DNA from: Sphingosinicella microcystinivorans
Lineage (GTDB): Bacteria > Pseudomonadota > Alphaproteobacteria > Sphingomonadales > Sphingomonadaceae
Assembly (NCBI RefSeq): GCF_027941835.1
Contig: NZ_CP116005.1
Location: 2,991,501 to 3,055,500, forward strand
Reading direction: 5' to 3'
Length of the DNA stretch: 64,000 nucleotides
Within the stretch, counting starts at the first letter, position 1, and every line of letters begins with the position of its first letter. The notes under the pieces are model-generated. The model saw nothing but the letters and a program-made list of their open reading frames with translations. It was not told the origin of the DNA and ran no database searches. Made by a program: the position numbers and the translations under genes. Positions 1 through 64,000 of this stretch are shown here, piece after piece.

Positions 1-3
1 TGG

Positions 4-252
4 TTGCGGATTTCCAGCGCGCATAGACACTTGGGGATGGACGCCAGGCGCACATCCCGCACCAGCCCCCACGGCAGCATGGCGCTGCGGCGGGATGGTG
101 TGTGTCGCATTCATGAGGCGTGCCCTACGAATGATGACGCCCAGCTTGTCATCGAAGCCCATGAGGGCGACGCTGCTCTTCTCCGTATCGCCGAGGTGGT
201 CGGACGCCAGATCGCCCGCGAGCATATCCGTGCACGACGCGCGCAGGAATAG
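4..252 (+). CDS. Possible small protein upstream of the recombinase
   Basis: The frame ends in an acidic/basic helical stretch (LLRIAEVVGRQIAREHIR) that looks protein-like and resembles the short 'IGRQIARE' proteins often seen beside serine recombinases; this is a remembered resemblance, not a search result. A TTG at 4 and an ATG at 79 are possible starts, and the true start may lie left of the window. It ends 100 bases before the recombinase on the same strand. Low confidence, because the first half has no recognisable features. Confidence 0.25.
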   Translation: MRISSAHRHLGMDARRTSRTSPHGSMALRRDGVCRIHEACPTNDDAQLVIEAHEGDAALLRIAEVVGRQIAREHIRARRAQE

Positions 253-351
253 CACAAACGCCGGTCATCGTCGCGTCCGTGTCGCCTGGACAGGTTCTGC
301 GCCCACAGCATTGCCGGCCGGTGCCCGGGACGGCGTGGGGAGATCGTTATC

Positions 352-2274
352 GTGATTCGTGTCGCCCTCTATGCCCGCTACTCGTCGGACCAGCAGAGCG
401 CCGCTTCCATCGAGGACCAGCTTCGCATCTGCCGAGAGCGCGCAGAGCGCGAAGGCTGGGCCTCGGTGCAGACCTATGAGGATGCCGCGATCTCGGGCTC
501 CAGCATCACGCTGCGCCCGGGCATCCGTGCGCTGCTGCGGGATGCCGAGCGTGGGGCGTTCGATGTCGTGCTCGCAGAAGCGCTCGACCGCGTGTCGCGC
601 GACCAGGCCGATGTCGCAACGCTCTACAAGCACCTCCAGTTCGCAGGCGTGACGCTGGTTACCCTCTCTGAGGGCGAGATCAGCGAGCTTCATGTCGGGC
701 TCAAGGGCACGATGAACGCGCTGTTCCTGAAAGACCTCGCGAAGAAGACGCATCGCGGCCTGCGCGGGCGCATTGAGAAGGGGCTAGCGGCAAGCCGCGC
801 CGCCTACGGCTACAAGATCTTACGGCGTCTGACGGCGGACGGCGAGCTCGTGCGCGGCGAGCGTGCCGTCGATCCGGTCGAGGCCGAGGTCGTACGCCGC
901 ATCTTCCGGGCATTTGCCTGCGGCACCAGCCCACGCGCGATTGCCCGCGACCTCAATGCGGAGGGCATCCCCGGTCCGGGTGGCCGAACATGGCGGGACA
1001 CGACGATCCGCGGCCATGCCGCGTGCGGGACCGGCATCCTTAACAACGCGCTGTATGCGGGCGTGCTCTCGTGGAACCACAAGCGCTACCTCAAGGACCC
1101 GGTCACGGGTCGGAAGGTCTCACGGCCCAATCCCGAATCGGAGTGGGTGCAGGTCGAGGTGCCGCACCTTCGCATCGTCGACGATGCGCTCTGGCAGGCG
1201 GTGCAGGCGCAGAAAGCGGTTCTGACCAAGCGGTTCGAGGCGGCCACCGCGGGCATGCGTGCGGCGCGAGCCTACAAGCTGGGTGAACTGCGCCGTCCGG
1301 TTTATCTGCTCTCGGGGCTGCTGGAATGTGGGGTGTGCGGCGGCGTCTACGGGATCGTGGTCAAGGACCGCTACGGCTGCATCAACCGTCACCGCCACGG
1401 CACCTGCGGCAATCCCCGCACGATCCGCCGGGCAGCTCTGGAGGCGCGGGCGCTGGCCGGTATCCGGGACAGGCTCGTCTCGCCTGAGAAGGTCGAGGCG
1501 GCGGTCCGCGCCTATGCCGCGCAGATCAACGACGCGAATCGCGAACGCCGTGCGCAGGTCGAGGCCGACCGGCAGGCGCTCGGCAAGGTCGAGCGGGCCA
1601 TCGCCGGGATCATGGCGGCGATCGAGGACGGCATGTACCAGCCCGCCATGAAGGCGCGCATGGTGGAGCTTGAAAGGCAGAAGGCCGAGATCACGGCGCG
1701 GCTGTCAGAAGCCCCGGCGAGCATCCCCGATATCCACCCCGGCATCGCCGATGCCTATCGGCGCAAGGTCGCAGGCCTGGTCGAAACGCTCGAAGATCCA
1801 GAGACGCGCGCCGAAGCCGCTGCCGACATCCGTGCGCTCGTTGGCAAAATCGTCCTCATGCCGGGCGACAAGCGCGGAGAGGTTCATGCCACTCTCCACG
1901 GCGAACTCATGGGCATCCTCGACTTCGTCGGAAACGATGGCCCCAATGGGACGCCCGCACGCAAAGTTATAACGAAAGCGCCATACAGTTCTCGAAATCC
2001 ACACTTTTCGCTCCGGCCTGAACGAAATCCCTTCGTCCAAAGTGTGTCTTCAGGTCATTCCGCTTCGCGCTTCAGCACTTCCTGCCGCACGCGCACCGAG
2101 CGGGTGGCGATTCCGGTCTCGACGAGGAAGATGATGAGGCCGGCGACGATGAGCGCCATCGCCCCGACGAACAGCACCGCGACGATGGTGCCCACGGCCG
2201 CGTCGGCAAGATCGCCGACGAACAGCACGCCGATGACGAGACAGATCGCGAGCGCGCTCGCCACGCAGGCGTAG
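352..2274 (+). CDS. Large serine recombinase (resolvase + Recombinase + zinc ribbon)
   Basis: Catalyses site-specific insertion and excision of the element at whose end it lies. The N-terminal resolvase domain has the catalytic serine region YARYSSDQQ (Ser11/12) and the ALDRVSRD motif. A Recombinase domain follows at about residues 150-290, then a zinc ribbon with Cys326, Cys329, Cys343 and about Cys352, then a coiled-coil region with many Arg and Glu at about 385-440. The start is GTG at 352, preceded by GGGAG nine bases upstream. The ORF has 640 codons, longer than I expect for the family. From about residue 568 it is simply the antisense of the neighbouring DUF2721 gene, so the native stop seems to have been lost at the element-chromosome junction. 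Confidence 0.92.
   Translation: MIRVALYARYSSDQQSAASIEDQLRICRERAEREGWASVQTYEDAAISGSSITLRPGIRALLRDAERGAFDVVLAEALDRVSRDQADVATLYKHLQFAGVTLVTLSEGEISELHVGLKGTMNALFLKDLAKKTHRGLRGRIEKGLAASRAAYGYKILRRLTADGELVRGERAVDPVEAEVVRRIFRAFACGTSPRAIARDLNAEGIPGPGGRTWRDTTIRGHAACGTGILNNALYAGVLSWNHKRYLKDPVTGRKVSRPNPESEWVQVEVPHLRIVDDALWQAVQAQKAVLTKRFEAATAGMRAARAYKLGELRRPVYLLSGLLECGVCGGVYGIVVKDRYGCINRHRHGTCGNPRTIRRAALEARALAGIRDRLVSPEKVEAAVRAYAAQINDANRERRAQVEADRQALGKVERAIAGIMAAIEDGMYQPAMKARMVELERQKAEITARLSEAPASIPDIHPGIADAYRRKVAGLVETLEDPETRAEAAADIRALVGKIVLMPGDKRGEVHATLHGELMGILDFVGNDGPNGTPARKVITKAPYSSRNPHFSLRPERNPFVQSVSSGHSASRFSTSCRTRTERVAIPVSTRKMMRPATMSAIAPTNSTATMVPTAASARSPTNSTPMTRQIASALATQA
2000..2046. other. Candidate attachment site at the element-chromosome junction
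   Basis: An imperfect inverted repeat of 47 bases begins CACACTTT (2000-2007) and ends AAAGTGTG (2039-2046). It lies between the conserved part of the recombinase and the stop of the chromosomal DUF2721 gene. Large serine recombinases use att sites of about 40-50 bp with imperfect dyad symmetry, so size and position fit attL or attR. The other end of the element lies outside the window, so no direct-repeat core can be confirmed. Confidence 0.35.
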
Positions 2275-2528
2275 ATCGCCCAGTGCACCAGCACCATGCG
2301 GCGGTCGAGGATGGCGAGCTCGGCGAGTGCGCGCTCGCGCGCGGCCTCGTCGTAGCCGATGATGTCCCGCTCGATCACGCGCGCCCGGTCGATGACCCGC
2401 CCCAGCCGGTTCGCCATCACGTTCAGCAGCGCACCGATCCCTGCGATGAGGAACACGGGCGCGATCGCGAGCTGAACGGCATGGCCGATGTCGGCGATCT
2501 GCACGCCGGTGAAGGGCGAGGGGTCCAT
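2055..2528 (-). CDS. DUF2721 family membrane protein
   Basis: A 157-residue inner-membrane protein of unknown function. It has an N-terminal hydrophobic segment (AIAPVFLIAGIGALLNVMA), then a charged cytoplasmic stretch rich in Arg and Glu, and two C-terminal membrane segments (residues about 85-108 and 115-140). This matches the DUF2721 layout. The ATG at 2528 is chosen because AAGGG lies about nine bases upstream; an ATG at 2546 would add six residues. It converges on, and is overlapped by, the run-on frame of the serine recombinase. The protein itself looks complete. Confidence 0.85.
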   Translation of the reverse strand: MDPSPFTGVQIADIGHAVQLAIAPVFLIAGIGALLNVMANRLGRVIDRARVIERDIIGYDEAARERALAELAILDRRMVLVHWAIYACVASALAICLVIGVLFVGDLADAAVGTIVAVLFVGAMALIVAGLIIFLVETGIATRSVRVRQEVLKREAE

Positions 2529-2639
2529 GCGCCGTACCCTTGCCATGCCGCGCGGGCCAGTCAATCCATGCGCTTTCACGCCGTACCAGAAAAGGCTATT
2601 TCGAGCTTTCAACAGGGTTTGCGAGAGGTTCGGGGGGTG

Positions 2640-3434
2640 ATGGCGAGAGAGAACAGGTTCTTGACCGCACGGTCGATTTTGGCCGCCGGCGGATTGTTGC
2701 TGGCACAGCCGGTCCATGCCGCTTCGCAATATTATACGGTGATCTGGACGGTCGATCCCATCGCGGCTTCTCTGGAGGAAAAGACAGTCAAACCGGGCGA
2801 TGTGATTACGGAAGCGCGCCTGCTGCCCTTGAGTCTCCTGACGATCGCTCATGACGCTGTCGGTATCGAGAACAAGATCATTGCGCCGGGCGGTATGCAG
2901 ATGATGGAGCTGCAGGCGAATTTGCGATCCGCCTGCAGCTTCACGTTTCCGCGCGCTGACCTTTTGGAACGCTTATGGAGCGGCAATCAGAAATTCACCT
3001 GCCTCGTCGACGAGGATGATGATGGCCGCTTCGAATCTGCGTTCACCGTGATGAGCTCGCACATTGGCATTCCATCATCTTCGGGCAAGATTCCGAATAG
3101 GCGAACCGCGATAAACCCGGTCTCCTATCGGCGGATACCCTTGTCCGAGGGGGAGAATTTCCCGCGACTGCTTTTCAAATACTCGCATCAGGACAAAATT
3201 ACGGGTCATGCCTATTTCGGCATATGCATAGCGAATTCGACAACACGGAAGGAACCCTGTTTTGACGGCTATTCCGGCGTCCGCAGTGACAAGCTTCCGA
3301 AAGAGATCGGCGCAGCAGGAAACTTGGCGATTGCGACCGCCAAGCAGGGCGCTCTGGTCACGCTCACCGTGAAAAACGGCTTTGTGCCTATGCCGTTCAA
3401 GGCCGCTGAATATGTCCGTTGGGTCTTTTATTGA
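2640..3434 (+). CDS. Exported protein of unknown function
   Basis: I do not recognise this 264-residue protein. The first 26 residues form a clear signal peptide (basic start, then ILAAGGLLLAQPVHA, cleavage after AHA-like Ala), so it is probably periplasmic. The mature part has several cysteines (in the SACSFTF, FTCLVDEDDDGRF, FGICIAN and EPCFDGY contexts) that could form two disulphides. The DEDDDGRF stretch looks like a calcium-binding-type acidic loop, which is inference only. The ATG at 2640 follows GGGGGG. It is divergent from DUF2721, with no partner downstream on the same strand. Confidence 0.7.
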   Translation: MARENRFLTARSILAAGGLLLAQPVHAASQYYTVIWTVDPIAASLEEKTVKPGDVITEARLLPLSLLTIAHDAVGIENKIIAPGGMQMMELQANLRSACSFTFPRADLLERLWSGNQKFTCLVDEDDDGRFESAFTVMSSHIGIPSSSGKIPNRRTAINPVSYRRIPLSEGENFPRLLFKYSHQDKITGHAYFGICIANSTTRKEPCFDGYSGVRSDKLPKEIGAAGNLAIATAKQGALVTLTVKNGFVPMPFKAAEYVRWVFY

Positions 3435-3589
3435 TAGCGTTTCCGTCGTTTCTTTCTCCAGAAACACGATCTATCCGCAAAAGATCACACGGATAACCGA
3501 GGGCGCGCTCAAGGAAGGACGAAACCGGCATCTTGAGCCTCACAGGTGTCGATCGTTGTCCGCCATCGCACACCCTGCCGGAAAGCAGC

Positions 3590-4054
3590 TCAGATCAGCC
3601 CGTGGCTGCCCGCCGTGGCGCTGAGAACGGTGACGACCGCGATCGCCAGCAGCAGCCGGTGCATACGGATCATCCGGTCGAACAGGGCCTCCGGATCGGG
3701 CGCGGCCCTGAAGTGGCGGTGCAGGAACAGGGGCTCGATGACGAACAGCATCGCCATGAACACCGCCCACAGCCCCACCATCGCGTGCATCCACCAGAAG
3801 CCGGGATCGACGAAACGGTCCCAGAGCCCCGCGCGGTGCGTCATCCAGAAACCGCTCACCCCGGCGAGCAGCACCCACAGCCGCGCCTGCGGGGCGAAGC
3901 CCCTTTCGATGCGATGAAACGCGGCCAGCCGTTCGCCGGGCGGATGCTCGCGAAGGATCGCCGGCATCACCACCAGCGTGACGAAGGCGACGCCGCCGAT
4001 CCAGAACAGGACGGCGAGGACATGGACGGCGCGCGCGGCGGCAATGTCGTCCAT
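3590..4054 (-). CDS. CopD-like four-helix membrane protein
   Basis: A 154-residue integral membrane protein with four predicted helices and conserved-looking histidines (ARAVHVLAVLFWIGG, WWMHAMVGLW, PLFLHRHF). This resembles CopD / DUF2269-type cytochrome-b561-like proteins, so haem or copper binding is plausible but not shown. It is the last gene of a tight three-gene operon (truncated haemoglobin, DUF1971, this gene) with a one-base gap to its upstream neighbour. Its place under an NsrR-type operator suggests a job in nitric oxide handling or respiration. The exact family is uncertain. Confidence 0.72.
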   Translation of the reverse strand: MDDIAAARAVHVLAVLFWIGGVAFVTLVVMPAILREHPPGERLAAFHRIERGFAPQARLWVLLAGVSGFWMTHRAGLWDRFVDPGFWWMHAMVGLWAVFMAMLFVIEPLFLHRHFRAAPDPEALFDRMIRMHRLLLAIAVVTVLSATAGSHGLI

Positions 4055-4055
4055 G

Positions 4056-4322
4056 CTACACCGGCGGCGCGTCGTAGAAATCGACGCGCATCCTTATCGG
4101 CCCGAGCGGCTCGACGAAATGATCCTGCTGCGGCCGCAGCAGGCCGGACCCGCCCTGTTCCACCACGATTTCCGACGGCGGATCGAGATAGGTGAGCCTC
4201 AGGCGGCCCTCGAACACCCGGATGATGCCCCAGACGCCCGCCTTCGTGTTGTGCCGGCTCCGCAGCGCCGCGGGCAGGGTGTGCTCGTCGAACACCGGCG
4301 TGGAACGGTAGGGGGCGGACAT
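4056..4322 (-). CDS. DUF1971 domain protein
   Basis: A small 88-residue cupin-like protein of the DUF1971 type, related to the N-terminal part of some TehB proteins. It contains STPVFDEHTLPAALRSRHNT, then a WGIIRVFEGRLRL strand and the FVEPLGPIRMRVDFYD end typical of the family. DUF1971 genes are recurrent members of NsrR regulons, which fits the operator upstream. Its ATG at 4322 abuts the stop of the haemoglobin gene at 4324, so the two are probably translationally coupled. Its biochemical function is not established. Confidence 0.8.
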   Translation of the reverse strand: MSAPYRSTPVFDEHTLPAALRSRHNTKAGVWGIIRVFEGRLRLTYLDPPSEIVVEQGGSGLLRPQQDHFVEPLGPIRMRVDFYDAPPV

Positions 4323-4323
4323 G

Positions 4324-4716
4324 TCAGGCGACCTGCGGCACGCCGCTGCCCGGCCGGTGGAACATCGCGTACTGGAGGCTTTCGCTGATGCGGTGCGCCT
4401 TCGCCTGCAACGCAGCCGCCGCGGCGGGGCTCATCACCTCGCCCGCCGTGCGTGCCCAGAGCGCGAGCCAGCGATCGAACAGCGCTGGGGTGATGCGGCG
4501 GACATGCTTCAGGTGCGCAATCATCGGATTGCCCTTGTAGCGCCCGCTCGTCAGCATCACCGACGACCAGAAGGCGGCGAGCTTTTCGAGGTGCTCCGGC
4601 CAGTCCGCGATGGCGTCGTTGAAGACGGGTCCAAGCTCCGGGTCCGCGCGCACGCGCGCATAGAACAGGTCCACCAGCGCCTTCAGCTGTTCCTCGTCGA
4701 TGTCCTGCACGTCCAT
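4324..4716 (-). CDS. Group III truncated haemoglobin
   Basis: A cytoplasmic haem protein of 130 residues, the usual length for group III truncated globins, which are linked to nitric oxide and peroxynitrite tolerance. The conserved region LVDLFYARVRADPELGPVF is followed by WPEHLEKLAAFWSSVMLTSG, with the family's Trp and Tyr/Phe pocket residues, and H in MIAHLKHVRR. The ATG at 4716 is preferred over one at 4755 because GGAG lies eight bases upstream and the length then matches the family. It is the first gene of the operon behind the NsrR operator, divergent from the regulator. Confidence 0.88.
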   Translation of the reverse strand: MDVQDIDEEQLKALVDLFYARVRADPELGPVFNDAIADWPEHLEKLAAFWSSVMLTSGRYKGNPMIAHLKHVRRITPALFDRWLALWARTAGEVMSPAAAAALQAKAHRISESLQYAMFHRPGSGVPQVA

Positions 4717-4767
4717 CAGGGGGCTCCGACTCGTTTTCCGCACATCGGCAATCATGGGCTTTGAAAG

Positions 4768-4784
4768 ATGTATTTCAAATACAT
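4768..4784. promoter_or_regulatory. NsrR-type operator
   Basis: The sequence ATGTATTTCAAATACAT is a perfect 8-bp inverted repeat around a single base. With its flanks (AAAG before, ATAA after) it closely matches the known NsrR consensus AAGATGCATTT-N-AAATGCATCTT. It lies in the intergenic region between the truncated haemoglobin gene and the Rrf2-family gene, where it could control both. Confidence 0.82.
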
Positions 4785-4803
4785 ATAATGGGCGTGCGAC
4801 GAA

Positions 4804-5244
4804 ATGGCAGGGGATGAAGGCGTGCGGCTGACGCGGTATACGGACTACGCGGTGCGGGTGCTGATGCACCTCGCCGTGCACCCGGAGCGGCTGTGCTCGA
4901 TCGGCGAGATCGCGGACGCCTACGCCGTTTCGCGCAATCACCTGATGAAGATCGTGAACGACCTCGTGAACGCCGGCTATGTCGCCAGCGAACGCGGGCG
5001 TCTGGGCGGCATACGGCTTTCGCGGCCCGCCGCCGAGATCCGCATCGGCGAGCTCGTGCGCCATACGGAGGGCGAGGCCGGGCTTGCCGAGTGCGGCGCC
5101 TGCATCGCCGCCCCGGCCTGCGGCCTCGCGGGCGCTCTCGGCGAGGCGCTAGGCGCCTTCATGGCCGTGCTCGACGGCTACACGCTTGCCGACATCACGC
5201 GGCGGCGCGCGGCGCTCGGCGCGCTGCTCGGCACGGCGGCCTGA
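4804..5244 (+). CDS. nsrR: Rrf2-family nitric-oxide-sensing repressor, NsrR-like
   Basis: A 146-residue winged-helix regulator with the Rrf2 start pattern (LTRYTDYAVRVLMHLA) and recognition helix region YAVSRNHLMKIVNDLV. Three cysteines at about 97, 100 and 106 (ECGACIAAPACGL) form the expected iron-sulphur binding set of NsrR. In NsrR the cluster reacts with nitric oxide and repression is lost. A GTG at 4822 with GGGGA upstream is an alternative start that would give a protein beginning VRLTRYTDY. The adjacent near-consensus NsrR operator and the haemoglobin operon make the functional assignment stronger than sequence alone. Confidence 0.87.
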   Translation: MAGDEGVRLTRYTDYAVRVLMHLAVHPERLCSIGEIADAYAVSRNHLMKIVNDLVNAGYVASERGRLGGIRLSRPAAEIRIGELVRHTEGEAGLAECGACIAAPACGLAGALGEALGAFMAVLDGYTLADITRRRAALGALLGTAA

Positions 5245-5247
5245 CCG

Positions 5248-8184
5248 CTATTCGGCGGCCTCGCCTTCGAGCGCGAGTTCTGAGGCTTTCGGCTTCCGCT
5301 TGCCCTTCGGCTTCGGCAGACTCATCGGGGCGGCGGCGGGCCTCTTTTCGAGCAGCGGCTTCAGGTAGCGCGCGGTGTAGCTCGCTGCGACGTTCGCGAC
5401 GGTTTCCGGCGTGCCTTCCGCGACGACCTTGCCGCCCGCATTGCCGCCTTCGGGGCCGAGGTCGATGATCCAGTCAGCGGTCTTGATGACCTCGAGGTTG
5501 TGCTCGATGACGACGATGCTGTTGCCCTGCTCGACGAGCGCGTGGAGCACTTCGAGGAGCTTGCGGACGTCCTCGAAGTGGAGCCCGGTGGTGGGCTCGT
5601 CGAGGATGTAGAGCGTCTTGCCCGTCGAGCGGCGCGAGAGCTCCTTGGCGAGCTTGACGCGCTGCGCCTCGCCGCCCGACAGCGTCGTCGCCTGCTGGCC
5701 GACGTGGATGTAGCCGAGGCCGACCTCGACGAGCATGTTCATCTTGTCGCGGATGGCGGGGACGGCCTTGAAGAACGCGGCGGCGTCCTCGACCGTCATG
5801 TCGAGCACATCGGCGATCGACTTGCCCTTGAACTTCACCTCCAGCGTCTCGCGGTTGTAGCGCTTGCCCTTGCAGACGTCGCAGGTGACGTAGACGTCGG
5901 GCAGGAAGTGCATCTCGATCTTCAGCATCCCGTCGCCCTTGCACGCCTCGCAGCGGCCGCCCTTGACGTTGAAGCTGAAGCGGCCGGGCTTGTAGCCGCG
6001 CGCCTTCGACTCGGGCAGCTCGGCAAACCAGTCGCGGATGTTGGTGAAGGCGCCCGTGTACGTCGCGGGGTTGGAGCGCGGGGTGCGCCCGATCGGTGAC
6101 TGGTCGATGTCGATCACCTTGTCGAGATGTTCGAGACCCTTGATGTCGTCGACCTGCGCGGAGACGACGCGCGCGCCGTTCAGCGCCCGAGCGGCGGCGG
6201 CGTAAAGCGTGTCGATGGTGAAGGTCGATTTGCCCGAGCCCGAGACGCCGGTGATGCAGGTGAAGGTGCCGAGCGGGATCGAGACGTCAATGTCCTTGAG
6301 GTTGTTGGCGCGCGCACCCTTCACGGTGAGCTTCTTGCCGTTGCCCTTGCGGCGCGCCTCCGGCACCGGCACGGCGCGGCGGCCGGAGAGATAGTCGCCG
6401 GTGAGGCTGTTGGGGCTCGCGAGGATGTCGGCGAGCGTGCCTTCCGCGACGACCTGACCGCCGTGCGCGCCCGCGCCGGGGCCCATGTCGATGACGTAAT
6501 CGGCGGTGCGGATCGCGTCCTCGTCGTGCTCGACGACGAGCACGGTGTTGCCGAGATCGCGCAGGCGCTTCAGCGTTTCGAGCAGGCGGTCGTTGTCGCG
6601 CTGGTGGAGGCCGATCGAGGGCTCGTCGAGGACGTAGAGCACGCCCGAGAGGCCGCTGCCGATCTGGCTGGCAAGCCGGATGCGCTGCGATTCGCCGCCG
6701 GAGAGCGTGCCGGACTTGCGGTCGAGGTTCAGATATTCGAGGCCGACGTTGTCGAGGAAGCCGAGGCGCTCGACGATCTCTTTCAGGATGCGTTCGGCGA
6801 TCTGCTTCTGCTGGGTGTTGAGCTGGGCGGGGAGAGCCTTCGCCCAGCGGAAGGCGTCGCCGACCGGGCGGCGCACGGCGTCGGCGATGGTCTCGCCGGC
6901 GATCTTCACGGCGAGCGCCTCTGGCTTCAGGCGCGCGCCGTTGCAGGTCTCGCACGGCGCGGCGGACTGGAAGCGCGAAAGCTCGTCGCGCACCCACTGG
7001 CTGTCCGTCTCGCGCCAGCGGCGGTCGAGATTGTTGACGACGCCCTCAAACGGCTTCTTCACCTCGTAGGTCTTGCGGCCGTCCTCGAAGCGCAGCGTGA
7101 TCGGCACGCCGCCGGTGCCGTTCAGCACGACGTCGCGGACCTCCTCCGGAAGCTCGTTCCACGGCGTGCGCAGCGAGAAATCGTAGGCCCGCGCGACCGA
7201 GCGCAGCACCTGCATATAATAAGGCGAGGGCGGGTACGATTTCGCCCACGGCACCACCGCGCCCTGCTCGATGCTGAGGGTCTGGTTCGGCACGACGAGC
7301 TCGGGATCGAAATAGAGCTTCTCGCCGAGACCGTCGCAGGCCGGGCAGGCGCCGTGCGGCGAGTTGAACGAGAACAGGCGCGGCTCGATCTCGGGAATCG
7401 TGAAGCCGGAGACGGGGCAGGCGAACTTCTGCGAGAACAGGATGCGCTCGCCCCCAGAATCACCGCTCCCCACGAGTTCCACCACGGCCAGCCCTTCGGC
7501 GAGGCCGAGCGCGGTTTCGAAGCTGTCGGCGAGGCGGGTTTCGAGGCCTTCCTTCACGACGAGGCGATCCACGACCACGTCGATGTCGTGCTTGTACTTC
7601 TTGTCGAGCGCGGGGGCTTCCTCGATGGGATAGACCGTGCCGTCGATCTTCACGCGCTGGAAGCCGGTGCGCTGCCACTCGGCGATCTCCTTGCGGTATT
7701 CGCCCTTGCGGCCGCGCACGACAGGGGCGAGCAGCATCAGGCGCGTGCCCTCGGGCATCGCCATCACGCGGTCCACCATCTGGCTCACCTGCTGCGCGGC
7801 GATCGGCTCGCCGGTGACGGGCGAGTAGGGGATGCCGACGCGCGCCCACAGGAGCCGCATGTAGTCGTAGATCTCGGTGACGGTCGCCACGGTCGAGCGC
7901 GGGTTCTTCGAGGTGGTCTTCTGCTCGATGGAGATGGCCGGGGATAGTCCCTCGATATGGTCGATGTCGGGCTTCTGCATCAGCTCGAGGAACTGCCGCG
8001 CGTAGGCGGAAAGCGACTCGACGTAGCGGCGCTGGCCCTCCGCGTAGATGGTGTCGAAGGCGAGGCTCGACTTGCCGGAGCCGGACAGGCCCGTGACGAC
8101 CGTCAGCGTTTCGCGCGGTATATCGAGGCTGATGTTCTTGAGGTTATGCTCGCGCGCGCCGCGGATCGAGATGTGGGTCAGCAT
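5248..8184 (-). CDS. uvrA: Excinuclease ABC subunit UvrA
   Basis: The damage-recognising ATPase of nucleotide excision repair; it acts as a dimer with UvrB on DNA. The 978 residues include two ABC ATPase modules: Walker [10 protein letters not shown] near the N-terminus with signature [11 protein letters not shown], and Walker [10 protein letters not shown] with signature [11 protein letters not shown]. Zinc-binding cysteine pairs are visible (CPACDG in the first, CEACKG and CDVCKGK in the second). The ATG at 8184 gives the family start [18 protein letters not shown]; longer in-frame starts add unrelated residues. It ends four bases from the convergent nsrR. Confidence 0.97.
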
Positions 8185-8290
8185 GGGGAGGGCTGTCGTT
8201 TCCTGTTTGTTCCGGTCGGACACTAGCCGCAAAACGGCGCCGGGGGAAGACAGGAGATGGGGACAGCGGACGCGCTTGGCAAGAACGGGA

Positions 8291-8325
8291 AGCGGCGGAC
8301 CGGGCACATGCGGCAGTCCGCCGCT
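8291..8325 (-). terminator. Terminator-like hairpin after the PEP-CTERM gene
   Basis: AGCGGCGGAC (8291-8300) and GTCCGCCGCT (8316-8325) form a perfect 10-bp stem just downstream of the PEP-CTERM stop. On the minus strand it is followed by a weak pyrimidine tract (TTCCCGTTCTT), so termination strength is uncertain. Confidence 0.45.
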
Positions 8326-8339
8326 CCCTCGCGGGAAGA

Positions 8340-9017
8340 TCAGGCGGTCCCGCGGCGGCGGAGGCCGACGGCGGCCGCGCCGAGCCCGAACAGCGCCAGC
8401 ATGGCGGGCTCGGGAACGTCGGTGCCGTAGGGCTCGACGGTCAGGCTGTCGAAGTTGAAGTTGAAGCTGACGGCGCCCGCGGGAGGCGCGCCGGTGCCGC
8501 GGTTCACGAACAGCGAGAAATTCTTCTGGCCGGTGAAGATCGCGGGGTCGAACACGCCGGGCAGGTCCGAGGTCGACAGCGCGGAGAAGGGGCCGGAAAG
8601 CCCGATCGTCACCTCGAAGCGGACGGTGCCCGCAGGCTCGCCCGTAATCGCATCCGGCGTGAGGTAGATGTTGTTGAACGACAGGCGGTCCTGCCCAACC
8701 GTGAACTGGTCGGAGACCTGCATCGACCCGAGGTCGCCGCTCGCGGTGCCGCCGATGCCGCTGCCGAGATCGAAGCCGATCTCCTTGATGGCGCCCGCGT
8801 AGTTGTAGGCCGAGCGCGTGGCGTTGACGACGAAGGGCGTGCCGGTGGCGGCATCGTCGTAGATCACGTAGCCGCTGATCGTGGGCACCGGCGTGCCGAA
8901 CACGTTGGGCGCGGCGGGACTGGAATTGACGCCGGTGAAGCTGACCTTGACGAGACCGGCCTCGGCCCCGGTGGAAACGAGCATCGCCAGCGCGGCGACG
9001 GAAAGGAAGTGACGCAT
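8340..9017 (-). CDS. PEP-CTERM sorting domain protein
   Basis: An exported 225-residue protein with an N-terminal signal peptide ([18 protein letters not shown]) and a C-terminal PEP-CTERM signal: VPEPAMLAL, a hydrophobic helix, then RRR. Such proteins are processed by exosortase and linked to the cell surface or extracellular polysaccharide. The middle is a beta-rich Gly/Ser/Thr region without a recognised domain. The ATG at 9017 is chosen over 9044 because AGGGAC lies eight bases upstream and the signal peptide then starts properly. No exosortase gene is in the window. Confidence 0.86.
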
Positions 9018-9218
9018 CGCAAATGTCCCTGTTGCGGCCGACATGCCGGATGGCGGTCGACGGTTGCCGATGGTTCTTCGTTAACCATCGTGCGCGTCCG
9101 GGGGATGACGGGGTGATAATGGTTGGGTGACGGTCGGGCGGCAGGATCGTGATGGGCTGCGATGGGGTGGAAAGCAGACATTGACGCTATCGGCGCGGTG
9201 GTGAACAAGCCTGCACAA

Positions 9219-9374
9219 ATGAGGCGCATTTATCCATTACTTCTCATCGTTGCCTGCGTAGTGCTGCTCGTTCTGGGACTATTCTGGAAAATCATCAGTG
9301 CTGACAATTGCATGGACCATGACGGCATGGTTGTCGCGCCTATGACCCGCAGCCAGCATTGTTTAGGTCGATAG
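9219..9374 (+). CDS. Possible 51-residue single-span membrane protein
   Basis: The frame encodes a basic start (MRRIYP), one strong hydrophobic helix (LLLIVACVVLLVLGLFW), then a short periplasmic tail with two cysteines (DNCMDHDG and SQHCLG). Size and layout fit a small inner-membrane protein, but there is no clear Shine-Dalgarno and no recognised family. It ends shortly before a palindromic repeat. Confidence 0.38.
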   Translation: MRRIYPLLLIVACVVLLVLGLFWKIISADNCMDHDGMVVAPMTRSQHCLGR

Positions 9375-9419
9375 CGTTGATTCGCCGAATGTCCGGCTTT
9401 GGGTCGTAACCAGACAGAA

Positions 9420-9487
9420 CGTCATACCGGCGAAGGCCGGTATCCATGACCACGGTCGTATGGATACCGGCCTTCGCCGGTATGACG
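9420..9487. repeat. REP-like palindromic element, copy 1
   Basis: Two perfect 28-base inverted arms (9420-9447 and 9460-9487) flank a 12-base loop. The arms begin CGTCATACCGGCGAAGGCC. This is the type of extragenic palindrome common in sphingomonad genomes. A second copy lies at 11363-11429 and differs at one arm position (GCGAAGGC against GCGCAGGC) with the change compensated in the other arm. Confidence 0.92.
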
Positions 9488-9532
9488 AGCGTGTAGGGTG
9501 GGATTGTCGGTGCGATATCGTGAGCGTCCGCC

Positions 9533-10564
9533 CTAAACCGCACCATAGCTCGCGTAGTGCGACCAGAAGTCGTTGTCCCGCGCGAAGTTCGTGAAGCTCA
9601 TGCCGATCGTCACGTCCAGCCCTTCGACATGGTGCCACCAGCCGACGGGGAGGAACAGCGCTTCGCCGGGGCCGATGTCGGCGATCATCGCGGGCGGGCG
9701 GATGCCGTCGCCGGGGCCGGGTTCGAGCGGTTCGGCGCCCCAGTCGCTGAAGCAGTGGCGGCTGTTCCGCATCAGCGGGGTGTGATGGCTGGAGACGAGG
9801 CGCACGCGCTTGCGGCCCGCGATCTGGAGCAGAAGATTGTTGGTGAGATCGTGGTGCCATGGCGTGACCGTGCCCCTGGGGCCGATCCAGAGGAAACCGC
9901 CGGGACCGCCGGGCTCGGCGAGGTAGCCGGGGATGGAGCCGGTGTCCGCATAGAGCGGTGCAAGCGCATCGCGGTTGTGCGTGTGGTTGTTCGCGGTGAC
10001 ATAGAAATCGTTTGTCGGTGCGGCCTCGCTGGCGCGCAGGCGGGCGATGATCTCGCGGAACGGGCGGACGGCGCCGTGCGCATCCGAATTGCGTTCGTAG
10101 TCCTTGTCGGCCTCGCGATCCCATTGCACGCGGACCTCGGCATTGCCGACGCGCGCTTCGAAATCGTCCAGCGACCAGCGCTTCAGCGCAGGCCAATGAT
10201 CGACGAGACCGGTGACGACGACGGGACGATGCGCGGCATAGAAATCGGAGAAGAAGGTTTCGGCGGAGAGCGCATGGACGCGCGGCACATCGCCCGATGC
10301 AGGCGCGGCGAGCTTCGCGTAGTTGGCGAGGAACCAGTCGCGCTTCGCGAGCCGCTGACGCAATCGCTCCCCGGCGGCAAGATAGGGGCTCTTCCGGGCA
10401 CGCTCGATTTCCGACACGGCGAGCGCATGGCCGATGCCACGGCTCGCAATCCGCTGCGCGAGGCGCGCGGGGTCATCGCCGCCGAGCAGCGCTTCGGCGA
10501 TCTCGCGGCGCAGGTCGTCGTTCACTGCGGCGACAGCGCCGCCGGCCTTCCTCGTCTTGCTCAT
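9533..10564 (-). CDS. Cupin_8 / JmjC-like oxygenase family protein
   Basis: A 343-residue protein with a C-terminal Cupin_8 domain related to FIH-type Fe(II)/2-oxoglutarate oxygenases. It has PVVVTGLVDHWPALKRWS (typical domain entry), the metal motif HHD in VTPWHHDLTNN, the core strand LLQIAGRKRVRLV and the distal histidine in LPVGWWHHVEGLD. The N-terminal 100 residues are helical and of unknown role. The ATG at 10564 (MSKTRKAGG) is chosen, since upstream residues read from the intergenic region. Substrate is unknown; hydroxylation of a protein or small molecule is possible. Confidence 0.85.
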   Translation of the reverse strand: MSKTRKAGGAVAAVNDDLRREIAEALLGGDDPARLAQRIASRGIGHALAVSEIERARKSPYLAAGERLRQRLAKRDWFLANYAKLAAPASGDVPRVHALSAETFFSDFYAAHRPVVVTGLVDHWPALKRWSLDDFEARVGNAEVRVQWDREADKDYERNSDAHGAVRPFREIIARLRASEAAPTNDFYVTANNHTHNRDALAPLYADTGSIPGYLAEPGGPGGFLWIGPRGTVTPWHHDLTNNLLLQIAGRKRVRLVSSHHTPLMRNSRHCFSDWGAEPLEPGPGDGIRPPAMIADIGPGEALFLPVGWWHHVEGLDVTIGMSFTNFARDNDFWSHYASYGAV

Positions 10565-10854
10565 GCCTGCCCGATCTTCATGTTCACGGGGCCGTCTATG
10601 GGCGGCCGATGTTTCACCGATTTGACACATAGCGACTTTCGTCAGCAGCCGTCAGCCGTTCGTCGGCGGCAATGATCGTTCGTCGAGCGGCCTTCGCGGG
10701 CAATCGAAGCCGTGCGGCGGAGACGAACGGCGCGCGGTAACTACAGGATGCGGATCGGGAGCGACGGACCCCACAGTCCCAGCAGTCCGGACGTTCCCGG
10801 TTCGCAGCCTGAAATTCCCCGCCTCCCACAGGCGACACTGGAAGGACCGTTGTG

Positions 10855-11226
10855 ATGACCCTCGTGAAGATCAGCGCGATTGCGTTCGCCGCCGCAATGA
10901 CCACCGCTGCTTTCGCTCCTGCGGCGCACGCCATGGAAGAAACCGTCATCGAAGCGAACACGGCGCGCCCGGTCGCCTACGTGAAATACGGCGATCTGAA
11001 CCTTGCCACCGATGCGGGCGTGAAGACGCTGCACGATCGCGTGCGCCGCGCCGCCACCGCGATGTGCGTCGAGCGCGGTATCCGTGACCTGCGCCGGGAG
11101 ATGGCGGGCATCGCCTGCCGCAACGCCGCGATCAGCAGCGCCGCGCCCCAGATCACTGCCGCGATCAACAATGCCGGAACGCAGGTGGCGTCTAACGCGC
11201 CCGCGATCACGATCGCGATGCCGTAA
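10855..11226 (+). CDS. UrcA family exported protein
   Basis: A small 123-residue secreted protein with a cleavable signal peptide (IAFAAAMTTAAFAPAAHA). The mature region shows the UrcA pattern: YGDLNLATDAGVKTLHDRVRRAA, a cysteine in AMCVERG, then RREMAGIACRNAAI, giving one predicted disulphide. UrcA proteins are abundant in sphingomonads and caulobacters and have no defined function. GGAAGGA is eight bases before the ATG. A strong terminator follows, so it is probably a single-gene unit. Confidence 0.87.
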   Translation: MTLVKISAIAFAAAMTTAAFAPAAHAMEETVIEANTARPVAYVKYGDLNLATDAGVKTLHDRVRRAATAMCVERGIRDLRREMAGIACRNAAISSAAPQITAAINNAGTQVASNAPAITIAMP

Positions 11227-11251
11227 CGCGCGGCGATCCCATACGCCGCCA

Positions 11252-11292
11252 AAGGGCGGGCACCGTGTCCCAGTGTGCCCGCCCTTCTTTTT
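11252..11292 (+). terminator. Rho-independent terminator of the UrcA gene
   Basis: AAGGGCGGGCAC (11252-11263) pairs perfectly with GTGCCCGCCCTT (11275-11286) around an 11-base loop and is followed by CTTTTT. Confidence 0.87.
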
Positions 11293-11362
11293 GGCGATTG
11301 TATCGCTTGCAAACAGCAGGTCTGAAAGCCTGCGATGGACGGGGAAACGGACATAGTCCCAT

Positions 11363-11429
11363 CGTCATACCGGCGCAGGCCGGTATCCATACCACGGTCG
11401 CATGGATACCGGCCTGCGCCGGTATGACG
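11363..11429. repeat. REP-like palindromic element, copy 2
   Basis: Perfect 28-base inverted arms at 11363-11390 and 11402-11429 around an 11-base loop. It is the same family as the element at 9420-9487, with a compensated change in the arm. It lies in the gap between the convergent UrcA and lytTR genes. Confidence 0.92.
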
Positions 11430-11526
11430 GGTGTGTGGGTCGGCGGGAGCCGTCAACCATGCAGCGTGTTTGCAAGCGGCATTATCGCCTTCTTTTTTGG
11501 GGGAGTGCCGATCGCGCTCCCCTTTT

Positions 11527-12264
11527 CTATTTGCCGGTGATGCGCTTCACGTCGGAGAGATAGGTGCGGCCGATGCGGTGATCGCCGCCGTCGCCGAGAT
11601 CGACCGACCACACGCCGTAGCCGAGATGGACGAGACCCCTGATGCGGTCGCGCCGGATGATCTTGGAACGGTGGATGCGGATGAAGCGATCCGGGTCCAG
11701 CCGCCGTTCGAGTTCCTTGATCGTCTGGTGAAGCAGGAACGAGCGGTCCGCGGTGTGCAGGCGCATGTAGTCGCGCTCGGCCTCGATCATCTCGATGGCC
11801 TCGACATCGACGCGGACGATCTCCGAGCGGTGTGGAACCCAGAACTCCCTGACGTAGCCGTCGTCCTCCGCAGGGCTCGCCGGTGCGTTCGCGCGCAGCT
11901 CCCGCACGCGCGCCAGCGCCTTGCCGAGGCGGTCGGGATCCACCGGCTTCAGCAGATAGTCGGCGGCGGCGACATCGAACGCAGTGACGGCGTATTGATC
12001 GAAGGCGGTGACGAACACCACGGCGGGGCGCTGCGGCAGGCGCTGGACCGCCTGCGCGACGCCGATGCCGTCGAGCCCCGGCATCGAGATGTCGAGCAGC
12101 AGGAGATCGGGCGCGAGCGCCTCGATCAGGCGCAGCGCCTGCCCGCCGGTGCTCGCCGTGCCGACGAGGTTGACGCCCTCGAACCGCGACAGCAGCACCT
12201 GCATACGTTCGATCGCCATCGCTTCGTCATCGACGACGAGCGTGCGGAGCGGGCTGTCAGGCAT
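11527..12264 (-). CDS. LytTR-type response regulator
   Basis: A 245-residue transcription factor. The receiver domain (about 1-120) has the acidic pair Asp12/Asp13, phospho-acceptor Asp58 in LLLLDISMPG, Thr in FVTAFD and Lys in YLLKPVD. The LytTR DNA-binding domain (about 145-245) contains EIVRVDVEAIEMIEAERDYM and FIRIHRSKIIRRD. Its start overlaps the end of the upstream histidine kinase by eight bases, so the two form one operon and one signalling pair. Targets are not evident from the neighbourhood. Confidence 0.93.
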   Translation of the reverse strand: MPDSPLRTLVVDDEAMAIERMQVLLSRFEGVNLVGTASTGGQALRLIEALAPDLLLLDISMPGLDGIGVAQAVQRLPQRPAVVFVTAFDQYAVTAFDVAAADYLLKPVDPDRLGKALARVRELRANAPASPAEDDGYVREFWVPHRSEIVRVDVEAIEMIEAERDYMRLHTADRSFLLHQTIKELERRLDPDRFIRIHRSKIIRRDRIRGLVHLGYGVWSVDLGDGGDHRIGRTYLSDVKRITGK

Positions 12265-13393
12265 GGGAGATCACCGGGCTTGGCATGGGGCGCTTCACGG
12301 GAATTGCGATGTCGACGCGGAAGCCGCCGCCCGGCCACGGACCCGCCTTGAACGCGGCGGCATCGCCGAAGCGCGCGCGCAGCCGGTTGCGAACGTTGTT
12401 GAGGCCGGTGCCGGTGCCGTCCACCTGCGCCTGCGGCGCCGCGAACGCGCCGTCGTCCTCCACGACGATATGCAGCATTGCGTCGTGCAGACTCGCCTTC
12501 ACGCGGATGCACACCGGCGCGTTCGAAGGCGACACCGCATATTTTACGGCGTTCTCGACCAGCGGCTGGAGGATCAGGCTCGGCACCCGTTGCCGTGCGG
12601 CTTCAGGGTCGATGTCGAAGGCGAATTCGAGACGGTCGCCGAAGCGGGCGCGCTCCACTTCGAGATAGAGGCGCTGCTGTTCGAGTTCGTCGGCGAGCGG
12701 AATGTCCTCGGTCGGATCGCTGGTGAGGCTCGCACGGAAGAACGTCGAGAGGTTCAGGATCATCTTCTCCGCTTCCTCGTTGCGGTTGCGCAGCACGAGC
12801 GACGACAGCGAGTTGAGCGTGTTGAACAGGAAATGCGGGTTGATCTGATAGCGCAGCGCGCGCAGCTGCGCGGCCTGTGCCTCCTCGCGGAAGGCGGCGG
12901 CGCGGCGCTCGGCGTTCGCGGCATCGGCGGCATAGCCGAGCGCAAGGTGGAACGCCGCCCACGCCGCGAAGAAGAAGAACCACGTCACCGTGCCTTCGAA
13001 GATGATCGCCAGCAGCATGGCGAGCGAACGCTCCTTGTGCGCGAAATCCTCGGCGACGGAGGGCAGCGGCTCGTAGACGTAGAAGGCATAGAAGTTGAAC
13101 GTGGTGAACAGCGCCGCGGCGGGCACGCAGAGCAGGAACATCATCAGCGCGCGCCTGCGCAGGGGCGCCTTCTCGAGCGGGGCCAGCGCCAGGTAGAGCG
13201 CCCAGCTGATCGCCATGCCGATGATCGTGACCACGGCGCGGCGCCCTGCCATCGGGAGCAGTTCTTCGAAGCCGAGCGCGAACGCGCGCAGGGTGACGAT
13301 GAGGAAATAGAAAAGCCAGAAGCCGAAGATCGACTGGATGGCTGTGCGTGCCGAATCGTTGGCGAGCACGCCCTGGAGCAACGACCTGTTCAT
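12257..13393 (-). CDS. LytS-like sensor histidine kinase
   Basis: A 378-residue membrane kinase with about four to five N-terminal helices (residues 20-165), then the His_kinase (LytS/YehU) domain. The phospho-acceptor region is YQINPHFLFNTLNSLSSLV and the ATP-binding domain has LILQPLVENAVKYA and the glycine region GTGTGLNNVRNRLR. The ATG at 13393 follows GGGGGTC. It partners the LytTR regulator downstream. The sensory segment has no recognised ligand-binding domain, so the stimulus is unknown. Confidence 0.93.
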   Translation of the reverse strand: MNRSLLQGVLANDSARTAIQSIFGFWLFYFLIVTLRAFALGFEELLPMAGRRAVVTIIGMAISWALYLALAPLEKAPLRRRALMMFLLCVPAAALFTTFNFYAFYVYEPLPSVAEDFAHKERSLAMLLAIIFEGTVTWFFFFAAWAAFHLALGYAADAANAERRAAAFREEAQAAQLRALRYQINPHFLFNTLNSLSSLVLRNRNEEAEKMILNLSTFFRASLTSDPTEDIPLADELEQQRLYLEVERARFGDRLEFAFDIDPEAARQRVPSLILQPLVENAVKYAVSPSNAPVCIRVKASLHDAMLHIVVEDDGAFAAPQAQVDGTGTGLNNVRNRLRARFGDAAAFKAGPWPGGGFRVDIAIPVKRPMPSPVISHA

Positions 13394-13501
13394 TGACCCC
13401 CATGATAGCGCATCCCCGCGAGGATTGCGCGGGGGCGGGAGCGCCCTTCGTCGAAGCGCATGGCCGCTTCGCAGGAAATAGGCCGGTAAAAGTCCCCGGG
13501 G

Positions 13502-13545
13502 CAAAAGAAAAGCCCGGCGCGTCGTGGATACGAAACGCGCCGGGC
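13502..13545 (-). terminator. Rho-independent terminator, probably bidirectional
   Basis: GCCCGGCGCGT (13512-13522) pairs perfectly with ACGCGCCGGGC (13535-13545). On the minus strand it is followed by TTTTCTTTT, so it ends the KPGPKPK-repeat gene. On the plus strand it is followed by CATTCTCTTTTT. Confidence 0.87.
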
Positions 13546-13562
13546 CATTCTCTTTTTAACGC

Positions 13563-14639
13563 TTACTTCTTCGGCGCGGGCCGCGACGACGGACGCGGTC
13601 CGCGGCGGCGCGGCGTCAGCCCCGCAGGGGCCGCCGGCTTCGCGGGCGCCGCCTTCGGCTTCGGACCCGGTTTCGCCTTCGCCGCGGCCGGAGCAGCGGC
13701 GCCGTTCACCGCAGGCTTCGGTGCGGCGGCAGCGGCTTTCGGCTTCGGACCCGGCTTGCCCTTGGGCTTGGCGGGCGCCTTCACGGCCGGCTTCGGTGCA
13801 GCGGCCTTCGGCTTGGGACCGGGCTTGCCCTTCGGCTTCGCGGGGGCCGACACCGACGGCGCGGCAGGCGCGGCCGCCGGCTTCGCGGGCGCAGCGGCCT
13901 TCGGAGCCGGCTTCGCTTTCGGCTTCGCCGCAGCCTTTGCCGGGGCCTTTACCGCGGCCTTCGCGGCAGGCTTGGCGGCCGCCTTGGCAACAGGCTTCGC
14001 CTTCGGCTTGGGACCGGGCTTGCCCTTCGCCTTTGCAGGCGCAGCCGCCGGTTTCGCAGCAGCGGCTTTCGGCTTCGGACCCGGTTTGCCCTTCGGCTTG
14101 GCGGGCACCTTCACGGCCGTCTTCGCGGCGGCGGCCTTCGGCTTCGGGCCGGGCTTGCCCTTGGGCTTCGCAGGCGCGGCGACCACGGGCTTGGCGGCGG
14201 CGGGCTTTGCGGCAGCGGCCTTCGGCTTGGGACCGGGTTTGCCCTTCGGCTTCGGACCCGGCTTCGCCTTCGGGGCGACCCTTGCACCGATTGCCGTCGA
14301 AGCCGCGAACTTCGTGATCTCGTTCGCGACCGTGCTTGCGAGTTCCTTGGCGACCTTTTCGAAACCGGCGCGCGAGTCCGCCTTCTGAAGTTTCTTGCCG
14401 GCCGTCTTGATGTCGTCGACCAGAGTCTGCACGCCGCTCTTGCGGAGCGTCAGCGACGCCTGATCGAGCCACTGCGCGAACACGGCCTCGGCCCGCGCCT
14501 GCAACTGGGCACCGGCCGCGGCGAGGTGTTCGCCGAAATCCGTATTGGAACCGGTCGAGGGCTTTTTCGCTGCCGGTTTGGCAGGGCTCGCCTTCTTCGG
14601 TTTCTTTGCCTTCGCTGCGGTATCTTTCTTCTTCGCCAT
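13563..14639 (-). CDS. Basic KPGPKPK-repeat protein, probably nucleoid-associated
   Basis: A 358-residue protein in two parts. Residues about 25-120 form a helical domain (DFGEHLAAAGAQLQARAEAVFAQWLDQ) without a name I can give. The remaining two thirds is Ala/Lys/Pro-rich and disordered, with eight copies of KPGPKPK separated by alanine-rich linkers, ending in RRRGPRPSSRPAPKK. The composition resembles histone H1-like and AT-hook-like proteins, so DNA binding is a reasonable inference. ATG 14639 is favoured over 14642 because GGGAG is then seven bases away. It is a single-gene unit with its own terminator. The repeat number may vary between strains because the DNA is itself repetitive. Confidence 0.85.
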   Translation of the reverse strand: MAKKKDTAAKAKKPKKASPAKPAAKKPSTGSNTDFGEHLAAAGAQLQARAEAVFAQWLDQASLTLRKSGVQTLVDDIKTAGKKLQKADSRAGFEKVAKELASTVANEITKFAASTAIGARVAPKAKPGPKPKGKPGPKPKAAAAKPAAAKPVVAAPAKPKGKPGPKPKAAAAKTAVKVPAKPKGKPGPKPKAAAAKPAAAPAKAKGKPGPKPKAKPVAKAAAKPAAKAAVKAPAKAAAKPKAKPAPKAAAPAKPAAAPAAPSVSAPAKPKGKPGPKPKAAAPKPAVKAPAKPKGKPGPKPKAAAAAPKPAVNGAAAPAAAKAKPGPKPKAAPAKPAAPAGLTPRRRGPRPSSRPAPKK

Positions 14640-14710
14640 CATGATCTCCCATTGACGGATGGAGGACGCTAACATGTCCGTAAATTTTGGAAACTACCAA
14701 AGCGCCGATA

Positions 14711-14884
14711 ATGCGTAATAATTGCCATATTCTTGATGGAATTAGTCATGGCAAAACGCAAGACAGGATTTCTGAAGGTGTATCCAACGATCCCGAGGAC
14801 CCTGACGTGAAGCTTGATATAGAACTCGACGAAAGTTTTCCGGCAAGCGATCCGCCCTCGTGGACGCAACCGGAACATGACTGA
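14711..14884 (+). CDS. Small acidic protein with ESFPASDPPSWT motif
   Basis: A 57-residue acidic protein ending in ELDESFPASDPPSWT. That motif is shared by many short proteobacterial proteins of unknown function, which is why I consider it real. The ATG at 14711 is the closest in-frame start to a normal length, but a Shine-Dalgarno is not obvious. It lies 18 bases before the mannose-6-phosphate isomerase gene on the same strand and may be co-transcribed with it. Confidence 0.62.
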   Translation: MRNNCHILDGISHGKTQDRISEGVSNDPEDPDVKLDIELDESFPASDPPSWTQPEHD

Positions 14885-14902
14885 CGGAAGGCGCTGAAAA
14901 CG

Positions 14903-15733
14903 ATGACGGTCACCATGCTGATAACACGCCGCATCGCGAAACCCTGGGGCAGGCGACATCTCTCACCGTTCTTTGAAGACGTGCCCGAGGACGATGAAAA
15001 GATTGGCGAGATCTGGTTCGAGACTCCCGACGGACGCGATCCGGAATTGCTGATCAAGTACCTGTTCACGAGCGAGCGCCTGTCCGTTCAGGTGCACCCC
15101 GACGACGATGCTGCACGCGCCGCGGGCTATTCGCGCGGCAAGGACGAAGCGTGGCTGGTGCTTGCCGCCGAACCGCACGGCACGGTCGGGCTCGGCACGG
15201 TCCGCCCGCTGTCGCCGGAGGAATTGCGCGACGCCGCGATCGACGGTTCGATCGAGCAATTGATCGACTGGAAGCCGGTGAAGGCGGGTGACTTCATCTA
15301 TTCGCCGGCCGGCACGGTCCACGCGATCGGCGCCGGAGTCACCATCATCGAGATCCAGCAGAACGTCGATCTCACCTACCGGCTCTACGACTACGGGCGT
15401 CCGCGCGAGCTGCATCTGGAGGAGGGTGTCGCGGCCTCGAACGCGCATCCGTTCTTTGTTTCGGACGAGCGGCACGATCTGAGCCGCGGCCGCACGCTGC
15501 TGTCGGCGGGCGGCAAATTCGTCGTCGAGCGCTGGCGCACCGGCGCGCGTCTGCATTTGCGGCCGCCGCGCGGCCGTCCCGTGTGGATCACCGTGATCGA
15601 CGGGCGTGCAGGCACCGCGAAGTCGGGCGAGACGCTGCTCGTGGAAGGCGATGCCGATCTGGAAGCCGTGCCCGGCAGCGATCTCCTCGTCGCCTATCCC
15701 GGCAGCGAGGTCGCGACGATCCTGGAATTCTGA
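14903..15733 (+). CDS. manA: Class I mannose-6-phosphate isomerase
   Basis: A cupin-fold zinc enzyme interconverting mannose-6-phosphate and fructose-6-phosphate, feeding GDP-mannose and polysaccharide synthesis. The 276 residues show the class I features: KPWGRR start, zinc-ligand region SVQVHPDDDAA, glutamate in DEAWLVLAAE, and the GTVHAIGAGVTIIEIQQ strand with the distal histidine. YRLYDYGR follows. It is shorter than E. coli ManA but typical of the short class I form. The ATG at 14903 has GGAAGG 11 bases upstream; an ATG at 14915 is possible. Confidence 0.9.
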   Translation: MTVTMLITRRIAKPWGRRHLSPFFEDVPEDDEKIGEIWFETPDGRDPELLIKYLFTSERLSVQVHPDDDAARAAGYSRGKDEAWLVLAAEPHGTVGLGTVRPLSPEELRDAAIDGSIEQLIDWKPVKAGDFIYSPAGTVHAIGAGVTIIEIQQNVDLTYRLYDYGRPRELHLEEGVAASNAHPFFVSDERHDLSRGRTLLSAGGKFVVERWRTGARLHLRPPRGRPVWITVIDGRAGTAKSGETLLVEGDADLEAVPGSDLLVAYPGSEVATILEF

Positions 15734-15740
15734 ATCGGGG

Positions 15741-16520
15741 TCACGCGCGGCGCGCGGTCTCCAGCGGTTCGCGCGTCACCGGGTAGCCGATGCCTTCCGG
15801 GATGCAGAGATGGGGGCCGTCGTCGCACATGCGGACCTCGGGCTGCACTGTGACCACCGGCGTTTCGGCCGCGTGGCCGATGAGCGCCTCGATGCTGCCG
15901 AACTGCGCGAGGCGTTCGAGGTTCCGGCGCGTCGGGAACATCACCTCCGCCTCCTTGCGATCGGCGCGCGCGATGGCTTCGGCGGGCGTGATCCACCACG
16001 ACGTGGTCGCCTCGTTGCCGTCGTGTCCCGCGCTCGCGCCCTCAGGCAGGCGCGCGAGATAGAAGCGGGTGTCGTAGCGCTTGCCGTGAAGACCGGGCGG
16101 CGGCACCCAGCGCGCGAACGGGACTAGCACGTCGAGATCGATCTGCTGATCGTGGCGTGTGAGAAAGTCGGAGAAGGCGAGCGCGCGCGCGGCGATCGCG
16201 GGCTGCGCTTCGATGAAATCGCGCTCGGCGATCCCCGGCCCGCGCGTAAGCAGAACGCCCGCTTCCTCGAAGCTCTCCCGAACGGCGGCGACGCGCGCGG
16301 CGACCTCCGCGAGATCGAGATCGTGGCGGCTTGCAACCAGCCGCGAGGCGGCGAGGTCCATGTCGCGCGCGTCCACCTTGCCGCCCGGGAAGGCGATCAT
16401 CCCCGCCGCGAAGCCCATCGTCTGCGCGCGGGTCTGCATGAAGATTTCGGGCGCACTGTATCCTTCGCGCAGAAGGATCAGCGTCGCGGCGGGCATGACA
16501 TCGGCGTTCGGTGTAGACAT
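15741..16520 (-). CDS. Nudix hydrolase with an insertion in the Nudix box (NUDT19-like)
   Basis: A 259-residue Nudix-fold phosphohydrolase. The Nudix box begins [10 protein letters not shown] and resumes [11 protein letters not shown] after an insertion of about 20 residues. This split box is characteristic of the NUDT7/NUDT19-like branch, some members of which hydrolyse CoA derivatives. The N-terminal TLILLREG strand and the FARWVPP element are also typical. The ATG at 16520 is used; a longer start at 16574 would run into the divergent DUF4126 gene's leader. Substrate is not proven. It is convergent with manA, seven bases apart. Confidence 0.88.
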
Positions 16521-16585
16521 GCCGCGTATGTGGACCCGCAATGCGCGCTTGCCAAGCGGGGCGATGCCTATCATTTTCTCGCGCC

Positions 16586-17179
16586 ATGGGCCCGATCGAA
16601 CTGCTCGGTGTCGCCGCCAGCCTCAGTCTGCTCGCGGGATGGAGGCTCTATGCGACGGTGTTCGCGGCGGGGCTCGCGATGCGTTCCGGCCTCCTTGACC
16701 TGCCGCAGCATCTTCAAAGCCTCGATGTCTTCGCCAGCCCGTGGGTGATCGGCATCGCCGCGATCGGTCTCGTCGCCGAGTTCTTCGCCGACAAGATCGC
16801 GTGGCTCGACAGCATCTGGGATGCGATCCACACGGCGATCCGGCCGCTCGGCGGCGCGCTCATCGCGCTCGCCGTCGTCGATGCCGGCGATCCGGCATGG
16901 CAGGTGGCGGCGTTCCTGCTCGGCGGCGGCGCGGCGTTCGTCAGCCACAGCGCGAAGGCGAGCGGCCGCGCGGTCGTGAACGCAAGCCCGGAGCCGTTCT
17001 CGAACGTGATCGTTTCGGGCGTGGAGGACGTGCTCGCCATCGGGGGATTGACGCTCACGCTCGTCGATCCGGTGCTCGCCGGGATCGTCGCCGTGTCGCT
17101 TCTCGCGGTGACCTTACTCCTTCTTTACGTGAGCTGGCGTATCCTGAAACGCATCGACGTGGTGCTGCGGAAACTCTGA
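16586..17179 (+). CDS. DUF4126 membrane protein
   Basis: A 197-residue membrane protein with about four to five hydrophobic segments. Family features are [49 protein letters not shown], and the glycine-rich GGALIALAV and [13 protein letters not shown] regions. DUF4126 has no assigned function. The ATG at 16586 is chosen over 16541 because the family starts with PIELLG. It ends one base before the PhyH gene, so the two are likely co-transcribed. Confidence 0.88.
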
Positions 17180-17180
17180 A

Positions 17181-17993
17181 ATGATGCTCATCGAGGATTA
17201 TGCGCGGGACGGTTACGCGATCGTCCGGCGGTTCTTTCCGCCTGCCGAGATCGCGCGGATCGGCGCGGCGATCGACAAAGTGCACGCCGAAGCCGTCGCG
17301 CACGGGCGCAGCTTCCGGCACGGCAATCTCTTCTACAAGGTCGCGGACGGCGAGGTGCGCATGGCGCAGTGGCCGTCGTGGCGCAGCGACGTGCTGAGCG
17401 ACGTGCGCACCGACCCGCGTTTCGCATCGCTGCTTCGGGACATGATCGGCGACGACATCAAGCAGATCATCAACCAGATCCACTGGAAGCGGCCGGGCGG
17501 GAAGGGCGATTTCGCCTTTCATCAGGACTCGCGCTTCCGGCGGCCGCCGGACGCCTACCGCAATCTCGGCGCCAGCTATGTGCAGACGGGGCTTGCGGTC
17601 GATCCGCACAATGCCCGCTCGGGCGGGATGCGGATCCTGCCGGGCAGCCACCGGCTCGGCGCGCTCGACATGGAAGTGGCGGGCGCCGTGATGGACAATG
17701 CCGCCGCCGAAGAGGCGCTCGTCGCGCTCGGCCTCGATCCGGAAGGGCTCATCGACCTCGACCTCGAACCCGGCGACCTTGCGATCTGGAGTCCCTATCT
17801 GGTGCACGGCTCGGGCACGAACCGGGCCGGTCACTACCGGCGCTTCTATATCAACGGCTACGTGCGCGCGGCGGATTGTGACCGGGGCGAGTGGGCGTTC
17901 CGGGGCGGCGAGCCGGTCCCGCTCGGTCCCGAACCGGCGCTCGTCCACTACGAACAGCTTCACAAGCGGTCTGAGCCGCACTATCTAGACTGA
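17181..17993 (+). CDS. Phytanoyl-CoA dioxygenase (PhyH) family protein
   Basis: A 270-residue Fe(II)/2-oxoglutarate-dependent oxygenase. The iron-binding HxD is in FAFHQDSRF, and the distal His and 2-oxoglutarate-binding Arg are in LVHGSGTN and HYRRFYING. The GMRILPGSHRLG loop is characteristic of the family. Substrates of bacterial members are varied and cannot be told from sequence. ATG codons at 17181 and 17184 are both possible. It closely follows DUF4126. Confidence 0.88.
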   Translation: MMLIEDYARDGYAIVRRFFPPAEIARIGAAIDKVHAEAVAHGRSFRHGNLFYKVADGEVRMAQWPSWRSDVLSDVRTDPRFASLLRDMIGDDIKQIINQIHWKRPGGKGDFAFHQDSRFRRPPDAYRNLGASYVQTGLAVDPHNARSGGMRILPGSHRLGALDMEVAGAVMDNAAAEEALVALGLDPEGLIDLDLEPGDLAIWSPYLVHGSGTNRAGHYRRFYINGYVRAADCDRGEWAFRGGEPVPLGPEPALVHYEQLHKRSEPHYLD

Positions 17994-18016
17994 TGGGAAT
18001 AAAGGAAAATCCGGAT

Positions 18017-18092
18017 TGGTGGAGCTGAGGGGAATCGAACCCCTGACCTCTGCAGTGCGATTGCAGCGCTCTCCCATCTGAGCTACAGCCCC
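18017..18092 (-). tRNA. tRNA-Ala (CGC)
   Basis: A complete 76-base cloverleaf with an encoded CCA end. The acceptor stem is GGGGCTG/CAGCTCC with one G-T pair, the D arm is GCTC...GAGC, the anticodon stem is CTGCA/TGCAG with loop ATCGCAC (anticodon CGC), and the T arm is AGGGGTTCGATTCCCCT. It sits in the gap between the PhyH and chorismate mutase genes. Confidence 0.97.
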
Positions 18093-18165
18093 GCTCCGGA
18101 CGGCGCTCTATAGCGATGCCTCCCCGCCGATGCAACGGGGTTTGCGCGGCCCGCGAAAAACCGCT

Positions 18166-18474
18166 TCAGGCCTGTTGCTTCTTGATGCGCTCGTGGTGGC
18201 GGATCACCTCGTCGATGATGAAGCGCAGGAACTTTTCGGCGAGTTCCTCGTCGAGCCTTGCATCGGCGGCGAGCTTGCGGAGACGCGCGATCTGGCGGGC
18301 TTCGCGTTCGGGGTCGGCGGGCGGGAGCCCGGCGGCGGCCTTGTATTCGCCCACCGCCTGCGTGATCTTGAAGCGCTCGGCGAGCATGTGGATCAGCGCC
18401 GCGTCGATGTTGTCGATGCTGCTGCGGTAGGCGGCGAGGCGATCGGCGCGGTCATCGGTGCGGTCGTCGGTCAT
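18166..18474 (-). CDS. Chorismate mutase (AroQ class)
   Basis: A 102-residue all-helical enzyme converting chorismate to prephenate in phenylalanine and tyrosine synthesis. The AroQ pattern is clear: LAAYRSSIDNIDAALIHMLAERF, then KITQAVGEYKA with the active-site Lys, then PEREARQIARLR and the C-terminal helix EKFLRFIIDEVIRHHE. The ATG at 18474 has GGGGAG five bases upstream; the much longer open frame before it is only the antisense of the divergent ispB. It is a single-domain protein, not fused to prephenate dehydratase. Confidence 0.92.
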   Translation of the reverse strand: MTDDRTDDRADRLAAYRSSIDNIDAALIHMLAERFKITQAVGEYKAAAGLPPADPEREARQIARLRKLAADARLDEELAEKFLRFIIDEVIRHHERIKKQQA

Positions 18475-18588
18475 CAGGCTCCCCAAATGGTCGGCGCGTC
18501 GAAGTGGCGCGGTGACAAGACGCCGTGGATGTAGCATGGACGCATGAACGCGGGGTAGCCCGCAAACGCGAGGAAACAGGTCAGAGTC

Positions 18589-19605
18589 GTGAGCGCTACC
18601 ATCCACAGGTTGAACCCGGCGGAGCCCGCGCCGTCCATCGACGGGCTGATGCAGCTCGTGGCGCCCGAAATGAACGCGGTCAACCAGATCATCCTCGACC
18701 GGATGCAGAGCCCGGTGGCGGTGATCCCGGCGCTTGCGGGGCACCTGATCTCCGGCGGCGGCAAGCGGCTGCGCCCGATGCTGACGCTCGCGAGCGCGCG
18801 GCTGCTCGGCTACTCCGGCGAGCGGCACCACAAGCTCGCGGCGAGCGTCGAGTTCATCCACACCGCGACGCTGCTCCATGACGACGTGGTGGACGGCTCG
18901 GACCTCCGGCGCGGCAAGAAGGCCGCGAACCTCATCTGGGGCAATCAGGCGACCGTGCTGGTCGGCGACTTCCTGTTCAGCCGGGCCTTCGAGCTGATGG
19001 TCGAGGACGGCTCCCTGCGCGTGCTCAAGATCCTGTCGAACGCCTCGGCGGTGATCGCGCAGGGCGAGGTCGACCAGTTGATGGTCGCGCGGCAGATCGA
19101 GACGAGCGAGGAAAAATATCTTCAGGTCATCACCGCGAAGACGGCGGTGCTGTTCGCCGCCGCCTGCCAGATCGCGGCCGTGGTGGCGGAGCGCGACGAG
19201 GCTTGCGAGGCGGCGCTCGAAAGCTATGGCCGCAATCTCGGCATCGCCTTCCAGCTCGTCGACGACGCCATCGACTACATGTCCGACGCCGAAACCATGG
19301 GCAAGGGGCAGGGCGACGACTTCCGCGAAGGCAAATTGACGCTGCCGGTGATCCTCGCCTACCGGCGCGGCGGCGACGAGGAACGGCAGTTCTGGCGCGA
19401 CGCGATGGAAGGGCGGCGCAAGTCCGACGCCGATCTCGCCGAGGCGATCGAGCGGCTGAAGACCTCCGGCTCGATCGCCGATACGCTGGCGCGTGCGCGG
19501 CACTACGGCGAACTCGCCATCGACGCGATCGCCGACATGCCCGCGAGCAGCGCGAAGACGGCGCTCACCGAAACCGTCCGCTTCGCGATCGCCCGCGCAT
19601 TCTGA
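18589..19605 (+). CDS. ispB: Polyprenyl (octaprenyl/decaprenyl-type) diphosphate synthase
   Basis: A trans-prenyltransferase that builds the ubiquinone side chain from FPP and IPP. The 338 residues contain GGKRLRPML (IPP binding), the first Asp-rich motif LLHDDVVDGSDLRRG and the second, QLVDDAIDY. These identify the long-chain type. The start is GTG at 18589, with an AGG-containing leader. It is divergent from chorismate mutase and upstream of the complex I subunit gene, which fits a respiratory role. Chain length cannot be read from sequence with certainty. Confidence 0.93.
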   Translation: MSATIHRLNPAEPAPSIDGLMQLVAPEMNAVNQIILDRMQSPVAVIPALAGHLISGGGKRLRPMLTLASARLLGYSGERHHKLAASVEFIHTATLLHDDVVDGSDLRRGKKAANLIWGNQATVLVGDFLFSRAFELMVEDGSLRVLKILSNASAVIAQGEVDQLMVARQIETSEEKYLQVITAKTAVLFAAACQIAAVVAERDEACEAALESYGRNLGIAFQLVDDAIDYMSDAETMGKGQGDDFREGKLTLPVILAYRRGGDEERQFWRDAMEGRRKSDADLAEAIERLKTSGSIADTLARARHYGELAIDAIADMPASSAKTALTETVRFAIARAF

Positions 19606-19674
19606 CGGCTTGACGCACGGCACGCGGCTGCGCCATTGGCGGCGCAAGCCAAGGTTTCGGAAGGACGAGGACGG

Positions 19675-19953
19675 ATGGCAGCCCGGATCTACCAGCGCCC
19701 CAAGAACGCGATGCAGAGCGGCAAGGCGCACACCGAGGAGTGGGTGCTGGAGTTCGAGCGCGCGGACCCGCAGCGCCCCGATCCGCTCACCGGCTGGGCG
19801 GGCTCGGCCGACACGCGCCGCCAGCTGAGGCTGCGTTTCGACAGCGCGGACGCGGCCAGGGCCTATGCGGAGCGGGAAGGCCTCGCCTACACCGTGCTGC
19901 CGCCGCGCACGCACCGCCTGAAAATCCAGGCCTACGCCGACAATTTCAAATAG
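19675..19953 (+). CDS. NDUFS4-family NADH dehydrogenase accessory subunit
   Basis: A 92-residue ETC complex I subunit (18-kDa/AQDQ family), an accessory subunit found in alphaproteobacteria and mitochondria. It has ARIYQRPKNAMQSG at the start, WVLEFER in the first strand, PLTGWAGSADTRRQLRLRF and the C-terminal AYADNFK. The ATG at 19675 gives the family start. It lies 69 bases after ispB on the same strand and 27 bases before tRNA-Arg. Confidence 0.9.
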   Translation: MAARIYQRPKNAMQSGKAHTEEWVLEFERADPQRPDPLTGWAGSADTRRQLRLRFDSADAARAYAEREGLAYTVLPPRTHRLKIQAYADNFK

Positions 19954-19980
19954 CGCGCATTTGCGCTAAGGCGCGTGCGT

Positions 19981-20057
19981 GCGCCCGTAGCTCAGCCGGA
20001 TAGAGCACGAGCCTTCTAAGCTTGGGGTCGCAGGTTCGAATCCTGCCGGGCGCGCCA
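19981..20057 (+). tRNA. tRNA-Arg (TCT), integration target
   Basis: A complete 77-base cloverleaf with encoded CCA. The acceptor stem is GCGCCCG/CGGGCGC, the anticodon stem CGAGC/GCTTG with loop CTTCTAA (anticodon TCT), and the T arm GCAGGTTCGAATCCTGC. Its 3' 47 bases are repeated at 30217-30263, marking it as the attachment site of the element that follows. The tRNA gene itself is intact. Confidence 0.97.
20011..20057. repeat. attL core (47-bp direct repeat with 30217-30263)
   Basis: The sequence starting GCCTTCTAAGCTTGGGGTCG and ending CGCGCCA is identical at 30217-30263. It covers the anticodon loop through the CCA end of tRNA-Arg. Bases on both sides of the two copies differ, so the limits are exact. 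Confidence 0.93.
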
Positions 20058-20103
20058 TATTTTCAGACACTTAGCAGTTTCCTAAATTGACCATGTGGCT
20101 TTC

Positions 20104-20121
20104 AGGTAACGCATAGGTAAC
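20104..20121. promoter_or_regulatory. Left-arm AGGTAAC repeats, candidate integrase arm sites
   Basis: AGGTAAC occurs at 20104-20110 and 20115-20121, an 11-base period, about 50 bases inside attL. The same word occurs twice, and once inverted, just inside attR (30086-30121). Tyrosine integrases bind such arm-type repeats. Confidence 0.5.
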
Positions 20122-20147
20122 AAAACGCCCGGCACTGAGGCCAGGCG
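20121..20147 (-). terminator. Rho-independent terminator of the element's minus-strand operon
   Basis: On the minus strand CGCCTGGC and GCCGGGCG form an 8-bp stem (one G-T pair) around CTCAGT, followed by TTTTG. It lies 26 bases beyond the last minus-strand gene of the element. Confidence 0.6.
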
Positions 20148-20173
20148 CTGTGTTCGGGTGGTGGGTTAGGTAT

Positions 20174-20440
20174 TCAGGCGTCATTCTTGATGACAGCCTC
20201 GACTTCGCGGCGCAGGTCTCCAGATATGGCATACCGGGCATCGATGCCGTTGGCGGCAAGAAGCAGGCCGTCAATAAGTGCCCGCAATTCCTCCCGTGAA
20301 TCCTCCATGCGCGGGTCTTCATGAACGCAGTCCAGTAGATCATTCTCCAAGGCAAGGCCGAGAACACCCACAGCGCACCGGTGGAAGCGTCCGAGCGCTT
20401 CAGCGGTCGCGATGTGGTCCAGGATTGTTGGGCGGGTCAT
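20174..20440 (-). CDS. Hypothetical protein of the satellite element
   Basis: An 88-residue mainly helical, slightly acidic protein I do not recognise. It has no signal peptide or membrane segment. The sequence includes HIATAEALGRFHRCAVGVLGL and RREVEAVIKNDA. Its ATG overlaps the stop of the upstream gene by four bases, so it is the last gene of a coupled pair and is followed by the element's terminator. Coupling and good codon structure support it being real. Confidence 0.6.
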   Translation of the reverse strand: MTRPTILDHIATAEALGRFHRCAVGVLGLALENDLLDCVHEDPRMEDSREELRALIDGLLLAANGIDARYAISGDLRREVEAVIKNDA

Positions 20441-20805
20441 TGTCCGGCCTCCCGCACTTCATCGTGGAAACGCAGCAGGCAGAGAAGTATCTGCACCCCG
20501 TCGATCACGTCGGCGGCATCGTCGACATCGGGCTTTCCACCATCGGCAAGGTAGCTCGTCAGAACACTAAGAATCCCGCTGGCGGGGCAGACAATCCTCT
20601 CGACGAAGCCAGCACCTCCAAAGCTTGCGAAAGGCCGATAGTTGTTGATGCCTATGGAGCGGATACGCCCTTCGGTGAGACGGGCCACGAGTTCGTCGCG
20701 GGTCAGGCGCCCCTCCTGATAGGCTTCTAGCAGCTTGTATTCGCTGGAGATGTCGTCATTGGTATTGGTTCGGGCGCACGCCGCCCGTATGCTGGAATCA
20801 GCCAT
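20437..20805 (-). CDS. Hypothetical protein of the satellite element
   Basis: A 122-residue soluble protein of unknown function. The N-terminal part is polar (CARTNTNDDISSEYKLLEAYQEG), then RLTRDELVARLTEG resembles a short helical binding element, and the C-terminal half is more hydrophobic (DVIDGVQILLCLLRFHDEV). Four cysteines are present. It is coupled to the 88-residue gene downstream and divergent from the ribbon-helix-helix gene at 20891. Confidence 0.62.
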   Translation of the reverse strand: MADSSIRAACARTNTNDDISSEYKLLEAYQEGRLTRDELVARLTEGRIRSIGINNYRPFASFGGAGFVERIVCPASGILSVLTSYLADGGKPDVDDAADVIDGVQILLCLLRFHDEVREAGQ

Positions 20806-20877
20806 TATCGCATCCTTTCATGCGGTTTCGGTCAGAGCCGGGTGGAAGGTGGTGCTTTCGCTCGGCTCGATTTTCTA

Positions 20878-20913
20878 GTACGTGATATTTATGCCTGACG
20901 CAATATCTCGTAC
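20878..20913. promoter_or_regulatory. Long inverted repeat over the start of the ribbon-helix-helix gene
   Basis: GTACGTGATATT (20878-20889) and AATATCTCGTAC (20902-20913) are inverted repeats matching at 11 of 12 positions, separated by 12 bases that include the ATG at 20891. Ribbon-helix-helix proteins often repress their own genes through such dyads. Confidence 0.45.
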
Positions 20914-21076
20914 CGGAAAAAGGGGGCGCCCATCGACTGGCGCGATTTCTGTTCATCTGCGCGCCGAGCCTTCATTGATCGAGGCCGTAGACGCATGGCG
21001 CGAGGATCAGCCGGACAAGCCTACGCGGCCGGAAGCTATCCGCAGGCTGGTGGAGAAGGGGCTATCGGGCAAATAG
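20891..21076 (+). CDS. Ribbon-helix-helix DNA-binding protein
   Basis: A 61-residue protein with the ribbon-helix-helix layout: a basic start (RTGKRGRPS), a short strand (AISVHLRAEPSLIEAVDAW) and a second helix (RPEAIRRLVEKGL). This matches small CopG/Arc-like repressors. A GTG at 20882 would add three residues. It is the only rightward gene in the element, and an imperfect dyad overlaps its start, so autoregulation is likely. Confidence 0.65.
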   Translation: MPDAISRTGKRGRPSTGAISVHLRAEPSLIEAVDAWREDQPDKPTRPEAIRRLVEKGLSGK

Positions 21077-21092
21077 CCTGTAAGCACTGCCA

Positions 21093-22895
21093 TCAGCCGA
21101 GATACTTCCGGTTGCGGCGGAGGCCGTTGCGGACGGTGGCGACAGAACCTTGAACGATTGCCGGAGCGGCCCGTGCGACAGTCTGCCCCGAAATCTGCTG
21201 CACGCGGGCATCGAAGTATTGCGACGGCACGATCTCAACGCGGGTCAGGCCGCCGCCCACGTCATTGGCGGGCGTGACCATGCCGCCGACGTTCGGCGTG
21301 AAGTATTCCGGTCCACGCTCGCCGACGAGATAGGTTGTCCCTGCGTCGACTGAACCGCCGAAGGCGCGACCGCCGCCGAAGATTGAGCCGATTGAGGAGA
21401 CGATTGTATTGAACAGACCCCCAAGGCCCGTGCCGCCACTGCCCGAAGCGCTCAACGCCTCCATCTTGGCACGCATCCTGTCGAGGATAGGTTCGATCAC
21501 CAGCATCCGCACGGCAAGACGGGCAAACCATTTCCCGATGTCGTCGAGGTTCTTACCGGCACTGAACGTCAGGTCTTCAAGCGCATCGCCGAGCGCGCCG
21601 ACTGCCTGCTCCCGCATGTACTCCATGCGTTCGCCCGCGCGTTGCAGGGAGTCGATGAGGGGCTGAAAGTTCGCGGCATTCGCGGCGTCGATCTCTGCCA
21701 CGATGTCGGACAGCGGGCGCCCCATTCGCTCCAGCGTGGCGGTGGCGCGCTTTGCGCTTGCGTCCAGATCGGCCAGATAGCCGTCAATGTCTCCAACCGC
21801 GAAGTCGTCGAAGATGCCTTTGGCGGCCCTCACGCCTGTTGAGCGCGTGGGATTCGGGTCTTTGGGGTCGAGCCTGACCCGGGTGCGACCGCTGATCCAG
21901 TCGAGGCCGGTAAGGTTCACGGATGCAAGCCTCGCCGCCGTCCGCTTCTGGTCGGCTTCGATCTGGTCAAGCATCTTTCGGTGTTGCCGAATCAGCTCGT
22001 CCTGCGCGCCTTGCAGGGTTTTGTCGTCATAGAGCCAGGAATTGTTCAGAACGAAATTCGCCTGCGCAGCCCAGTATTTGTCCCAGAGCTTTCCGGCAGC
22101 GTTCCCGATCGCCTCGAAAGCCGTGATCGCATCGGCGGCGAGGATGACGGACTTGGTCTGGATGGCCTCGACGAGCAGATCCCACTTTTCATTGGCATCG
22201 GCGAGCTTCGCGACCATCTCGGTGTCGATGACCTTGCCCGCGCTTCGAAAGTCCGTTTCGGCCTGCTTCAACGCCTTGCCGCCATCGCCGAGCGCCGCCG
22301 CGAGCTGGGTGCCGAACTTCGCGGAAACGAGGTCAGCCGCGATTGATGCTCGCTTGGCCGGGCTATCAATATCGCCGAGAGACTGCGCCAAGGCGTCGAT
22401 CGTCTGGTCTGTCGTCACGATCTCGCCCGACAGAATTTTCGCGCTGATTCCGAGCTTGTCTAGCGCCTTGGTCGCGGCGTTCTCCGCGCCGGACGCCACG
22501 TCGCCTTGGGCCGTGATCAACTTTTGGAGGATCTTCTCGTAGGTCGTCGCATCGACTTCGAGACTGCGGAACGCACCCTTGAGTGTCTGGAACCGCTCGA
22601 CCGAAATGTTCGCCTGATCCGCTGCCGTTGCGAGGTCATCGGCGAAGTCCAGAATCGCCTTGGCGCCGCCCTGTAGAAGCCCAACGCCGATGCCTGCTGC
22701 GAAACCCGCGAGGGTGTTCGTCATCACGGTTGCGGCACTGCCGATCTTTTTGAACGCGCCCTCGACACGCCCACCGATCGTGCGCGCATCCTTGTCGAAA
22801 CGCGAAAGCGTCCGGTTCGCCTTCGCGAGGTCGGCTTCCAGCTTTGTGACCTTCGCCTCAATGTCGATGACAACAGAGCCAATTTTTGTTGCCAT
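21093..22895 (-). CDS. Phage tail tape-measure protein
   Basis: A 600-residue protein in which tape-measure features are clear. The N-terminus is a long coiled-coil (VIDIEAKVTKLEADLAKANR) with a hydrophobic patch at about residues 55-80 (MTNTLAGFAAGIGVGLLQGG). The C-terminal end has GRAFGGSVDAGTTYLVGERG then PEYFTPNVGGMV, the usual closing motif of lambda-like tape measures in alphaproteobacterial prophages. The length would fit a tail near 90 nm if the common 0.15 nm per residue rule holds (inference). Its start overlaps the upstream stop by one base. No other tail gene is present, which is unusual. Confidence 0.86.
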   Translation of the reverse strand: MATKIGSVVIDIEAKVTKLEADLAKANRTLSRFDKDARTIGGRVEGAFKKIGSAATVMTNTLAGFAAGIGVGLLQGGAKAILDFADDLATAADQANISVERFQTLKGAFRSLEVDATTYEKILQKLITAQGDVASGAENAATKALDKLGISAKILSGEIVTTDQTIDALAQSLGDIDSPAKRASIAADLVSAKFGTQLAAALGDGGKALKQAETDFRSAGKVIDTEMVAKLADANEKWDLLVEAIQTKSVILAADAITAFEAIGNAAGKLWDKYWAAQANFVLNNSWLYDDKTLQGAQDELIRQHRKMLDQIEADQKRTAARLASVNLTGLDWISGRTRVRLDPKDPNPTRSTGVRAAKGIFDDFAVGDIDGYLADLDASAKRATATLERMGRPLSDIVAEIDAANAANFQPLIDSLQRAGERMEYMREQAVGALGDALEDLTFSAGKNLDDIGKWFARLAVRMLVIEPILDRMRAKMEALSASGSGGTGLGGLFNTIVSSIGSIFGGGRAFGGSVDAGTTYLVGERGPEYFTPNVGGMVTPANDVGGGLTRVEIVPSQYFDARVQQISGQTVARAAPAIVQGSVATVRNGLRRNRKYLG

Positions 22896-23122
22896 CAGTG
22901 GCCCCTTCCTTGACCGAGGTCGATGCCATCCGCCATCTGGCGCAGGAATGCAGCTACGTCCGTTGCCCGGTACTGGCGAAGTGCGATGGTCGCTCCAGAC
23001 GCCACGGCGACAAGCGAGATTGTCGGGCCTGCCTCAGACAGCAGATTCCGCACGGCGAGCGCCATAGCGACGCTGCTCAGTTCGTATCGCGGGTCCGCGA
23101 CCATCTGCTCGTGCAGGTTCAT
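22895..23122 (-). CDS. Hypothetical 75-residue protein, second of a related pair
   Basis: A small helical protein of unknown function. It ends in VAAFLRQMADGIDLG, which resembles IETLRQMANDLEAA of the gene just upstream, and both have the same length, so they may be diverged duplicates. It overlaps its neighbours on both sides by one to four bases within the capsid-to-tape-measure operon. In ordinary tailed phages this position holds tail assembly chaperones, but I see no direct similarity. Confidence 0.6.
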   Translation of the reverse strand: MNLHEQMVADPRYELSSVAMALAVRNLLSEAGPTISLVAVASGATIALRQYRATDVAAFLRQMADGIDLGQGRGH

Positions 23123-23346
23123 GCGACGCGCTCCGTCGTGTGCGTGGCCGCTTCCAGATCGTTCGCCATCTGGCGCAGCGTCTCGATGACTTCGATGCGC
23201 TCGTAATGCGGCAAGGCCCGCATGGCACTCGCACAGATGGCGAACAGCGCAGCCTTCCGGCCGTGCTGACGAACCGCCGCGTCGATCGTGTCGATCATGG
23301 TCCGCATCAGCGGCTCGTCGCCTTTGAACATGCTTATCGCGTGCAT
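23119..23346 (-). CDS. Hypothetical 75-residue protein, first of a related pair
   Basis: A small helical protein with MIDTIDAAVRQHGRKAALFA and a C-terminal LRQMANDLEAATHTTERVA. The first ATG is at 23346; a second at about 23331 (MFKGDEP) is possible. It overlaps the following 75-residue gene by four bases. Function unknown. The shared LRQMA motif with its neighbour suggests a duplication. Confidence 0.62.
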   Translation of the reverse strand: MHAISMFKGDEPLMRTMIDTIDAAVRQHGRKAALFAICASAMRALPHYERIEVIETLRQMANDLEAATHTTERVA

Positions 23347-23420
23347 CGCGCTTCCTCAGAAAGTTGGGCGGCGACAGAGGAGCAAGCCGCCACCGCCCGG
23401 ATGAGCAGTCCGCCCATCAT
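23334..23420 (-). CDS. Possible 28-residue peptide
   Basis: A short frame beginning MMGGLLIRAVAACSSVAA overlaps the stop of the 56-residue coiled-coil gene in an ATGA arrangement and ends inside the next gene's start. It has a hydrophobic N-terminus and a cysteine, loosely like a lipoprotein signal. It could equally be chance. Confidence 0.2.
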   Translation of the reverse strand: MMGGLLIRAVAACSSVAAQLSEEARCTR

Positions 23421-23587
23421 TTCTTCGCCTGTTTCGATTCGATCCCGGAGAGTCGTTTCTCGATATCGGCAAGGCGGGCCATGCGCTCGATTTCCTTCTC
23501 CAGCGCGTCGATCCGCGCAGTGAGCGGGGCAATCGCCTCACGAATAACGGTGGCCGTCGACTCCGCGATAGCAGTCAGGTCAAGCAT
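23417..23587 (-). CDS. Small coiled-coil protein downstream of the capsid gene
   Basis: A 56-residue protein, MLDLTAIAES...IESKQAKK, made almost wholly of one heptad-rich helix (ARIDALEKEIERMARLADIE) with a basic end. It lies 27 bases after the capsid gene on the same strand. A role in assembly, such as scaffold or tether, is only a guess from position. Short coiled-coil genes like this are frequent in prophage structural operons. Confidence 0.55.
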   Translation of the reverse strand: MLDLTAIAESTATVIREAIAPLTARIDALEKEIERMARLADIEKRLSGIESKQAKK

Positions 23588-23614
23588 GTCGGCCTCCCTT
23601 CGCTTCCACGGCGC

Positions 23615-24673
23615 TCACCAGCTCGCCCCCGTCACATGCGCGACGGCGCCAGCACGACGCGGGGCGAACGCGACGTCGACGAGAAGCCGGAGCGCAACCG
23701 CGTCGGTCTGCCAGAGCGAGCGTACCGGGTCGGCGGTTGCCGGGCCGGTAGAGCTGACGATTTCCAGCGGGGTTTCGTCCTCCATGTGAAGGACCGCCTC
23801 GAGGCTCGCGTCGAGGTCGAAGTCGTCGCCGAACGCGTGCAGGATCGAAGACGGATCGGCCGCGATGATCGTGGTGTCAGCAACCGCCAGCGACGGAAGG
23901 ACGGTCAGGGACCGGGCAAGATCGGGTGCGACAATGTAAAGCCGGGCCGCGCGCTTGGGGGACGTGATGAACATGACCTGGCCTGAGCCGCCATCCGCAA
24001 CGGCATCGGAGAGCGCCGCGAAGTCGGACTCGATGGCGAAGCGGTCGCCGCCGGGATAGCCGTCAATCGGCGCAACGCCGTTCAGCAGGCCGGCGTGCAC
24101 GGTGTCCGTGCCGGCGTCGGTGCTGAAATAGGCCGCATCGAGGCTGGCCGCCGCATCCTCGCGGATGAGACGACGAACGACACGCTCGCCGGATGCGCGC
24201 CTTGCGGCCTCGCGTGAGAGCGCGGCGATAAACCCGAACTTGCGGGGGCTGATCTCGCAATCGTCGTTCAGCGCGTAGCTGCGGACGGGAATGGGCTGGC
24301 CCTCGCCGATCCAGTGAACGTCGGTCGACGGCGCTCCGGTGCGCTGCGGAAACTTCTGCTCCTTCGCAGCGCCGAGCGGCACGGAAAGGCCAGCCGCGAT
24401 CAGTGCTGCCGCGGCCGAATGCGGGGCAAGCGATTCGAGGAAATCACCGACGAGGCTTTGCGAAATCTCGGCGGCGAAACCGCTGTCGGCGGTCGTGCCG
24501 AGCGGTGCGGTAGCGCGTGTGACGACGGCCGCGACCGCCTTGTCTTTCTGGAAAACGTCGAGCGCGCGTTCGGCAAGCGAACGGCCGTCGTTTTTCGACG
24601 CACCGACGACGAGCGCGACGAGCGCGGATTCGAGGGTGCGGCTGCGGGTACGTGAGGGGATTGCTGCGAGCAT
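23615..24673 (-). CDS. HK97-like major capsid protein
   Basis: A 352-residue protein whose C-terminal two thirds follow the HK97 capsid fold family. Hallmarks are VHWIGEGQPIPV (start of the folded domain), PRKFGFIAALSREAARRASG, AYFSTDAGTDTVHAGLLNGV and the closing SLWQTDAVALRLLVDV...RRAG...VTGASW. Residues 1-100 may act as a scaffold-like delta region. No separate prohead protease or fused protease domain is visible. It is the first large gene of the structural operon, and a satellite with its own capsid gene is comparable to capsid-forming PICIs. Confidence 0.85.
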   Translation of the reverse strand: MLAAIPSRTRSRTLESALVALVVGASKNDGRSLAERALDVFQKDKAVAAVVTRATAPLGTTADSGFAAEISQSLVGDFLESLAPHSAAAALIAAGLSVPLGAAKEQKFPQRTGAPSTDVHWIGEGQPIPVRSYALNDDCEISPRKFGFIAALSREAARRASGERVVRRLIREDAAASLDAAYFSTDAGTDTVHAGLLNGVAPIDGYPGGDRFAIESDFAALSDAVADGGSGQVMFITSPKRAARLYIVAPDLARSLTVLPSLAVADTTIIAADPSSILHAFGDDFDLDASLEAVLHMEDETPLEIVSSTGPATADPVRSLWQTDAVALRLLVDVAFAPRRAGAVAHVTGASW

Positions 24674-24696
24674 GAGAGATCCTTTCGGCAGCGATT

Positions 24697-24951
24697 CTAC
24701 CGCGCCGCCCGGGCAGGAGAGAGTAACGGCGTTACGGTTTTTTCATCCACGATCTGAAGATCGCCAATCATGCGCTCCAGCCCTGCGGTGAGGGCATCGG
24801 GATCGTCGGTCTCGGAAAGATACCCGGCGGCGATGAGCAGCGCGAACGTCCGGTGCTCGTCGACTTCGACGCGTATAGAGCGCAGGCCGTAACGCTGGCG
24901 CTTGCGGAACCGGCGCTGGCGATCTGCGGCAGATGCGCGGGCGCCACTCAT
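24697..24951 (-). CDS. Small basic protein at the head of the structural operon
   Basis: An 84-residue protein with a strongly basic N-terminus (SAADRQRRFRKRQRYGLRSIRVEVDE) followed by an acidic helical half (LIAAGYLSETDDPDALTAGL). I recall short proteins with the pattern RQRRFRxRQRxGL in many alphaproteobacterial prophages, without known function. The Arg-rich head could bind nucleic acid. It lies 23 bases before the capsid gene. Confidence 0.65.
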   Translation of the reverse strand: MSGARASAADRQRRFRKRQRYGLRSIRVEVDEHRTFALLIAAGYLSETDDPDALTAGLERMIGDLQIVDEKTVTPLLSPARAAR

Positions 24952-25663
24952 GAAATCCTACGCCCGCACCGGGGAAACCGGCGGGGAACCTTTCTTGCCC
25001 TAATCGCCCTGAGAAAAGTTTTCTCATACACGCACGCGCGCGCGCGCGATGCCAAAATTCCTGTGTTAGCGATGAAAGGATGGGTCCTCGCCGGTTTCCC
25101 GCATCGAGGCCGCAGATTTTGAGGCCGCGCCCCCCGCGGGCCAATCTTGCATATTGGACATCTCAGAACGTCAATTTGCAAACGCGCACTGCGAAACCAC
25201 ATTGAGCATTTCAGGATTTTAATTTGGCTTTGCGAAAGATTCTGGCCCGCGTCGGTTTCCCCGGTGCGCGGCTGATATTTCCCGGCCGTGCCCCCAGCGC
25301 TGATGTCACGGCCGATGCTGCCAATGTTACGATTTATGCCTCGCGCAGGTCCGCGTCGGTTTCCCGATCGGTGCAGCCGGGTTTCCCCGATACCCCCGAG
25401 GGGGGCGCTTCCGGAAATCCCGGCGACGCGTTCGCGTAAACCGGGTGGGAAGGTCTTTTTTTGCGCAGGCGAATTAAATTTGCAAACCGAATGGATTTTC
25501 AACTTGCGGTTGTGCGGCCGGTTATTTGCCCCACCTTGCGGCCGTGAAGTGAGGCGGCGCCTCACCACTTTGCCCCGCCCACCTATAGAGGTGGGGCGAG
25601 GCACGTTCTTTAGTGGGATTTGCCCCACTTTGCCCCGCCTCACGTTTGAAAGTGGGGCACCCA
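24952..25663. other. Non-coding, repeat-rich region; candidate satellite origin
   Basis: No credible gene is present in these 712 bases. GGTTTCCC occurs at 25093, 25254, 25358 and 25380, and inverted at 24972. CCACTTTGCCCCGCC occurs twice (25565-25579 and 25625-25639), with further TGCCCCAC/GTGGGGCA words, and GTGAGGCGGCGCCTCAC at 25549-25565 is a perfect palindrome. An alternating CG run lies near 25030-25046, and AT-richer stretches lie at about 25142-25240 and 25465-25510. Repeats, AT-rich segments and the adjoining primase-helicase fit a replication origin; promoters for the structural operon may also be here. Confidence 0.45.
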
Positions 25664-27601
25664 TCACGCGGCTCTCTGAACGGCGCTGTCGATCATGGTG
25701 CCGACGCGCACAAACTTACGCACGTTCCGCTTCTCGTCCTTGCCTTCCACCTCGCGCAGCACGTCCGACTTGATCCAGCCTTTGATGAGTTCCTTGACGC
25801 GCGTCTTATCGTTCGGGATTTCGAGGTCAGCGCCGATCACGTCGGCGACGGCGATGCCTACCCACTCGTCCGACTGCACGCTCGCCCGCCACTGGCCATC
25901 TGCAACCTTCGCCTGAACAGCGCGTAGTGTGTGGTGGTCGATGCCCTCGAAAGCATCGGGCGGCGTCCACGGCACGGCCACGGCCACGCTGTCTCCGCCT
26001 TCGAGGCCGCCGTTGCCCAGATGCACGCCTACGGCCCTGATCCAGTCCGCCTTGGCGGGCGGTGCCCGGTTCAGTTTGTCATTGAGGACATTGACGTACA
26101 GGCGGCGCTCGGCATCGTCGGTGATACCGAAACGCTCACCTTCCTCTTTCGTCATTCGGTTGAACACCAGCACCGTGCGCGCGGTATTGATGAGCGCGAC
26201 GGCACCGCGTCCAGCCTCTGCGGTCACTGTCTGGCCGGCCAGCTTGCGGGTGTGGTGGACGAGGACGATCGCGCATCCGCATTCCGTCGCCAGCTTCGCC
26301 CAGCGCTTCGAAACCGCGTCGATCTTGTTGTTGTCGTTCTCCGACACCTGATGCGAGGATACGAACGGATCGACGATCAGCACGTCTATGCTGCGCCGCT
26401 TCAGCTCGGCGGCGAGGGCTTCATATACCGGCTCGATGATACGGAAGCCGGTCGCATCCTCGACCGCGGTGCAAAGCCCTTGGCCGGTCAGGCCGCTATC
26501 CACGAACAGGCGGTCGCCGCAGTTGTCCCGGCTGATGCCGTAATGGATTGCGCCGGCCACGAACATGCGGTCGAGTTCGTCCATCGGATCTTCGAGGTTC
26601 CAGAACCACACGCGCTGGGGGCCGCCCCAAACGGTTTTCCCGAGCAGAGCGCGGCCCGTGACCAGCGAAAGCGCCGTCGTCACCATGTACGTGCTCTTGA
26701 GGCTCCCGCCGCCTGCGATGACGCCTGTGATCGTCCCGCGCAGAAGTTCTCTGCCCAGAATCCATGGACGCAGGGGAATGCCCGCCGGGTCGGGCCAGCC
26801 GAAGGGCGTGGCGGTGATTTCAATCGCGGCAGATTGCCGTGATTGAAGGCTTGCCGTCGAGGCGAGCTGCCTCAGTTCCTCGGCAGTGCCGCCTGCCGCC
26901 TTCCAATCCACAACATCGCCCTTGGGCGGTAGGCCGGGAAGCTCCACAAAGAACGCCTTGCCGCCGTGGCTTTCAATCGAGGCCCGGACCTTCTCCGCGA
27001 AGCCTCGGCCGGGATCGTCATTGTCGGGGAGGATCGCGACCGGGCGACCGTTGAAATAGGCGCCGAAAGCATCCTTCCATCCGCCGTTGGCGCCGAACGC
27101 GACGGCCGTCGCCGTGAAGCCCCACGCCGCCAGCGTATCCGCCTTGCGCTCGCCCTCGACGACATAGACGACGGTATCGAGCGGCGTGGCGAGAAGCTCG
27201 GGCAGGCGGTACGGGATGCGCTCGATGCCTTTGATGCCCGCGGTCCATCCGCCTTTGCCGTCCGGTCGCTGGGCTATGAAGTCCTTGCCGCCGGGTTTGT
27301 CCACGCGCACGGTGCGATAGAGAACGGTCCCGTCACTGTCGACGTACTCATAGTGCCCGGATTCCCGGCTACGGGGCGCGTCACGGTTCAGGGGCGGCAA
27401 GATGCCCCGATCGCGCAGATCGTCCTTCACGGCCTGCCAGTCGGCCCCATTGAAGCTGTTTATGAGGATGTCCTGCCCGTCGTCCGTGTTCCGGATCGAA
27501 AGCCCGCGATCATCCTTGCCGTGGCCGGGTGACGGCGCCGTGCCATAATCGCCGTGCCAGTCGCCGCCGAGGGCTATCGTGGCTTTGCGCGCGAGGCTCA
27601 T
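25664..27601 (-). CDS. Primase-helicase (TOPRIM + RepA-like AAA ATPase)
   Basis: A 645-residue replication protein. A TOPRIM domain lies at about residues 130-240, with VVYVVEGERKADTL (catalytic Glu) and AILPDNDDPGRG (Asp pair). The RepA-like helicase ATPase has the Walker A variant IAGGGSLKSTYM, Walker B DVLIVDPFVSSHQVSEND and sensor region CAIVLVHHTRK. The C-terminal 100 residues look like a winged-helix tail. The ATG at 27601 (MSLARKATI) overlaps the upstream stop by four bases. It would start element replication, as in P4-like and PICI satellites. Confidence 0.88.
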   Translation of the reverse strand: MSLARKATIALGGDWHGDYGTAPSPGHGKDDRGLSIRNTDDGQDILINSFNGADWQAVKDDLRDRGILPPLNRDAPRSRESGHYEYVDSDGTVLYRTVRVDKPGGKDFIAQRPDGKGGWTAGIKGIERIPYRLPELLATPLDTVVYVVEGERKADTLAAWGFTATAVAFGANGGWKDAFGAYFNGRPVAILPDNDDPGRGFAEKVRASIESHGGKAFFVELPGLPPKGDVVDWKAAGGTAEELRQLASTASLQSRQSAAIEITATPFGWPDPAGIPLRPWILGRELLRGTITGVIAGGGSLKSTYMVTTALSLVTGRALLGKTVWGGPQRVWFWNLEDPMDELDRMFVAGAIHYGISRDNCGDRLFVDSGLTGQGLCTAVEDATGFRIIEPVYEALAAELKRRSIDVLIVDPFVSSHQVSENDNNKIDAVSKRWAKLATECGCAIVLVHHTRKLAGQTVTAEAGRGAVALINTARTVLVFNRMTKEEGERFGITDDAERRLYVNVLNDKLNRAPPAKADWIRAVGVHLGNGGLEGGDSVAVAVPWTPPDAFEGIDHHTLRAVQAKVADGQWRASVQSDEWVGIAVADVIGADLEIPNDKTRVKELIKGWIKSDVLREVEGKDEKRNVRKFVRVGTMIDSAVQRAA

Positions 27602-27807
27602 AGATACCCCACGATCGGCAATCCGCCGTAGTGGGCACTCGCGATGTCGGCTGAAACCTGAGCTTGCTCGAATGTCTCCACGCGCGCCCACGCCCCATAA
27701 GAACCGCCGCCCGGCCCCTCATGTTCAATGAAATATTGCCCGTCATCTTCCTTGCGGATGAGGATCTGACCACGATCACGGGCAGGGAACAGGACGAGTT
27801 CACCCAT
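27598..27807 (-). CDS. Small hypothetical protein upstream of the primase
   Basis: A 69-residue protein starting MGELVLFPARDRGQILIRKE and continuing with IEHEGPGGGSYGAWARVETF. It looks like a small beta-rich fold. The ATG at 27807 overlaps the upstream gene by eight bases, and its stop overlaps the primase start by four, so it belongs to the replication operon. Function unknown. Confidence 0.6.
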   Translation of the reverse strand: MGELVLFPARDRGQILIRKEDDGQYFIEHEGPGGGSYGAWARVETFEQAQVSADIASAHYGGLPIVGYL

Positions 27808-28075
27808 GCCGCACCCCGATTCCCCGCTCGCTCGCCTCGACGGCGGCGCGCTCGTTCGCCTCGTCGGTGTCCAGTCCGGCGGCGATCGTGATAATGTGCC
27901 CAAGCGCTTCCCCGAACAGGGCAACGGCGTGGCCGTCCTCGCGCTTCAGGACGCGGATATGGAGGCGGGGACCTTGCGGGTTCTGGTGAAATGGGGTATC
28001 AGGGTGTTCGCGAGAGCATCCCTGAGCGCCTGCCACCCCCCCGGCAGGCGTTCGTCGTTTCGGGGGCCTTCTCAT
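27800..28075 (-). CDS. Small hypothetical protein downstream of alpA
   Basis: A 91-residue protein with a basic, Pro-rich N-terminus (RRPPKRRTPAGG) and a more regular C-terminal half (RLHIRVLKREDGHAVALFGE, then TDEANERAAVEASERG). It overlaps AlpA by four bases at its start and the next gene by eight at its end. Unknown function; operon position suggests a replication or regulatory accessory. Confidence 0.6.
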   Translation of the reverse strand: MRRPPKRRTPAGGVAGAQGCSREHPDTPFHQNPQGPRLHIRVLKREDGHAVALFGEALGHIITIAAGLDTDEANERAAVEASERGIGVRHG

Positions 28076-28263
28076 GCCGCCTCCGACGCCGCGATCTTGC
28101 TGGCAATCCACTGGCGCACGTCGCTTTCGCGGTAAGCCTTGCGGTGCGGCATGATCTGGATCGCACGCGGGAAGTCGCCTTCGCTTTCCAGCCTCCAGAT
28201 GGTGGTGCGGCTCAGGCTCGTAAGGTCACAAGCGCGAGCAACCGTAATCAGTCTGTCGTCCAC
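28072..28263 (-). CDS. alpA: AlpA-family regulator / excisionase
   Basis: A 63-residue winged-helix/MerR-like DNA-binding protein: VARACDLTSLSRTTIWRLES, then DFPRAIQIMPHRKAYRESDV and RQWIASKIAA. This is the AlpA pattern. AlpA proteins activate integrase transcription or act as excision factors in satellites and integrative elements. It starts the replication operon, and a short dyad lies upstream (28305-28321). Confidence 0.9.
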   Translation of the reverse strand: MDDRLITVARACDLTSLSRTTIWRLESEGDFPRAIQIMPHRKAYRESDVRQWIASKIAASEAA

Positions 28264-28304
28264 TTTGACGCCTCCAATGTTTCAGGGCGTCATGGACATT
28301 AGCG

Positions 28305-28321
28305 TTCAACTCACGGTTGAA
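28305..28321. promoter_or_regulatory. Dyad upstream of alpA
   Basis: TTCAAC and GTTGAA are perfect inverted 6-mers separated by five bases, about 42 bases upstream of the alpA start. This fits a small operator, perhaps for the element's own regulator or a helper-phage protein. A second inverted repeat, GGGGGACG/CGTCCCCC (28334-28341 and 28361-28368), lies between it and the next gene. Confidence 0.35.
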
Positions 28322-28369
28322 AACAAGCTAGATGGGGGACGATTTTCGCGAACGGGAATCCGTCCCCCG

Positions 28370-28957
28370 CTATCCGCCGAGTAGATACTCCCATGCCTGC
28401 CAGCGGTTCAGGCCAGCGGGTTCGACGAACTTCAGGGCGTCCCGCACTGTGGTGCGATCAGGATCAGCCCTCCCAATGGATTCTGCCAAGGTTCCGACGA
28501 TGCGGACGACTTGGCCGGTTGACCGCGCATCGACTACGCCCCCCGCGCCCATGACGGCATAGCCCACATCCACAATCAATGTGGACAGCGTCGAAAGGTC
28601 TTTTCGATGGTCGCGATCTTGACGTTCGGCAAGCGACGCGGCGAGTGCGGCCAATTTGTCCAGATGATCGGGAAGGCGACCATATGCACCGCGCCCGAGC
28701 GTGCGCCGCAGCAGCTCCGATTCGAGGGTGTAGCCATCAATCTTTGCCATTGCCGCCCGCAGCTTCACCGCCGCGTCGAGAGCATCGATCATCGCTTTGT
28801 TACGTTCGCGTAGCGGGGGCCCCTTCGGATGGTTAGGCTCCTTCCGCCATGTCCAGAGACTGGTGTTCACGGATCGCAGACGGATGTCGGGACATATCTT
28901 TTCGATTTTGGCCACGGTCGCGTCGTCGATGCTCGAATACTGGCTATACCTCCGCAT
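28370..28957 (-). CDS. Hypothetical protein coupled to the integrase
   Basis: A 195-residue soluble, mostly helical protein. Its start overlaps the end of the integrase gene by 14 bases, so it is probably co-expressed with it. The N-terminal part DDATVAKIEKICPDIRLRSV followed by LWTWRKEPNHPKG could be a DNA-binding helical domain, but I see no firm family. The ATG at 28957 is chosen since residues upstream are antisense-like overlap with the integrase. Confidence 0.62.
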   Translation of the reverse strand: MRRYSQYSSIDDATVAKIEKICPDIRLRSVNTSLWTWRKEPNHPKGPPLRERNKAMIDALDAAVKLRAAMAKIDGYTLESELLRRTLGRGAYGRLPDHLDKLAALAASLAERQDRDHRKDLSTLSTLIVDVGYAVMGAGGVVDARSTGQVVRIVGTLAESIGRADPDRTTVRDALKFVEPAGLNRWQAWEYLLGG

Positions 28958-30080
28958 TCGCCAGCCTCCCGACTTCCACCGCCCACGCATCCAGCGCCGC
29001 GCGCTTTTCCGGCTCATAGCTGTGCAGGGCATAGACCCGCGCCGTCACGCCGACGCTGGCATGATTCAGCACGCGGCCGACGACCGTTTCGAGCACGCCC
29101 AGCCGGACCATATGGGTTGCGACCGATCGGCGGATATCGTGGAAGCGCCAAGGGGGCAGGGGAGGCCCACCAGCCGCGAGGAAGGCGTCGAGACGGGTCT
29201 TGGCCTTGGCGTATCCAGATATGTGGCTGGAGCCGTCCGACGTCCAAACATGGTCGCCCATTCGCGGCGTGGCTTCGAGCAGCGCGACAGCGGCGGCTGA
29301 CAGCGGCACAAGATGCGAGCGCGCGGACTTCGTGGCAGGCGCGGGCAAGACCCACGTTCCCGCTTTCAAGTCGATGTCATCCCATCGCATCGAGGCGACT
29401 TCCGTCCGCCGTTGGCCCGTCAACACCATCAACTTGACGAAACCCGCGAGCGGATAGCCGAGAAGGTCGGCGGCGGCGTATACGCGCCTGATCTCGTCCA
29501 TATCGAGCACGCGGTCGCGGGGGGCCTCGTCCTTCGGCTTTGTGATCGCTTCGGCCGGGCTGGCCTCCAGCCAGTCGCGCGACATGGCGTAACGAAACAG
29601 GGTCCGCACCAGCGTCAACACGCGGTTCGGGTTTACGTCGCCCTCGATGCCCTCAACCAGTTCGCGCACGTCGGCGCGGCGGATGCCGTCTAGCTGGCGA
29701 TCCCGCCATGAAGGCAGCACATGGATTTCGAGGCGGCGTTTCTGGAGCGTCCAAGACTTGTTCTTGTCCTTCGCCACGTTGTCGATCCAGTGATCCACGA
29801 GTTCGCCAAAGGTACGCCGAGCGCGGGGCTGGCCCTCCTTGGCGAGCGTGATCAGGAAATTGCGGGCGCTGTCGCGGGCACTGGCGAGCGATAGCGTCGG
29901 ATAAGGCCCAAGTCCCTTGTTCACGACCTTGCCGCCTGCACGGGCACGCACGATCCATGCTTTGCGGCCACCTGCGCCGACGCGAAGGCGAAGGCCCTGT
30001 ACCAGATCGTCAGCGTGTTCCTCTTGCCCGGTGGCGGGCGGCTTGATCGCGGCCACCCTCGCGTCGGTCAGTCTTGCCAC
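28944..30080 (-). CDS. int: Tyrosine integrase
   Basis: A 378-residue site-specific recombinase responsible for integration at tRNA-Arg. The N-terminal DUF4102-like arm-binding domain is followed by a core-binding domain (FGELVDHWIDNVAKDKNKSW) and the catalytic domain. Catalytic residues are visible: Arg in TGQRRTEVASM, Lys in PATKSARSH, His and Arg in FHDIRRSVATH, His in LNHAS and the Tyr in ARVYALHSY. It starts 137 bases from attR and reads inward. Arm-site repeats lie between its start and attR. Confidence 0.95.
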   Translation of the reverse strand: MARLTDARVAAIKPPATGQEEHADDLVQGLRLRVGAGGRKAWIVRARAGGKVVNKGLGPYPTLSLASARDSARNFLITLAKEGQPRARRTFGELVDHWIDNVAKDKNKSWTLQKRRLEIHVLPSWRDRQLDGIRRADVRELVEGIEGDVNPNRVLTLVRTLFRYAMSRDWLEASPAEAITKPKDEAPRDRVLDMDEIRRVYAAADLLGYPLAGFVKLMVLTGQRRTEVASMRWDDIDLKAGTWVLPAPATKSARSHLVPLSAAAVALLEATPRMGDHVWTSDGSSHISGYAKAKTRLDAFLAAGGPPLPPWRFHDIRRSVATHMVRLGVLETVVGRVLNHASVGVTARVYALHSYEPEKRAALDAWAVEVGRLANAEV

Positions 30081-30085
30081 GTCCT

Positions 30086-30204
30086 GTTACCTATTCTGCC
30101 TTAGGTAACGGATTAGGTAACAGGACGTGCAACTACATGCAACAGAGTGAACAACATGAACGGCTGAATTGCTTGCCTTCAAACGATATGCAACACCATG
30201 CAAC
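30086..30204. promoter_or_regulatory. Right-arm repeats, candidate integrase arm sites and int promoter
   Basis: AGGTAAC lies at 30103-30109 and 30115-30121, and inverted (GTTACCT) at 30086-30092. A second word, RTGCAAC, lies at 30127, 30137, 30188 and 30198, in two pairs each spaced ten bases, one helical turn. This double set between the integrase start and attR fits arm-type sites. Confidence 0.5.
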
Positions 30205-30216
30205 GCCGTCTGACAC

Positions 30217-30263
30217 GCCTTCTAAGCTTGGGGTCGCAGGTTCGAATCCTGCCGGGCGCGCCA
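30217..30263. repeat. attR core (copy of tRNA-Arg 3' end)
   Basis: Identical over 47 bases to 20011-20057. It contains only the 3' part of tRNA-Arg from the anticodon loop to CCA, with no 5' half upstream, so it is a remnant and not a second tRNA gene. Confidence 0.93.
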
Positions 30264-30407
30264 ATTCCACCGAGGTCTATTCCGGTCCGCTGAGGTTCCG
30301 TCCGGCGCACGTTCTATGTATGTTGGCAGTGCCCAGCCGACCGGCGGAGGCTCGGAATGCACCTGCTTCAGAGTCTGAGACGGACCAGCCCGTCAAGGAG
30401 AAAAGCC

Positions 30408-30896
30408 ATGAGATTCGGAACACTGCACGGCGTCGCGATTGCCCTTCTGGCTCTGACCGACGCCAATCCACTACACGCGCAGGCGCAGCAGACACCACCC
30501 GCCCCGCGGATTACGCTCGAGGAGGCCCGCGTCGCGATGGACGCCGCCGAGGCCGAGGCTCGCAGCAACAGATGGAATCTCGCTTTCGTGATCACGGATG
30601 CCGAGGCCACTCCGATCTATGTACGGCGTATGGACGAGGTGCCTACGCGGAACTACGAGATCGCGATGAACAAGGTCCAGACGGCGATCACGTCCGGAAT
30701 GCACACGGCCGAGTATGCCGCTGCGGTTAAGGCGCAGCGGATACAGCCCATCGAGGGGGCGCTCACGTTCGATGGGGGGCTGCTGCTGCGAAGAGGCGGC
30801 CAGGTCGTGGGGGCGTTCAGTGCGAGCGGCGCCCGCGGTGCGGAAGATGCTCAGGCCGTGCGTGCCGGGATGGCGGCCATCGGCATCGAGCCGTAG
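30408..30896 (+). CDS. Exported GlcG/HbpS-like haem-binding family protein
   Basis: A 162-residue protein with a signal peptide (GVAIALLALTDANPLHA) and a GlcG/HbpS (DUF336) domain. The domain is marked by ITLEEARVAMDAAEAEARSN, LAFVITDAEATPIYVRRMD and the closing PIEGALTFDGGLLLRRGG with GAFSASGA. Members bind haem or cobalamin-like ligands or are of unknown function. AAGGAG lies eight bases before the ATG at 30408. It is the first chromosomal gene after attR, so it lies outside the element. Confidence 0.85.
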   Translation: MRFGTLHGVAIALLALTDANPLHAQAQQTPPAPRITLEEARVAMDAAEAEARSNRWNLAFVITDAEATPIYVRRMDEVPTRNYEIAMNKVQTAITSGMHTAEYAAAVKAQRIQPIEGALTFDGGLLLRRGGQVVGAFSASGARGAEDAQAVRAGMAAIGIEP

Positions 30897-31108
30897 TCCG
30901 GAGTCGTTAGCCGCGGCTGGTGGTACGGAGTGGCTGCTTGGCTTAGGCTTGGCGCATCAGCTGCCGCTCACCGGGATCCGCTGGTGCGAATCCGAGCAAG
31001 CCGTTTAAGTGCTATCCCATTCGGTCAGGGTTGCGAATAACGCGTTTGCCGAAGGGCAAACGCGACGTGAAAAGTTCGCCGCGGCAGTGTCGTCCGTGAT
31101 CGAGAATA

Positions 31109-31137
31109 TTGACATGATTCCCGGCCGGTGCTCTAGA
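31109..31137 (+). promoter_or_regulatory. Candidate promoter of the riboswitch/nrdD transcript
   Basis: A perfect -35 hexamer TTGACA at 31109-31114 is followed after 17 bases by TCTAGA, a weak -10, placing transcription start just before the riboswitch. A 10-bp hairpin, CGCGTTTGCC / GGCAAACGCG (31041-31064), lies upstream with unknown role. Confidence 0.35.
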
Positions 31138-31147
31138 TGTAGTGGTC

Positions 31148-31324
31148 GTGGTCCTTTGAATCGCAAGATCAAGGGTTAAAAGGGAAGCCGGTGCGCCTTC
31201 GGGCAAGGCCGGTGCTGTCCCCGCAACTGTAAGCGGCGAGCCGCTGTCGATCGTGTCACTGACGCAGGTTCAAGCGTCGGGAAGGCCAGACAGCCGCTGT
31301 GACCCGCGAGCCAGGAGACCTGCC
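31148..31324 (+). ncRNA. Cobalamin riboswitch
   Basis: The conserved elements occur in order: AAAAGGGAAGCCGGTG (31178-31193), GCTGTCCCCGCAACTGTAAG (the B12 box region, about 31214-31233), CACTG, GGGAAGGCCAGACAGC and the closing GAGCCAGGAGACCTGCC (about 31308-31324). This is the standard adenosylcobalamin riboswitch pattern. It lies in the leader of the class III ribonucleotide reductase genes, about 125 bases before the nrdD start. The likely effect is repression of the B12-independent anaerobic enzyme when cobalamin is plentiful. Confidence 0.94.
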
Positions 31325-31448
31325 GCGACACCATGAACGTCCTCGGGCGGGGTGTCCCGGTGGTCGCTTGCTGGTGGCCGGCTGCTTGAGCCGACCCGTT
31401 TTCCCGCAGGCGTCTGCCCCGGCCTTGCCCCAACCCAGTGGGGTGCCG

Positions 31449-33494
31449 ATGTCTGAACTGTCCGATCTGTCTCAAGGCAATTCCCTGCGCGCCGCATTGC
31501 CGCGGGCGATCGTCAAGCGCGGCGGCGAGACGACCGTCTTCGATGCCGGCAGGATCTGCTCCGCGATCGCGCGTGCCGGTCAGGCCAGCGGCGGGTTCGG
31601 CGGCGAGGAAGCCGATCGACTCACGCATGAGGCGGTCAAGGTGATCGCGCACCGCTTCGCCGGCTCGACGCCGCACATCGAGGACGTGCAGGACATCGTC
31701 GAGCAGGTGTTGATCGCGGCCGACCATGTCGCGACCGCGCGCGCCTATGTCGTCTATCGCGAGAAGCGCGGACAGGCGCGGCAGGACCGGAAGACGGTGG
31801 TCGACGTCGCCGTCTCCATCAATGAATATCTCGACCGCACCGACTGGCGCGTCAACGCCAACGCCAACCAGGGCTATTCGCTGGGCGGGCTCATCCTCAA
31901 CCTTTCCGGCAAGGTCGTCGCCAACTACTGGCTGTCGCACATCTATCCGCCGGAAGTCGGCCGCGCCCATCGCGAGGGCGACATCCACATTCACGACCTC
32001 GACATGCTGGCCGGCTACTGCGCCGGCTGGTCGCTGCGCATGTTGTTGACCGAAGGGCTGAACGGCGTGCCCGGCAAGATCGAGGCGGGTCCGCCGAAGC
32101 ACCTGTCGAGCGCGGTCGGGCAGATCGTCAATTTCCTCGGTACGCTGCAAAACGAATGGGCGGGCGCGCAGGCGTTCAGCTCGTTCGATACCTACATGGC
32201 GCCGTTCATCCGCAAGGACCGGCTCGGCTACGGCGAGGTGCTGCAATCAATTCAGGAACTGATCTACAACCTCAACGTCCCCTCGCGCTGGGGCACGCAG
32301 ACGCCTTTCACAAATCTCACCTTCGACTGGATCTGTCCGGAGGACCTGCGCGACCAGGTGCCGATCGTCGGCGGCGAGGAGATGGATTTCACCTATGGCG
32401 ACCTTCAGTCCGAAATGGACATGATCAACCGCGCCTACATGGAGGTGATGACCAAAGGCGACGCCAAGGGGCGCGTCTTCACGTTCCCGATCCCGACCTA
32501 CAACATCACGCCGGATTTCCCGTGGGACAGCGAGAACGCCGACCACCTGTTCGAGATGACGGCGAAGTACGGCCTGCCCTATTTCCAGAACTTCATCAAT
32601 TCCGAGCTGAAGCCGAACATGATCCGCTCGATGTGCTGCCGGCTCCAACTCGACCTCACCGAGTTGCTGAAGCGCGGCAACGGCCTGTTCGGCAGCGCCG
32701 AGCAGACCGGCTCGATCGGCGTGGTCACCGTCAATTGCGCGCGGCTCGGCCATCTCTGTCGCGGCAACGAGGCGGGCCTGTTCCAGCGCCTCGACACGCT
32801 GCTTGAGACCGGCCGCAACAGCCTCGAGATCAAGCGCAAGGTGGTGCAGCACTATATGGACAGCGGGCTGTTCCCTTACAGCAAGCGCTATCTCGGCACG
32901 CTTCGCAACCACTTCGCGACGCTCGGCGTCAACGGCATCAACGAGATGATCCGCAACTTCACTGCCGACTGCGAGACCATCGCCACGCCCTGGGGCCATG
33001 CCTTCGCCGTGCGCCTGCTCGACCACGTGCGGTCGCGCATCCGGGAATTCCAGGAGGAAACCGGCAGCCTGTTCAATCTGGAGGCGACGCCGGCGGAAGG
33101 CACCACCTACCGCTTCGCCAAGGAAGACCGCAAGCGCTACCCCGGCATCCTGCAGGCCGGCACCGACGAGAACCCCTATTACACCAATTCGAGCCAGCTT
33201 CCGGTCGGCTTCACCGACGATCCGTTCGAGGCGCTCGAGCGTCAGGACGAATTGCAGCGTAAATATACCGGCGGCACCGTGCTGCATCTCTATATGGGCG
33301 CGCGCCTGTCGTCCGGCGCGGCGTGCAAGAAGCTGGTGCGTCGTGCCCTCACCAACTTCCACCTGCCGTACATCACGGTGACGCCGACATTCTCGATCTG
33401 TCCGACCCACGGCTATCTCGAAGGCGAGCACGCCTTCTGTCCGAAATGCGATGCCGAACGACTCGCAGCCAAGCGGCAGGCCGCCGCACGTTGA
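31449..33494 (+). CDS. nrdD: Anaerobic (class III) ribonucleoside-triphosphate reductase, main subunit
   Basis: A 681-residue oxygen-sensitive enzyme that makes dNTPs. An N-terminal ATP-cone (IVKRGGETTVFDAGRICSAI) is followed by the NrdD barrel (GDIHIHDLDMLAGYCAGWSL, LQNEWAGAQAFSSFDTYMAPF, SRWGTQTPFTNLTFDW). The C-terminal zinc-site region is ICPTHGYLEGEHAFCPKC. The frame stops soon after, without the RVxGY glycyl-radical loop, which is encoded by the next gene. The ATG at 31449 (MSELSDLSQ) is used because upstream residues would translate the riboswitch. It begins an operon with the radical subunit and nrdG. Confidence 0.93.
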   Translation: MSELSDLSQGNSLRAALPRAIVKRGGETTVFDAGRICSAIARAGQASGGFGGEEADRLTHEAVKVIAHRFAGSTPHIEDVQDIVEQVLIAADHVATARAYVVYREKRGQARQDRKTVVDVAVSINEYLDRTDWRVNANANQGYSLGGLILNLSGKVVANYWLSHIYPPEVGRAHREGDIHIHDLDMLAGYCAGWSLRMLLTEGLNGVPGKIEAGPPKHLSSAVGQIVNFLGTLQNEWAGAQAFSSFDTYMAPFIRKDRLGYGEVLQSIQELIYNLNVPSRWGTQTPFTNLTFDWICPEDLRDQVPIVGGEEMDFTYGDLQSEMDMINRAYMEVMTKGDAKGRVFTFPIPTYNITPDFPWDSENADHLFEMTAKYGLPYFQNFINSELKPNMIRSMCCRLQLDLTELLKRGNGLFGSAEQTGSIGVVTVNCARLGHLCRGNEAGLFQRLDTLLETGRNSLEIKRKVVQHYMDSGLFPYSKRYLGTLRNHFATLGVNGINEMIRNFTADCETIATPWGHAFAVRLLDHVRSRIREFQEETGSLFNLEATPAEGTTYRFAKEDRKRYPGILQAGTDENPYYTNSSQLPVGFTDDPFEALERQDELQRKYTGGTVLHLYMGARLSSGAACKKLVRRALTNFHLPYITVTPTFSICPTHGYLEGEHAFCPKCDAERLAAKRQAAAR

Positions 33495-33510
33495 AGGAAG
33501 GAGACCCGAT

Positions 33511-33693
33511 ATGACCGAATGCAACGACCCCGGCGAAACCGGAATCACGCTGCGCGACGACGAGCGTCAGCCCTGCGAGGTCTGGACCCGCGTGATGGGC
33601 TATCACCGCCCGGTGTCCTCGTTCAACCGGGGCAAGAAAGGCGAGCACAATGAGCGCCGGTTCTTCAGCGAAGCGCGCACCGCGCTCCGCTGA
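33511..33693 (+). CDS. Separate glycyl-radical subunit of NrdD
   Basis: A 60-residue protein consisting of the C-terminal glycyl-radical motif of class III reductase: CEVWTRVMGYHRPVSSFNRG, then KKGEHNERRFF. The Gly in RVMGY is the expected radical site. It has its own strong Shine-Dalgarno (AAGGAAGGAG) and lies in a different frame from nrdD, 16 bases after its stop, so it is a genuine split and not a readthrough. I recall similar short proteins near nrdD elsewhere. NrdG, whose gene overlaps by 44 bases, would activate it. Confidence 0.87.
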   Translation: MTECNDPGETGITLRDDERQPCEVWTRVMGYHRPVSSFNRGKKGEHNERRFFSEARTALR

Positions 33694-34309
33694 ACTGCGT
33701 GTCGGCGGACTTGCCCGGCTGTCCACATGCGACTGGCCGGGCGAGCTCGTCGCCACGATCTTCTGCCAGGGCTGCCCGTGGGCCTGCGGCTATTGCCATA
33801 ACCCGCACCTCATTCCGCCAGATGCCGAGACGGACATGGCGTGGACCGACGTGCTGTCGTTCCTCGAGTCTCGTCGCGGCCTGCTCGACGGCGTGGTGTT
33901 CTCGGGCGGCGAGCCGACCTTGCAGGCCGCGCTGCCGGAAGCGATGCGCGCGGCGCGCGCGCTCGGCTTCCGCATCGGCCTGCACACCGCCGGGCCCTAT
34001 CCGGCACGGCTTGCCGAGGTGCTGCCGCTGACCGACTGGATCGGTTTCGACGTCAAGGCCGCCTTCGACGATTACGGGCGGATCACCGCTGTCGCCGGCA
34101 GCGGTATCAAGGCGAAAGCGAGCCTCGCCCGGGTGCTCGCCAGCGGTGTCGCCTGCGATATCCGCACGCCGGTGCACGATGCGTTGCTGGATCGCGCCGC
34201 CTTGACGCGTCTCGCGTCAGACCTCGCCGCGCTGGGCGTCCGCAACCACCGCCTTCAGCCGTTCCGCGCGACCGGGTGTACGAACGCGGCATTGCTTGAG
34301 AGAAAATGA
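33650..34309 (+). CDS. nrdG: Anaerobic ribonucleotide reductase activating enzyme
   Basis: A 219-residue radical SAM protein that generates the glycyl radical on NrdD using S-adenosylmethionine. The cluster motif CPWACGYC (CxxxCxxC) lies near residue 42, followed by VVFSGGEPTLQ (SAM-binding GGE). It is longer than E. coli NrdG and similar to the TIGR02495-like anaerobic activase group, whose members have an N-terminal GGLARLSTCDWPGELVATIF. It overlaps the small glycyl-radical gene, confirming an operon. Confidence 0.9.
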   Translation: MSAGSSAKRAPRSAELRVGGLARLSTCDWPGELVATIFCQGCPWACGYCHNPHLIPPDAETDMAWTDVLSFLESRRGLLDGVVFSGGEPTLQAALPEAMRAARALGFRIGLHTAGPYPARLAEVLPLTDWIGFDVKAAFDDYGRITAVAGSGIKAKASLARVLASGVACDIRTPVHDALLDRAALTRLASDLAALGVRNHRLQPFRATGCTNAALLERK

Positions 34310-34375
34310 TGGAGTCGTTCTTGCTTTCGGGTATGCCGCGGTTCCAACGGGTTAGCATGTGTGGAGGTCTTTCGA

Positions 34376-34555
34376 ATGAACCACAAGCGCGGAAGGCCGA
34401 GGAACAGGCGCGCCGGGTGCAAGATGTGCAAACCGTGGAAGGTCAACGGCTTTCGCACCGCGCGCCGGGACGGCGAGAAGTTCAGCGACCACAGGCGCCG
34501 CATCGCGGCCGGAGACGACCTGCGGCGGCGTCTATTTTGCGGCCCAGCGGCGTAG
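34376..34555 (+). CDS. Small basic conserved protein with CxxCK motif
   Basis: A 59-residue protein starting MNHKRGRPRNRRAGCKMCKP. The NHKRGRP...AGCxxCKPxK pattern recurs in short uncharacterised proteobacterial proteins (recalled, not searched). The CxxC pair could bind metal. A perfect GGAGGT lies seven bases before the ATG at 34376. Its last 24 bases overlap the end of the convergent membrane protein gene. It lies 66 bases after nrdG. Confidence 0.7.
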   Translation: MNHKRGRPRNRRAGCKMCKPWKVNGFRTARRDGEKFSDHRRRIAAGDDLRRRLFCGPAA

Positions 34556-34885
34556 TCCGGCGCCGGCCTGCGCGAGCGCCATGGCCGGAAGCGCGAGGAA
34601 CGCCAGAACGATGAGGCCGAGCGGCAGCATCGAAAGGTCGGACGCCGAAGCGGCGAGCACGACGATCTGGCTGACGATCATCAAGGCGCCCCAGCGCCAC
34701 GGGCGGTCGGGGAAGGCGAAACCGAGCAGCCCCGAGAGCGCCAGCGCCAGCGGATAGGCGGCGGACCAGTAGAGCTCGGAATCCCAAGGTTCCTGCCGCC
34801 CGCCCAAACAGGCGGTCGCAGACCAGAGAAATATGCCGCCGATCGCGGCAAGACCGGCGGCCTTGAGGCCATGCGTATCCGTCAT
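34532..34885 (-). CDS. Hypothetical four-helix membrane protein
   Basis: A 117-residue protein with four hydrophobic helices: AAGLAAIGGIFLWSATACL, YPLALALSGLLGFAF, WGALMIVSQIVVLAASA and MLPLGLIVLAFLALPAMALA. There is no recognised family. The ATG at 34885 is used; a GTG at 34894 would add three residues. It overlaps the small CxxC protein gene convergently. Confidence 0.7.
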   Translation of the reverse strand: MTDTHGLKAAGLAAIGGIFLWSATACLGGRQEPWDSELYWSAAYPLALALSGLLGFAFPDRPWRWGALMIVSQIVVLAASASDLSMLPLGLIVLAFLALPAMALAQAGAGLRRWAAK

Positions 34886-34962
34886 GTCGGTCACGCGGGT
34901 TTTCTACCGGAACGGGCTTAACGGCGCGTTGCCCCGCCCGCTCCCGGCGGCTGAATCAGGCT

Positions 34963-35430
34963 CTAGCGCCGCCTTTCCCGTGCGCGGTCATCGGAATCGT
35001 GCCGTCTGCGATCGTTCCGATCGCGGTCCGGCCGCGCATAGTTCGGGCGGCGATCCCGGTCGTTGTTCCAGCGCGGGCCGTCCCTGTCCCGATCCCGCCA
35101 GCGATTGCGGTCCCGGTCCCGGCGGTCCCGGTCGTATGAGGGCTTCCGGTCGTGGCCCCGGTTCGCCCAGTAGTCGCGCTGGCGGGCCGTCCAGCGGTGG
35201 CGCTTTCCGTGGCGGTCGAAGACGTAATAGCCCGAACCGGGGTAATAATATCCATCGTACCAGCCGTATCCGTAGCCGGAATAATAGGGGTAATCGTATC
35301 CGTAACGATCATAGTGGCCGTGGCCGACCGAAACGCCGGCCCTGCCGTATCCGTCGGACATGCAGCCGCCGAGCGCGAGCGCGGACAGCAGAAGAGCGAT
35401 GCCGGCGGTTGCCTTTCGAATGGGTTTCAT
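34963..35430 (-). CDS. Lipoprotein with Tyr/Gly-rich and Arg/Asp-rich tails
   Basis: A 155-residue lipoprotein with signal LLLSALALGGC and a lipobox Cys at about residue 23. The middle is rich in Tyr and Gly (YYSGYGYGWYDGYYYPG), with VFDRHGKRHRWTARQRDYW, and the C-terminal half is a low-complexity Arg/Asp/Asn tail with many RDRD and DRD repeats. No named domain. The ATG at 35430 starts MKPIRKATAG. A large hairpin (35463-35507) lies upstream in its leader region. Confidence 0.75.
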   Translation of the reverse strand: MKPIRKATAGIALLLSALALGGCMSDGYGRAGVSVGHGHYDRYGYDYPYYSGYGYGWYDGYYYPGSGYYVFDRHGKRHRWTARQRDYWANRGHDRKPSYDRDRRDRDRNRWRDRDRDGPRWNNDRDRRPNYARPDRDRNDRRRHDSDDRARERRR

Positions 35431-35462
35431 AGCCTTCTCCTGCCTTCGAGGAGACCATAAGA

Positions 35463-35507
35463 CGCCTGAACCGCGGGTGAAGCCGCGCATCACCCGCGGT
35501 TCAGGCG
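35463..35507. repeat. 18-bp perfect inverted repeat
   Basis: CGCCTGAACCGCGGGTGA (35463-35480) and its perfect complement (35490-35507) enclose a nine-base loop. There is no T-tract on either side, so it is not a normal terminator. It lies in the leader of the lipoprotein gene. Confidence 0.75.
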
Positions 35508-35533
35508 CCGGAGCGCCGGTTTCGCGCCTACCC

Positions 35534-35571
35534 TAAAAAAGACGCCGGGCCCACTTCGGGAGACCGGCGTC
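35534..35571 (-). terminator. Rho-independent terminator of the gabD operon
   Basis: On the minus strand GACGCCGGT and CCGGCGTC form a stem and are followed directly by TTTTTTA. It lies about 65 bases beyond the succinate-semialdehyde dehydrogenase stop. Confidence 0.88.
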
Positions 35572-35636
35572 CAGGTGATGCATTGGGGTCAATGCACTGA
35601 ACCTGAACGCTTATCGGACGAAATGTTTCCCTCGCC

Positions 35637-37079
35637 TCAGACGGTGAGGCAGAGGTACTTCATCTCGACATACTCCTCGATGCCATAGCGCGAGCCTTCG
35701 CGCCCCAAGCCGGACTGCTTAACGCCGCCGAAGGGCGCGACCTCGGTGGAGAGGATGCCGGAGTTGATGCACACCATGCCCGCCTCGATCGCCTCTGCGA
35801 CGCGCCAGACGCGCGAGAGGTTGTTCGAATAGAAATAGGCCGCGAGGCCGAACTCGGTGTCGTTGGCCATGGCGACGGCCTTTTCCTCGGTGCCGAAGCG
35901 GATGACGGGCGCGAGCGGCCCGAACGTCTCCTCGTGCGCGACGAGCATGTCCTGCGTGACGTTCGCGAGCACGGTCGGCTCGAAGAAGGTGCCGCCTAGC
36001 GCATGGCGCTTGCCGCCGGTGACGATACGCGCGCCCTTGGCGGTTGCATCGGCGATGTGCTCCTCCACCTTTTCAACGGCCGCGGCATTGATCAGCGGGC
36101 CCTGCTCGGTGCCCGCGTCGAGGCCGCTGCCGACCTTGAGGTTCGCGGCGGCCTTGGCGAGCTTTTCGACGAATTCGTCATAGACGCCGTCCTGCACGTA
36201 GAGCCGGTTCGAGCAGACGCAGGTCTGGCCGGAGTTGCGGTACTTGGAGGCAAGCGCACCGGCGACGGCGGCGTCCACGTCCGCGTCGTCGAAGACGATG
36301 AAGGGCGCATTGCCGCCGAGTTCGAGGCTGAGCTTCTTGATGGTGTCCGCCGACTGGCGCATCAGCAGGCGGCCGATCTCCGTGGAGCCGGTAAACGACA
36401 GCTTGCGGACGATGGGGTTCGAGGTGAGTTCGCCGCCGATCGCCGAGGCCTTGCCGGTCAGCACGTTGAAGATGCCCTTGGGGATACCGGCTTCCTCGGC
36501 GAGCACGGCGAGCGCGAAGGCCGAGAAAGGCGTCTCGGCGGCGGGCTTCAGCACCATCGGGCACCCGGCCGCGAGCGCGGGCGCGGCCTTGCGCGTGATC
36601 ATGGCGTTCGGGAAGTTCCACGGCGTGATCGCGGCGGCGACGCCGATCGGCTGCCTGAGCACGACGATGCGCTTGTCCGCCATGTGGCCGGGGATGACGT
36701 CGCCGTAGAGGCGCTTGCCTTCCTCGGCGTACCATTCGATGAACGAGGCACCGTAGGCGATCTCGCCGCGCGCCTCGGCGAGGCTCTTGCCCTGCTCCAG
36801 CGTCAGCAGGCGGGCGAGGTCCTCCTGATTGGCCATGACGAGGTCGTACCAGCGGCGCAAGGTTGCGGCGCGCTCCTTCGCGGTCTTCGCGCGCCATGCG
36901 GGCCACGCGCGATTCGCGGCCTCGACGGCACGCTTCGTTTCGGCCGCGCCGCAGTTCGGCACGGTGCCGAGCACTTCGCCGGTGGCCGGATTCGTGACCG
37001 GAATCGTCTCGCCGCTGTCGGCCTTCACCCATTCGCCGTCGATGTAGCAGGCTTCGCGAAGCAGCGGCGAACGGGTCAT
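35637..37079 (-). CDS. gabD: NAD(P)-dependent succinate-semialdehyde dehydrogenase
   Basis: A 480-residue aldehyde dehydrogenase, the last step from GABA to succinate. It shows PWNFPNAMITRKAAPALAAG (cofactor and catalytic Asn), FTGSTEIGRLL, LELGGNAPFIVF (catalytic Glu) and NSGQTCVCSNR (catalytic Cys). The overall sequence is of the GabD/SSADH type, including FGGVKQSGLGREGS. It is the last gene of the four-gene minus-strand operon that starts with the aldehyde dehydrogenase at 40661, and is followed by a strong terminator. Cofactor preference cannot be stated. Confidence 0.93.
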   Translation of the reverse strand: MTRSPLLREACYIDGEWVKADSGETIPVTNPATGEVLGTVPNCGAAETKRAVEAANRAWPAWRAKTAKERAATLRRWYDLVMANQEDLARLLTLEQGKSLAEARGEIAYGASFIEWYAEEGKRLYGDVIPGHMADKRIVVLRQPIGVAAAITPWNFPNAMITRKAAPALAAGCPMVLKPAAETPFSAFALAVLAEEAGIPKGIFNVLTGKASAIGGELTSNPIVRKLSFTGSTEIGRLLMRQSADTIKKLSLELGGNAPFIVFDDADVDAAVAGALASKYRNSGQTCVCSNRLYVQDGVYDEFVEKLAKAAANLKVGSGLDAGTEQGPLINAAAVEKVEEHIADATAKGARIVTGGKRHALGGTFFEPTVLANVTQDMLVAHEETFGPLAPVIRFGTEEKAVAMANDTEFGLAAYFYSNNLSRVWRVAEAIEAGMVCINSGILSTEVAPFGGVKQSGLGREGSRYGIEEYVEMKYLCLTV

Positions 37080-37090
37080 GGGGCTCTCCT

Positions 37091-38473
37091 CTAAAGGGCT
37101 TTCAGTTTCGGCATGGCCGAATCCAGCGAACGGCGGATGATGTCAACCAGATCGTCGATCTCTCCGCGCGAAATGACGAGCGGCGGCGACATGACGATGG
37201 TGTCGCGGATGCCGCGCACCATCAGGCCGTTCTCGATGCAGAAGTCGCGCACGACCGGTCCGGCGTTGCCTTCCTTGCCGCCGAAACGCGCGGCGGTCGC
37301 CTTGTCGGCGACGATCTCGACCGCGCCGAGCAGGCCGATGGAGCGCGTCTCGCCGACGAGCGGGTGGTCGTCGAGACGCTTCAGGGCGTCCCGAAGGTAA
37401 GGCCCCACATCCTCGCGGACGCGGCCGACGAGGTTCTCGCGCTCGATGATCTCGATGTTGCGCAGCGCGACCGCGGCGCAGACCGGGTGGCCGGAATAGG
37501 TGAAGCCGTGCACGAAGTCGCCGCCGGTCTTGAGCACGTCCACGATGCCCGAAGATACGGCGACTGCCGAGATGGGCAGGTAGCCGGACGACAGCCCCTT
37601 CGCCATCGGCACGAGGTCGGGCGTGAAGCCGTAGGTCTGGTGGCCGAACCATTCGCCCGTGCGTCCGAAGCCGCAGATCACCTCGTCGGCGACGAGGAGG
37701 ATGCCGTACTTGCGGCAGATGCGCTCCACCTCCTGCCAATAGCCGTCCGGCGGGATGATGACGCCGCCCGCGCCCTGCACGGGCTCGCCGATGAAGGCGG
37801 CGACGTTCTCGGGGCCGACTTCGAGGATGCGGTCCTCGATGGCCTGCGCGCAGAGCTTGCCGAACGCGCGCGGCTCCATGTCGCGGCCCTCGCCGAACCA
37901 GTAGGGCTGGCGGACGTGCTCGATGCCGGGGATGGGGAGGTCGCCCTGTTCGTGCATCGCCTTCATGCCGCCGAGGCTGACGCCCGCGACCGTGGAGCCG
38001 TGATAGGCGTTCCAGCGGCTGATGAAGACCTTGCGCTTCGGCTCGCCCTTCAGCTTCCAGTAGTGGCGCACCATGCGGAACACCGTGTCGTTCGCCTCGG
38101 AACCCGACGTGTTGAAGAACACGTGGCTCAGCTTGCCGCCGGTGAGGCCCGCGATCTTCGCGGCGAGTTCCACCGCGGGCGGCGTCGCCGTCTTGAAGAA
38201 GGTGTTGTAGAAGGGAAGCTCGCGCATCTGCGCGGCGGCGACCTCGGCAAGCTCGTCGCGGCCGTAGCCGATGTTGACGCACCAGAGGCCCGCCATGCCG
38301 TCGAGGAGGCGGTTGCCGTCGCCGTCGGTGATGTAGCAGCCCTCCGCGTGCGTCACGATCCGGCTGCCGCCCATGTCCTCGATCAGCTTGTAGTCCTGCT
38401 GCGCGGGGAGGTGGTGCGCGACGTCGAGACGGCGCAGCGCCGGAATGTCGTAGTTCTTGCGGACGGCGGTCAT
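37091..38473 (-). CDS. Class III aminotransferase, SpuC/putrescine-pyruvate type
   Basis: A 460-residue PLP enzyme with DGMAGLWCVNIGYGR, FFNTSGSEANDT, RWNAYHGSTVAGVSLGG and VADEVICGFGRTG, then the PLP lysine in VPMAKGLSSGYLP. The closest pattern is the SpuC family that transaminates putrescine or GABA with pyruvate as acceptor. In this operon it probably acts on GABA, or directly on putrescine as a ligase-free branch. The ATG at 38473 overlaps the puuD stop by four bases. Confidence 0.92.
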   Translation of the reverse strand: MTAVRKNYDIPALRRLDVAHHLPAQQDYKLIEDMGGSRIVTHAEGCYITDGDGNRLLDGMAGLWCVNIGYGRDELAEVAAAQMRELPFYNTFFKTATPPAVELAAKIAGLTGGKLSHVFFNTSGSEANDTVFRMVRHYWKLKGEPKRKVFISRWNAYHGSTVAGVSLGGMKAMHEQGDLPIPGIEHVRQPYWFGEGRDMEPRAFGKLCAQAIEDRILEVGPENVAAFIGEPVQGAGGVIIPPDGYWQEVERICRKYGILLVADEVICGFGRTGEWFGHQTYGFTPDLVPMAKGLSSGYLPISAVAVSSGIVDVLKTGGDFVHGFTYSGHPVCAAVALRNIEIIERENLVGRVREDVGPYLRDALKRLDDHPLVGETRSIGLLGAVEIVADKATAARFGGKEGNAGPVVRDFCIENGLMVRGIRDTIVMSPPLVISRGEIDDLVDIIRRSLDSAMPKLKAL

Positions 38474-39210
38474 GCTGTTCCCCTGAGTGTCTGGCCAAGC
38501 AGTTTGAAGAAGGTCCGGCTGTCCGGGTTCGATTCCGGATGCCATTCGGGATGCCACTGGACGGCGACGACGGGCGCGGCGCCGATCTTCGCCGAATAGG
38601 CCTCGACGAGCCCGTCCGGCGCGGTCGCCTCGACGGTCAGGCCGTCGGCGAGGCGGTCGATGCCCTGATAGTGCACCGAGTTCACCTCGAGCGCGGGCTT
38701 GTCGTAGGTGCGCGCGAGCACGCCGCCGGGCACCAGATCGACGCGGTGCCGGTGATCGAACATGGCGTCGAAAGAGACATCCGGCGGCGCGTGGTGGCGG
38801 ATGAGATCGTCGTTCGCCGAGGTGTCGCGGCGCAGGCTGCCGCCCAGCGCGACGTTGATCTCCTGGAAGCCGCGGCAGATGCCGAATACGGGCCGCCCGC
38901 GCCCGATCATCGCGTCCACCATCGACAGCGCGATCTCGTCGCGGCCGGGATCGAACGGGCCTTCGCCGCCGTCGTCGGCATAGCGGCTGCCCTCGATGTT
39001 GGAGGGGCTGCCGGTGAGCAGCACGCCGTCGAGACGCGGGGCGACCTCGGCGGCGGTCATCAGGTCGGGGAGCGACGGGATGAGCAGCGCCGCGACATCG
39101 GCATAGCGCATCGCCGCGCGCACGTAGCGCTCGATGACGGTTTGCGCGGGCTCGGTGCCCACGGTGCGCTGACAGCAGATGATACCGAGAACGGGACGGG
39201 CAGGGCTCAT
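38470..39210 (-). CDS. puuD: Gamma-glutamyl-GABA hydrolase, PuuD-like
   Basis: A 246-residue class I glutamine-amidotransferase-fold hydrolase (peptidase C26) that releases GABA and glutamate from gamma-glutamyl-GABA. It has the nucleophile in VFGICRGFQEINVALGG, and the catalytic His/Glu in VAVQWHPEW. ERYVRAAMRYADVAALLIP and VLLTGSPSNIEGSRY are typical of PuuD. It lies between the aldehyde dehydrogenase and the aminotransferase with overlapping or adjoining codons. The ATG at 39210 starts MSPARPVLGI. Confidence 0.92.
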   Translation of the reverse strand: MSPARPVLGIICCQRTVGTEPAQTVIERYVRAAMRYADVAALLIPSLPDLMTAAEVAPRLDGVLLTGSPSNIEGSRYADDGGEGPFDPGRDEIALSMVDAMIGRGRPVFGICRGFQEINVALGGSLRRDTSANDDLIRHHAPPDVSFDAMFDHRHRVDLVPGGVLARTYDKPALEVNSVHYQGIDRLADGLTVEATAPDGLVEAYSAKIGAAPVVAVQWHPEWHPESNPDSRTFFKLLGQTLRGTA

Positions 39211-39212
39211 GC

Positions 39213-40661
39213 TCAGTGCTTTATCATGACATGCCGCGTCGCGAGATAGTGTTCGAGGCTGTAGACGGAAAGGTCGGAGCCGTAGCCCGAGGCCTTGACG
39301 CCGCCGTGCGGCATTTCCGTGGCGTTCACCGAGTGCGTGTTGATCCACGTGACGCCGTATTGCAGGCGCGCGGCGAACGCGGCGGCCTTGCCGACGTCGC
39401 GCGTCCACACCGACGAGGCGAGGCCGTATTCGCTGTCGTTCGCCCAGTCGAGCGCCTGGGCGTCCTCGTCGAAGCGCGTGACCGAGACAACGGGGCCGAA
39501 CACTTCCTTCTGGACGATCTCGTCGCTGTTCCGCGCGCCCGCGATCAGCGTCGGCTCGTAGAAGAAGCCGGGGCCGTCCGGTGCTTTGCCGCCGGTGACG
39601 ACCTCCGCGTCCGTATCGGCGGCGGCGCGGGCGACGAAGCCGTCCACGCGGTCGCGCTGGCGGGCCGTGATGAGCGGGCCGAGCGCGGTGCCGGGCGCGG
39701 CGGGATCGCCCATCGGGATCGCCTCGACGGCGCCTTGAAGCGCGGCGACCAGCCGGTCGTAGACGTCGGCGTGGGCATAGACGCGGCAGGCCGCGGTGCA
39801 GTCCTGCCCGGCATTGTAGTAGCCGCCCTCGGCGATCGCCTCGACGGCGGCGGCGATGTCGGCGTCCGCCAGCACGATGACCGGGGCCTTGCCGCCAAGC
39901 TCGAAATGTGTGCGCTTGATGGTGGGGGCGACCGCTTCCATGATCTTGCGCCCCGTCGCCACGTCGCCGGTCAGCGACACCATGCGCACGCGCGGATGCG
40001 CGACGAGACGCGCGCCGACGTTCGGCCCGTTGCCGGTGACGACGTTGACGACGCCCGCAGGCAGGAACTCGGCGCACACCTCGGCCAGCCGCAGCGCGGT
40101 GAGCGGCGTGTGCTCGGAAGGCTTCAGGACCACCGTGTTGCCCGCGGCGATGGCGGGCGCGATCTTCCACGACGCCATCATCAGCGGGTAGTTCCACGGC
40201 GCGATGCCGACGACGACGCCGATCGGATCGCGCCGGATCATCGAGGTGTAGCCCGCGCCGCGGTACTCGCCCGCCGCCTGCCCCGGGATCGTGCGCGCAG
40301 CGCCCGCGTAGAAGCGGAACACGTCGATGGTGTTGCCCACGTCCACGCTGCGCGCCGTGCCGAGCGGCTTGCCGCAGTTGTGCATCTCGATCCCGGCGAA
40401 TTCGTCCGCCAGCGTCTCGATACGGTCGGCGATGCGGAGCATCCGGAGCGAGCGCTCTTTCGGCGACATTGCCGACCAGACCGCAAAACCACGCTCGGCG
40501 GCGGCGATTGCGGCGTCTACCTGCGCACGGGTGGCGGAGGCGAGCGTCGCGATGGTCTCGCCGGTCGCCGGGTTGAACACGGGTTCCGGCGCGTCCTCGC
40601 CGCGGATCGCGTTTCCGTCGATGAACTGGCCAGTGTGGTCGGTCCCAGAGCGGTCGGTCAT
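39213..40661 (-). CDS. Aldehyde dehydrogenase, gamma-(glutamyl)aminobutyraldehyde type
   Basis: A 482-residue dehydrogenase resembling PatD/PuuC. Motifs include [46 protein letters not shown] and [12 protein letters not shown] (catalytic Cys). In the glutamylated pathway it would oxidise gamma-glutamyl-gamma-aminobutyraldehyde to gamma-glutamyl-GABA; the PatD-like sequence also fits free 4-aminobutyraldehyde. It is the first gene of the operon, and an ATCG-N7-CGAT dyad lies 90 bases upstream. Confidence 0.9.
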
Positions 40662-40750
40662 GGTCTTTTCGGATTCCCATGTTGGAAGAATGGGCGCGAG
40701 GATAGGGACGCGGCTTCGGCATCGGAAATACGAAATGGGGAGCGAGAGCT

Positions 40751-40765
40751 ATCGCTTTTGCCGAT
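40751..40765. promoter_or_regulatory. LysR-type box upstream of the aldehyde dehydrogenase operon
   Basis: ATCGCTTTTGCCGAT has the form ATCG-N7-CGAT with T-N11-A. The extended sequence TATCG-N6-CCGATGGGT is shared with 50719-50733 and nearly with 45647-45661. Confidence 0.65.
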
Positions 40766-40835
40766 GGGTGCGACGTGTTGCGCATCCGGCTGAGATGAAC
40801 TATATTCAGACTTAATTTAGTCCGATAAGGTGTCT

Positions 40836-41111
40836 ATGAAGTATTCCGCGCAAGTCAAACCCATCAGTTTCCTGAAAGCGAAGGCAGCGGAGGTTCTGCT
40901 CGATCTCGCCGAACGCCGCGAGCCGATGGTCATCACGCAGAACGGGGAAGCGAAGGCGGTTCTACAGGATATCGCCTCCTATGAGCAGACGCAGGACACG
41001 CTCGCACTTCTGAAGCTGCTTACGCTCGGCAATCGGGATATCGAGGCCGGACGCACCCGGCCGGTACGGGCGGTGATTGCGCGGCTGAAGGCGAAAGCTT
41101 CCCGCGACTGA
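40836..41111 (+). CDS. Phd/YefM-type antitoxin
   Basis: A 91-residue antitoxin with the usual N-terminal DNA-binding fold (QVKPISFLKAKAAEVLLDLA, then EPMVITQNGEAKAVLQDIA). The C-terminal half is helical and would bind the toxin. AAGG lies five bases before the ATG at 40836. Its AT-rich leader has a GACT-N6-AGTC dyad (40809-40822) that could be the autoregulatory operator. It overlaps the toxin start by one base. Confidence 0.9.
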   Translation: MKYSAQVKPISFLKAKAAEVLLDLAERREPMVITQNGEAKAVLQDIASYEQTQDTLALLKLLTLGNRDIEAGRTRPVRAVIARLKAKASRD

Positions 41112-41446
41112 TGTCGGCGCCCAAATACGATGTTGCGCTGACAGAAGGCGCCGAAGCGGACCTCGAGGCACTTTACGACTACATGGCGGAGAATCGTTCG
41201 CCGGAGCAGGCCGATGCGCTGCTTGATGATATTCTCGCCGCGGTCGAATCGCTGGAGGCGTGGCCTGAACGCGGCGCGTTGCCGAAAGAACTCGATGCGC
41301 TGGGCATCCGCGAGTTCCGGCAGATTCTGGTTTCGCCGTATCGGTTGATCTATCACACGATCGGAACGACGGTCTTTGTTTCCGTGATCGCGGACGGACG
41401 GCGCGACATGCAGGCATTGCTGGAACAGCGCCTGCTCGGGCGGTGA
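41111..41446 (+). CDS. ParE/RelE-family toxin
   Basis: A 111-residue toxin with a ParE-like fold: DVALTEGAEADLEALYDYMA at the start, AVESLEAWPERGALPKEL in the middle and REFRQILVSPYRLIYHTI...VSVIADGRRDMQALL at the end. This matches ParE toxins (gyrase poisons) better than RelE ribonucleases, but the target is not proven. It is coupled to the antitoxin at 40836. The pair sits in the gap between two putrescine operons. Confidence 0.9.
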   Translation: MSAPKYDVALTEGAEADLEALYDYMAENRSPEQADALLDDILAAVESLEAWPERGALPKELDALGIREFRQILVSPYRLIYHTIGTTVFVSVIADGRRDMQALLEQRLLGR

Positions 41447-41456
41447 GTTGACGGCG

Positions 41457-42581
<1,125 letters not shown>

Positions 42582-42585
42582 GAGA

Positions 42586-43434
42586 TCAGTGGCCTTGCGG
42601 GGTTCCGCCCATGCGGCTTTGCACCTTCAGGGCTATGGTCGTGAGGATGACGGTGATGAGGATCAGCAGCGCCGAGGCCGCGTTCACCTCCGGCGTCACC
42701 GAGAAGCGGACCATCGAATAGACCTTCACCGGGAAGGTGATGGTGTTGGGGCCGCTGGTGAAGAAGGTGATGACGAAATCGTCGAGGCTGAGCGTGAAGG
42801 CGAGGAGGGCGCCCGCGATGAGGCCGGGCTTCATGTGCGGCAGCAGCACGTCGCGGAACGCCTGCCACTCGCTGGCGCCGAGGTCCTTGGCGGCTTCTTC
42901 TTCCTCGCGGTTGAAGCTGGTGAGGCGCGAGCGCACCACCATCGTCACGAACGGGAAGCAGAAGGTGATGTGCGCGATGATGATCGCGCCGAGGCTGAAC
43001 GGCCACGGCAGGTCGGTCGGGAAGCCGATCTTCGCGAAGAACACCAGCATGGCGACGCCCATGCAGATTTCCGGCACCACGATGGGCAGCGCCATCGCGC
43101 CCTCGGTCGCGGTCTTGCCGGGGAAACGGAAGCGCCAGAGCATGACGGCGGCGAGCGCGCCGATGACGACGCTGACGATCGTGCTGATGAAGGCGATGGT
43201 GAGCGAGTTGCCCATCGCGATCATCAGCGAGTCGTTGTCGAGCGCCTTCTCGTAATATTTGAGCGTGAAGCCGCGCCAGACGATGTTGCGGCGGCTGTCG
43301 TTGAAGCTGAACGCGATGAGCGTGATGAGCGGCGCGTAGAGGAAGAACAGCACGAGGCCGACCCACGCGCGCATCCACAGGCGCTTCGTGTATTCGAGCG
43401 GGGCGAGCGGGATGCGACTTTTGAAGAAGCTCAT
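42586..43434 (-). CDS. potI: Putrescine ABC transporter permease PotI
   Basis: A 282-residue inner-membrane permease with six predicted helices and the EAA loop (EEEEAAKDLGASEWQAFRDV LLPHMKPG in two parts). LYAPLITLIAFSFNDSR at the N-terminus is typical of PotI/PotC. The ATG at 43434 overlaps the potH stop by four bases; upstream residues in the same frame are antisense-like and excluded. Confidence 0.93.
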   Translation of the reverse strand: MSFFKSRIPLAPLEYTKRLWMRAWVGLVLFFLYAPLITLIAFSFNDSRRNIVWRGFTLKYYEKALDNDSLMIAMGNSLTIAFISTIVSVVIGALAAVMLWRFRFPGKTATEGAMALPIVVPEICMGVAMLVFFAKIGFPTDLPWPFSLGAIIIAHITFCFPFVTMVVRSRLTSFNREEEEAAKDLGASEWQAFRDVLLPHMKPGLIAGALLAFTLSLDDFVITFFTSGPNTITFPVKVYSMVRFSVTPEVNAASALLILITVILTTIALKVQSRMGGTPQGH

Positions 43435-44333
43435 TGGCGGCGCTCCGCCTGCCGCGATTTCATGGCCTGGAAGGCGATGGCGATGAAGGTCGCGTACATG
43501 AGAAGGAACGAGAGCGCGGCGCCGAACGGCCAGTCGTTGGCGCGCTTGAACTGCCGCTCGATGACGTTGGCGATCATCTGGCTGTCGGTGCCGCCGAGCA
43601 GGTCGGGCGTGAGGTAGGCGCCGAGCGCGGGCACGAAGGTGATGATGATGCCGGAGATGATACCCGGCGCTGCGAGCGGCGCGACGATGCTGAGCAGCGT
43701 GCGGAGATGCCCGGCGCCGAGATCGAGGCTCGCCTCGATGAGTGATTTGTCGAGCCGGTCGAGCGCGGCGTAGAGCGGCAGCACCATGAACGGCAGGTGC
43801 ACGTAGACGAGGCCGAGCACGACCGCGAAGTTGTTGTAAAGGAGCGGCAGCGGCTCGAAGGTCCCGAGCGGCTGGAGACCGGCGAAGGTCATGAGGCCGC
43901 TCCACCTGTCCCACATCCAGCCGATGGTCTGGTTCGCGTAGCCTTCGGTGCGCAGCACCGCCATCAGCGCGTAGGTGCGGATGAGGAGGTTCGTCCAGAA
44001 CGGCAGCATGATCGCGAGCAGCAGCCACGGCCGCCATTTCGGCGTCGCGAAGACGATGGCGAGCGCGACCGGAAAGCCGACGACGAGGCAGATCGCCGTG
44101 GTGAGCGCGGCGACGCCGACCGACTTCACGAAGATGCCGAGATAGAGCGGCTCAAGCGCCCGCGCATAGTTCGCGAACGTGCCGCTGATGTCGATTTCGG
44201 TGAGGCCGACGTTGCGGCCGAAGCTGTAGAGCCAGACGAGGGCGAGGGGGACGATGAAGAACAGGACCAGCCAGAGGATGGGCGCGCCCGCGATTGCCGC
44301 GAACAGCGCCCGGTTCAGCTTCCAGTCCTGCAT
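43431..44333 (-). CDS. potH: Putrescine ABC transporter permease PotH
   Basis: A 300-residue permease with six helices. PILWLVLFFIVPLALVWLYS is the first, and the EAA-type loop (LIEASLDLGAGHLRTLLSIV) precedes the last two. LLIRTYALMAVLRTEGYAN and VPALGAYLTPDLLGG are PotH/PotB hallmarks. It overlaps potI by four bases and follows potF by 30 bases. Confidence 0.93.
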   Translation of the reverse strand: MQDWKLNRALFAAIAGAPILWLVLFFIVPLALVWLYSFGRNVGLTEIDISGTFANYARALEPLYLGIFVKSVGVAALTTAICLVVGFPVALAIVFATPKWRPWLLLAIMLPFWTNLLIRTYALMAVLRTEGYANQTIGWMWDRWSGLMTFAGLQPLGTFEPLPLLYNNFAVVLGLVYVHLPFMVLPLYAALDRLDKSLIEASLDLGAGHLRTLLSIVAPLAAPGIISGIIITFVPALGAYLTPDLLGGTDSQMIANVIERQFKRANDWPFGAALSFLLMYATFIAIAFQAMKSRQAERRQ

Positions 44334-44363
44334 CTCGCGCGCCCCTCGCGTGCCTCTGGGCCG

Positions 44364-45473
44364 CTACGCCGCGCGGACGCGGGTGAAGGCTTCCTCGAAC
44401 ACCGGCTGCATCTTGCCGTCGTAGGCCGCGTACTCGCACTTGGCGAGTTCCTCGGCGGTCGGGAAGATCACCGTGTTGTCGCGGTAGTCCGCGGGCATCA
44501 GCGCCTTGGCCGCTTCGTTCGGCGTCGGGAACAGGATGTATTCGGCGATCTTCTTGCCGGCTTCCGCGTCGAGCAGGTAATTGATGAAGGCGTGCGCGTT
44601 CAGCGGGTGCGGCGCGCCCTTGGGGATCGCCAGCGTATCGGAGTTGAGCTGGCTGCCTTCCTTCGGCAGCACGAAGCCGATGTCGTCGTCCTCCGCCATG
44701 ATCTGCGCAATGTCGCCGTTGTATTCGAGCACGAGGTCGACCTCGCCCGAAAGCAGCAGGTCCTGGCCGTTGTCCTCGTGGAAGGCCTTGATGAAGGGCT
44801 TCTGCTTGATGAGCATCGCCTCGATCTGCTTCACGAGATCGGGCGTGATGCCGTTCACCGAATGGCCGAGATACTTGGCGCTGATGCGGAACATGTCGCC
44901 CGCTTCCGACAGTACCGAGATGCGGCCCTTGTACTTGTCCGAATCGAGCAGCCACTTCCAGCTGTCCGGCACGCCGTCCACCTTCGATTTGCGGTAGCCG
45001 ATGCCGAGCGTCAGCCACGTGTAGGGCATCGAGAACTTGCGGCCGGGATCGTAGGCGACGTCCTTGAACGCGTCGCCGACGTTGGCGAAGTTCGGGATCT
45101 TGGAATGGTCGAGCGGCTCCAGCATGTCCGCCTGCACCATGCGCTCGACGAAGTCGTTGGAGGGGACGATCACGTCGAAGCCGGGGTTACCCGCACGCAG
45201 CTTCGCGAACAGCTCGTCGTTGGTGGCGAAGAGGCTCATGTTGACTTCGATGCCCGACGCGTCCTTGAAATCGTCGAGCGTGGTTTCGCCGATGTAGGTG
45301 TCCCAGTTGTAGAAGTTGAGCTTGCCTTCCTCGCCGGTAGAGGCCTTGCCGGCTTCCTTCTTCTCGCACCCGGCGAGCGCGCCCGTGAAGGTGATGCCGA
45401 TGGCGGCGGCGCCCAATCCCTGAAGAAGCGAGCGTCGGCCGATGCGTTTGCGGATGCTGTCAAAGCTGTTCAT
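44364..45473 (-). CDS. potF: Putrescine-binding periplasmic protein, PotF type
   Basis: A 369-residue substrate-binding protein. The N-terminus has RRSLLQGLGAAAIGITFTGA and LAGC, so it looks like a lipoprotein with a twin-arginine-like start. The mature part has LNFYNWDTYIGETTLDDF, FDVIVPSNDFVERM, VDLVLEYNGDIAQIMAEDDD and the Pot-type closing region. It is the first gene of the transporter operon and is divergent from the LysR regulator. Confidence 0.93.
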   Translation of the reverse strand: MNSFDSIRKRIGRRSLLQGLGAAAIGITFTGALAGCEKKEAGKASTGEEGKLNFYNWDTYIGETTLDDFKDASGIEVNMSLFATNDELFAKLRAGNPGFDVIVPSNDFVERMVQADMLEPLDHSKIPNFANVGDAFKDVAYDPGRKFSMPYTWLTLGIGYRKSKVDGVPDSWKWLLDSDKYKGRISVLSEAGDMFRISAKYLGHSVNGITPDLVKQIEAMLIKQKPFIKAFHEDNGQDLLLSGEVDLVLEYNGDIAQIMAEDDDIGFVLPKEGSQLNSDTLAIPKGAPHPLNAHAFINYLLDAEAGKKIAEYILFPTPNEAAKALMPADYRDNTVIFPTAEELAKCEYAAYDGKMQPVFEEAFTRVRAA

Positions 45474-45646
45474 GGTCCCTGTCTCCCAATCGTCGCCCGC
45501 CAGCGATCATCCCCGGACTTCAACGCTCTGACGGCGCTCAGCGGATGCTAACGCAGCCGTGGATGGCCGCAAGCCCCTCAGTCTCCCGGGCGGTATCAAA
45601 TCGCGCTACCGCTGCACGCGCAAATCCATTATGCAATCCGTGAGGT

Positions 45647-45661
45647 ATCGAATAATCCGAT
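45647..45661. promoter_or_regulatory. LysR-type box over the regulator's own start
   Basis: ATCGAATAATCCGAT, form ATCG-N7-CGAT with T-N11-A, overlaps the ATG at 45660. It could serve both autoregulation and, from 174 bases upstream, the divergent potF promoter. Confidence 0.6.
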
Positions 45662-46565
45662 GGCTGAGATGAACATCACGTTCCGGCAAATCCGCTATTT
45701 CATTGCCGTGGCCGAGGCGCGCTCCGTCTCCGGCGGGTCGAGCGCGGTCGGCATCTCGCAGTCGGCGGTAACGGACGCGATCCGCACGCTGGAGGCGGAA
45801 ACGGGCGTGATGCTGTTCCACCGCCACGCCAAGGGCGTGACGCTGACGCGCGAGGGGCACCAGTTCCTGCGCCATGCCCGCTCGATCATCGACGCCATCG
45901 CCGACATGCAGGGCGGGGTGGGGCGCGAGCAGGACCTGACCGCCGGCAGCGTCCGCGTCGGCGTGACGCCGGTCGTCACCGGCTATTTCCTGTCGGATCT
46001 GCTCTCCCGTTTCAGGCGTATGTTTCCGCGCATCGAGGTGCAGCTCGTCGAGGAACGCCGCGACTACATTGAACACTTGATCATCAACGGCGAGCTCGAC
46101 CTCGCCGTGCTGATGGTGAGCAACCTCGAGGAGCGCAGCGCCATCGACCACGAGGTGCTGCTCCGCTCCGAATGCCGCGCGTGGGTGGCGCCCTCGCACC
46201 CGCTCTCCGACGTCGACGGCCTCAGCCTTTCCGACCTCGAGAACGAGCCGGTGATCGCGCTCTCGCTCGACGAGCTCGAAGGACTCATCGACGGCATCTG
46301 GTCCAAGTTCGACCACCCGCCGCGCGTCGCCTACCGCACCTCGTCGATGGAGGGGGTGCGCAGCCTCGTCGGCACCGGCGCGGGGATCACACTGCTCCCC
46401 GATCTCGTCTACCGGCCGTGGAGCCTCGAAGGCGACCGCATCATCGCCAAGCGCACGCGCGAAAGCCTGCCCACCGTAGACATCGGCATCGCGTGGCGGC
46501 GCCTCACCCGGCACAGCGAGGCGGCGACGCTGTTCATGGAGACGGTGCACGAGCACCGGCGGTAG
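45660..46565 (+). CDS. LysR-family regulator of the putrescine cluster
   Basis: A 301-residue LysR regulator. The N-terminal winged helix has FRQIRYFIAVAEARSV, SQSAVTDAIRTLEAETG and LFHRHAKGVTLTREG. The effector domain spans about 93-300 (SVRVGVTPVVTGYFLSDLL and GVRSLVGTGAGITLLPDLVY). It lies between the transporter operon (divergent) and the ligase operon (convergent, three bases from its end). Three dyads of T-N11-A form in the cluster are its likely operators. The effector is probably putrescine or a pathway intermediate (inference). Confidence 0.92.
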   Translation: MAEMNITFRQIRYFIAVAEARSVSGGSSAVGISQSAVTDAIRTLEAETGVMLFHRHAKGVTLTREGHQFLRHARSIIDAIADMQGGVGREQDLTAGSVRVGVTPVVTGYFLSDLLSRFRRMFPRIEVQLVEERRDYIEHLIINGELDLAVLMVSNLEERSAIDHEVLLRSECRAWVAPSHPLSDVDGLSLSDLENEPVIALSLDELEGLIDGIWSKFDHPPRVAYRTSSMEGVRSLVGTGAGITLLPDLVYRPWSLEGDRIIAKRTRESLPTVDIGIAWRRLTRHSEAATLFMETVHEHRR

Positions 46566-46567
46566 GT

Positions 46568-47959
46568 TCAGGCGTTCCGCAAGTACCAGTCGTAGTCGAG
46601 CTGCGTCACCTCGCCGTAGAAGCGGGCCATCTCGGTGCGCTTGACGATGGTGTAGTTCTTCACGAAGCGCGCGCCCAGATAGTCGTTCATCAGCGGCGAG
46701 GCTTCGAAGGCGTCGTTCGCGGCGAACCAGTTGTTGGGGAGCTTCACGCCCGCGCTCGCCTCGTCCTCGTAGCCGTTGCCGACGACGGCGGGGCCGGGGT
46801 CGATGCGGTTTGCGATGCCGTGGTGCATCGCGGCGAGCACGGCGGCGACAGCGAGGTAGGGGTTCGCGTCCGCGCCGCAGACGCGGTGCTCGACATGGCG
46901 CGAGGCCGGGGAGCCCGCCGGGATGCGCAAGGACACCGTGCGGTTGTTGACGCCCCATGTCGGCGCGACGGGCGCGTAGCTGTTCGCCTTGAAGCGGCGG
47001 TAGCTGTTCGCGTTGGGCGCGAAGATCGCCATCGATTCGCCGAGCGCGGCCTTCATGCCGCCGATGGCGTGGCGCAGCATCGGTGCGCCTTCGGGGTCTT
47101 CGCTGGCGAAGGCATTGTTGCCGCTTTCGTCCGCCATCGAGATATGGAGGTGCATACCGTTCCCGGCCTCGTGCACGAACGGCTTCGCCATGAAGGTGGC
47201 TTCGAGGCCGTGCTTCACGGCGACGCCCTTCACCAGCCGCTTGTACATGACGGCATCGTCGGCGGCGCGGAGCGCATCGGGCTTGTGGCGCAGCGTCAGC
47301 TCGAACTGGCCGGGGGCGTATTCCGAAATCGCCGATTCGAGAGGAACGCCTTGCGCATCGCACCCGGCATAAAGGTCGTCGAAGAACGGCTTGAAATCCT
47401 CGAGCTCGCGCAGGCCGTAGACCTGGTTGTCGCCGGAGCGGTGCGGCGTCAGCAGGCCCTTCGCGGGGGCAGGCTTGCCGCCGGAGAGATCGACGAGGAA
47501 GAATTCCAGCTCGACCGCCACAACGGGCGTCAGGCCGTCCGCCGCCAGCCGGTCGATGACGCCGCCGAGGACGTGGCGCGGATCGAGGTCGCTCGGCGTG
47601 CCGTCGAGCTCGTAGAAGCTGGTGAGGAACTGGCCGGCGTTCGGCCCGAGCCACGGCGCGCGGACGAGCGTGCCCGGCACCGGCTTCACATAGCGGTCGG
47701 CGTCGCCGTCCTCCCAGACGAGGCCGGTCTCCTCGGTGTCGCGCCCCGTGATGTCCACGACGACGACGGAGCCGGGCAGGAAGCGGCCGGATTCGTAGAC
47801 GGCGATCACCTCGTGGCGGCGCAGGCGCTTGCCGCGCGGCACGCCGCACATGTTGGTGAAGATGATGTCGACCGCGTCGATGTCGGGGTTGGCCGCGAAG
47901 AAGGCGTGGGCTTCCGAAACGTCGGCGATGCGGTTGGAGGCGTGGGGCGGCTTGGTCAT
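46568..47959 (-). CDS. Glutamine-synthetase-like gamma-glutamyl-amine ligase (second copy)
   Basis: A 463-residue glutamine synthetase-family enzyme. It has VDIIFTNMCGVPRGKRL in the N-terminal domain, AVELEFFLVD (metal Glu), NGMHLHISMAD, and the ATP-binding NSYRRFKANSYAP and NRTVSLRIPAGS regions. These match glutamate-putrescine ligase (PuuA) types more than GlnA. It is the last gene of the operon PuuA-PuuB-this gene. Two such ligases in one operon may differ in substrate (putrescine, cadaverine, spermidine or ethanolamine-like amines). The ATG at 47959 (MTKPPHASN) is used. Confidence 0.9.
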   Translation of the reverse strand: MTKPPHASNRIADVSEAHAFFAANPDIDAVDIIFTNMCGVPRGKRLRRHEVIAVYESGRFLPGSVVVVDITGRDTEETGLVWEDGDADRYVKPVPGTLVRAPWLGPNAGQFLTSFYELDGTPSDLDPRHVLGGVIDRLAADGLTPVVAVELEFFLVDLSGGKPAPAKGLLTPHRSGDNQVYGLRELEDFKPFFDDLYAGCDAQGVPLESAISEYAPGQFELTLRHKPDALRAADDAVMYKRLVKGVAVKHGLEATFMAKPFVHEAGNGMHLHISMADESGNNAFASEDPEGAPMLRHAIGGMKAALGESMAIFAPNANSYRRFKANSYAPVAPTWGVNNRTVSLRIPAGSPASRHVEHRVCGADANPYLAVAAVLAAMHHGIANRIDPGPAVVGNGYEDEASAGVKLPNNWFAANDAFEASPLMNDYLGARFVKNYTIVKRTEMARFYGEVTQLDYDWYLRNA

Positions 47960-48011
47960 GCGTTCATTCCATAAGGCGTGAAAGGCGTTCGCCCAAGACA
48001 TTGCCGGCGGA

Positions 48012-49286
48012 TCACAGGCGATCTCTCAGCGCGTACCAGAGCATCCCGGCGACATAGAGCGGGTGGCGGAGCAGGCGCCCGCCGGGGAAGGGCTTCACCG
48101 GAAGCGAGGCGAACAGGTCGAAGCGCTCCGCCGTGCCGCGCATCGCCTCGGTGATGAGTTCGCCCACGAGCGTCGAGAGCAGCACGCCGTGGCCCGAGTA
48201 GCCATGCGCGTAGAAGATATTGCCCTTGCGGCCGAAGTGCGGCAGCCGGTTCATGGTGACGCCGACGAGGCCGCCCCACGCATAGTCGATGTTGATGCCG
48301 GAAAGCTGCGGGAAAGCAGCCTCCATGTAAGGGCGCACGAACCCGGCGACGTCGCGCGGCGGGCGCGGCGTGTACTTCTCGCCGCCGCCGAAGATCAGGC
48401 GGTGGTCGGCGGAAAGGCGATAGTAGTTGAGGACGAAGCGGCTCTCGGAGACCGCCGCGCCGGACGGGATGAGCGCGCGGGCGCGGTCCTCGCCGAGCGG
48501 CGCCGTCGCGATGTTGTAGTTCGCGACCGGCATCGTGTAGCGGCCGAGATCGGCGTCGATCTCGGCCATGAAGGCGTCGCAGGCGAGCACGACGTAGCGT
48601 GCGGATACGCTGCCCTGCGCGGTGGTGACGCCGGGACGGTCGCCGCCCGCGATGCGGACCACGGGCAGATCTTCGTAGAGCCGGACACCCGCCGCGCGCG
48701 CCGCTTCGGCAAGGCCGAGCGCATAGTTGAGCGGATGCAGGTGGCCGCCCGCGGAGTCGTAGATGCCGCCGTGATAGCCCTTCGCCGAGACGATCCCGGC
48801 GGTCTCTTCCGGCAGCACGATCCGGGCTGCGTCATAGCCCATCACGTGGCCGAGGCATTCGAGCTCGCGCTTCATGGCGTCGAGGTCGGCGGGCTTGCAG
48901 GCGGCGGTGAAATGGCCGTGGCGGAGATCGCAGGCGATGCCGTGCCGCGCGATGCGGTCGTGGACGCGCGCCCGCGCCGTGTCGGCCACGCTGAACAGGC
49001 GCCGTGCCGTCTCCCGCCCGAAGCGCTGCACCAGATCGCCCGCCGACCAGCGCATACCGGGGATCATCTGGCCGCCGTTTCGCCCTGACGCGCCCCAGCC
49101 GATGCGGTGCGCCTCGACGAGCGCCACCGCATAGCCCGCCTCGGCCGCCGAGAGTGCCGCGGACAGGCCCGTATAGCCCCCGCCCACGACGCAGACATCG
49201 ACGGCGATGCTGCCTTCGAGCGGCGGCTGGGCCGGGAAGGGGTTTGCGGTCGCCGCGTAAAGGGACGGCGCGTGCGGCTCGGCCAA
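48012..49286 (-). CDS. puuB: Gamma-glutamylputrescine oxidoreductase, PuuB-like
   Basis: A 424-residue FAD-dependent oxidase (DAO fold) acting on gamma-glutamylputrescine. It has the dinucleotide motif VDVCVVGGGYTGLSAALSAA, RIGWGASGRNGGQMIPG, and the C-terminal GYSGHGVLLSTLVGELI. The start is TTG at 49286, with GAGG eight bases upstream; no ATG fits, and this start is three bases past the ligase stop at 49289. It lies between the two ligase genes. Confidence 0.9.
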   Translation of the reverse strand: MAEPHAPSLYAATANPFPAQPPLEGSIAVDVCVVGGGYTGLSAALSAAEAGYAVALVEAHRIGWGASGRNGGQMIPGMRWSAGDLVQRFGRETARRLFSVADTARARVHDRIARHGIACDLRHGHFTAACKPADLDAMKRELECLGHVMGYDAARIVLPEETAGIVSAKGYHGGIYDSAGGHLHPLNYALGLAEAARAAGVRLYEDLPVVRIAGGDRPGVTTAQGSVSARYVVLACDAFMAEIDADLGRYTMPVANYNIATAPLGEDRARALIPSGAAVSESRFVLNYYRLSADHRLIFGGGEKYTPRPPRDVAGFVRPYMEAAFPQLSGINIDYAWGGLVGVTMNRLPHFGRKGNIFYAHGYSGHGVLLSTLVGELITEAMRGTAERFDLFASLPVKPFPGGRLLRHPLYVAGMLWYALRDRL

Positions 49287-49288
49287 GA

Positions 49289-50638
49289 TCAGACCCTCAG
49301 CAGGAGGTGTTCGCGCTCCCAGGAACTGATCACCGACTGGTACGCGAACAGTTCCGATTCCTTGATCGCGTAGAACACGTCGAAGAAGTCCTCGCCGAGG
49401 TGATTGCGGACCGCCTTGCAGTGGCTGAACCGATCGAGCGCGCTTTCGAGCGTGCGCGGCAAGGTGCGCGCGCGGTTGTAGGCGCTGCCTTGCAGGCTCT
49501 TGGGCGGCTGCATCCGCTCCGTCATGCCGACATAGCCGCAGATGAGCGAGGCGGCGATCGCGAGATACGGGTTCGAATCCGCGCCGGGGAGGCGGTTTTC
49601 GATGCGGCGGTTCTTCGCGTCCGACACCGGGATGCGAAGCCCGCAGGAGCGGTTGTCGCTGCCCCACTGCACGTTGATCGGCGCGTCGCTGTCCGGCCGC
49701 ATCCGGCGGAACGAGTTGACGTTGGGTGCGAACATCGGCGTGATCTGCGGCAGCAGGCGGACGAGGCCCGCGATATAGCTGCGGAACAGTGCGCTGTCGC
49801 GGCCGTTGGGCGTCGTGAACAGGTTGCGGGCCGTATCCGCGTCCAGCAGCGACTGGTGGATGTGCATCGAGCTGCCGGGCTGGTCCGACATCGGCTTGGC
49901 AAGGAAGGTCGCGTAGACGCCGTGCTCCAGCGCGACCTGCCGGACGATGCGCTTGAACAGCAGCACCTGATCGGCGAGCGCGAGCGGATCGCCGTGCACG
50001 AAGTTGATCTCGAGCTGCGCGGCGCCGGACTCGTGGATCATCGTGTCGATGTTGAGCTCGGCCTTCTCGCAGAAGTCGTAGATGTGCTCGATGATGTCCT
50101 CGAACTCGCCGAGCGCTTCGAGGCCGTAGGGCTGGCTCGCGGTTTCGGAGCGGCCGGAACGGCCCACGGGGGGCGTCAGCGGGAAGTCGGAATCGAGGTT
50201 CTTGGAGACGAGGTAGAATTCGAGTTCCGGCGCGATCACCGGCTTCCAGCCGCGGCGCTCGAAAAGGTGCAGCACCTTCTTCAGGATCATGCGCGGCGCG
50301 ATGGCGAGCGGCTTGCCGTCTCGCGTGAAGGCATCGGCGATCACGTAGGCCGTCGGCGTCCTGAAACCCGGCGCCTCGCGGATCGTCGCCGGATCGGGCA
50401 CCAGCACCATGTCCGGGTCGTAATCCGGAATGATGTTATTGATATCGTCCGGATACTCGCCCGTGACGGTGACGGTGAAGACGCTGCCCGGAATGCGGAG
50501 CGTCTGGTCGGTGAGCGACTTCAGGAACTTGCCGGCGGGCAACACCTTGCCGCGCTGGATGCCGTTCATGTCGGGGACGATGCACTCGACCTCGCTGATC
50601 CCGCGCTCACTGATCCAATTGGCAATCTCGGCTGACAT
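49289..50638 (-). CDS. puuA: Glutamate-putrescine ligase, PuuA-like
   Basis: A 449-residue glutamine synthetase-family enzyme that joins glutamate to putrescine with ATP. Motifs: VECIVPDMNGIQRGKVLP, APELEFYLVS (metal Glu), GSSMHIHQSLLDAD, and ENRLPGADSNPYLAIAAS with NRSCGLRIPVSD. It begins the operon with PuuB and the second ligase, and shares the 178-base promoter region (with LysR-type box) with the divergent aminotransferase. The ATG at 50638 (MSAEIANWI) is used. Confidence 0.91.
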   Translation of the reverse strand: MSAEIANWISERGISEVECIVPDMNGIQRGKVLPAGKFLKSLTDQTLRIPGSVFTVTVTGEYPDDINNIIPDYDPDMVLVPDPATIREAPGFRTPTAYVIADAFTRDGKPLAIAPRMILKKVLHLFERRGWKPVIAPELEFYLVSKNLDSDFPLTPPVGRSGRSETASQPYGLEALGEFEDIIEHIYDFCEKAELNIDTMIHESGAAQLEINFVHGDPLALADQVLLFKRIVRQVALEHGVYATFLAKPMSDQPGSSMHIHQSLLDADTARNLFTTPNGRDSALFRSYIAGLVRLLPQITPMFAPNVNSFRRMRPDSDAPINVQWGSDNRSCGLRIPVSDAKNRRIENRLPGADSNPYLAIAASLICGYVGMTERMQPPKSLQGSAYNRARTLPRTLESALDRFSHCKAVRNHLGEDFFDVFYAIKESELFAYQSVISSWEREHLLLRV

Positions 50639-50718
50639 GATCGGAAAAACCCCCATACCGCGCTCATACTGCGCGTGGGGCGGGCACTTGACCAGTGAGA
50701 TTTGCTGGAGCGGGGGGT

Positions 50719-50733
50719 ATCGGTTTTTCCGAT
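50719..50733. promoter_or_regulatory. LysR-type box in the puuA/aminotransferase promoter region
   Basis: ATCGGTTTTTCCGAT is a perfect 5-bp dyad ATCGG-N5-CCGAT with T-N11-A. It lies 81 bases before the puuA start and 83 before the aminotransferase start, so it could serve both divergent operons. It shares TATCG-N6-CCGATGGGT with 40751-40765. Confidence 0.7.
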
Positions 50734-50815
50734 GGGTCGGCGCGGCCTGTATCCGTCTGGCGTTCGCATGGGGCGCCCGCTATCGTTCCGGCAATTCATT
50801 CATCGTGGAGCCGAC

Positions 50816-52129
50816 ATGCGCGAACCCAATGATCTGTCTGCGTTCTGGATGCCGTTCACCAACAATCGCGCCTTCAAGCAGACGCCGCGCCTGCTCGCGG
50901 CAGCGGAGGGTATGCACTACACATCGTCGGACGGCCGCAGCATCCTCGATGCGACGGCGGGCCTCTGGTGCGTGAACGCCGGGCATTGCCGCACCGAGAT
51001 CGTCGAGGCGATTCGGGACACGGCGGCGCGCTTCGATTTCGGGCCGACCTTCCAGCTCGGCCACCCGCTGGCGTTCGAGCTCGCCTCGAAGCTCGGGATG
51101 ATCATGCCGGAGGGGCTCGACCGCATCTTCTTCACGAACTCGGGCTCGGAGTCGGTGGACACGGCGCTCAAGATCGCCCTCGCCTACCAGCGGGCGCGCG
51201 GGCAGGGCAGCCGCACGCGCTTCATTGGGCGGGAGCGCGCCTATCACGGCGTCGGCTTCGGCGGCATTTCGGTGGGCGGCATCGTCGGCAACCGCAGGCA
51301 GTACGGCACGATGCTGGGCGGGGTCGATCACCTGCGCCACACGCACGACCTTGCCCGCAACGCGTTCAGCCGGGGACAGCCGGCGCACGGTGTGGAGCTT
51401 GCCGACGACATCGAGCGGCTCGTCGCGCTGCACGGCGCGGACACGATCGCTGCGGTGATCGTCGAGCCGGTGGCGGGCTCCACCGGCGTGCTGGTGCCGC
51501 CGGTCGGCTACCTCGAACGCGTGCGCGAACTTTGCACCAAACACGACATCCTGCTGATCTTCGACGAGGTGATCACCGCGTTCGGGCGCGTCGGCAAGGC
51601 GACGGCGTCCGAGCGCTTCGGCGTGACGCCGGACATCATCACGATGGCGAAGGGCCTCACCAACGCCGCCGTACCGATGGGCGCCGTGGCGGCGGGCCGC
51701 CACGTCTACGACACGGTGGTGGAGAACGCGCCGGAAGGCATCGAGCTGTTCCACGGCTATACCTATTCGGGCCATCCGCTCGCCGCCGCCGCGGGCCTCG
51801 CCACGCTTGCCATCTATGAAGAGGAGCGGCTGTTCGAGAAGGCGATCGCGCTCGAGGCGTATTGGGGCGATGCCGTCCACGCGATGAAGGGCCTGCCGCA
51901 CGTCATCGACTGCCGGAACATCGGTCTCGTCGCCGGAATCGAGCTGGAGGCCCGCCCGGGCGCGCCGACGAAGCGCGCGATGGAGGCGTTCCACCGTGCC
52001 TTCGACAGCGGTCTCCTCATTCGCGTGACGGGCGACATCATCGCGCTGTCGCCGCCGCTGATCCTCGAGAAGGCGGACATCGACGAGATATTCGGCCGTC
52101 TCGCGGACATATTGAAGACCATCGACTGA
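50816..52129 (+). CDS. Class III aminotransferase, beta-alanine/GABA-pyruvate type
   Basis: A 437-residue PLP enzyme: FWMPFTNNRAFKQTPRLLA, DATAGLWCVNAGHCR, FFTNSGSESVDTALKIAL, IFDEVITAFGRVGKA and MAKGLTNAAVPMGAV (PLP Lys). The start pattern is that of omega-amino acid:pyruvate aminotransferases (BauA/OapT). In this cluster it may act on GABA or beta-alanine (the latter arises from spermidine or diaminopropane). GTGGAG lies five bases before the ATG at 50816. Confidence 0.92.
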   Translation: MREPNDLSAFWMPFTNNRAFKQTPRLLAAAEGMHYTSSDGRSILDATAGLWCVNAGHCRTEIVEAIRDTAARFDFGPTFQLGHPLAFELASKLGMIMPEGLDRIFFTNSGSESVDTALKIALAYQRARGQGSRTRFIGRERAYHGVGFGGISVGGIVGNRRQYGTMLGGVDHLRHTHDLARNAFSRGQPAHGVELADDIERLVALHGADTIAAVIVEPVAGSTGVLVPPVGYLERVRELCTKHDILLIFDEVITAFGRVGKATASERFGVTPDIITMAKGLTNAAVPMGAVAAGRHVYDTVVENAPEGIELFHGYTYSGHPLAAAAGLATLAIYEEERLFEKAIALEAYWGDAVHAMKGLPHVIDCRNIGLVAGIELEARPGAPTKRAMEAFHRAFDSGLLIRVTGDIIALSPPLILEKADIDEIFGRLADILKTID

Positions 52130-52169
52130 CGGCTTGACCGGAAACGCCGGGCTCAGCAGGTTCGCGCGC

Positions 52170-53954
52170 ATGTCGACGGCACCGAACCCGGCCGAGCGCG
52201 CCGAACGCGCCCGCACCTTCCTGAAGACGCACCCCGGCAATGCCGATGCGCTGCGCGCGCTCGGCGCCGCGCTGCGCGGCATGGGCGAGGACGCGGCGGC
52301 CGAGGAAGCCGAACTGGACGCGATCCGGGCCTCGACGCGCGACCCGGTGCTGATCGAGGCGGCCGCCGCGCTCCTCGACAACGACATCCCGGTCGCCGAG
52401 CGCATCCTCCGCGCGCGGTTGAAGGAAAAGCCGACCGATGTTGCAGCGATCCGCATGATGGCGGAGATCGCTGGGCGGCTCGGGCGCTATGGAGACGCCG
52501 AGACGCTGCTGCGGCGCGCGCTTGCGCTTGCGCCCGCGTTCGTGGCGGCGCGCGCCAACCTCGCGACCGTGCTCCACCGCCAGAACCGTTCCGCGGAGGC
52601 CATCGCGGAACTCGACCGGCTGCTGGAAGGCGATCCCGAAAACGCCGCGCACCGCAACCTGAAGGCCGCCGCGCTCGGACGCATCGGCGGCTATGAGGAG
52701 GCGATCGCGCTCTACGAGTCGGTGCTGGCCAGCCATCCTGCGCAGCCGCGTGTGTGGATGAGCTACGGCCACGTGCTGAAAACCGTGGGCCGGCAGGCGG
52801 ACTCCATCGCGGCGTATCGCAAGGCGCTCGAACACGCGCCGGGTCTCGGCGAGGTCTGGTGGAGCCTCGCCAACCTCAAGACCGTACGCTTCGCGGATGC
52901 CGACATCGCGGCGATGCAGGCCGCGCTGGACGGCGGCGGCATCAGCGACGACGACCGCTTCCACCTGCACTTCGCGCTCGGCAAGGCGCTGGAGGACGCG
53001 AAGGAGGACGCGAAGGACGCCGAGCGGTCGTTCGGCCACTATCTGAAGGGCAATGCGCTGCGCAAGGCGATGCTCGACTATGACGCCGGCGAGGTCAGCC
53101 GCCTCGTCCGCAGCGCGGCGGCGCTGATGAGCGAGGTGTTCTTCGCTGAGCGGCAGGGCGCAGGCTGCCCGGCGCCTGATCCGATTTTCATCCTCGGTAT
53201 GCCGCGCGCGGGCTCGACGCTGATCGAGCAGATCCTCTCCTCGCATCCGATGATCGAGGGGACGCAGGAACTGCCCGACATCGCGGCGATGGCGCGGCAG
53301 CTCGGCGGCCGCAAGACGCGCGATGCGGACTCCGCCTATCCCGCCTGCCTCGTGGACCTGTCGGCGCACGCGCTTGCCGAACTCGGCGCCGAGTATCTCG
53401 AACGCACGCGCATCCACCGCAAGACCGGCCGGCCGGTGTTCATAGACAAGATGCCGAACAACTGGGCGCATACCGGGTTCATTCACCTGATCCTGCCGAA
53501 TGCGAAGATCATCGACGCGCGCAGGCATCCGCTCGGCTGCTGCTTTTCCAATTTCAAGCAGCATTTCGCGCGCGGGCAGGCCTTCAGCTACGATCTCGGC
53601 GATGTCGGCCGCTACTACCGCGACTACGTGACGATGATGGCGGTGATCGACGGCGCGCTGCCCGGCCGGGTGCACCGCGTGTTCTACGAGGACATGGTCA
53701 GATCGACCGAAACCGAGGTGCGGCGCCTGCTCGACTATGTCGGCGTGCCCTTCGATCCCGCCTGCCTGCGTTTCTTCGAGAACGACCGCGCGGTGCGCAC
53801 TGCAAGCTCGGAGCAGGTGCGGCAGCCGATCAACCGCGAGGGCATGGCGCAATGGCAGGCGTTCGAGCCGTGGCTGGAGCCGTTGAAGACAGAACTCGGC
53901 CCCGTGCTCGCGGCGTATCCGGAAGTGCCGCCGCCCGCTTCGCTGTTGCAATAA
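52170..53954 (+). CDS. TPR-repeat sulfotransferase family protein
   Basis: A 594-residue two-part protein. Residues about 10-320 are tetratricopeptide repeats (for example AETLLRRALALAPAFVAARA and EAIALYESVLASHPAQPRVW). The C-terminal part is a sulfotransferase fold with the PAPS-binding PIFILGMPRAGSTLIEQIL and a second motif region IDARRHPLGCCFSNF. The family is frequent in sphingomonads next to TonB receptors. Substrate is unknown. The ATG at 52170 is preferred over a TTG at 52134. It follows the aminotransferase by 40 bases on the same strand. Confidence 0.87.
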   Translation: MSTAPNPAERAERARTFLKTHPGNADALRALGAALRGMGEDAAAEEAELDAIRASTRDPVLIEAAAALLDNDIPVAERILRARLKEKPTDVAAIRMMAEIAGRLGRYGDAETLLRRALALAPAFVAARANLATVLHRQNRSAEAIAELDRLLEGDPENAAHRNLKAAALGRIGGYEEAIALYESVLASHPAQPRVWMSYGHVLKTVGRQADSIAAYRKALEHAPGLGEVWWSLANLKTVRFADADIAAMQAALDGGGISDDDRFHLHFALGKALEDAKEDAKDAERSFGHYLKGNALRKAMLDYDAGEVSRLVRSAAALMSEVFFAERQGAGCPAPDPIFILGMPRAGSTLIEQILSSHPMIEGTQELPDIAAMARQLGGRKTRDADSAYPACLVDLSAHALAELGAEYLERTRIHRKTGRPVFIDKMPNNWAHTGFIHLILPNAKIIDARRHPLGCCFSNFKQHFARGQAFSYDLGDVGRYYRDYVTMMAVIDGALPGRVHRVFYEDMVRSTETEVRRLLDYVGVPFDPACLRFFENDRAVRTASSEQVRQPINREGMAQWQAFEPWLEPLKTELGPVLAAYPEVPPPASLLQ

Positions 53955-54076
53955 TGTGACGCCGGGCTGGTAATATGACAGCTGTATAATAAAGCCCGCC
54001 AGACCCGAATTGACCGCCGTTCTCCGTGGGTTCACTCTTCCGCCCGGGACAGCATAACGCTGAGAGGGGGATAAGG

Positions 54077-56530
54077 GTGTATCTGCGAAATCATGTGACA
54101 TTCACGGCTGCGGCCGCCGCCGGCGCGCTGCTCGGTTCCACCATGCTGACGGCGCCGGCGCTTGCGCAGGAGGCGCAGGAAAATCTCGGCGACGTCATCA
54201 TCGTCACCGCGCAGAAGCGCGAGGAGAACCTCCAGGACGTGCCGATCGCGGTCGTCGCGCTCGGCACGCAGAAGCTCCAGCAACTCCAGGTGCAGGACTT
54301 CGACGACTACGCGCGCTTCCTGCCGAGCCTTTCCTACCAGTCGTTCGGCCCCGGCACCTCGACCATCTATTTCCGCGGTGTCGCATCGGGCGAGAACGCC
54401 AACCATTCGGCCTCGCTGCCGTCGGTCGGCGTCTATCTCGACGAACAGCCCGTCACGACGATTCAGGGCAATCTCGACATCCACGTCTACGACATCGCGC
54501 GCGTGGAGGCGCTCGCGGGTCCGCAGGGCACGCTCTACGGCGCGTCGAGCCAGGCGGGAACCGTCAAGATCGTCACCAACCGTCCGGACACGAGCGGCTT
54601 CTACGGCGCGGTCGATGCCGAGGTGAACACCGTCGCGCACGGCGATCCCGGCTATGTGCTGGAAGGGTTTATCAACGCGCCGCTTTCCGGCAATGCCGCG
54701 ATCCGCGTCGTCGGCTGGTACGACAAGGACGGCGGCTATATCGACAATGTTCCGGGCACGATCACCTTCCCGATCAACCAGTATGACGAGGAAGGCGACA
54801 TCGTAGATCTGCCCGGCGACGACATCAGCTTCTCCAACGCCGCGTTCGTCGAGGACAACTACAACGAGGTCGAGACCTACGGCGCCCGCGTGGCGCTCCA
54901 GATTGATCTCGACGAGAACTGGACGGTCCTGCCGTCGATCATGGGCCAGAAGCAGAAGTCCCGCGGCTCGTTCTGGCAGGAATCGGGCCTTGGCGATCTC
55001 CAGGTCCAGCAATACAATCCGGAACGGATGAACGACCGCTGGTTCCAGGCGGCGCTGACCATCGAAGGCAAGATCGGCAACTGGGACCTGACCTATGCGG
55101 GCGCCTACATGAAGCGCAAGGTCAACACCGAGTCCGATTACGTCGATTACGCCTATTTCTACGATGCGCTGGCCGGCTACGCCCAGTATTTTACCGACAA
55201 CGACGGCAATCAGGTCAATCCGAACCAGTATATTCAGGGCATCGACCGCTTCACGAAGCAGAGCCACGAACTGCGCATCGCCTCGCCGAGCAACCTGCCG
55301 CTGCGGTTCATCGGCGGCGTGTTCTACCAGCGGCAGTCGCACAACATCGAGCAGAACTACATCATCGACAACATCGCCGATGCGATCACCGTTCCGGGCA
55401 CCGACAGCGACATCTGGCTGACGAAGCAGCTCCGCATCGACCGCGACTATGCGGCGTTCGGCGAACTTTCCTACGATGTGACCGAGAAGCTGACCCTGAC
55501 CGGCGGTATCCGTGTCTACAAGTACAAGAACTCGCTCGAGGGTTTCTTCGGGTACAGCGACGGGTTCAGCAGCCGCACCGGCGTGGCGGCGTGTTTCAGG
55601 GACGAAGACGACAACCTGCTGCCGCCGACGGTCAAGGGCAGCCCCTGCACCAACCTCGACAAGACGACGTCTGACACGGACTTCATCCACAAGCTGAACG
55701 CGACCTACAAGCTGACGGACGACGCGCTCGTCTACGCCACGTGGTCGCGCGGGTTCCGGCCCGGCGGCATCAACCGGCGCGGCACGCTGCCGCCCTATGG
55801 CGCCGATACGCTCGACAACTATGAGCTCGGCTGGAAGACGACATGGGCGGGCGGGCTGTTCCGCTGGAACGGCGCCGTCTATTACGAGACGTGGAAGGAC
55901 ATCCAGCTCTCGTTCCTCGGCGCCAACGGCCTCACCGAAATCCGCAACGCGGGCGATGCCCGCATCTGGGGTATCGAGAGCGATATCTTCATCCGGGCCT
56001 CGGACGGCCTGACCTTCAACGCGGGTTTCAGCTACAACGACGCGCAGAGCACGAAGGATTTCTGCAAGTTCGCCAACACGTCGTTCGATTGCACGATTCC
56101 CGGACCGGACGGGGACGACAACGAGCTGCTGGCGCCTTCGGGCACGCGTCTGCCGGTGTCGGCGAAGTTCAAGGGCAATGCGTTCGCGCGCTACGAGTTC
56201 CCTGTCGGTTCGCTGAACGCGCATCTTCAGGGCGGCCTCGTCTACGAAGGCAAGCGCACCAGCGACCTTCGCCTCCTGGAACGCGCCATCGTCGGCTCGC
56301 TTCCCTCCTACACGACGGTGGACGTGAGCGCCGGCGTGGCGTTCGAGAGATGGTCGATCGAGCTTTACGCCCGCAACCTGTTCGATTCGCGCGGGCAGGT
56401 GACGCGGACGGTGCAGTGCGGCGAAACCATCTGCGGCGATCCGGACGGCGTCACCGCGATGGGCGGCAAGTTCTACACGGTGGTGACGACGCCGCGGACG
56501 ATCGGTCTCAAGGTCGGCACCAAGTTCTGA
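54077..56530 (+). CDS. TonB-dependent outer-membrane receptor
   Basis: An 817-residue receptor. A signal peptide (AAGALLGSTMLTAPALA) precedes the TonB-box-like DVIIVTAQKREENLQDVPIA. The plug domain includes FLPSLSYQSFGPGTSTIYFR and VEALAGPQGTLYGASS. The barrel ends with ITVVTTPRTIGLKVGTKF-type strands closing on Phe. The start is GTG at 54077 with GAGAGGGG upstream. A possible extended -10 (TGTATAAT, 53983-53990) lies 90 bases before it. The ligand is unknown; the TPR-sulfotransferase and permease neighbours suggest scavenging of an organic nitrogen compound or peptide. Confidence 0.92.
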   Translation: MYLRNHVTFTAAAAAGALLGSTMLTAPALAQEAQENLGDVIIVTAQKREENLQDVPIAVVALGTQKLQQLQVQDFDDYARFLPSLSYQSFGPGTSTIYFRGVASGENANHSASLPSVGVYLDEQPVTTIQGNLDIHVYDIARVEALAGPQGTLYGASSQAGTVKIVTNRPDTSGFYGAVDAEVNTVAHGDPGYVLEGFINAPLSGNAAIRVVGWYDKDGGYIDNVPGTITFPINQYDEEGDIVDLPGDDISFSNAAFVEDNYNEVETYGARVALQIDLDENWTVLPSIMGQKQKSRGSFWQESGLGDLQVQQYNPERMNDRWFQAALTIEGKIGNWDLTYAGAYMKRKVNTESDYVDYAYFYDALAGYAQYFTDNDGNQVNPNQYIQGIDRFTKQSHELRIASPSNLPLRFIGGVFYQRQSHNIEQNYIIDNIADAITVPGTDSDIWLTKQLRIDRDYAAFGELSYDVTEKLTLTGGIRVYKYKNSLEGFFGYSDGFSSRTGVAACFRDEDDNLLPPTVKGSPCTNLDKTTSDTDFIHKLNATYKLTDDALVYATWSRGFRPGGINRRGTLPPYGADTLDNYELGWKTTWAGGLFRWNGAVYYETWKDIQLSFLGANGLTEIRNAGDARIWGIESDIFIRASDGLTFNAGFSYNDAQSTKDFCKFANTSFDCTIPGPDGDDNELLAPSGTRLPVSAKFKGNAFARYEFPVGSLNAHLQGGLVYEGKRTSDLRLLERAIVGSLPSYTTVDVSAGVAFERWSIELYARNLFDSRGQVTRTVQCGETICGDPDGVTAMGGKFYTVVTTPRTIGLKVGTKF

Positions 56531-56552
56531 TCCGGCGCGGCGGGGACCGCTG

Positions 56553-57869
56553 ATGCAAGACAGGGGTTCCGTCGCCCGTCCGCTGGGTTTCTGGATGGCG
56601 CTCGCGCTGGTCATGGGCAACATGATCGGCTCGGGCGTCTTCATGCTGCCCGCGAGCCTCGCGCCCTTCGGCTGGAATGCCGTCTACGGATGGGTGCTGA
56701 CCATCGCGGGATCGCTTTGCCTCGCCTACGTGTTCGCATCGCTGGCGCGGGAGATGCCGCACGCGGGCGGTCCGCACGGTTTCGTCGAGGCCGCGTTCGG
56801 ACATCTGCCCGCGTTCATGATCAGCTGGTCCTACATCGTTTCCATTCTGGTCGCGGTGGCGGCGCTGGCGACGGCGGGCGTCAGCTACCTCAGCGCCTTC
56901 GCGCCCGGCATCGCCGCGACCTCCGGCGCTCCCGCGGCGCTCGCCGTGTCGCTGCTGTGGGCGATCATCCTGCTGAACCTGCGCGGTGCGGGCGCGGCAG
57001 GGCGCTTCCAGCTCCTGACGCTCGGCCTCAAGCTGCTGCCGCTCGTCGCCATCGTGGTGATCGCGGCGATGGTGTTCGCGGAAGGGACGCCGCCCGCGAC
57101 GCCCTATGCGGCGGAGACGATCTCGATGGGCGCGATCAATGCCACCGCGACGCTGACGCTGTGGGCGATGCTCGGTTTCGAATCCGCCTGCGTGCCGCAG
57201 GACAAGGTGGACCGCCCGCACATCACGATCCCGCGCGCGACGATGGCGGGCACGCTCATCGTGGGCGTCATCTATCTGGTGGTCTGCACCGCGGTGATCA
57301 TGCTGATGCCGGCCGCGACCGTGGCGCAATCGAACGCGCCGTTCGCAGACGTGATCGCCGGCTACTGGGGCGAGGGCGCCGCGCTCACCGTGGCGCTGTT
57401 CGCGGTGGTGAGCGCGATCGGCGCGCTCAACGGCTGGATTCTTCTCGCCGGGGAATACCCGCTCACCATGGCGCGCAAGGGCGACTTCCCGCGCCCGTTC
57501 GGGGTGGCGAACGCGCGAGGCACGCCCGTGTTGGGCATCCTGATCAGCGGCGTGTTCATCACGGCGCTGGTGCTTTCGAACTACACGCGCACCATGTCCG
57601 GCCTGTTCACGTTCATGGCGCTGCTGTCCACCTCGGCGACGCTGGTGCTCTATTTCGCGTGCGCTGCGGCGGCGATCCGGCTGATGCTCCTGCGGCGGCT
57701 GACGACGACGCCCACGCTCGCGGTGCTGACGCCGCTCGGGCTCATCTACGCGGTGTGGACGTTCCACGGTGCGGGCGCCGAAGCGAACGGCTGGGCGCTC
57801 GTTCTGCTCGTCGCCGGACTTCCGGTTTATCTGCTCGTGCGCCGTCAAAAAGCAATGCGCGGAACATAA
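56553..57869 (+). CDS. APC-family amino acid/polyamine permease
   Basis: A 438-residue transporter with 12 predicted helices. GNMIGSGVFMLPASLAPFG at the start is the APC substrate-binding signature, and WAMLGFESACVPQDKVDRP in helix 6 is also typical. The sequence looks like the AdiC/PotE branch of antiporters. It lies 22 bases after the TonB receptor on the same strand, so the two may form an outer- and inner-membrane uptake route. Substrate is inferred only. Confidence 0.88.
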   Translation: MQDRGSVARPLGFWMALALVMGNMIGSGVFMLPASLAPFGWNAVYGWVLTIAGSLCLAYVFASLAREMPHAGGPHGFVEAAFGHLPAFMISWSYIVSILVAVAALATAGVSYLSAFAPGIAATSGAPAALAVSLLWAIILLNLRGAGAAGRFQLLTLGLKLLPLVAIVVIAAMVFAEGTPPATPYAAETISMGAINATATLTLWAMLGFESACVPQDKVDRPHITIPRATMAGTLIVGVIYLVVCTAVIMLMPAATVAQSNAPFADVIAGYWGEGAALTVALFAVVSAIGALNGWILLAGEYPLTMARKGDFPRPFGVANARGTPVLGILISGVFITALVLSNYTRTMSGLFTFMALLSTSATLVLYFACAAAAIRLMLLRRLTTTPTLAVLTPLGLIYAVWTFHGAGAEANGWALVLLVAGLPVYLLVRRQKAMRGT

Positions 57870-57924
57870 CGGGGCGCGACAGATCGTTGACGCGCCGATA
57901 TAGAATCCTCGCAGCTTTGGGAGG

Positions 57925-58557
57925 ATGAGCTTGGCGCGCGCGCAGTTTCAACGTCTCGATCCGGACCTTCGGAGACAGAGCCTGATCAATGCGACCGCGC
58001 GCTGTCTTGCCCGCTATGGTGTCGGCGGTTCCTCGGTCCGCGTGATCTGCGCCGAGGCGGGTGTTTCGGCAGGGCTGCTGCGCCATTATTTCGCCGGTAT
58101 CGACGAGCTGATCGCCGAGACCTACGCCGATGTGGGCGAGCGCCTCGTCGCCACGATGGCGGCGGCGGCGGACAATGCGGGCCCAGATCCGCGCGACCAG
58201 CTTCGTGCGTTCGTGATGGCAAGCTTCAAGCCGCCGATCGCCGATCCGGACATGCTGGCGACGTGGCTCGCCTTCTGGAGCCTGATCAAGACGGATGCGC
58301 GCATCCGCGAACTGCATACCAGGAACTATGCAAGCCACCGGATTCCCGTGGAGAAGATGGTCGCAAAAATCCTGGGACCGGAGGCGAGCCGTGTCGACGT
58401 GCGCCTGACCGCGGTGGGCGTGACGGCGCTGGTCGACGGGCTCTGGCTCGAGCTTTGCCTCGATTCGTCGAGCTTTACGCCGGAAGAGGCGGTGCGCATC
58501 GCCGACAAATGGCTGAACGCGCTGGTCGGCGACCCGCTGAAAGTGCTTGCGGACTGA
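57925..58557 (+). CDS. TetR-family regulator, BetI-like C-terminus
   Basis: A 210-residue regulator. The N-terminal helix-turn-helix is RRQSLINATARCLARYGVGG and SVRVICAEAGVSAGLLRHYF, and the ligand domain has LATWLAFWSLIKTDARIREL and the BetI-type closing DGLWLELCLDSSSFTPEEAV. It lies 55 bases after the permease and 37 before the peptidase, and may control this import and peptidase block. Confidence 0.9.
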   Translation: MSLARAQFQRLDPDLRRQSLINATARCLARYGVGGSSVRVICAEAGVSAGLLRHYFAGIDELIAETYADVGERLVATMAAAADNAGPDPRDQLRAFVMASFKPPIADPDMLATWLAFWSLIKTDARIRELHTRNYASHRIPVEKMVAKILGPEASRVDVRLTAVGVTALVDGLWLELCLDSSSFTPEEAVRIADKWLNALVGDPLKVLAD

Positions 58558-58594
58558 GGGACGGATTTCTTACACCCGTATAACAGGTGGGAGA

Positions 58595-59971
58595 ATGCCG
58601 ATGTTCAGATCCGTGAAGCCGCTGTTCGCAGCGACGTTGCTCGTTTCCATGCCGGCTGCTGCCGCAACCCCGGCGCAGGTCGATGGCGCGAAGGCCATGC
58701 TCGGCCGGTCCATCGCCTTTCCGACCGTCGCAGGGCGCGGACAAGTGCCGGAATATGCGGCGTATCTCGCCGGTGAATTGAAGACCGCGGGCTTCACCGA
58801 CAGCGAGATCAGCATCGAGCCGCTCGGCGAGACCGCGTCGCTGATCCTGACGTGGAAGGGCGCAGGCAAGAAGAAGCCGATCGTGCTCAACGCGCACATG
58901 GACGTGGTCGAGGCGAAGCGCGAGGACTGGGAGCGCGACCCGTTCGTGATGGCGGAAGAGGGCGGCTACCTCTTCGGGCGCGGTATCAGCGACAACAAGT
59001 TCGACGTGGTGATGCTCGTGCAGACGCTGATGAGCCTGAAGCGCGAGGGCTTCAAACCCTCCCGCGACATCGTGCTGTTCCTGACCGGCGACGAGGAAAC
59101 CGCGCAGAAGACCGTGGCGGCGATCGCTCCCCGCTACAAGGACGCGGCGATGGTGCTGAACGGCGACGGCGGCGGCGGAACGCTCGGCGCGGACGGGAGG
59201 CCGCTCTATTACACGATGCAGACGGCGGAGAAGACCTACGCCGACTACAAGCTGACCGTGACCGATCCCGGCGGCCATTCGAGCGCGCCGCGCGCCGAGA
59301 ATGCGATCCTGGAGCTGGGCGCGGCGCTGAAGCGGATCGCCGATGCGCCGTTCCCGCCCGAAACCAGCGAGACGACGCGCGCCTATTTCGCCGAATCGGC
59401 GAAGCGGACGCCGGGCGAGGCCGGCGAGGCGATGGCGCGCTTCGCCGCCGATCCGAACGATACGGCCGCCGCTGACGTCCTCGCGAAATATCCCGAGCAT
59501 ATCGGGACGACGCGTACGACCTGCGTGCCGACCATGATCGAGGGCGGCCACGCCGAAAATGCGCTGCCGCAGCGCGCGGTCGCCAACATCAACTGCCGTA
59601 TCTTCCCCGGCACCGCGCCGGAGGCGGTGCGCCAGCGGCTCCAGCAGCTCGCGGGCAGCAAGGTGGCGGTGACGCTGCCGGAACCGTTCCCGCAAAGCTC
59701 GACCTCACCGCTGCTTCCCGAGCTGAATGCCGCGCTCCGCAAGGCGGTGGACGGGCGCGCGAAGGGGCTTTCGATCATCCCCAGCATGTCGGCGGGCACG
59801 ACGGACAGCCTGTTCTTCCGCGCGTCCGGTATCCCGAGCTACGGCGTGTCCGGCCTGTTCATGAAGCCGGACGACGAGTTCGCCCACGGCCTCAACGAAC
59901 GTGTGCCGGCGGATGCCATCGGTCCGGCGCTCGACCACTATCGAACACTGCTGACCACGCTCGCGCGGTAG
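58595..59971 (+). CDS. Exported M20-family metallopeptidase
   Basis: A 458-residue zinc peptidase with a signal peptide (LFAATLLVSMPAAAA). The catalytic core shows VLNAHMDVVEAK (metal His and catalytic Asp), GRGISDNKFDVVML (bridging Asp), FLTGDEETAQKT (Glu pair), LNGDGGGG (metal Asp) and the dimerisation-domain SSAP region with DPGGHSSAPRAENAI. The last metal-ligand His is in DDEFAHGLNE. It probably cleaves small peptides or acylated amino acids in the periplasm. ATGs at 58595 and 58601 are both possible; GGGAG favours 58601. Confidence 0.9.
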   Translation: MPMFRSVKPLFAATLLVSMPAAAATPAQVDGAKAMLGRSIAFPTVAGRGQVPEYAAYLAGELKTAGFTDSEISIEPLGETASLILTWKGAGKKKPIVLNAHMDVVEAKREDWERDPFVMAEEGGYLFGRGISDNKFDVVMLVQTLMSLKREGFKPSRDIVLFLTGDEETAQKTVAAIAPRYKDAAMVLNGDGGGGTLGADGRPLYYTMQTAEKTYADYKLTVTDPGGHSSAPRAENAILELGAALKRIADAPFPPETSETTRAYFAESAKRTPGEAGEAMARFAADPNDTAAADVLAKYPEHIGTTRTTCVPTMIEGGHAENALPQRAVANINCRIFPGTAPEAVRQRLQQLAGSKVAVTLPEPFPQSSTSPLLPELNAALRKAVDGRAKGLSIIPSMSAGTTDSLFFRASGIPSYGVSGLFMKPDDEFAHGLNERVPADAIGPALDHYRTLLTTLAR

Positions 59972-59974
59972 GCT

Positions 59975-60921
<947 letters not shown>

Positions 60922-60925
<4 letters not shown>

Positions 60926-61689
60926 TCTTCAACCGCCATGCCGTCTGGGCGATCTACAGGTTCGAGCTGGCGCGCTTCCGGCGGACGGTCTGGACGAGCC
61001 TCATCACGCCCGTCATCACGACGACGCTCTACTTCATCGTGTTCGGCTCGGCGATCGGTTCCCGGATGCAGGAGGTCGGCAGCGTGCCCTACGGCGCGTT
61101 CATCGTGCCGGGACTGATGCTGCTGACGATGATGACCGAAAGCATCTCCAACGCCTCGTTCGGCATCTACATGCCGAAATGGGTCGGGACGATCTACGAG
61201 TTGCTCTCCGCGCCGATCTCGGCGTTCGAGATCGTGCTCGCCTACGTGGGCGCGGCGGCGACGAAATCGGTGATCCTGGGTCTCGTGATTCTGGCCACGG
61301 CGAACCTGTTCGTCGACATCGACATCGTGCACCCGCTCTGGATGATCCTGTTCATGGTGCTGATGGCGGTGACGTTCTGCCTGTTCGGCTTCATCATCGG
61401 CATCTGGGCGAAGAACTTCGAGCAGCTCCAGATCATTCCGCTGCTCGTGGTGATGCCGCTCACCTTCCTTGGCGGCGCCTTCTATTCGATCGACATGCTG
61501 CCCGCCGCGTGGCGCACGGCAACGCTGTTCAACCCGATCGTCTACCTGATGAGCGGCTTCCGCTGGAGCTTCTTCGGCAAGGGCGACGTCAGCATCGAAC
61601 TCAGCCTCGCGGCGATGTTCGGCTTCCTCACCCTCTGCCTCGCCATCGTCTGGTGGATATTCAGGACGGGATACCGGCTGAAGAGCTGA
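60922..61689 (+). CDS. ABC-2 type permease, YadH-like
   Basis: A 255-residue membrane protein with six predicted helices and the ABC-2 hallmarks [37 protein letters not shown], and [19 protein letters not shown]-like region [19 protein letters not shown]. It pairs with the YadG-like ATPase as an exporter of unknown substrate. Its last 29 bases overlap the convergent RND pump gene. Confidence 0.92.
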
Positions 61690-64000
61690 CCGCAGGCGCG
61701 TCTTCGTCCTCGCGCTTCCGCACGATCAGCAGGTACATGACCGGCGTCACGATGCGGCTGAGCAGCGTCGAGGAGATGAGCCCGCCGATGATCACCCATG
61801 CGAGCGGCGAGTAGAGCGCCGAGCCGCCGAGCGCGAGCGGCATCAGGCCGCCGATCGCCGTCACCGAGGTGAGGAGCACGGGGAGGAAGCGGATTTCGCC
61901 GGCCTGCTCGATGGCTTCGCGCAGACCGAGCCCGCGCTCGCGTAGCTGCGTGGTGAAATCGACGAGCAGGATCGAGTTCTTGATCTCGATGCCGATCAGC
62001 GCGACGAAGCCGATGATGCCCATGTAGCTCATCGGATAGCCGGTGAGCAGCAAGGCGATGATGCCGCCGAACATGCCGAGCGGGATGACGCCCGCGACCA
62101 CCGCGACCTCGCGGAAGCGGCCGAACTCCGCGACGAGCACCGCCATGATGCTGAACAGCGCGAGCAGCAGGATGCTGCCGATGCCGTCGAAGCTCTGCGC
62201 GCTCGCCTCGGCCTCGCCGCCGACGCCGAGCTTGTATCCGGCCGGAAGCTGCAATTTCTGCAGGCGCGCGACGACGTCCGTGTTGACGCGGGACGTGAGG
62301 TAGCCGGCCTGTGTCCACGCCGTGACGGTGGCGGTGCGCTCGAGCTGGAAGCGGTCGATGCGCGGCGGCACGCTCTTCAGCCGCGGCTCGGCGATCTCGG
62401 CGATCGGAATGGCGCCGCCGCCGGACGAGGCGACATAGACCGACTGGAGCGCGGACACGGGCTGGCGGTCCGCCATCGGCAGGCGGACGACGACGGGGTA
62501 GGTGTCGCCTTCGTCGTCGCGGAAGTTCGCTGCGCGTTCCCCGGCGATGGCGAGGCGGAGCGCGCGGCGCGGTTCGCCCGGCGCAACGCCGAGCAGCGCG
62601 GCCTTGTCCGCATCGAGCCCGAGATCGAGATCGACCCGGTCCACGGCGAGCGGGTTGTCGATGTCGCGGGTGCCGGGGGTCGCGCGGATGACCGCAGCGA
62701 CCTCGCGCGCGATGTCGCGCAGCTTCGTGTTGTCCGGGCCGCTGATGCGGATGGCGATGGGCGCGTCGATGGGCGGGCCGTTCTCGAACTTGCGCACGGT
62801 GATCCGCGCATCGGGATCGCCTGTGAATTTCGCGCGCAGCCGGTCGAGCATGGCGTCGCTTTCGCCCGCGATCCATTCGCCGAGTACGACGAAGATCGCA
62901 CCCTTGCGCGACTCCTCGGTCAGCGAGCGGACGTTGTAATAAACCTGCGGATTGCCGGCGCCGGAATTCTCCATGTAGGCGGTGACGCTGCCTTCCTTCG
63001 CCACCTCGGCCGCGACGCGCCGGATGATGCGGTCGGTGGCCGCGACGCTGGTGCCTTCCGGCGCTTCGACCTCGACCATGAAATAGGGCGCGTCCGACGC
63101 CGGGAACAGCTGCCAGCCCGCGACCGGGATGAGGCCGAGCGCGCCGATGCACAGCGCCATCGAAACGGCGAGCGTGCGGCGCGGCTTTTCGAGCGCGTAA
63201 TGCAGCACCGGCGCGTAGAGGCGGTGGATGCCCCGCGTCAGCGCCTTGAGGATCGGGTTGCCCTCCGGGTCGTCGTCGCGGCGCAGGACACGGCTGGCGA
63301 GGAAGGGGATGATCGTCAGCGAGACGACGAGCGAGGCGCCGACGGTGTAGATGACGGCAAGCGGCAACGAGCGCGTGAACTCGCCCGCGCCGCCGGGAAG
63401 GAACACGAGCGGCAGGAACGCGAACAGCAGCACGCCGGTCGATCCGAACACGGCGGCGGCGATCTCTTTCGTGCCGGAAAGCGCAGCGGCGGCGCGGTCC
63501 GCGCCCATGCGGAGGTGACGTGAGATGTTCTCGGTGACGACGATCGAATCGTCGACGATGAGGCCGAGCGCGAGGATGAAGCCCGAAACCGAGAGCTGGT
63601 TCAGCGAAAAGTCGAACACGTAGAGCAGCAGCACGCCGGTCGCGAGGCTGAGCGGGATCGAGATCATCACGATCATCGAGGCGCGCGGGCCGAGCGGCAG
63701 CAGCGTGATGAGCACGAGGCCGAGCGCGATCGCGAAGTCGCGCGCGAGCGTGTCGAGCCGGTTCCGGATGTCGCGCGACTGGTCGAAGCCGAGCTCGAGC
63801 GTCACGTCGGGCGGAAGCTGGCTGCGCGCCTCGGCGAGCGAGGTCTCGATCAGCTTGCGGAGCGCGAGGACGTTGCCGTTCTCCTTCTGCATCGCGGTGA
63901 CGAAGACGGCGCGCTTGCCGTTGAAGCGCGTGATGTGCGTGTGCTCTTCGGTCGCCCAGTCGACCGCCGCCACGTCGCCGACGCGGACGAGCGTGCCGTT
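61661..64000 (-). CDS. RND efflux pump inner-membrane protein (partial)
   Basis: The C-terminal 779 residues of an RND transporter, cut at its N-terminal side by the window edge (full proteins are about 1,030). Visible features are the transmembrane block [20 protein letters not shown], the proton-relay [18 protein letters not shown], the second porter domain, and the C-terminal helices with [19 protein letters not shown] and [32 protein letters not shown] without the DDP-AVEVVEN pattern of AcrB points to a non-AcrB RND branch (CusA/MdtC-like or other); the substrate is not determined. The partner membrane-fusion gene would lie beyond the window. Confidence 0.93.

Follow-up and report, generated by a model that had tools for sequence, protein, structure and literature searches.

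What use would a mobile element have for a capsid gene and a tail tape measure gene if it carries no recognisable portal or terminase? The question is raised by a 10.2-kb element at positions 20011-30263 of a 64,000-nucleotide stretch of Sphingosinicella microcystinivorans DNA (the window, meaning the whole stretch analysed). Between perfect 47-bp repeats at tRNA-Arg lie int, alpA and a primase-helicase gene, besides genes for a lone HK97-fold capsid protein (MCP; 352 aa) and for a tape measure protein of full length (TMP; 600 aa).

Anatomy of the element and its insertion site

The features, in window coordinates, are:

20011..20057, + strand: left att repeat; it forms the 3' end of tRNA-Arg(tct), which is intact (19981-20057)
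20174..20805, - strand: two overlapping ORFs of 122 aa (weak matches only) and 88 aa (none)
20882..21076, + strand: 64-aa repressor-like protein (phrog_4738 transcriptional repressor, 5.1e-6; no Pfam match)
21093..22895, - strand: full-length TMP, 600 aa (PHROGs; aligned with phage TMPs of 610 and 633 aa)
22895..23122, - strand: 75-aa protein, its end overlapping the TMP start (assigned by position)
23119..23346, - strand: 75-aa protein adjoining the other 75-aa ORF (35% over 37 aa between the two)
23417..23587, - strand: 56-aa gene directly after MCP, coiled-coil-like (helical character judged by eye; Pfam matches below cut-off only, one to a coiled-coil DUF)
23615..24673, - strand: lone HK97-fold MCP, 352 aa, without protease part (phrog_617, 9.9e-16; AF2 model and Foldseek)
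24697..24951, - strand: 84-aa protein upstream of MCP (no Pfam or PHROGs match)
24952..25663, no strand: apparently non-coding 712-nt stretch in which GGGAAACCGNCG occurs four times without mismatch (24972-25365), along with inverted repeats
25664..27691, - strand: primase-helicase, weak Toprim plus AAA_25 (PF13481, 2.5e-30; phrog_239, 5.6e-34; Toprim below cut-off)
27598..28111, - strand: two overlapping small ORFs of 103 aa (one weak match to an unknown PHROG) and 108 aa (none), neither matched in Pfam
28072..28263, - strand: AlpA-like excisionase/regulator, 63 aa (PF05930, 1.1e-10; phrog_2790, 3.1e-14)
28370..28954, - strand: 194-aa ORF overlapping int (Pfam and PHROGs matches below cut-off only)
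28944..30080, - strand: tyrosine integrase, 378 aa (PF00589, 7.7e-23; Arm-DNA-bind_3, 2e-13)
30217..30263, + strand: right att repeat, 47/47 identical to the left copy

The element is integrated site-specifically, with an integrase gene and direct repeats, as is general for phage satellites. Both the MCP and the TMP frames are uninterrupted and coding-like. The primase-helicase, which has relatives in phages, probably starts at the ATG at 27601; this start overlaps the preceding stop codon by 4 nt and gives a protein of 645 aa. A 239-aa GTG frame spans the 712-nt stretch; it is not called by codon usage and has no family match in Pfam or PHROGs, and the stretch is possibly a replication origin. 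We located the tRNA-Arg site in four of the five other genomes of the genus and saw no element within the 1.5 kb or less read downstream. The element's right flank is not present at this site in the other genomes and, because it is strain-specific, a clean empty site could not be demonstrated.

PHROGs and Pfam scans of the 16 element ORFs named no terminase, portal, protease or lysis family, the sole lysis-type row being a sub-threshold Rz-like match of the TMP itself (0.057). Direct searches with seven TerL, five portal and four protease sequences likewise gave no match in the element; in the control, TerL and portal were recovered in 7/7 phage loci. Family searches recognised no TerS in the element; one belonging to a novel family might escape them.

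The original prediction had described an intact element of about 10.2 kb between perfect 47-bp att repeats, carrying int, alpA, primase-helicase, HK97-like capsid and tape measure genes and lacking terminase, portal, protease and lysis genes. The two identical 47-nt copies, the Pfam and PHROGs matches together with the modelled capsid fold, and the family scans and direct searches bear this out. It had also described tight overlaps, which exist at five ORF pairs (11 nt for int and the 194-aa ORF, 4 nt for the 108-aa ORF and primase, 4 nt for the 75-aa pair, 1 nt for 75-aa ORF and TMP, 4 nt for the 122-aa and 88-aa ORFs), whereas gaps of 106, 70, 287 and 712 nt occur elsewhere in the element.

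The capsid and tape measure proteins

The MCP matches phrog_617, 'major head protein', at profile positions 310-626 of 626, which is the capsid half; the front of the profile (24-171) is matched by a separate phage protease (4.6e-19). Foldseek matched the AF2 model of the MCP (mean pLDDT 74.8) to HK97-fold capsids in the PDB, in agreement with the predicted HK97-like capsid gene. At its N terminus is a short helical segment of about 55 residues, and many residues conserved among phage relatives are retained. Close relatives of the MCP were absent from phage records and came from one locus in the first viral scan. In the order, 15 of 396 genomes gave relatives, most of the matches being short, and in the class 2 of 385 did so, the element's own genome counted; across the searches made, none exceeded about 40% identity.

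For the TMP, tape-measure families make up 12 of the 18 PHROGs listed (best, 1.8e-15), and its alignment with the two phage TMPs covers most of its length. The viral scan confirmed no close TMP relatives, and partial matches were found in four phage records. Matches occur in 228 of 396 genomes of the order, although many of those listed involve only the C-terminal part and short frames of about 190-210 aa. The two related 75-aa proteins upstream of the TMP have no informative family match in Pfam or PHROGs and are, by position, candidate tail assembly chaperones (TAC).

A helper prophage in the same genome had been proposed as a check. The genome's only PF04860 portal match lies in a co-resident siphophage prophage. 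This prophage has portal and terminase, but nothing ties it to the element. Its MCP has no profile similarity to that of the element (hhalign, single sequence against profile: probability 0.3%), and its TMP (1376 aa) gives no BLAST match to the element TMP. We therefore excluded this prophage as the source of either protein.

Lone-MCP islands and the origin of the element

We compared twelve lone-MCP islands, the S. microcystinivorans element included. Their hosts belong to the same family, to other families of its class, and to Rhizobiales, Lysobacteraceae and Cupriavidus. Flanking repeats at a tRNA were found in 9/12, and these nine are 9.5-11.2 kb in size. A direct search of all twelve yielded no match to TerL, portal or protease. 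Among the relatives, TerS is clear in one island (L058) and weak in another (L224). Ten of the twelve have a short gene after the MCP. Two have a TMP: the element described here and one in a Sinorhizobium MAG (L160; phrog_8892, 1.1e-63; PF06791, 4.1e-11). A search for the same gene order elsewhere, proposed originally, succeeded for L160 but for no other element. In L224, a 590-aa protein reads as spike-like from its sequence; it has no PHROG match and one sub-cut-off Pfam match to an unrelated domain. Other islands carry defence-like cargo (a cytosine methylase with Vsr, a DprA-like protein, a DUF4238 protein). Three further loci were set aside, L252 and L258 because they resemble tail modules of phages with a lone MCP inside, and L236 because it looks like a remnant. 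L161 and L165 have only partial MCP frames.

Could the element be a reduced prophage that lost its packaging, portal and most tail genes, with MCP and TMP as leftovers of no present role? Some phages of this MCP family carry weakly similar TMPs of 600-644 aa (L097, L121 with its near-copy L124, and L267), and relatives of the L160 TMP are carried by L150, L283 and L065, so that either element could descend from one phage ancestor. The MCP frame is also apparently broken in a near-copy of one lone-MCP island (L188). Against this, the long MCP and TMP frames are open and coding-like, no MCP relative beyond about 40% identity was encountered, the MCP branches deeply, and the reduced layout is repeated at similar size in unrelated hosts. 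Moreover, the two closest TMP relatives (L024, L055) come from phage loci where no MCP relative was seen at 1e-5. Among the 196 loci that do have an MCP relative, 4 also hold a weak relative of the element TMP, a count to be read knowing that many loci end before the TMP position. In the tree, 10 of the 12 satellite MCPs fall outside the group holding 62 fused phage protease-MCPs, which makes recent decay of a known prophage unlikely; the MCPs of L159 and L162 fall inside it, and long branches leave several joins unsure. We consider leftovers without a role an unlikely account: a recent deletion derivative is not favoured, and an old reduction from a phage is possible. The original view that this is a satellite and not simple decay gains support from the intact att repeats and frames, the relatives in other genera comparable in size and layout, and the deep-branching MCPs.

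Proposed use of helper parts and known satellites

We favour, with moderate confidence and by analogy with known systems, a phage satellite that substitutes its own proteins for part of the head of its helper, in the manner of SaPIbov5 Ccm, and for the tail core, in the manner of Vibrio cholerae PLEs. The satellite would integrate in tRNA-Arg and, once a helper siphophage is active, replicate by its own primase-helicase. Its lone MCP would join the shell, as part of a mixed capsid, or build it, giving a small head fitting about 10-11 kb, and its TMP, perhaps with the adjacent small genes as chaperones, would substitute for that of the helper, yielding a chimeric tail as in PLEs. The helper on which it would depend should contribute portal, terminase, protease, tail tube and tail tip. 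The original prediction also allowed that the TMP might let the element set tail length. Since the element TMP has 600 aa and those of the two phages 610 and 633, the tail would be shortened only if the helper TMP is longer.

Compatible with this reading, and differing in the shell step only, is the tentative idea that the MCP alone makes a complete satellite-specific shell and that the helper's share is limited to portal, motor, protease and the remainder of the tail, an arrangement nearer to cf-PICIs. The conserved residues retained in the MCP are consistent with it, as is the short gene after the MCP in most islands, which could encode a scaffold or decoration. Ccm, which is the nearest parallel in function, is unable to form shells by itself (PMC8569155), however, and no portal, connector or protease was found alongside the MCP. 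It seems distinctly improbable, by comparison, that MCP and TMP serve mainly as weapons, blocking assembly of the helper's head and tail as dominant-negative components with a Tai- or Rta-like effect, while the element travels in unmodified helper particles. Satellite interference with tail assembly has been published (PMC11364771), and the defence-like cargo of other islands would suit such a role, but a full-length TMP exceeds what a jamming fragment needs, and the PLE satellite TMP is built into the particle (PMC12987554).

A broader version of the hybrid-particle reading is rather doubtful: the lone-MCP islands, about 10.5 kb long and spread over Alpha-, Beta- and Gammaproteobacteria, might form a separate, widespread satellite type in which the MCP reshapes the head and the slot after it takes tail parts (a TMP in two, a spike-like protein in a third). 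Such a satellite would determine how large the head is, which tail core is used and possibly which hosts are recognised, while taking no more than portal, motor, tube and tip from the helper. With a TMP of its own it might, in addition, enter cells whose resident prophage excludes the helper TMP. Satellite finders based on terminase or portal models may overlook islands of this kind.

The original prediction had invoked capsid-forming PICIs. These likewise have their own MCP, but they are defined by having, in addition, protease, portal, connectors, TerS, TerL and HNH (PMC10690885), none of which is recognised in the element; given the family scans and direct TerL, portal and protease searches, we rejected that identity. 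Another trait of cf-PICIs is that they rely on the helper for whole tails; the element has its own TMP, and among sampled cf-PICIs some are reported to have putative tmp genes too (PMC12987554, Extended Data Fig. 10 legend). The satellite-plasmid TG93, a PISP, resembles the element in size (about 11 kb) and in having its own capsid protein, and its description, in the part available to us, mentions no portal or large terminase; it differs in its PF03864-type capsid protein E with protease and small terminase, and is there a plasmid without integrase or tail gene (PMC13230959).

The SaPIbov5 Ccm is, like the element MCP, a satellite-borne HK97-fold MCP homologue of about 350 residues (355 aa); in a T=4 shell it makes up the pentons, the helper supplies the portal and remaining shell, and no protease was identified in that SaPI (PMC8569155). 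An 87-residue part is cleaved off Ccm, compared with the helical front of about 55 residues in the element MCP, the host phylum is another, and the available portion of that paper mentions no satellite TMP (PMC8569155). For substitution of a helper's tail core, which the original prediction had also suggested, the experimental precedent is the V. cholerae PLEs, whose satellite-encoded TMP sits in chimeric tails otherwise supplied by the helper; tmp deletion lowers transduction by 96-99.9% (PMC12987554). PLE tails are contractile, however, PLE11 virions contain the helper coat protein, and PLEs have a recognised TAC, with BhuB as well in PLE11 (PMC12987554), whereas that of the element is a candidate by position only. 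We did not find the combination of coat and TMP substitution without portal or terminase in print; each is already known singly, the former from SaPIbov5 and the latter from PLEs (March 2026). If our reading is true, the element would allow a direct test of whether satellites employ private TMPs to control tail length, to evade tail-targeting defences or to overcome superinfection exclusion, and it would unite within 10 kb the two hijacking strategies, in a host other than those in which they were demonstrated.

Anatomy of the element and its integration site

The element is integrated at positions 20011-30263 of the window, and its two 47-nt repeats proved to be identical, as first noted; the left repeat is the end of tRNA-Arg(tct). 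On the minus strand, int is followed by a 194-aa ORF, alpA, two small ORFs and the primase-helicase gene. Beyond this come a 712-nt stretch, an 84-aa ORF, the gene for the major capsid protein (MCP), a 56-aa ORF, two 75-aa ORFs, the gene for the tape measure protein (TMP) and two small ORFs. The plus strand carries a single 64-aa repressor-like gene. Predicted roles of these genes in integration, replication and regulation follow from family membership. The 712-nt stretch contains four exact copies of GGGAAACCGNCG. Allowing one mismatch, this pattern occurs 9 times across the whole window, against a mean of 2.45 and a maximum of 8 in 100 shuffles. The stretch is spanned by a 239-aa open frame that was not called by codon usage and had no family match.

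In PHROGs and Pfam scans, none of the families named for the element's ORFs was one of terminase, portal, protease or lysis genes, with the exception of a single sub-threshold Rz-like row for the TMP. This agrees with the lack of such genes noted at first. A search for a helper prophage with matching portal and terminase had also been proposed. Searching the element's own genome with phrog_2 gave no match and with PF04860 one match, in a siphophage prophage that carries terminase (phrog_9), portal, protease, MCP (phrog_10), adaptor and TMP genes. Both sought genes are thus present in a co-resident prophage, but its MCP shows no similarity to the profile of the element MCP (hhalign probability 0.3%). 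The MCP profile found no other relative in this genome, and we therefore name no helper. The 1376-aa TMP of this prophage had no BLAST match to the element TMP.

The tRNA-Arg site was well matched in four of five other genomes of the genus, and the element is absent from up to 1.5 kb after the site in these four; the fifth (same species, 78% complete, 680 contigs) gave weak site matches only. Because the window's right flank is not at this site in the genus genomes and occurs in the genus only as fragments, absence is shown for the stretch of up to 1.5 kb and not as a clean empty site. The sequence right of the element (30264-31900) is strain-specific within the genus, so the site may be an island hotspot.

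Capsid and tape measure proteins

The 352-aa element MCP matches only the C-terminal part of the phrog_617 profile, the front of which is matched by a separate phage protease. Among loci with an MCP relative, the listed MCP frame is at least 518 aa in 74 of 80 from IMG/VR, and frames of 633-755 aa occur in 19 of 26 from genomes. An AlphaFold2 model of the element MCP, built from an alignment of 20 sequences (mean pLDDT 74.8, pTM 0.75), matches HK97-fold shells. At a cut-off of E <= 0.001 it had 275 structure matches, the first 50 of which include chains of SaPI1, HK97 and encapsulin. Residues ~1-55 are predicted with moderate confidence to be helical.

The 600-aa element TMP aligns at 34% over 569 positions with a 610-aa TMP from another genus of the family, encoded by a prophage that also has terminase and portal. 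With the TMP of Microcystis phage Mae-JY04 (633 aa), identity is 32% over 545 positions and 45% over the first 270. Judged by these alignments, the element TMP is not a fragment.

Recurrence and descent of lone-MCP elements

We collected elements whose MCP lacks the protease fusion found in phages (lone-MCP elements) by order and class searches, a genome-contig scan and a plasmid search; L-numbers denote the compared loci. The class profile search found an MCP relative in 13 of 385 genomes, own genome counted. The 26 genome-contig loci comprised five lone-MCP elements, 19 long fused frames and two partial loci. After neighbourhood inspection, 12 elements were compared, three of them (L059, L164, L189) without element ends; direct repeats at a tRNA flank the other nine.

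Lone-MCP elements with flanking repeats at a tRNA (length from repeat start to repeat start)
Window: 10,206 bp; 47 nt, identical
L058: 10,803 bp; 25 nt, 96%, short or imperfect
L159: 10,404 bp; direct repeats
L160: 11,176 bp; 29 nt, 93%, short or imperfect
L162: 10,123 bp; 20 nt, 95%, short or imperfect
L163: 9,473 bp; direct repeats
L187: 10,769 bp; direct repeats
L224: 10,654 bp; 26 nt, 88%, short or imperfect
L225: 11,002 bp; direct repeats

The 9.5-11.2 kb range is consistent with a small P4/SaPI-class shell. The inspected DNA mostly extended ~10 kb in both directions from the MCP, far enough for longer elements to show; L160, on a short contig, is biased toward a short element. L188 (Sinorhizobium M103) is a near-copy of the L187 island with an apparently broken MCP frame. 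In IMG/VR, L294 is similar to the lone-MCP elements and L270 probably so, the ends being absent in both.

These three and the 12 compared elements had no TerL, portal or protease match at 1e-3 when all frames of at least 50 aa were searched against 7 TerL, 5 portal and 4 protease sequences, a search that would miss distant families. The same search found TerL and portal in 7/7 control phage loci and protease in 6/7, with queries partly drawn from the controls themselves (L022 and L024; L075 supplied one).

The gene order to be sought elsewhere was seen in one other element. L160, from a Sinorhizobium MAG, combines an MCP with two small genes and a TMP of 802 aa that includes a VanY domain and is related to the Rhizobium phage 16-3 TMP over 94% of its length (26%). 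Relatives of either satellite TMP, sought among every ORF of at least 40 aa in the collected loci, were absent from the other 10 of 12 elements, where an unrelated TMP would be missed. With L160 also carrying both genes, the pairing of MCP and TMP without packaging genes, as read from gene content, either originated or persisted in two distant hosts. In L224, three short genes 3' of the MCP precede a 590-aa protein (L224:6701-8473) that we read as spike-like; it had no PHROGs match and only one sub-cut-off Pfam match. A short gene, helical-looking by eye, directly follows the MCP in 10 of 12 elements (exceptions L159, L163). L058 encodes a terminase small subunit (PF05119, 2e-19) and L224 has a weak match (0.0076); TerS-like-looking genes of L159 and L162 had no family match.

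Defence-like cargo was seen in L225:3968-6502 (a DprA-like gene and two genes without Pfam match), L164:7851-9482 (cytosine methylase and Vsr) and L187:11825-14603 (DUF4238). L237:6667-10130 lies on an Ochrobactrum plasmid of 19.7 kb, which encodes a primase/polymerase and a 441-aa protein resembling part of the L160 TMP.

An MCP tree was built from 86 rows, of which 62 are fused MCPs, 12 come from satellites and 12 are the second MCP of a two-MCP phage, with identical rows removed and L060-L138 sampled at every second locus. The satellite label changed 3 times, versus 11.5 in shuffles. Ten of the 12 satellite rows fell outside the smallest group holding all fused MCPs, and L159 and L162 fell within that group, close to the base. 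Bootstrap trees never joined all satellite rows. Satellite branches are long, the midpoint root is for drawing only, and the joins window+L189, L160+L163 and L058+L225 are possibly false (tool warning). This placement points to satellite lineages that are old and probably multiple.

The two-MCP phages are IMG/VR contigs (L117, L123, L132, L138, L169, L171, L174, L177, L181, L183, L185) and a Bradyrhizobium prophage (L151). Each has two same-family MCPs. One is fused to a protease; the second is a lone MCP (~345-440 aa) whose gene mostly lies between those for the terminase and the fusion and in some follows the portal. The 12 second MCPs form one clade (99/94). Perhaps these phages build mixed shells.

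Comparison with known satellites

In excerpts of the literature compared (PMC12987554, PMC13230959, PMC8569155, PMC12409344, PMC10690885, PMC11389934, PMC11364771, PMC10187409), from a search that covered few subscription papers, we found no satellite that pairs a lone MCP with a TMP. Some capsid-forming PICIs are reported to carry putative tmp genes, shown in a figure of one paper (PMC12987554). We read the element as a phage satellite that would substitute part of the helper head and the core of the helper tail. By analogy with Ccm, the SaPIbov5 capsid homologue, its MCP would join or replace the helper shell, and by analogy with the PLE satellites of V. cholerae, which have their own TMP, its TMP would replace that of the helper. 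One idea, reportedly grounded in work on phage HK97, is that a private TMP might also pass superinfection exclusion.
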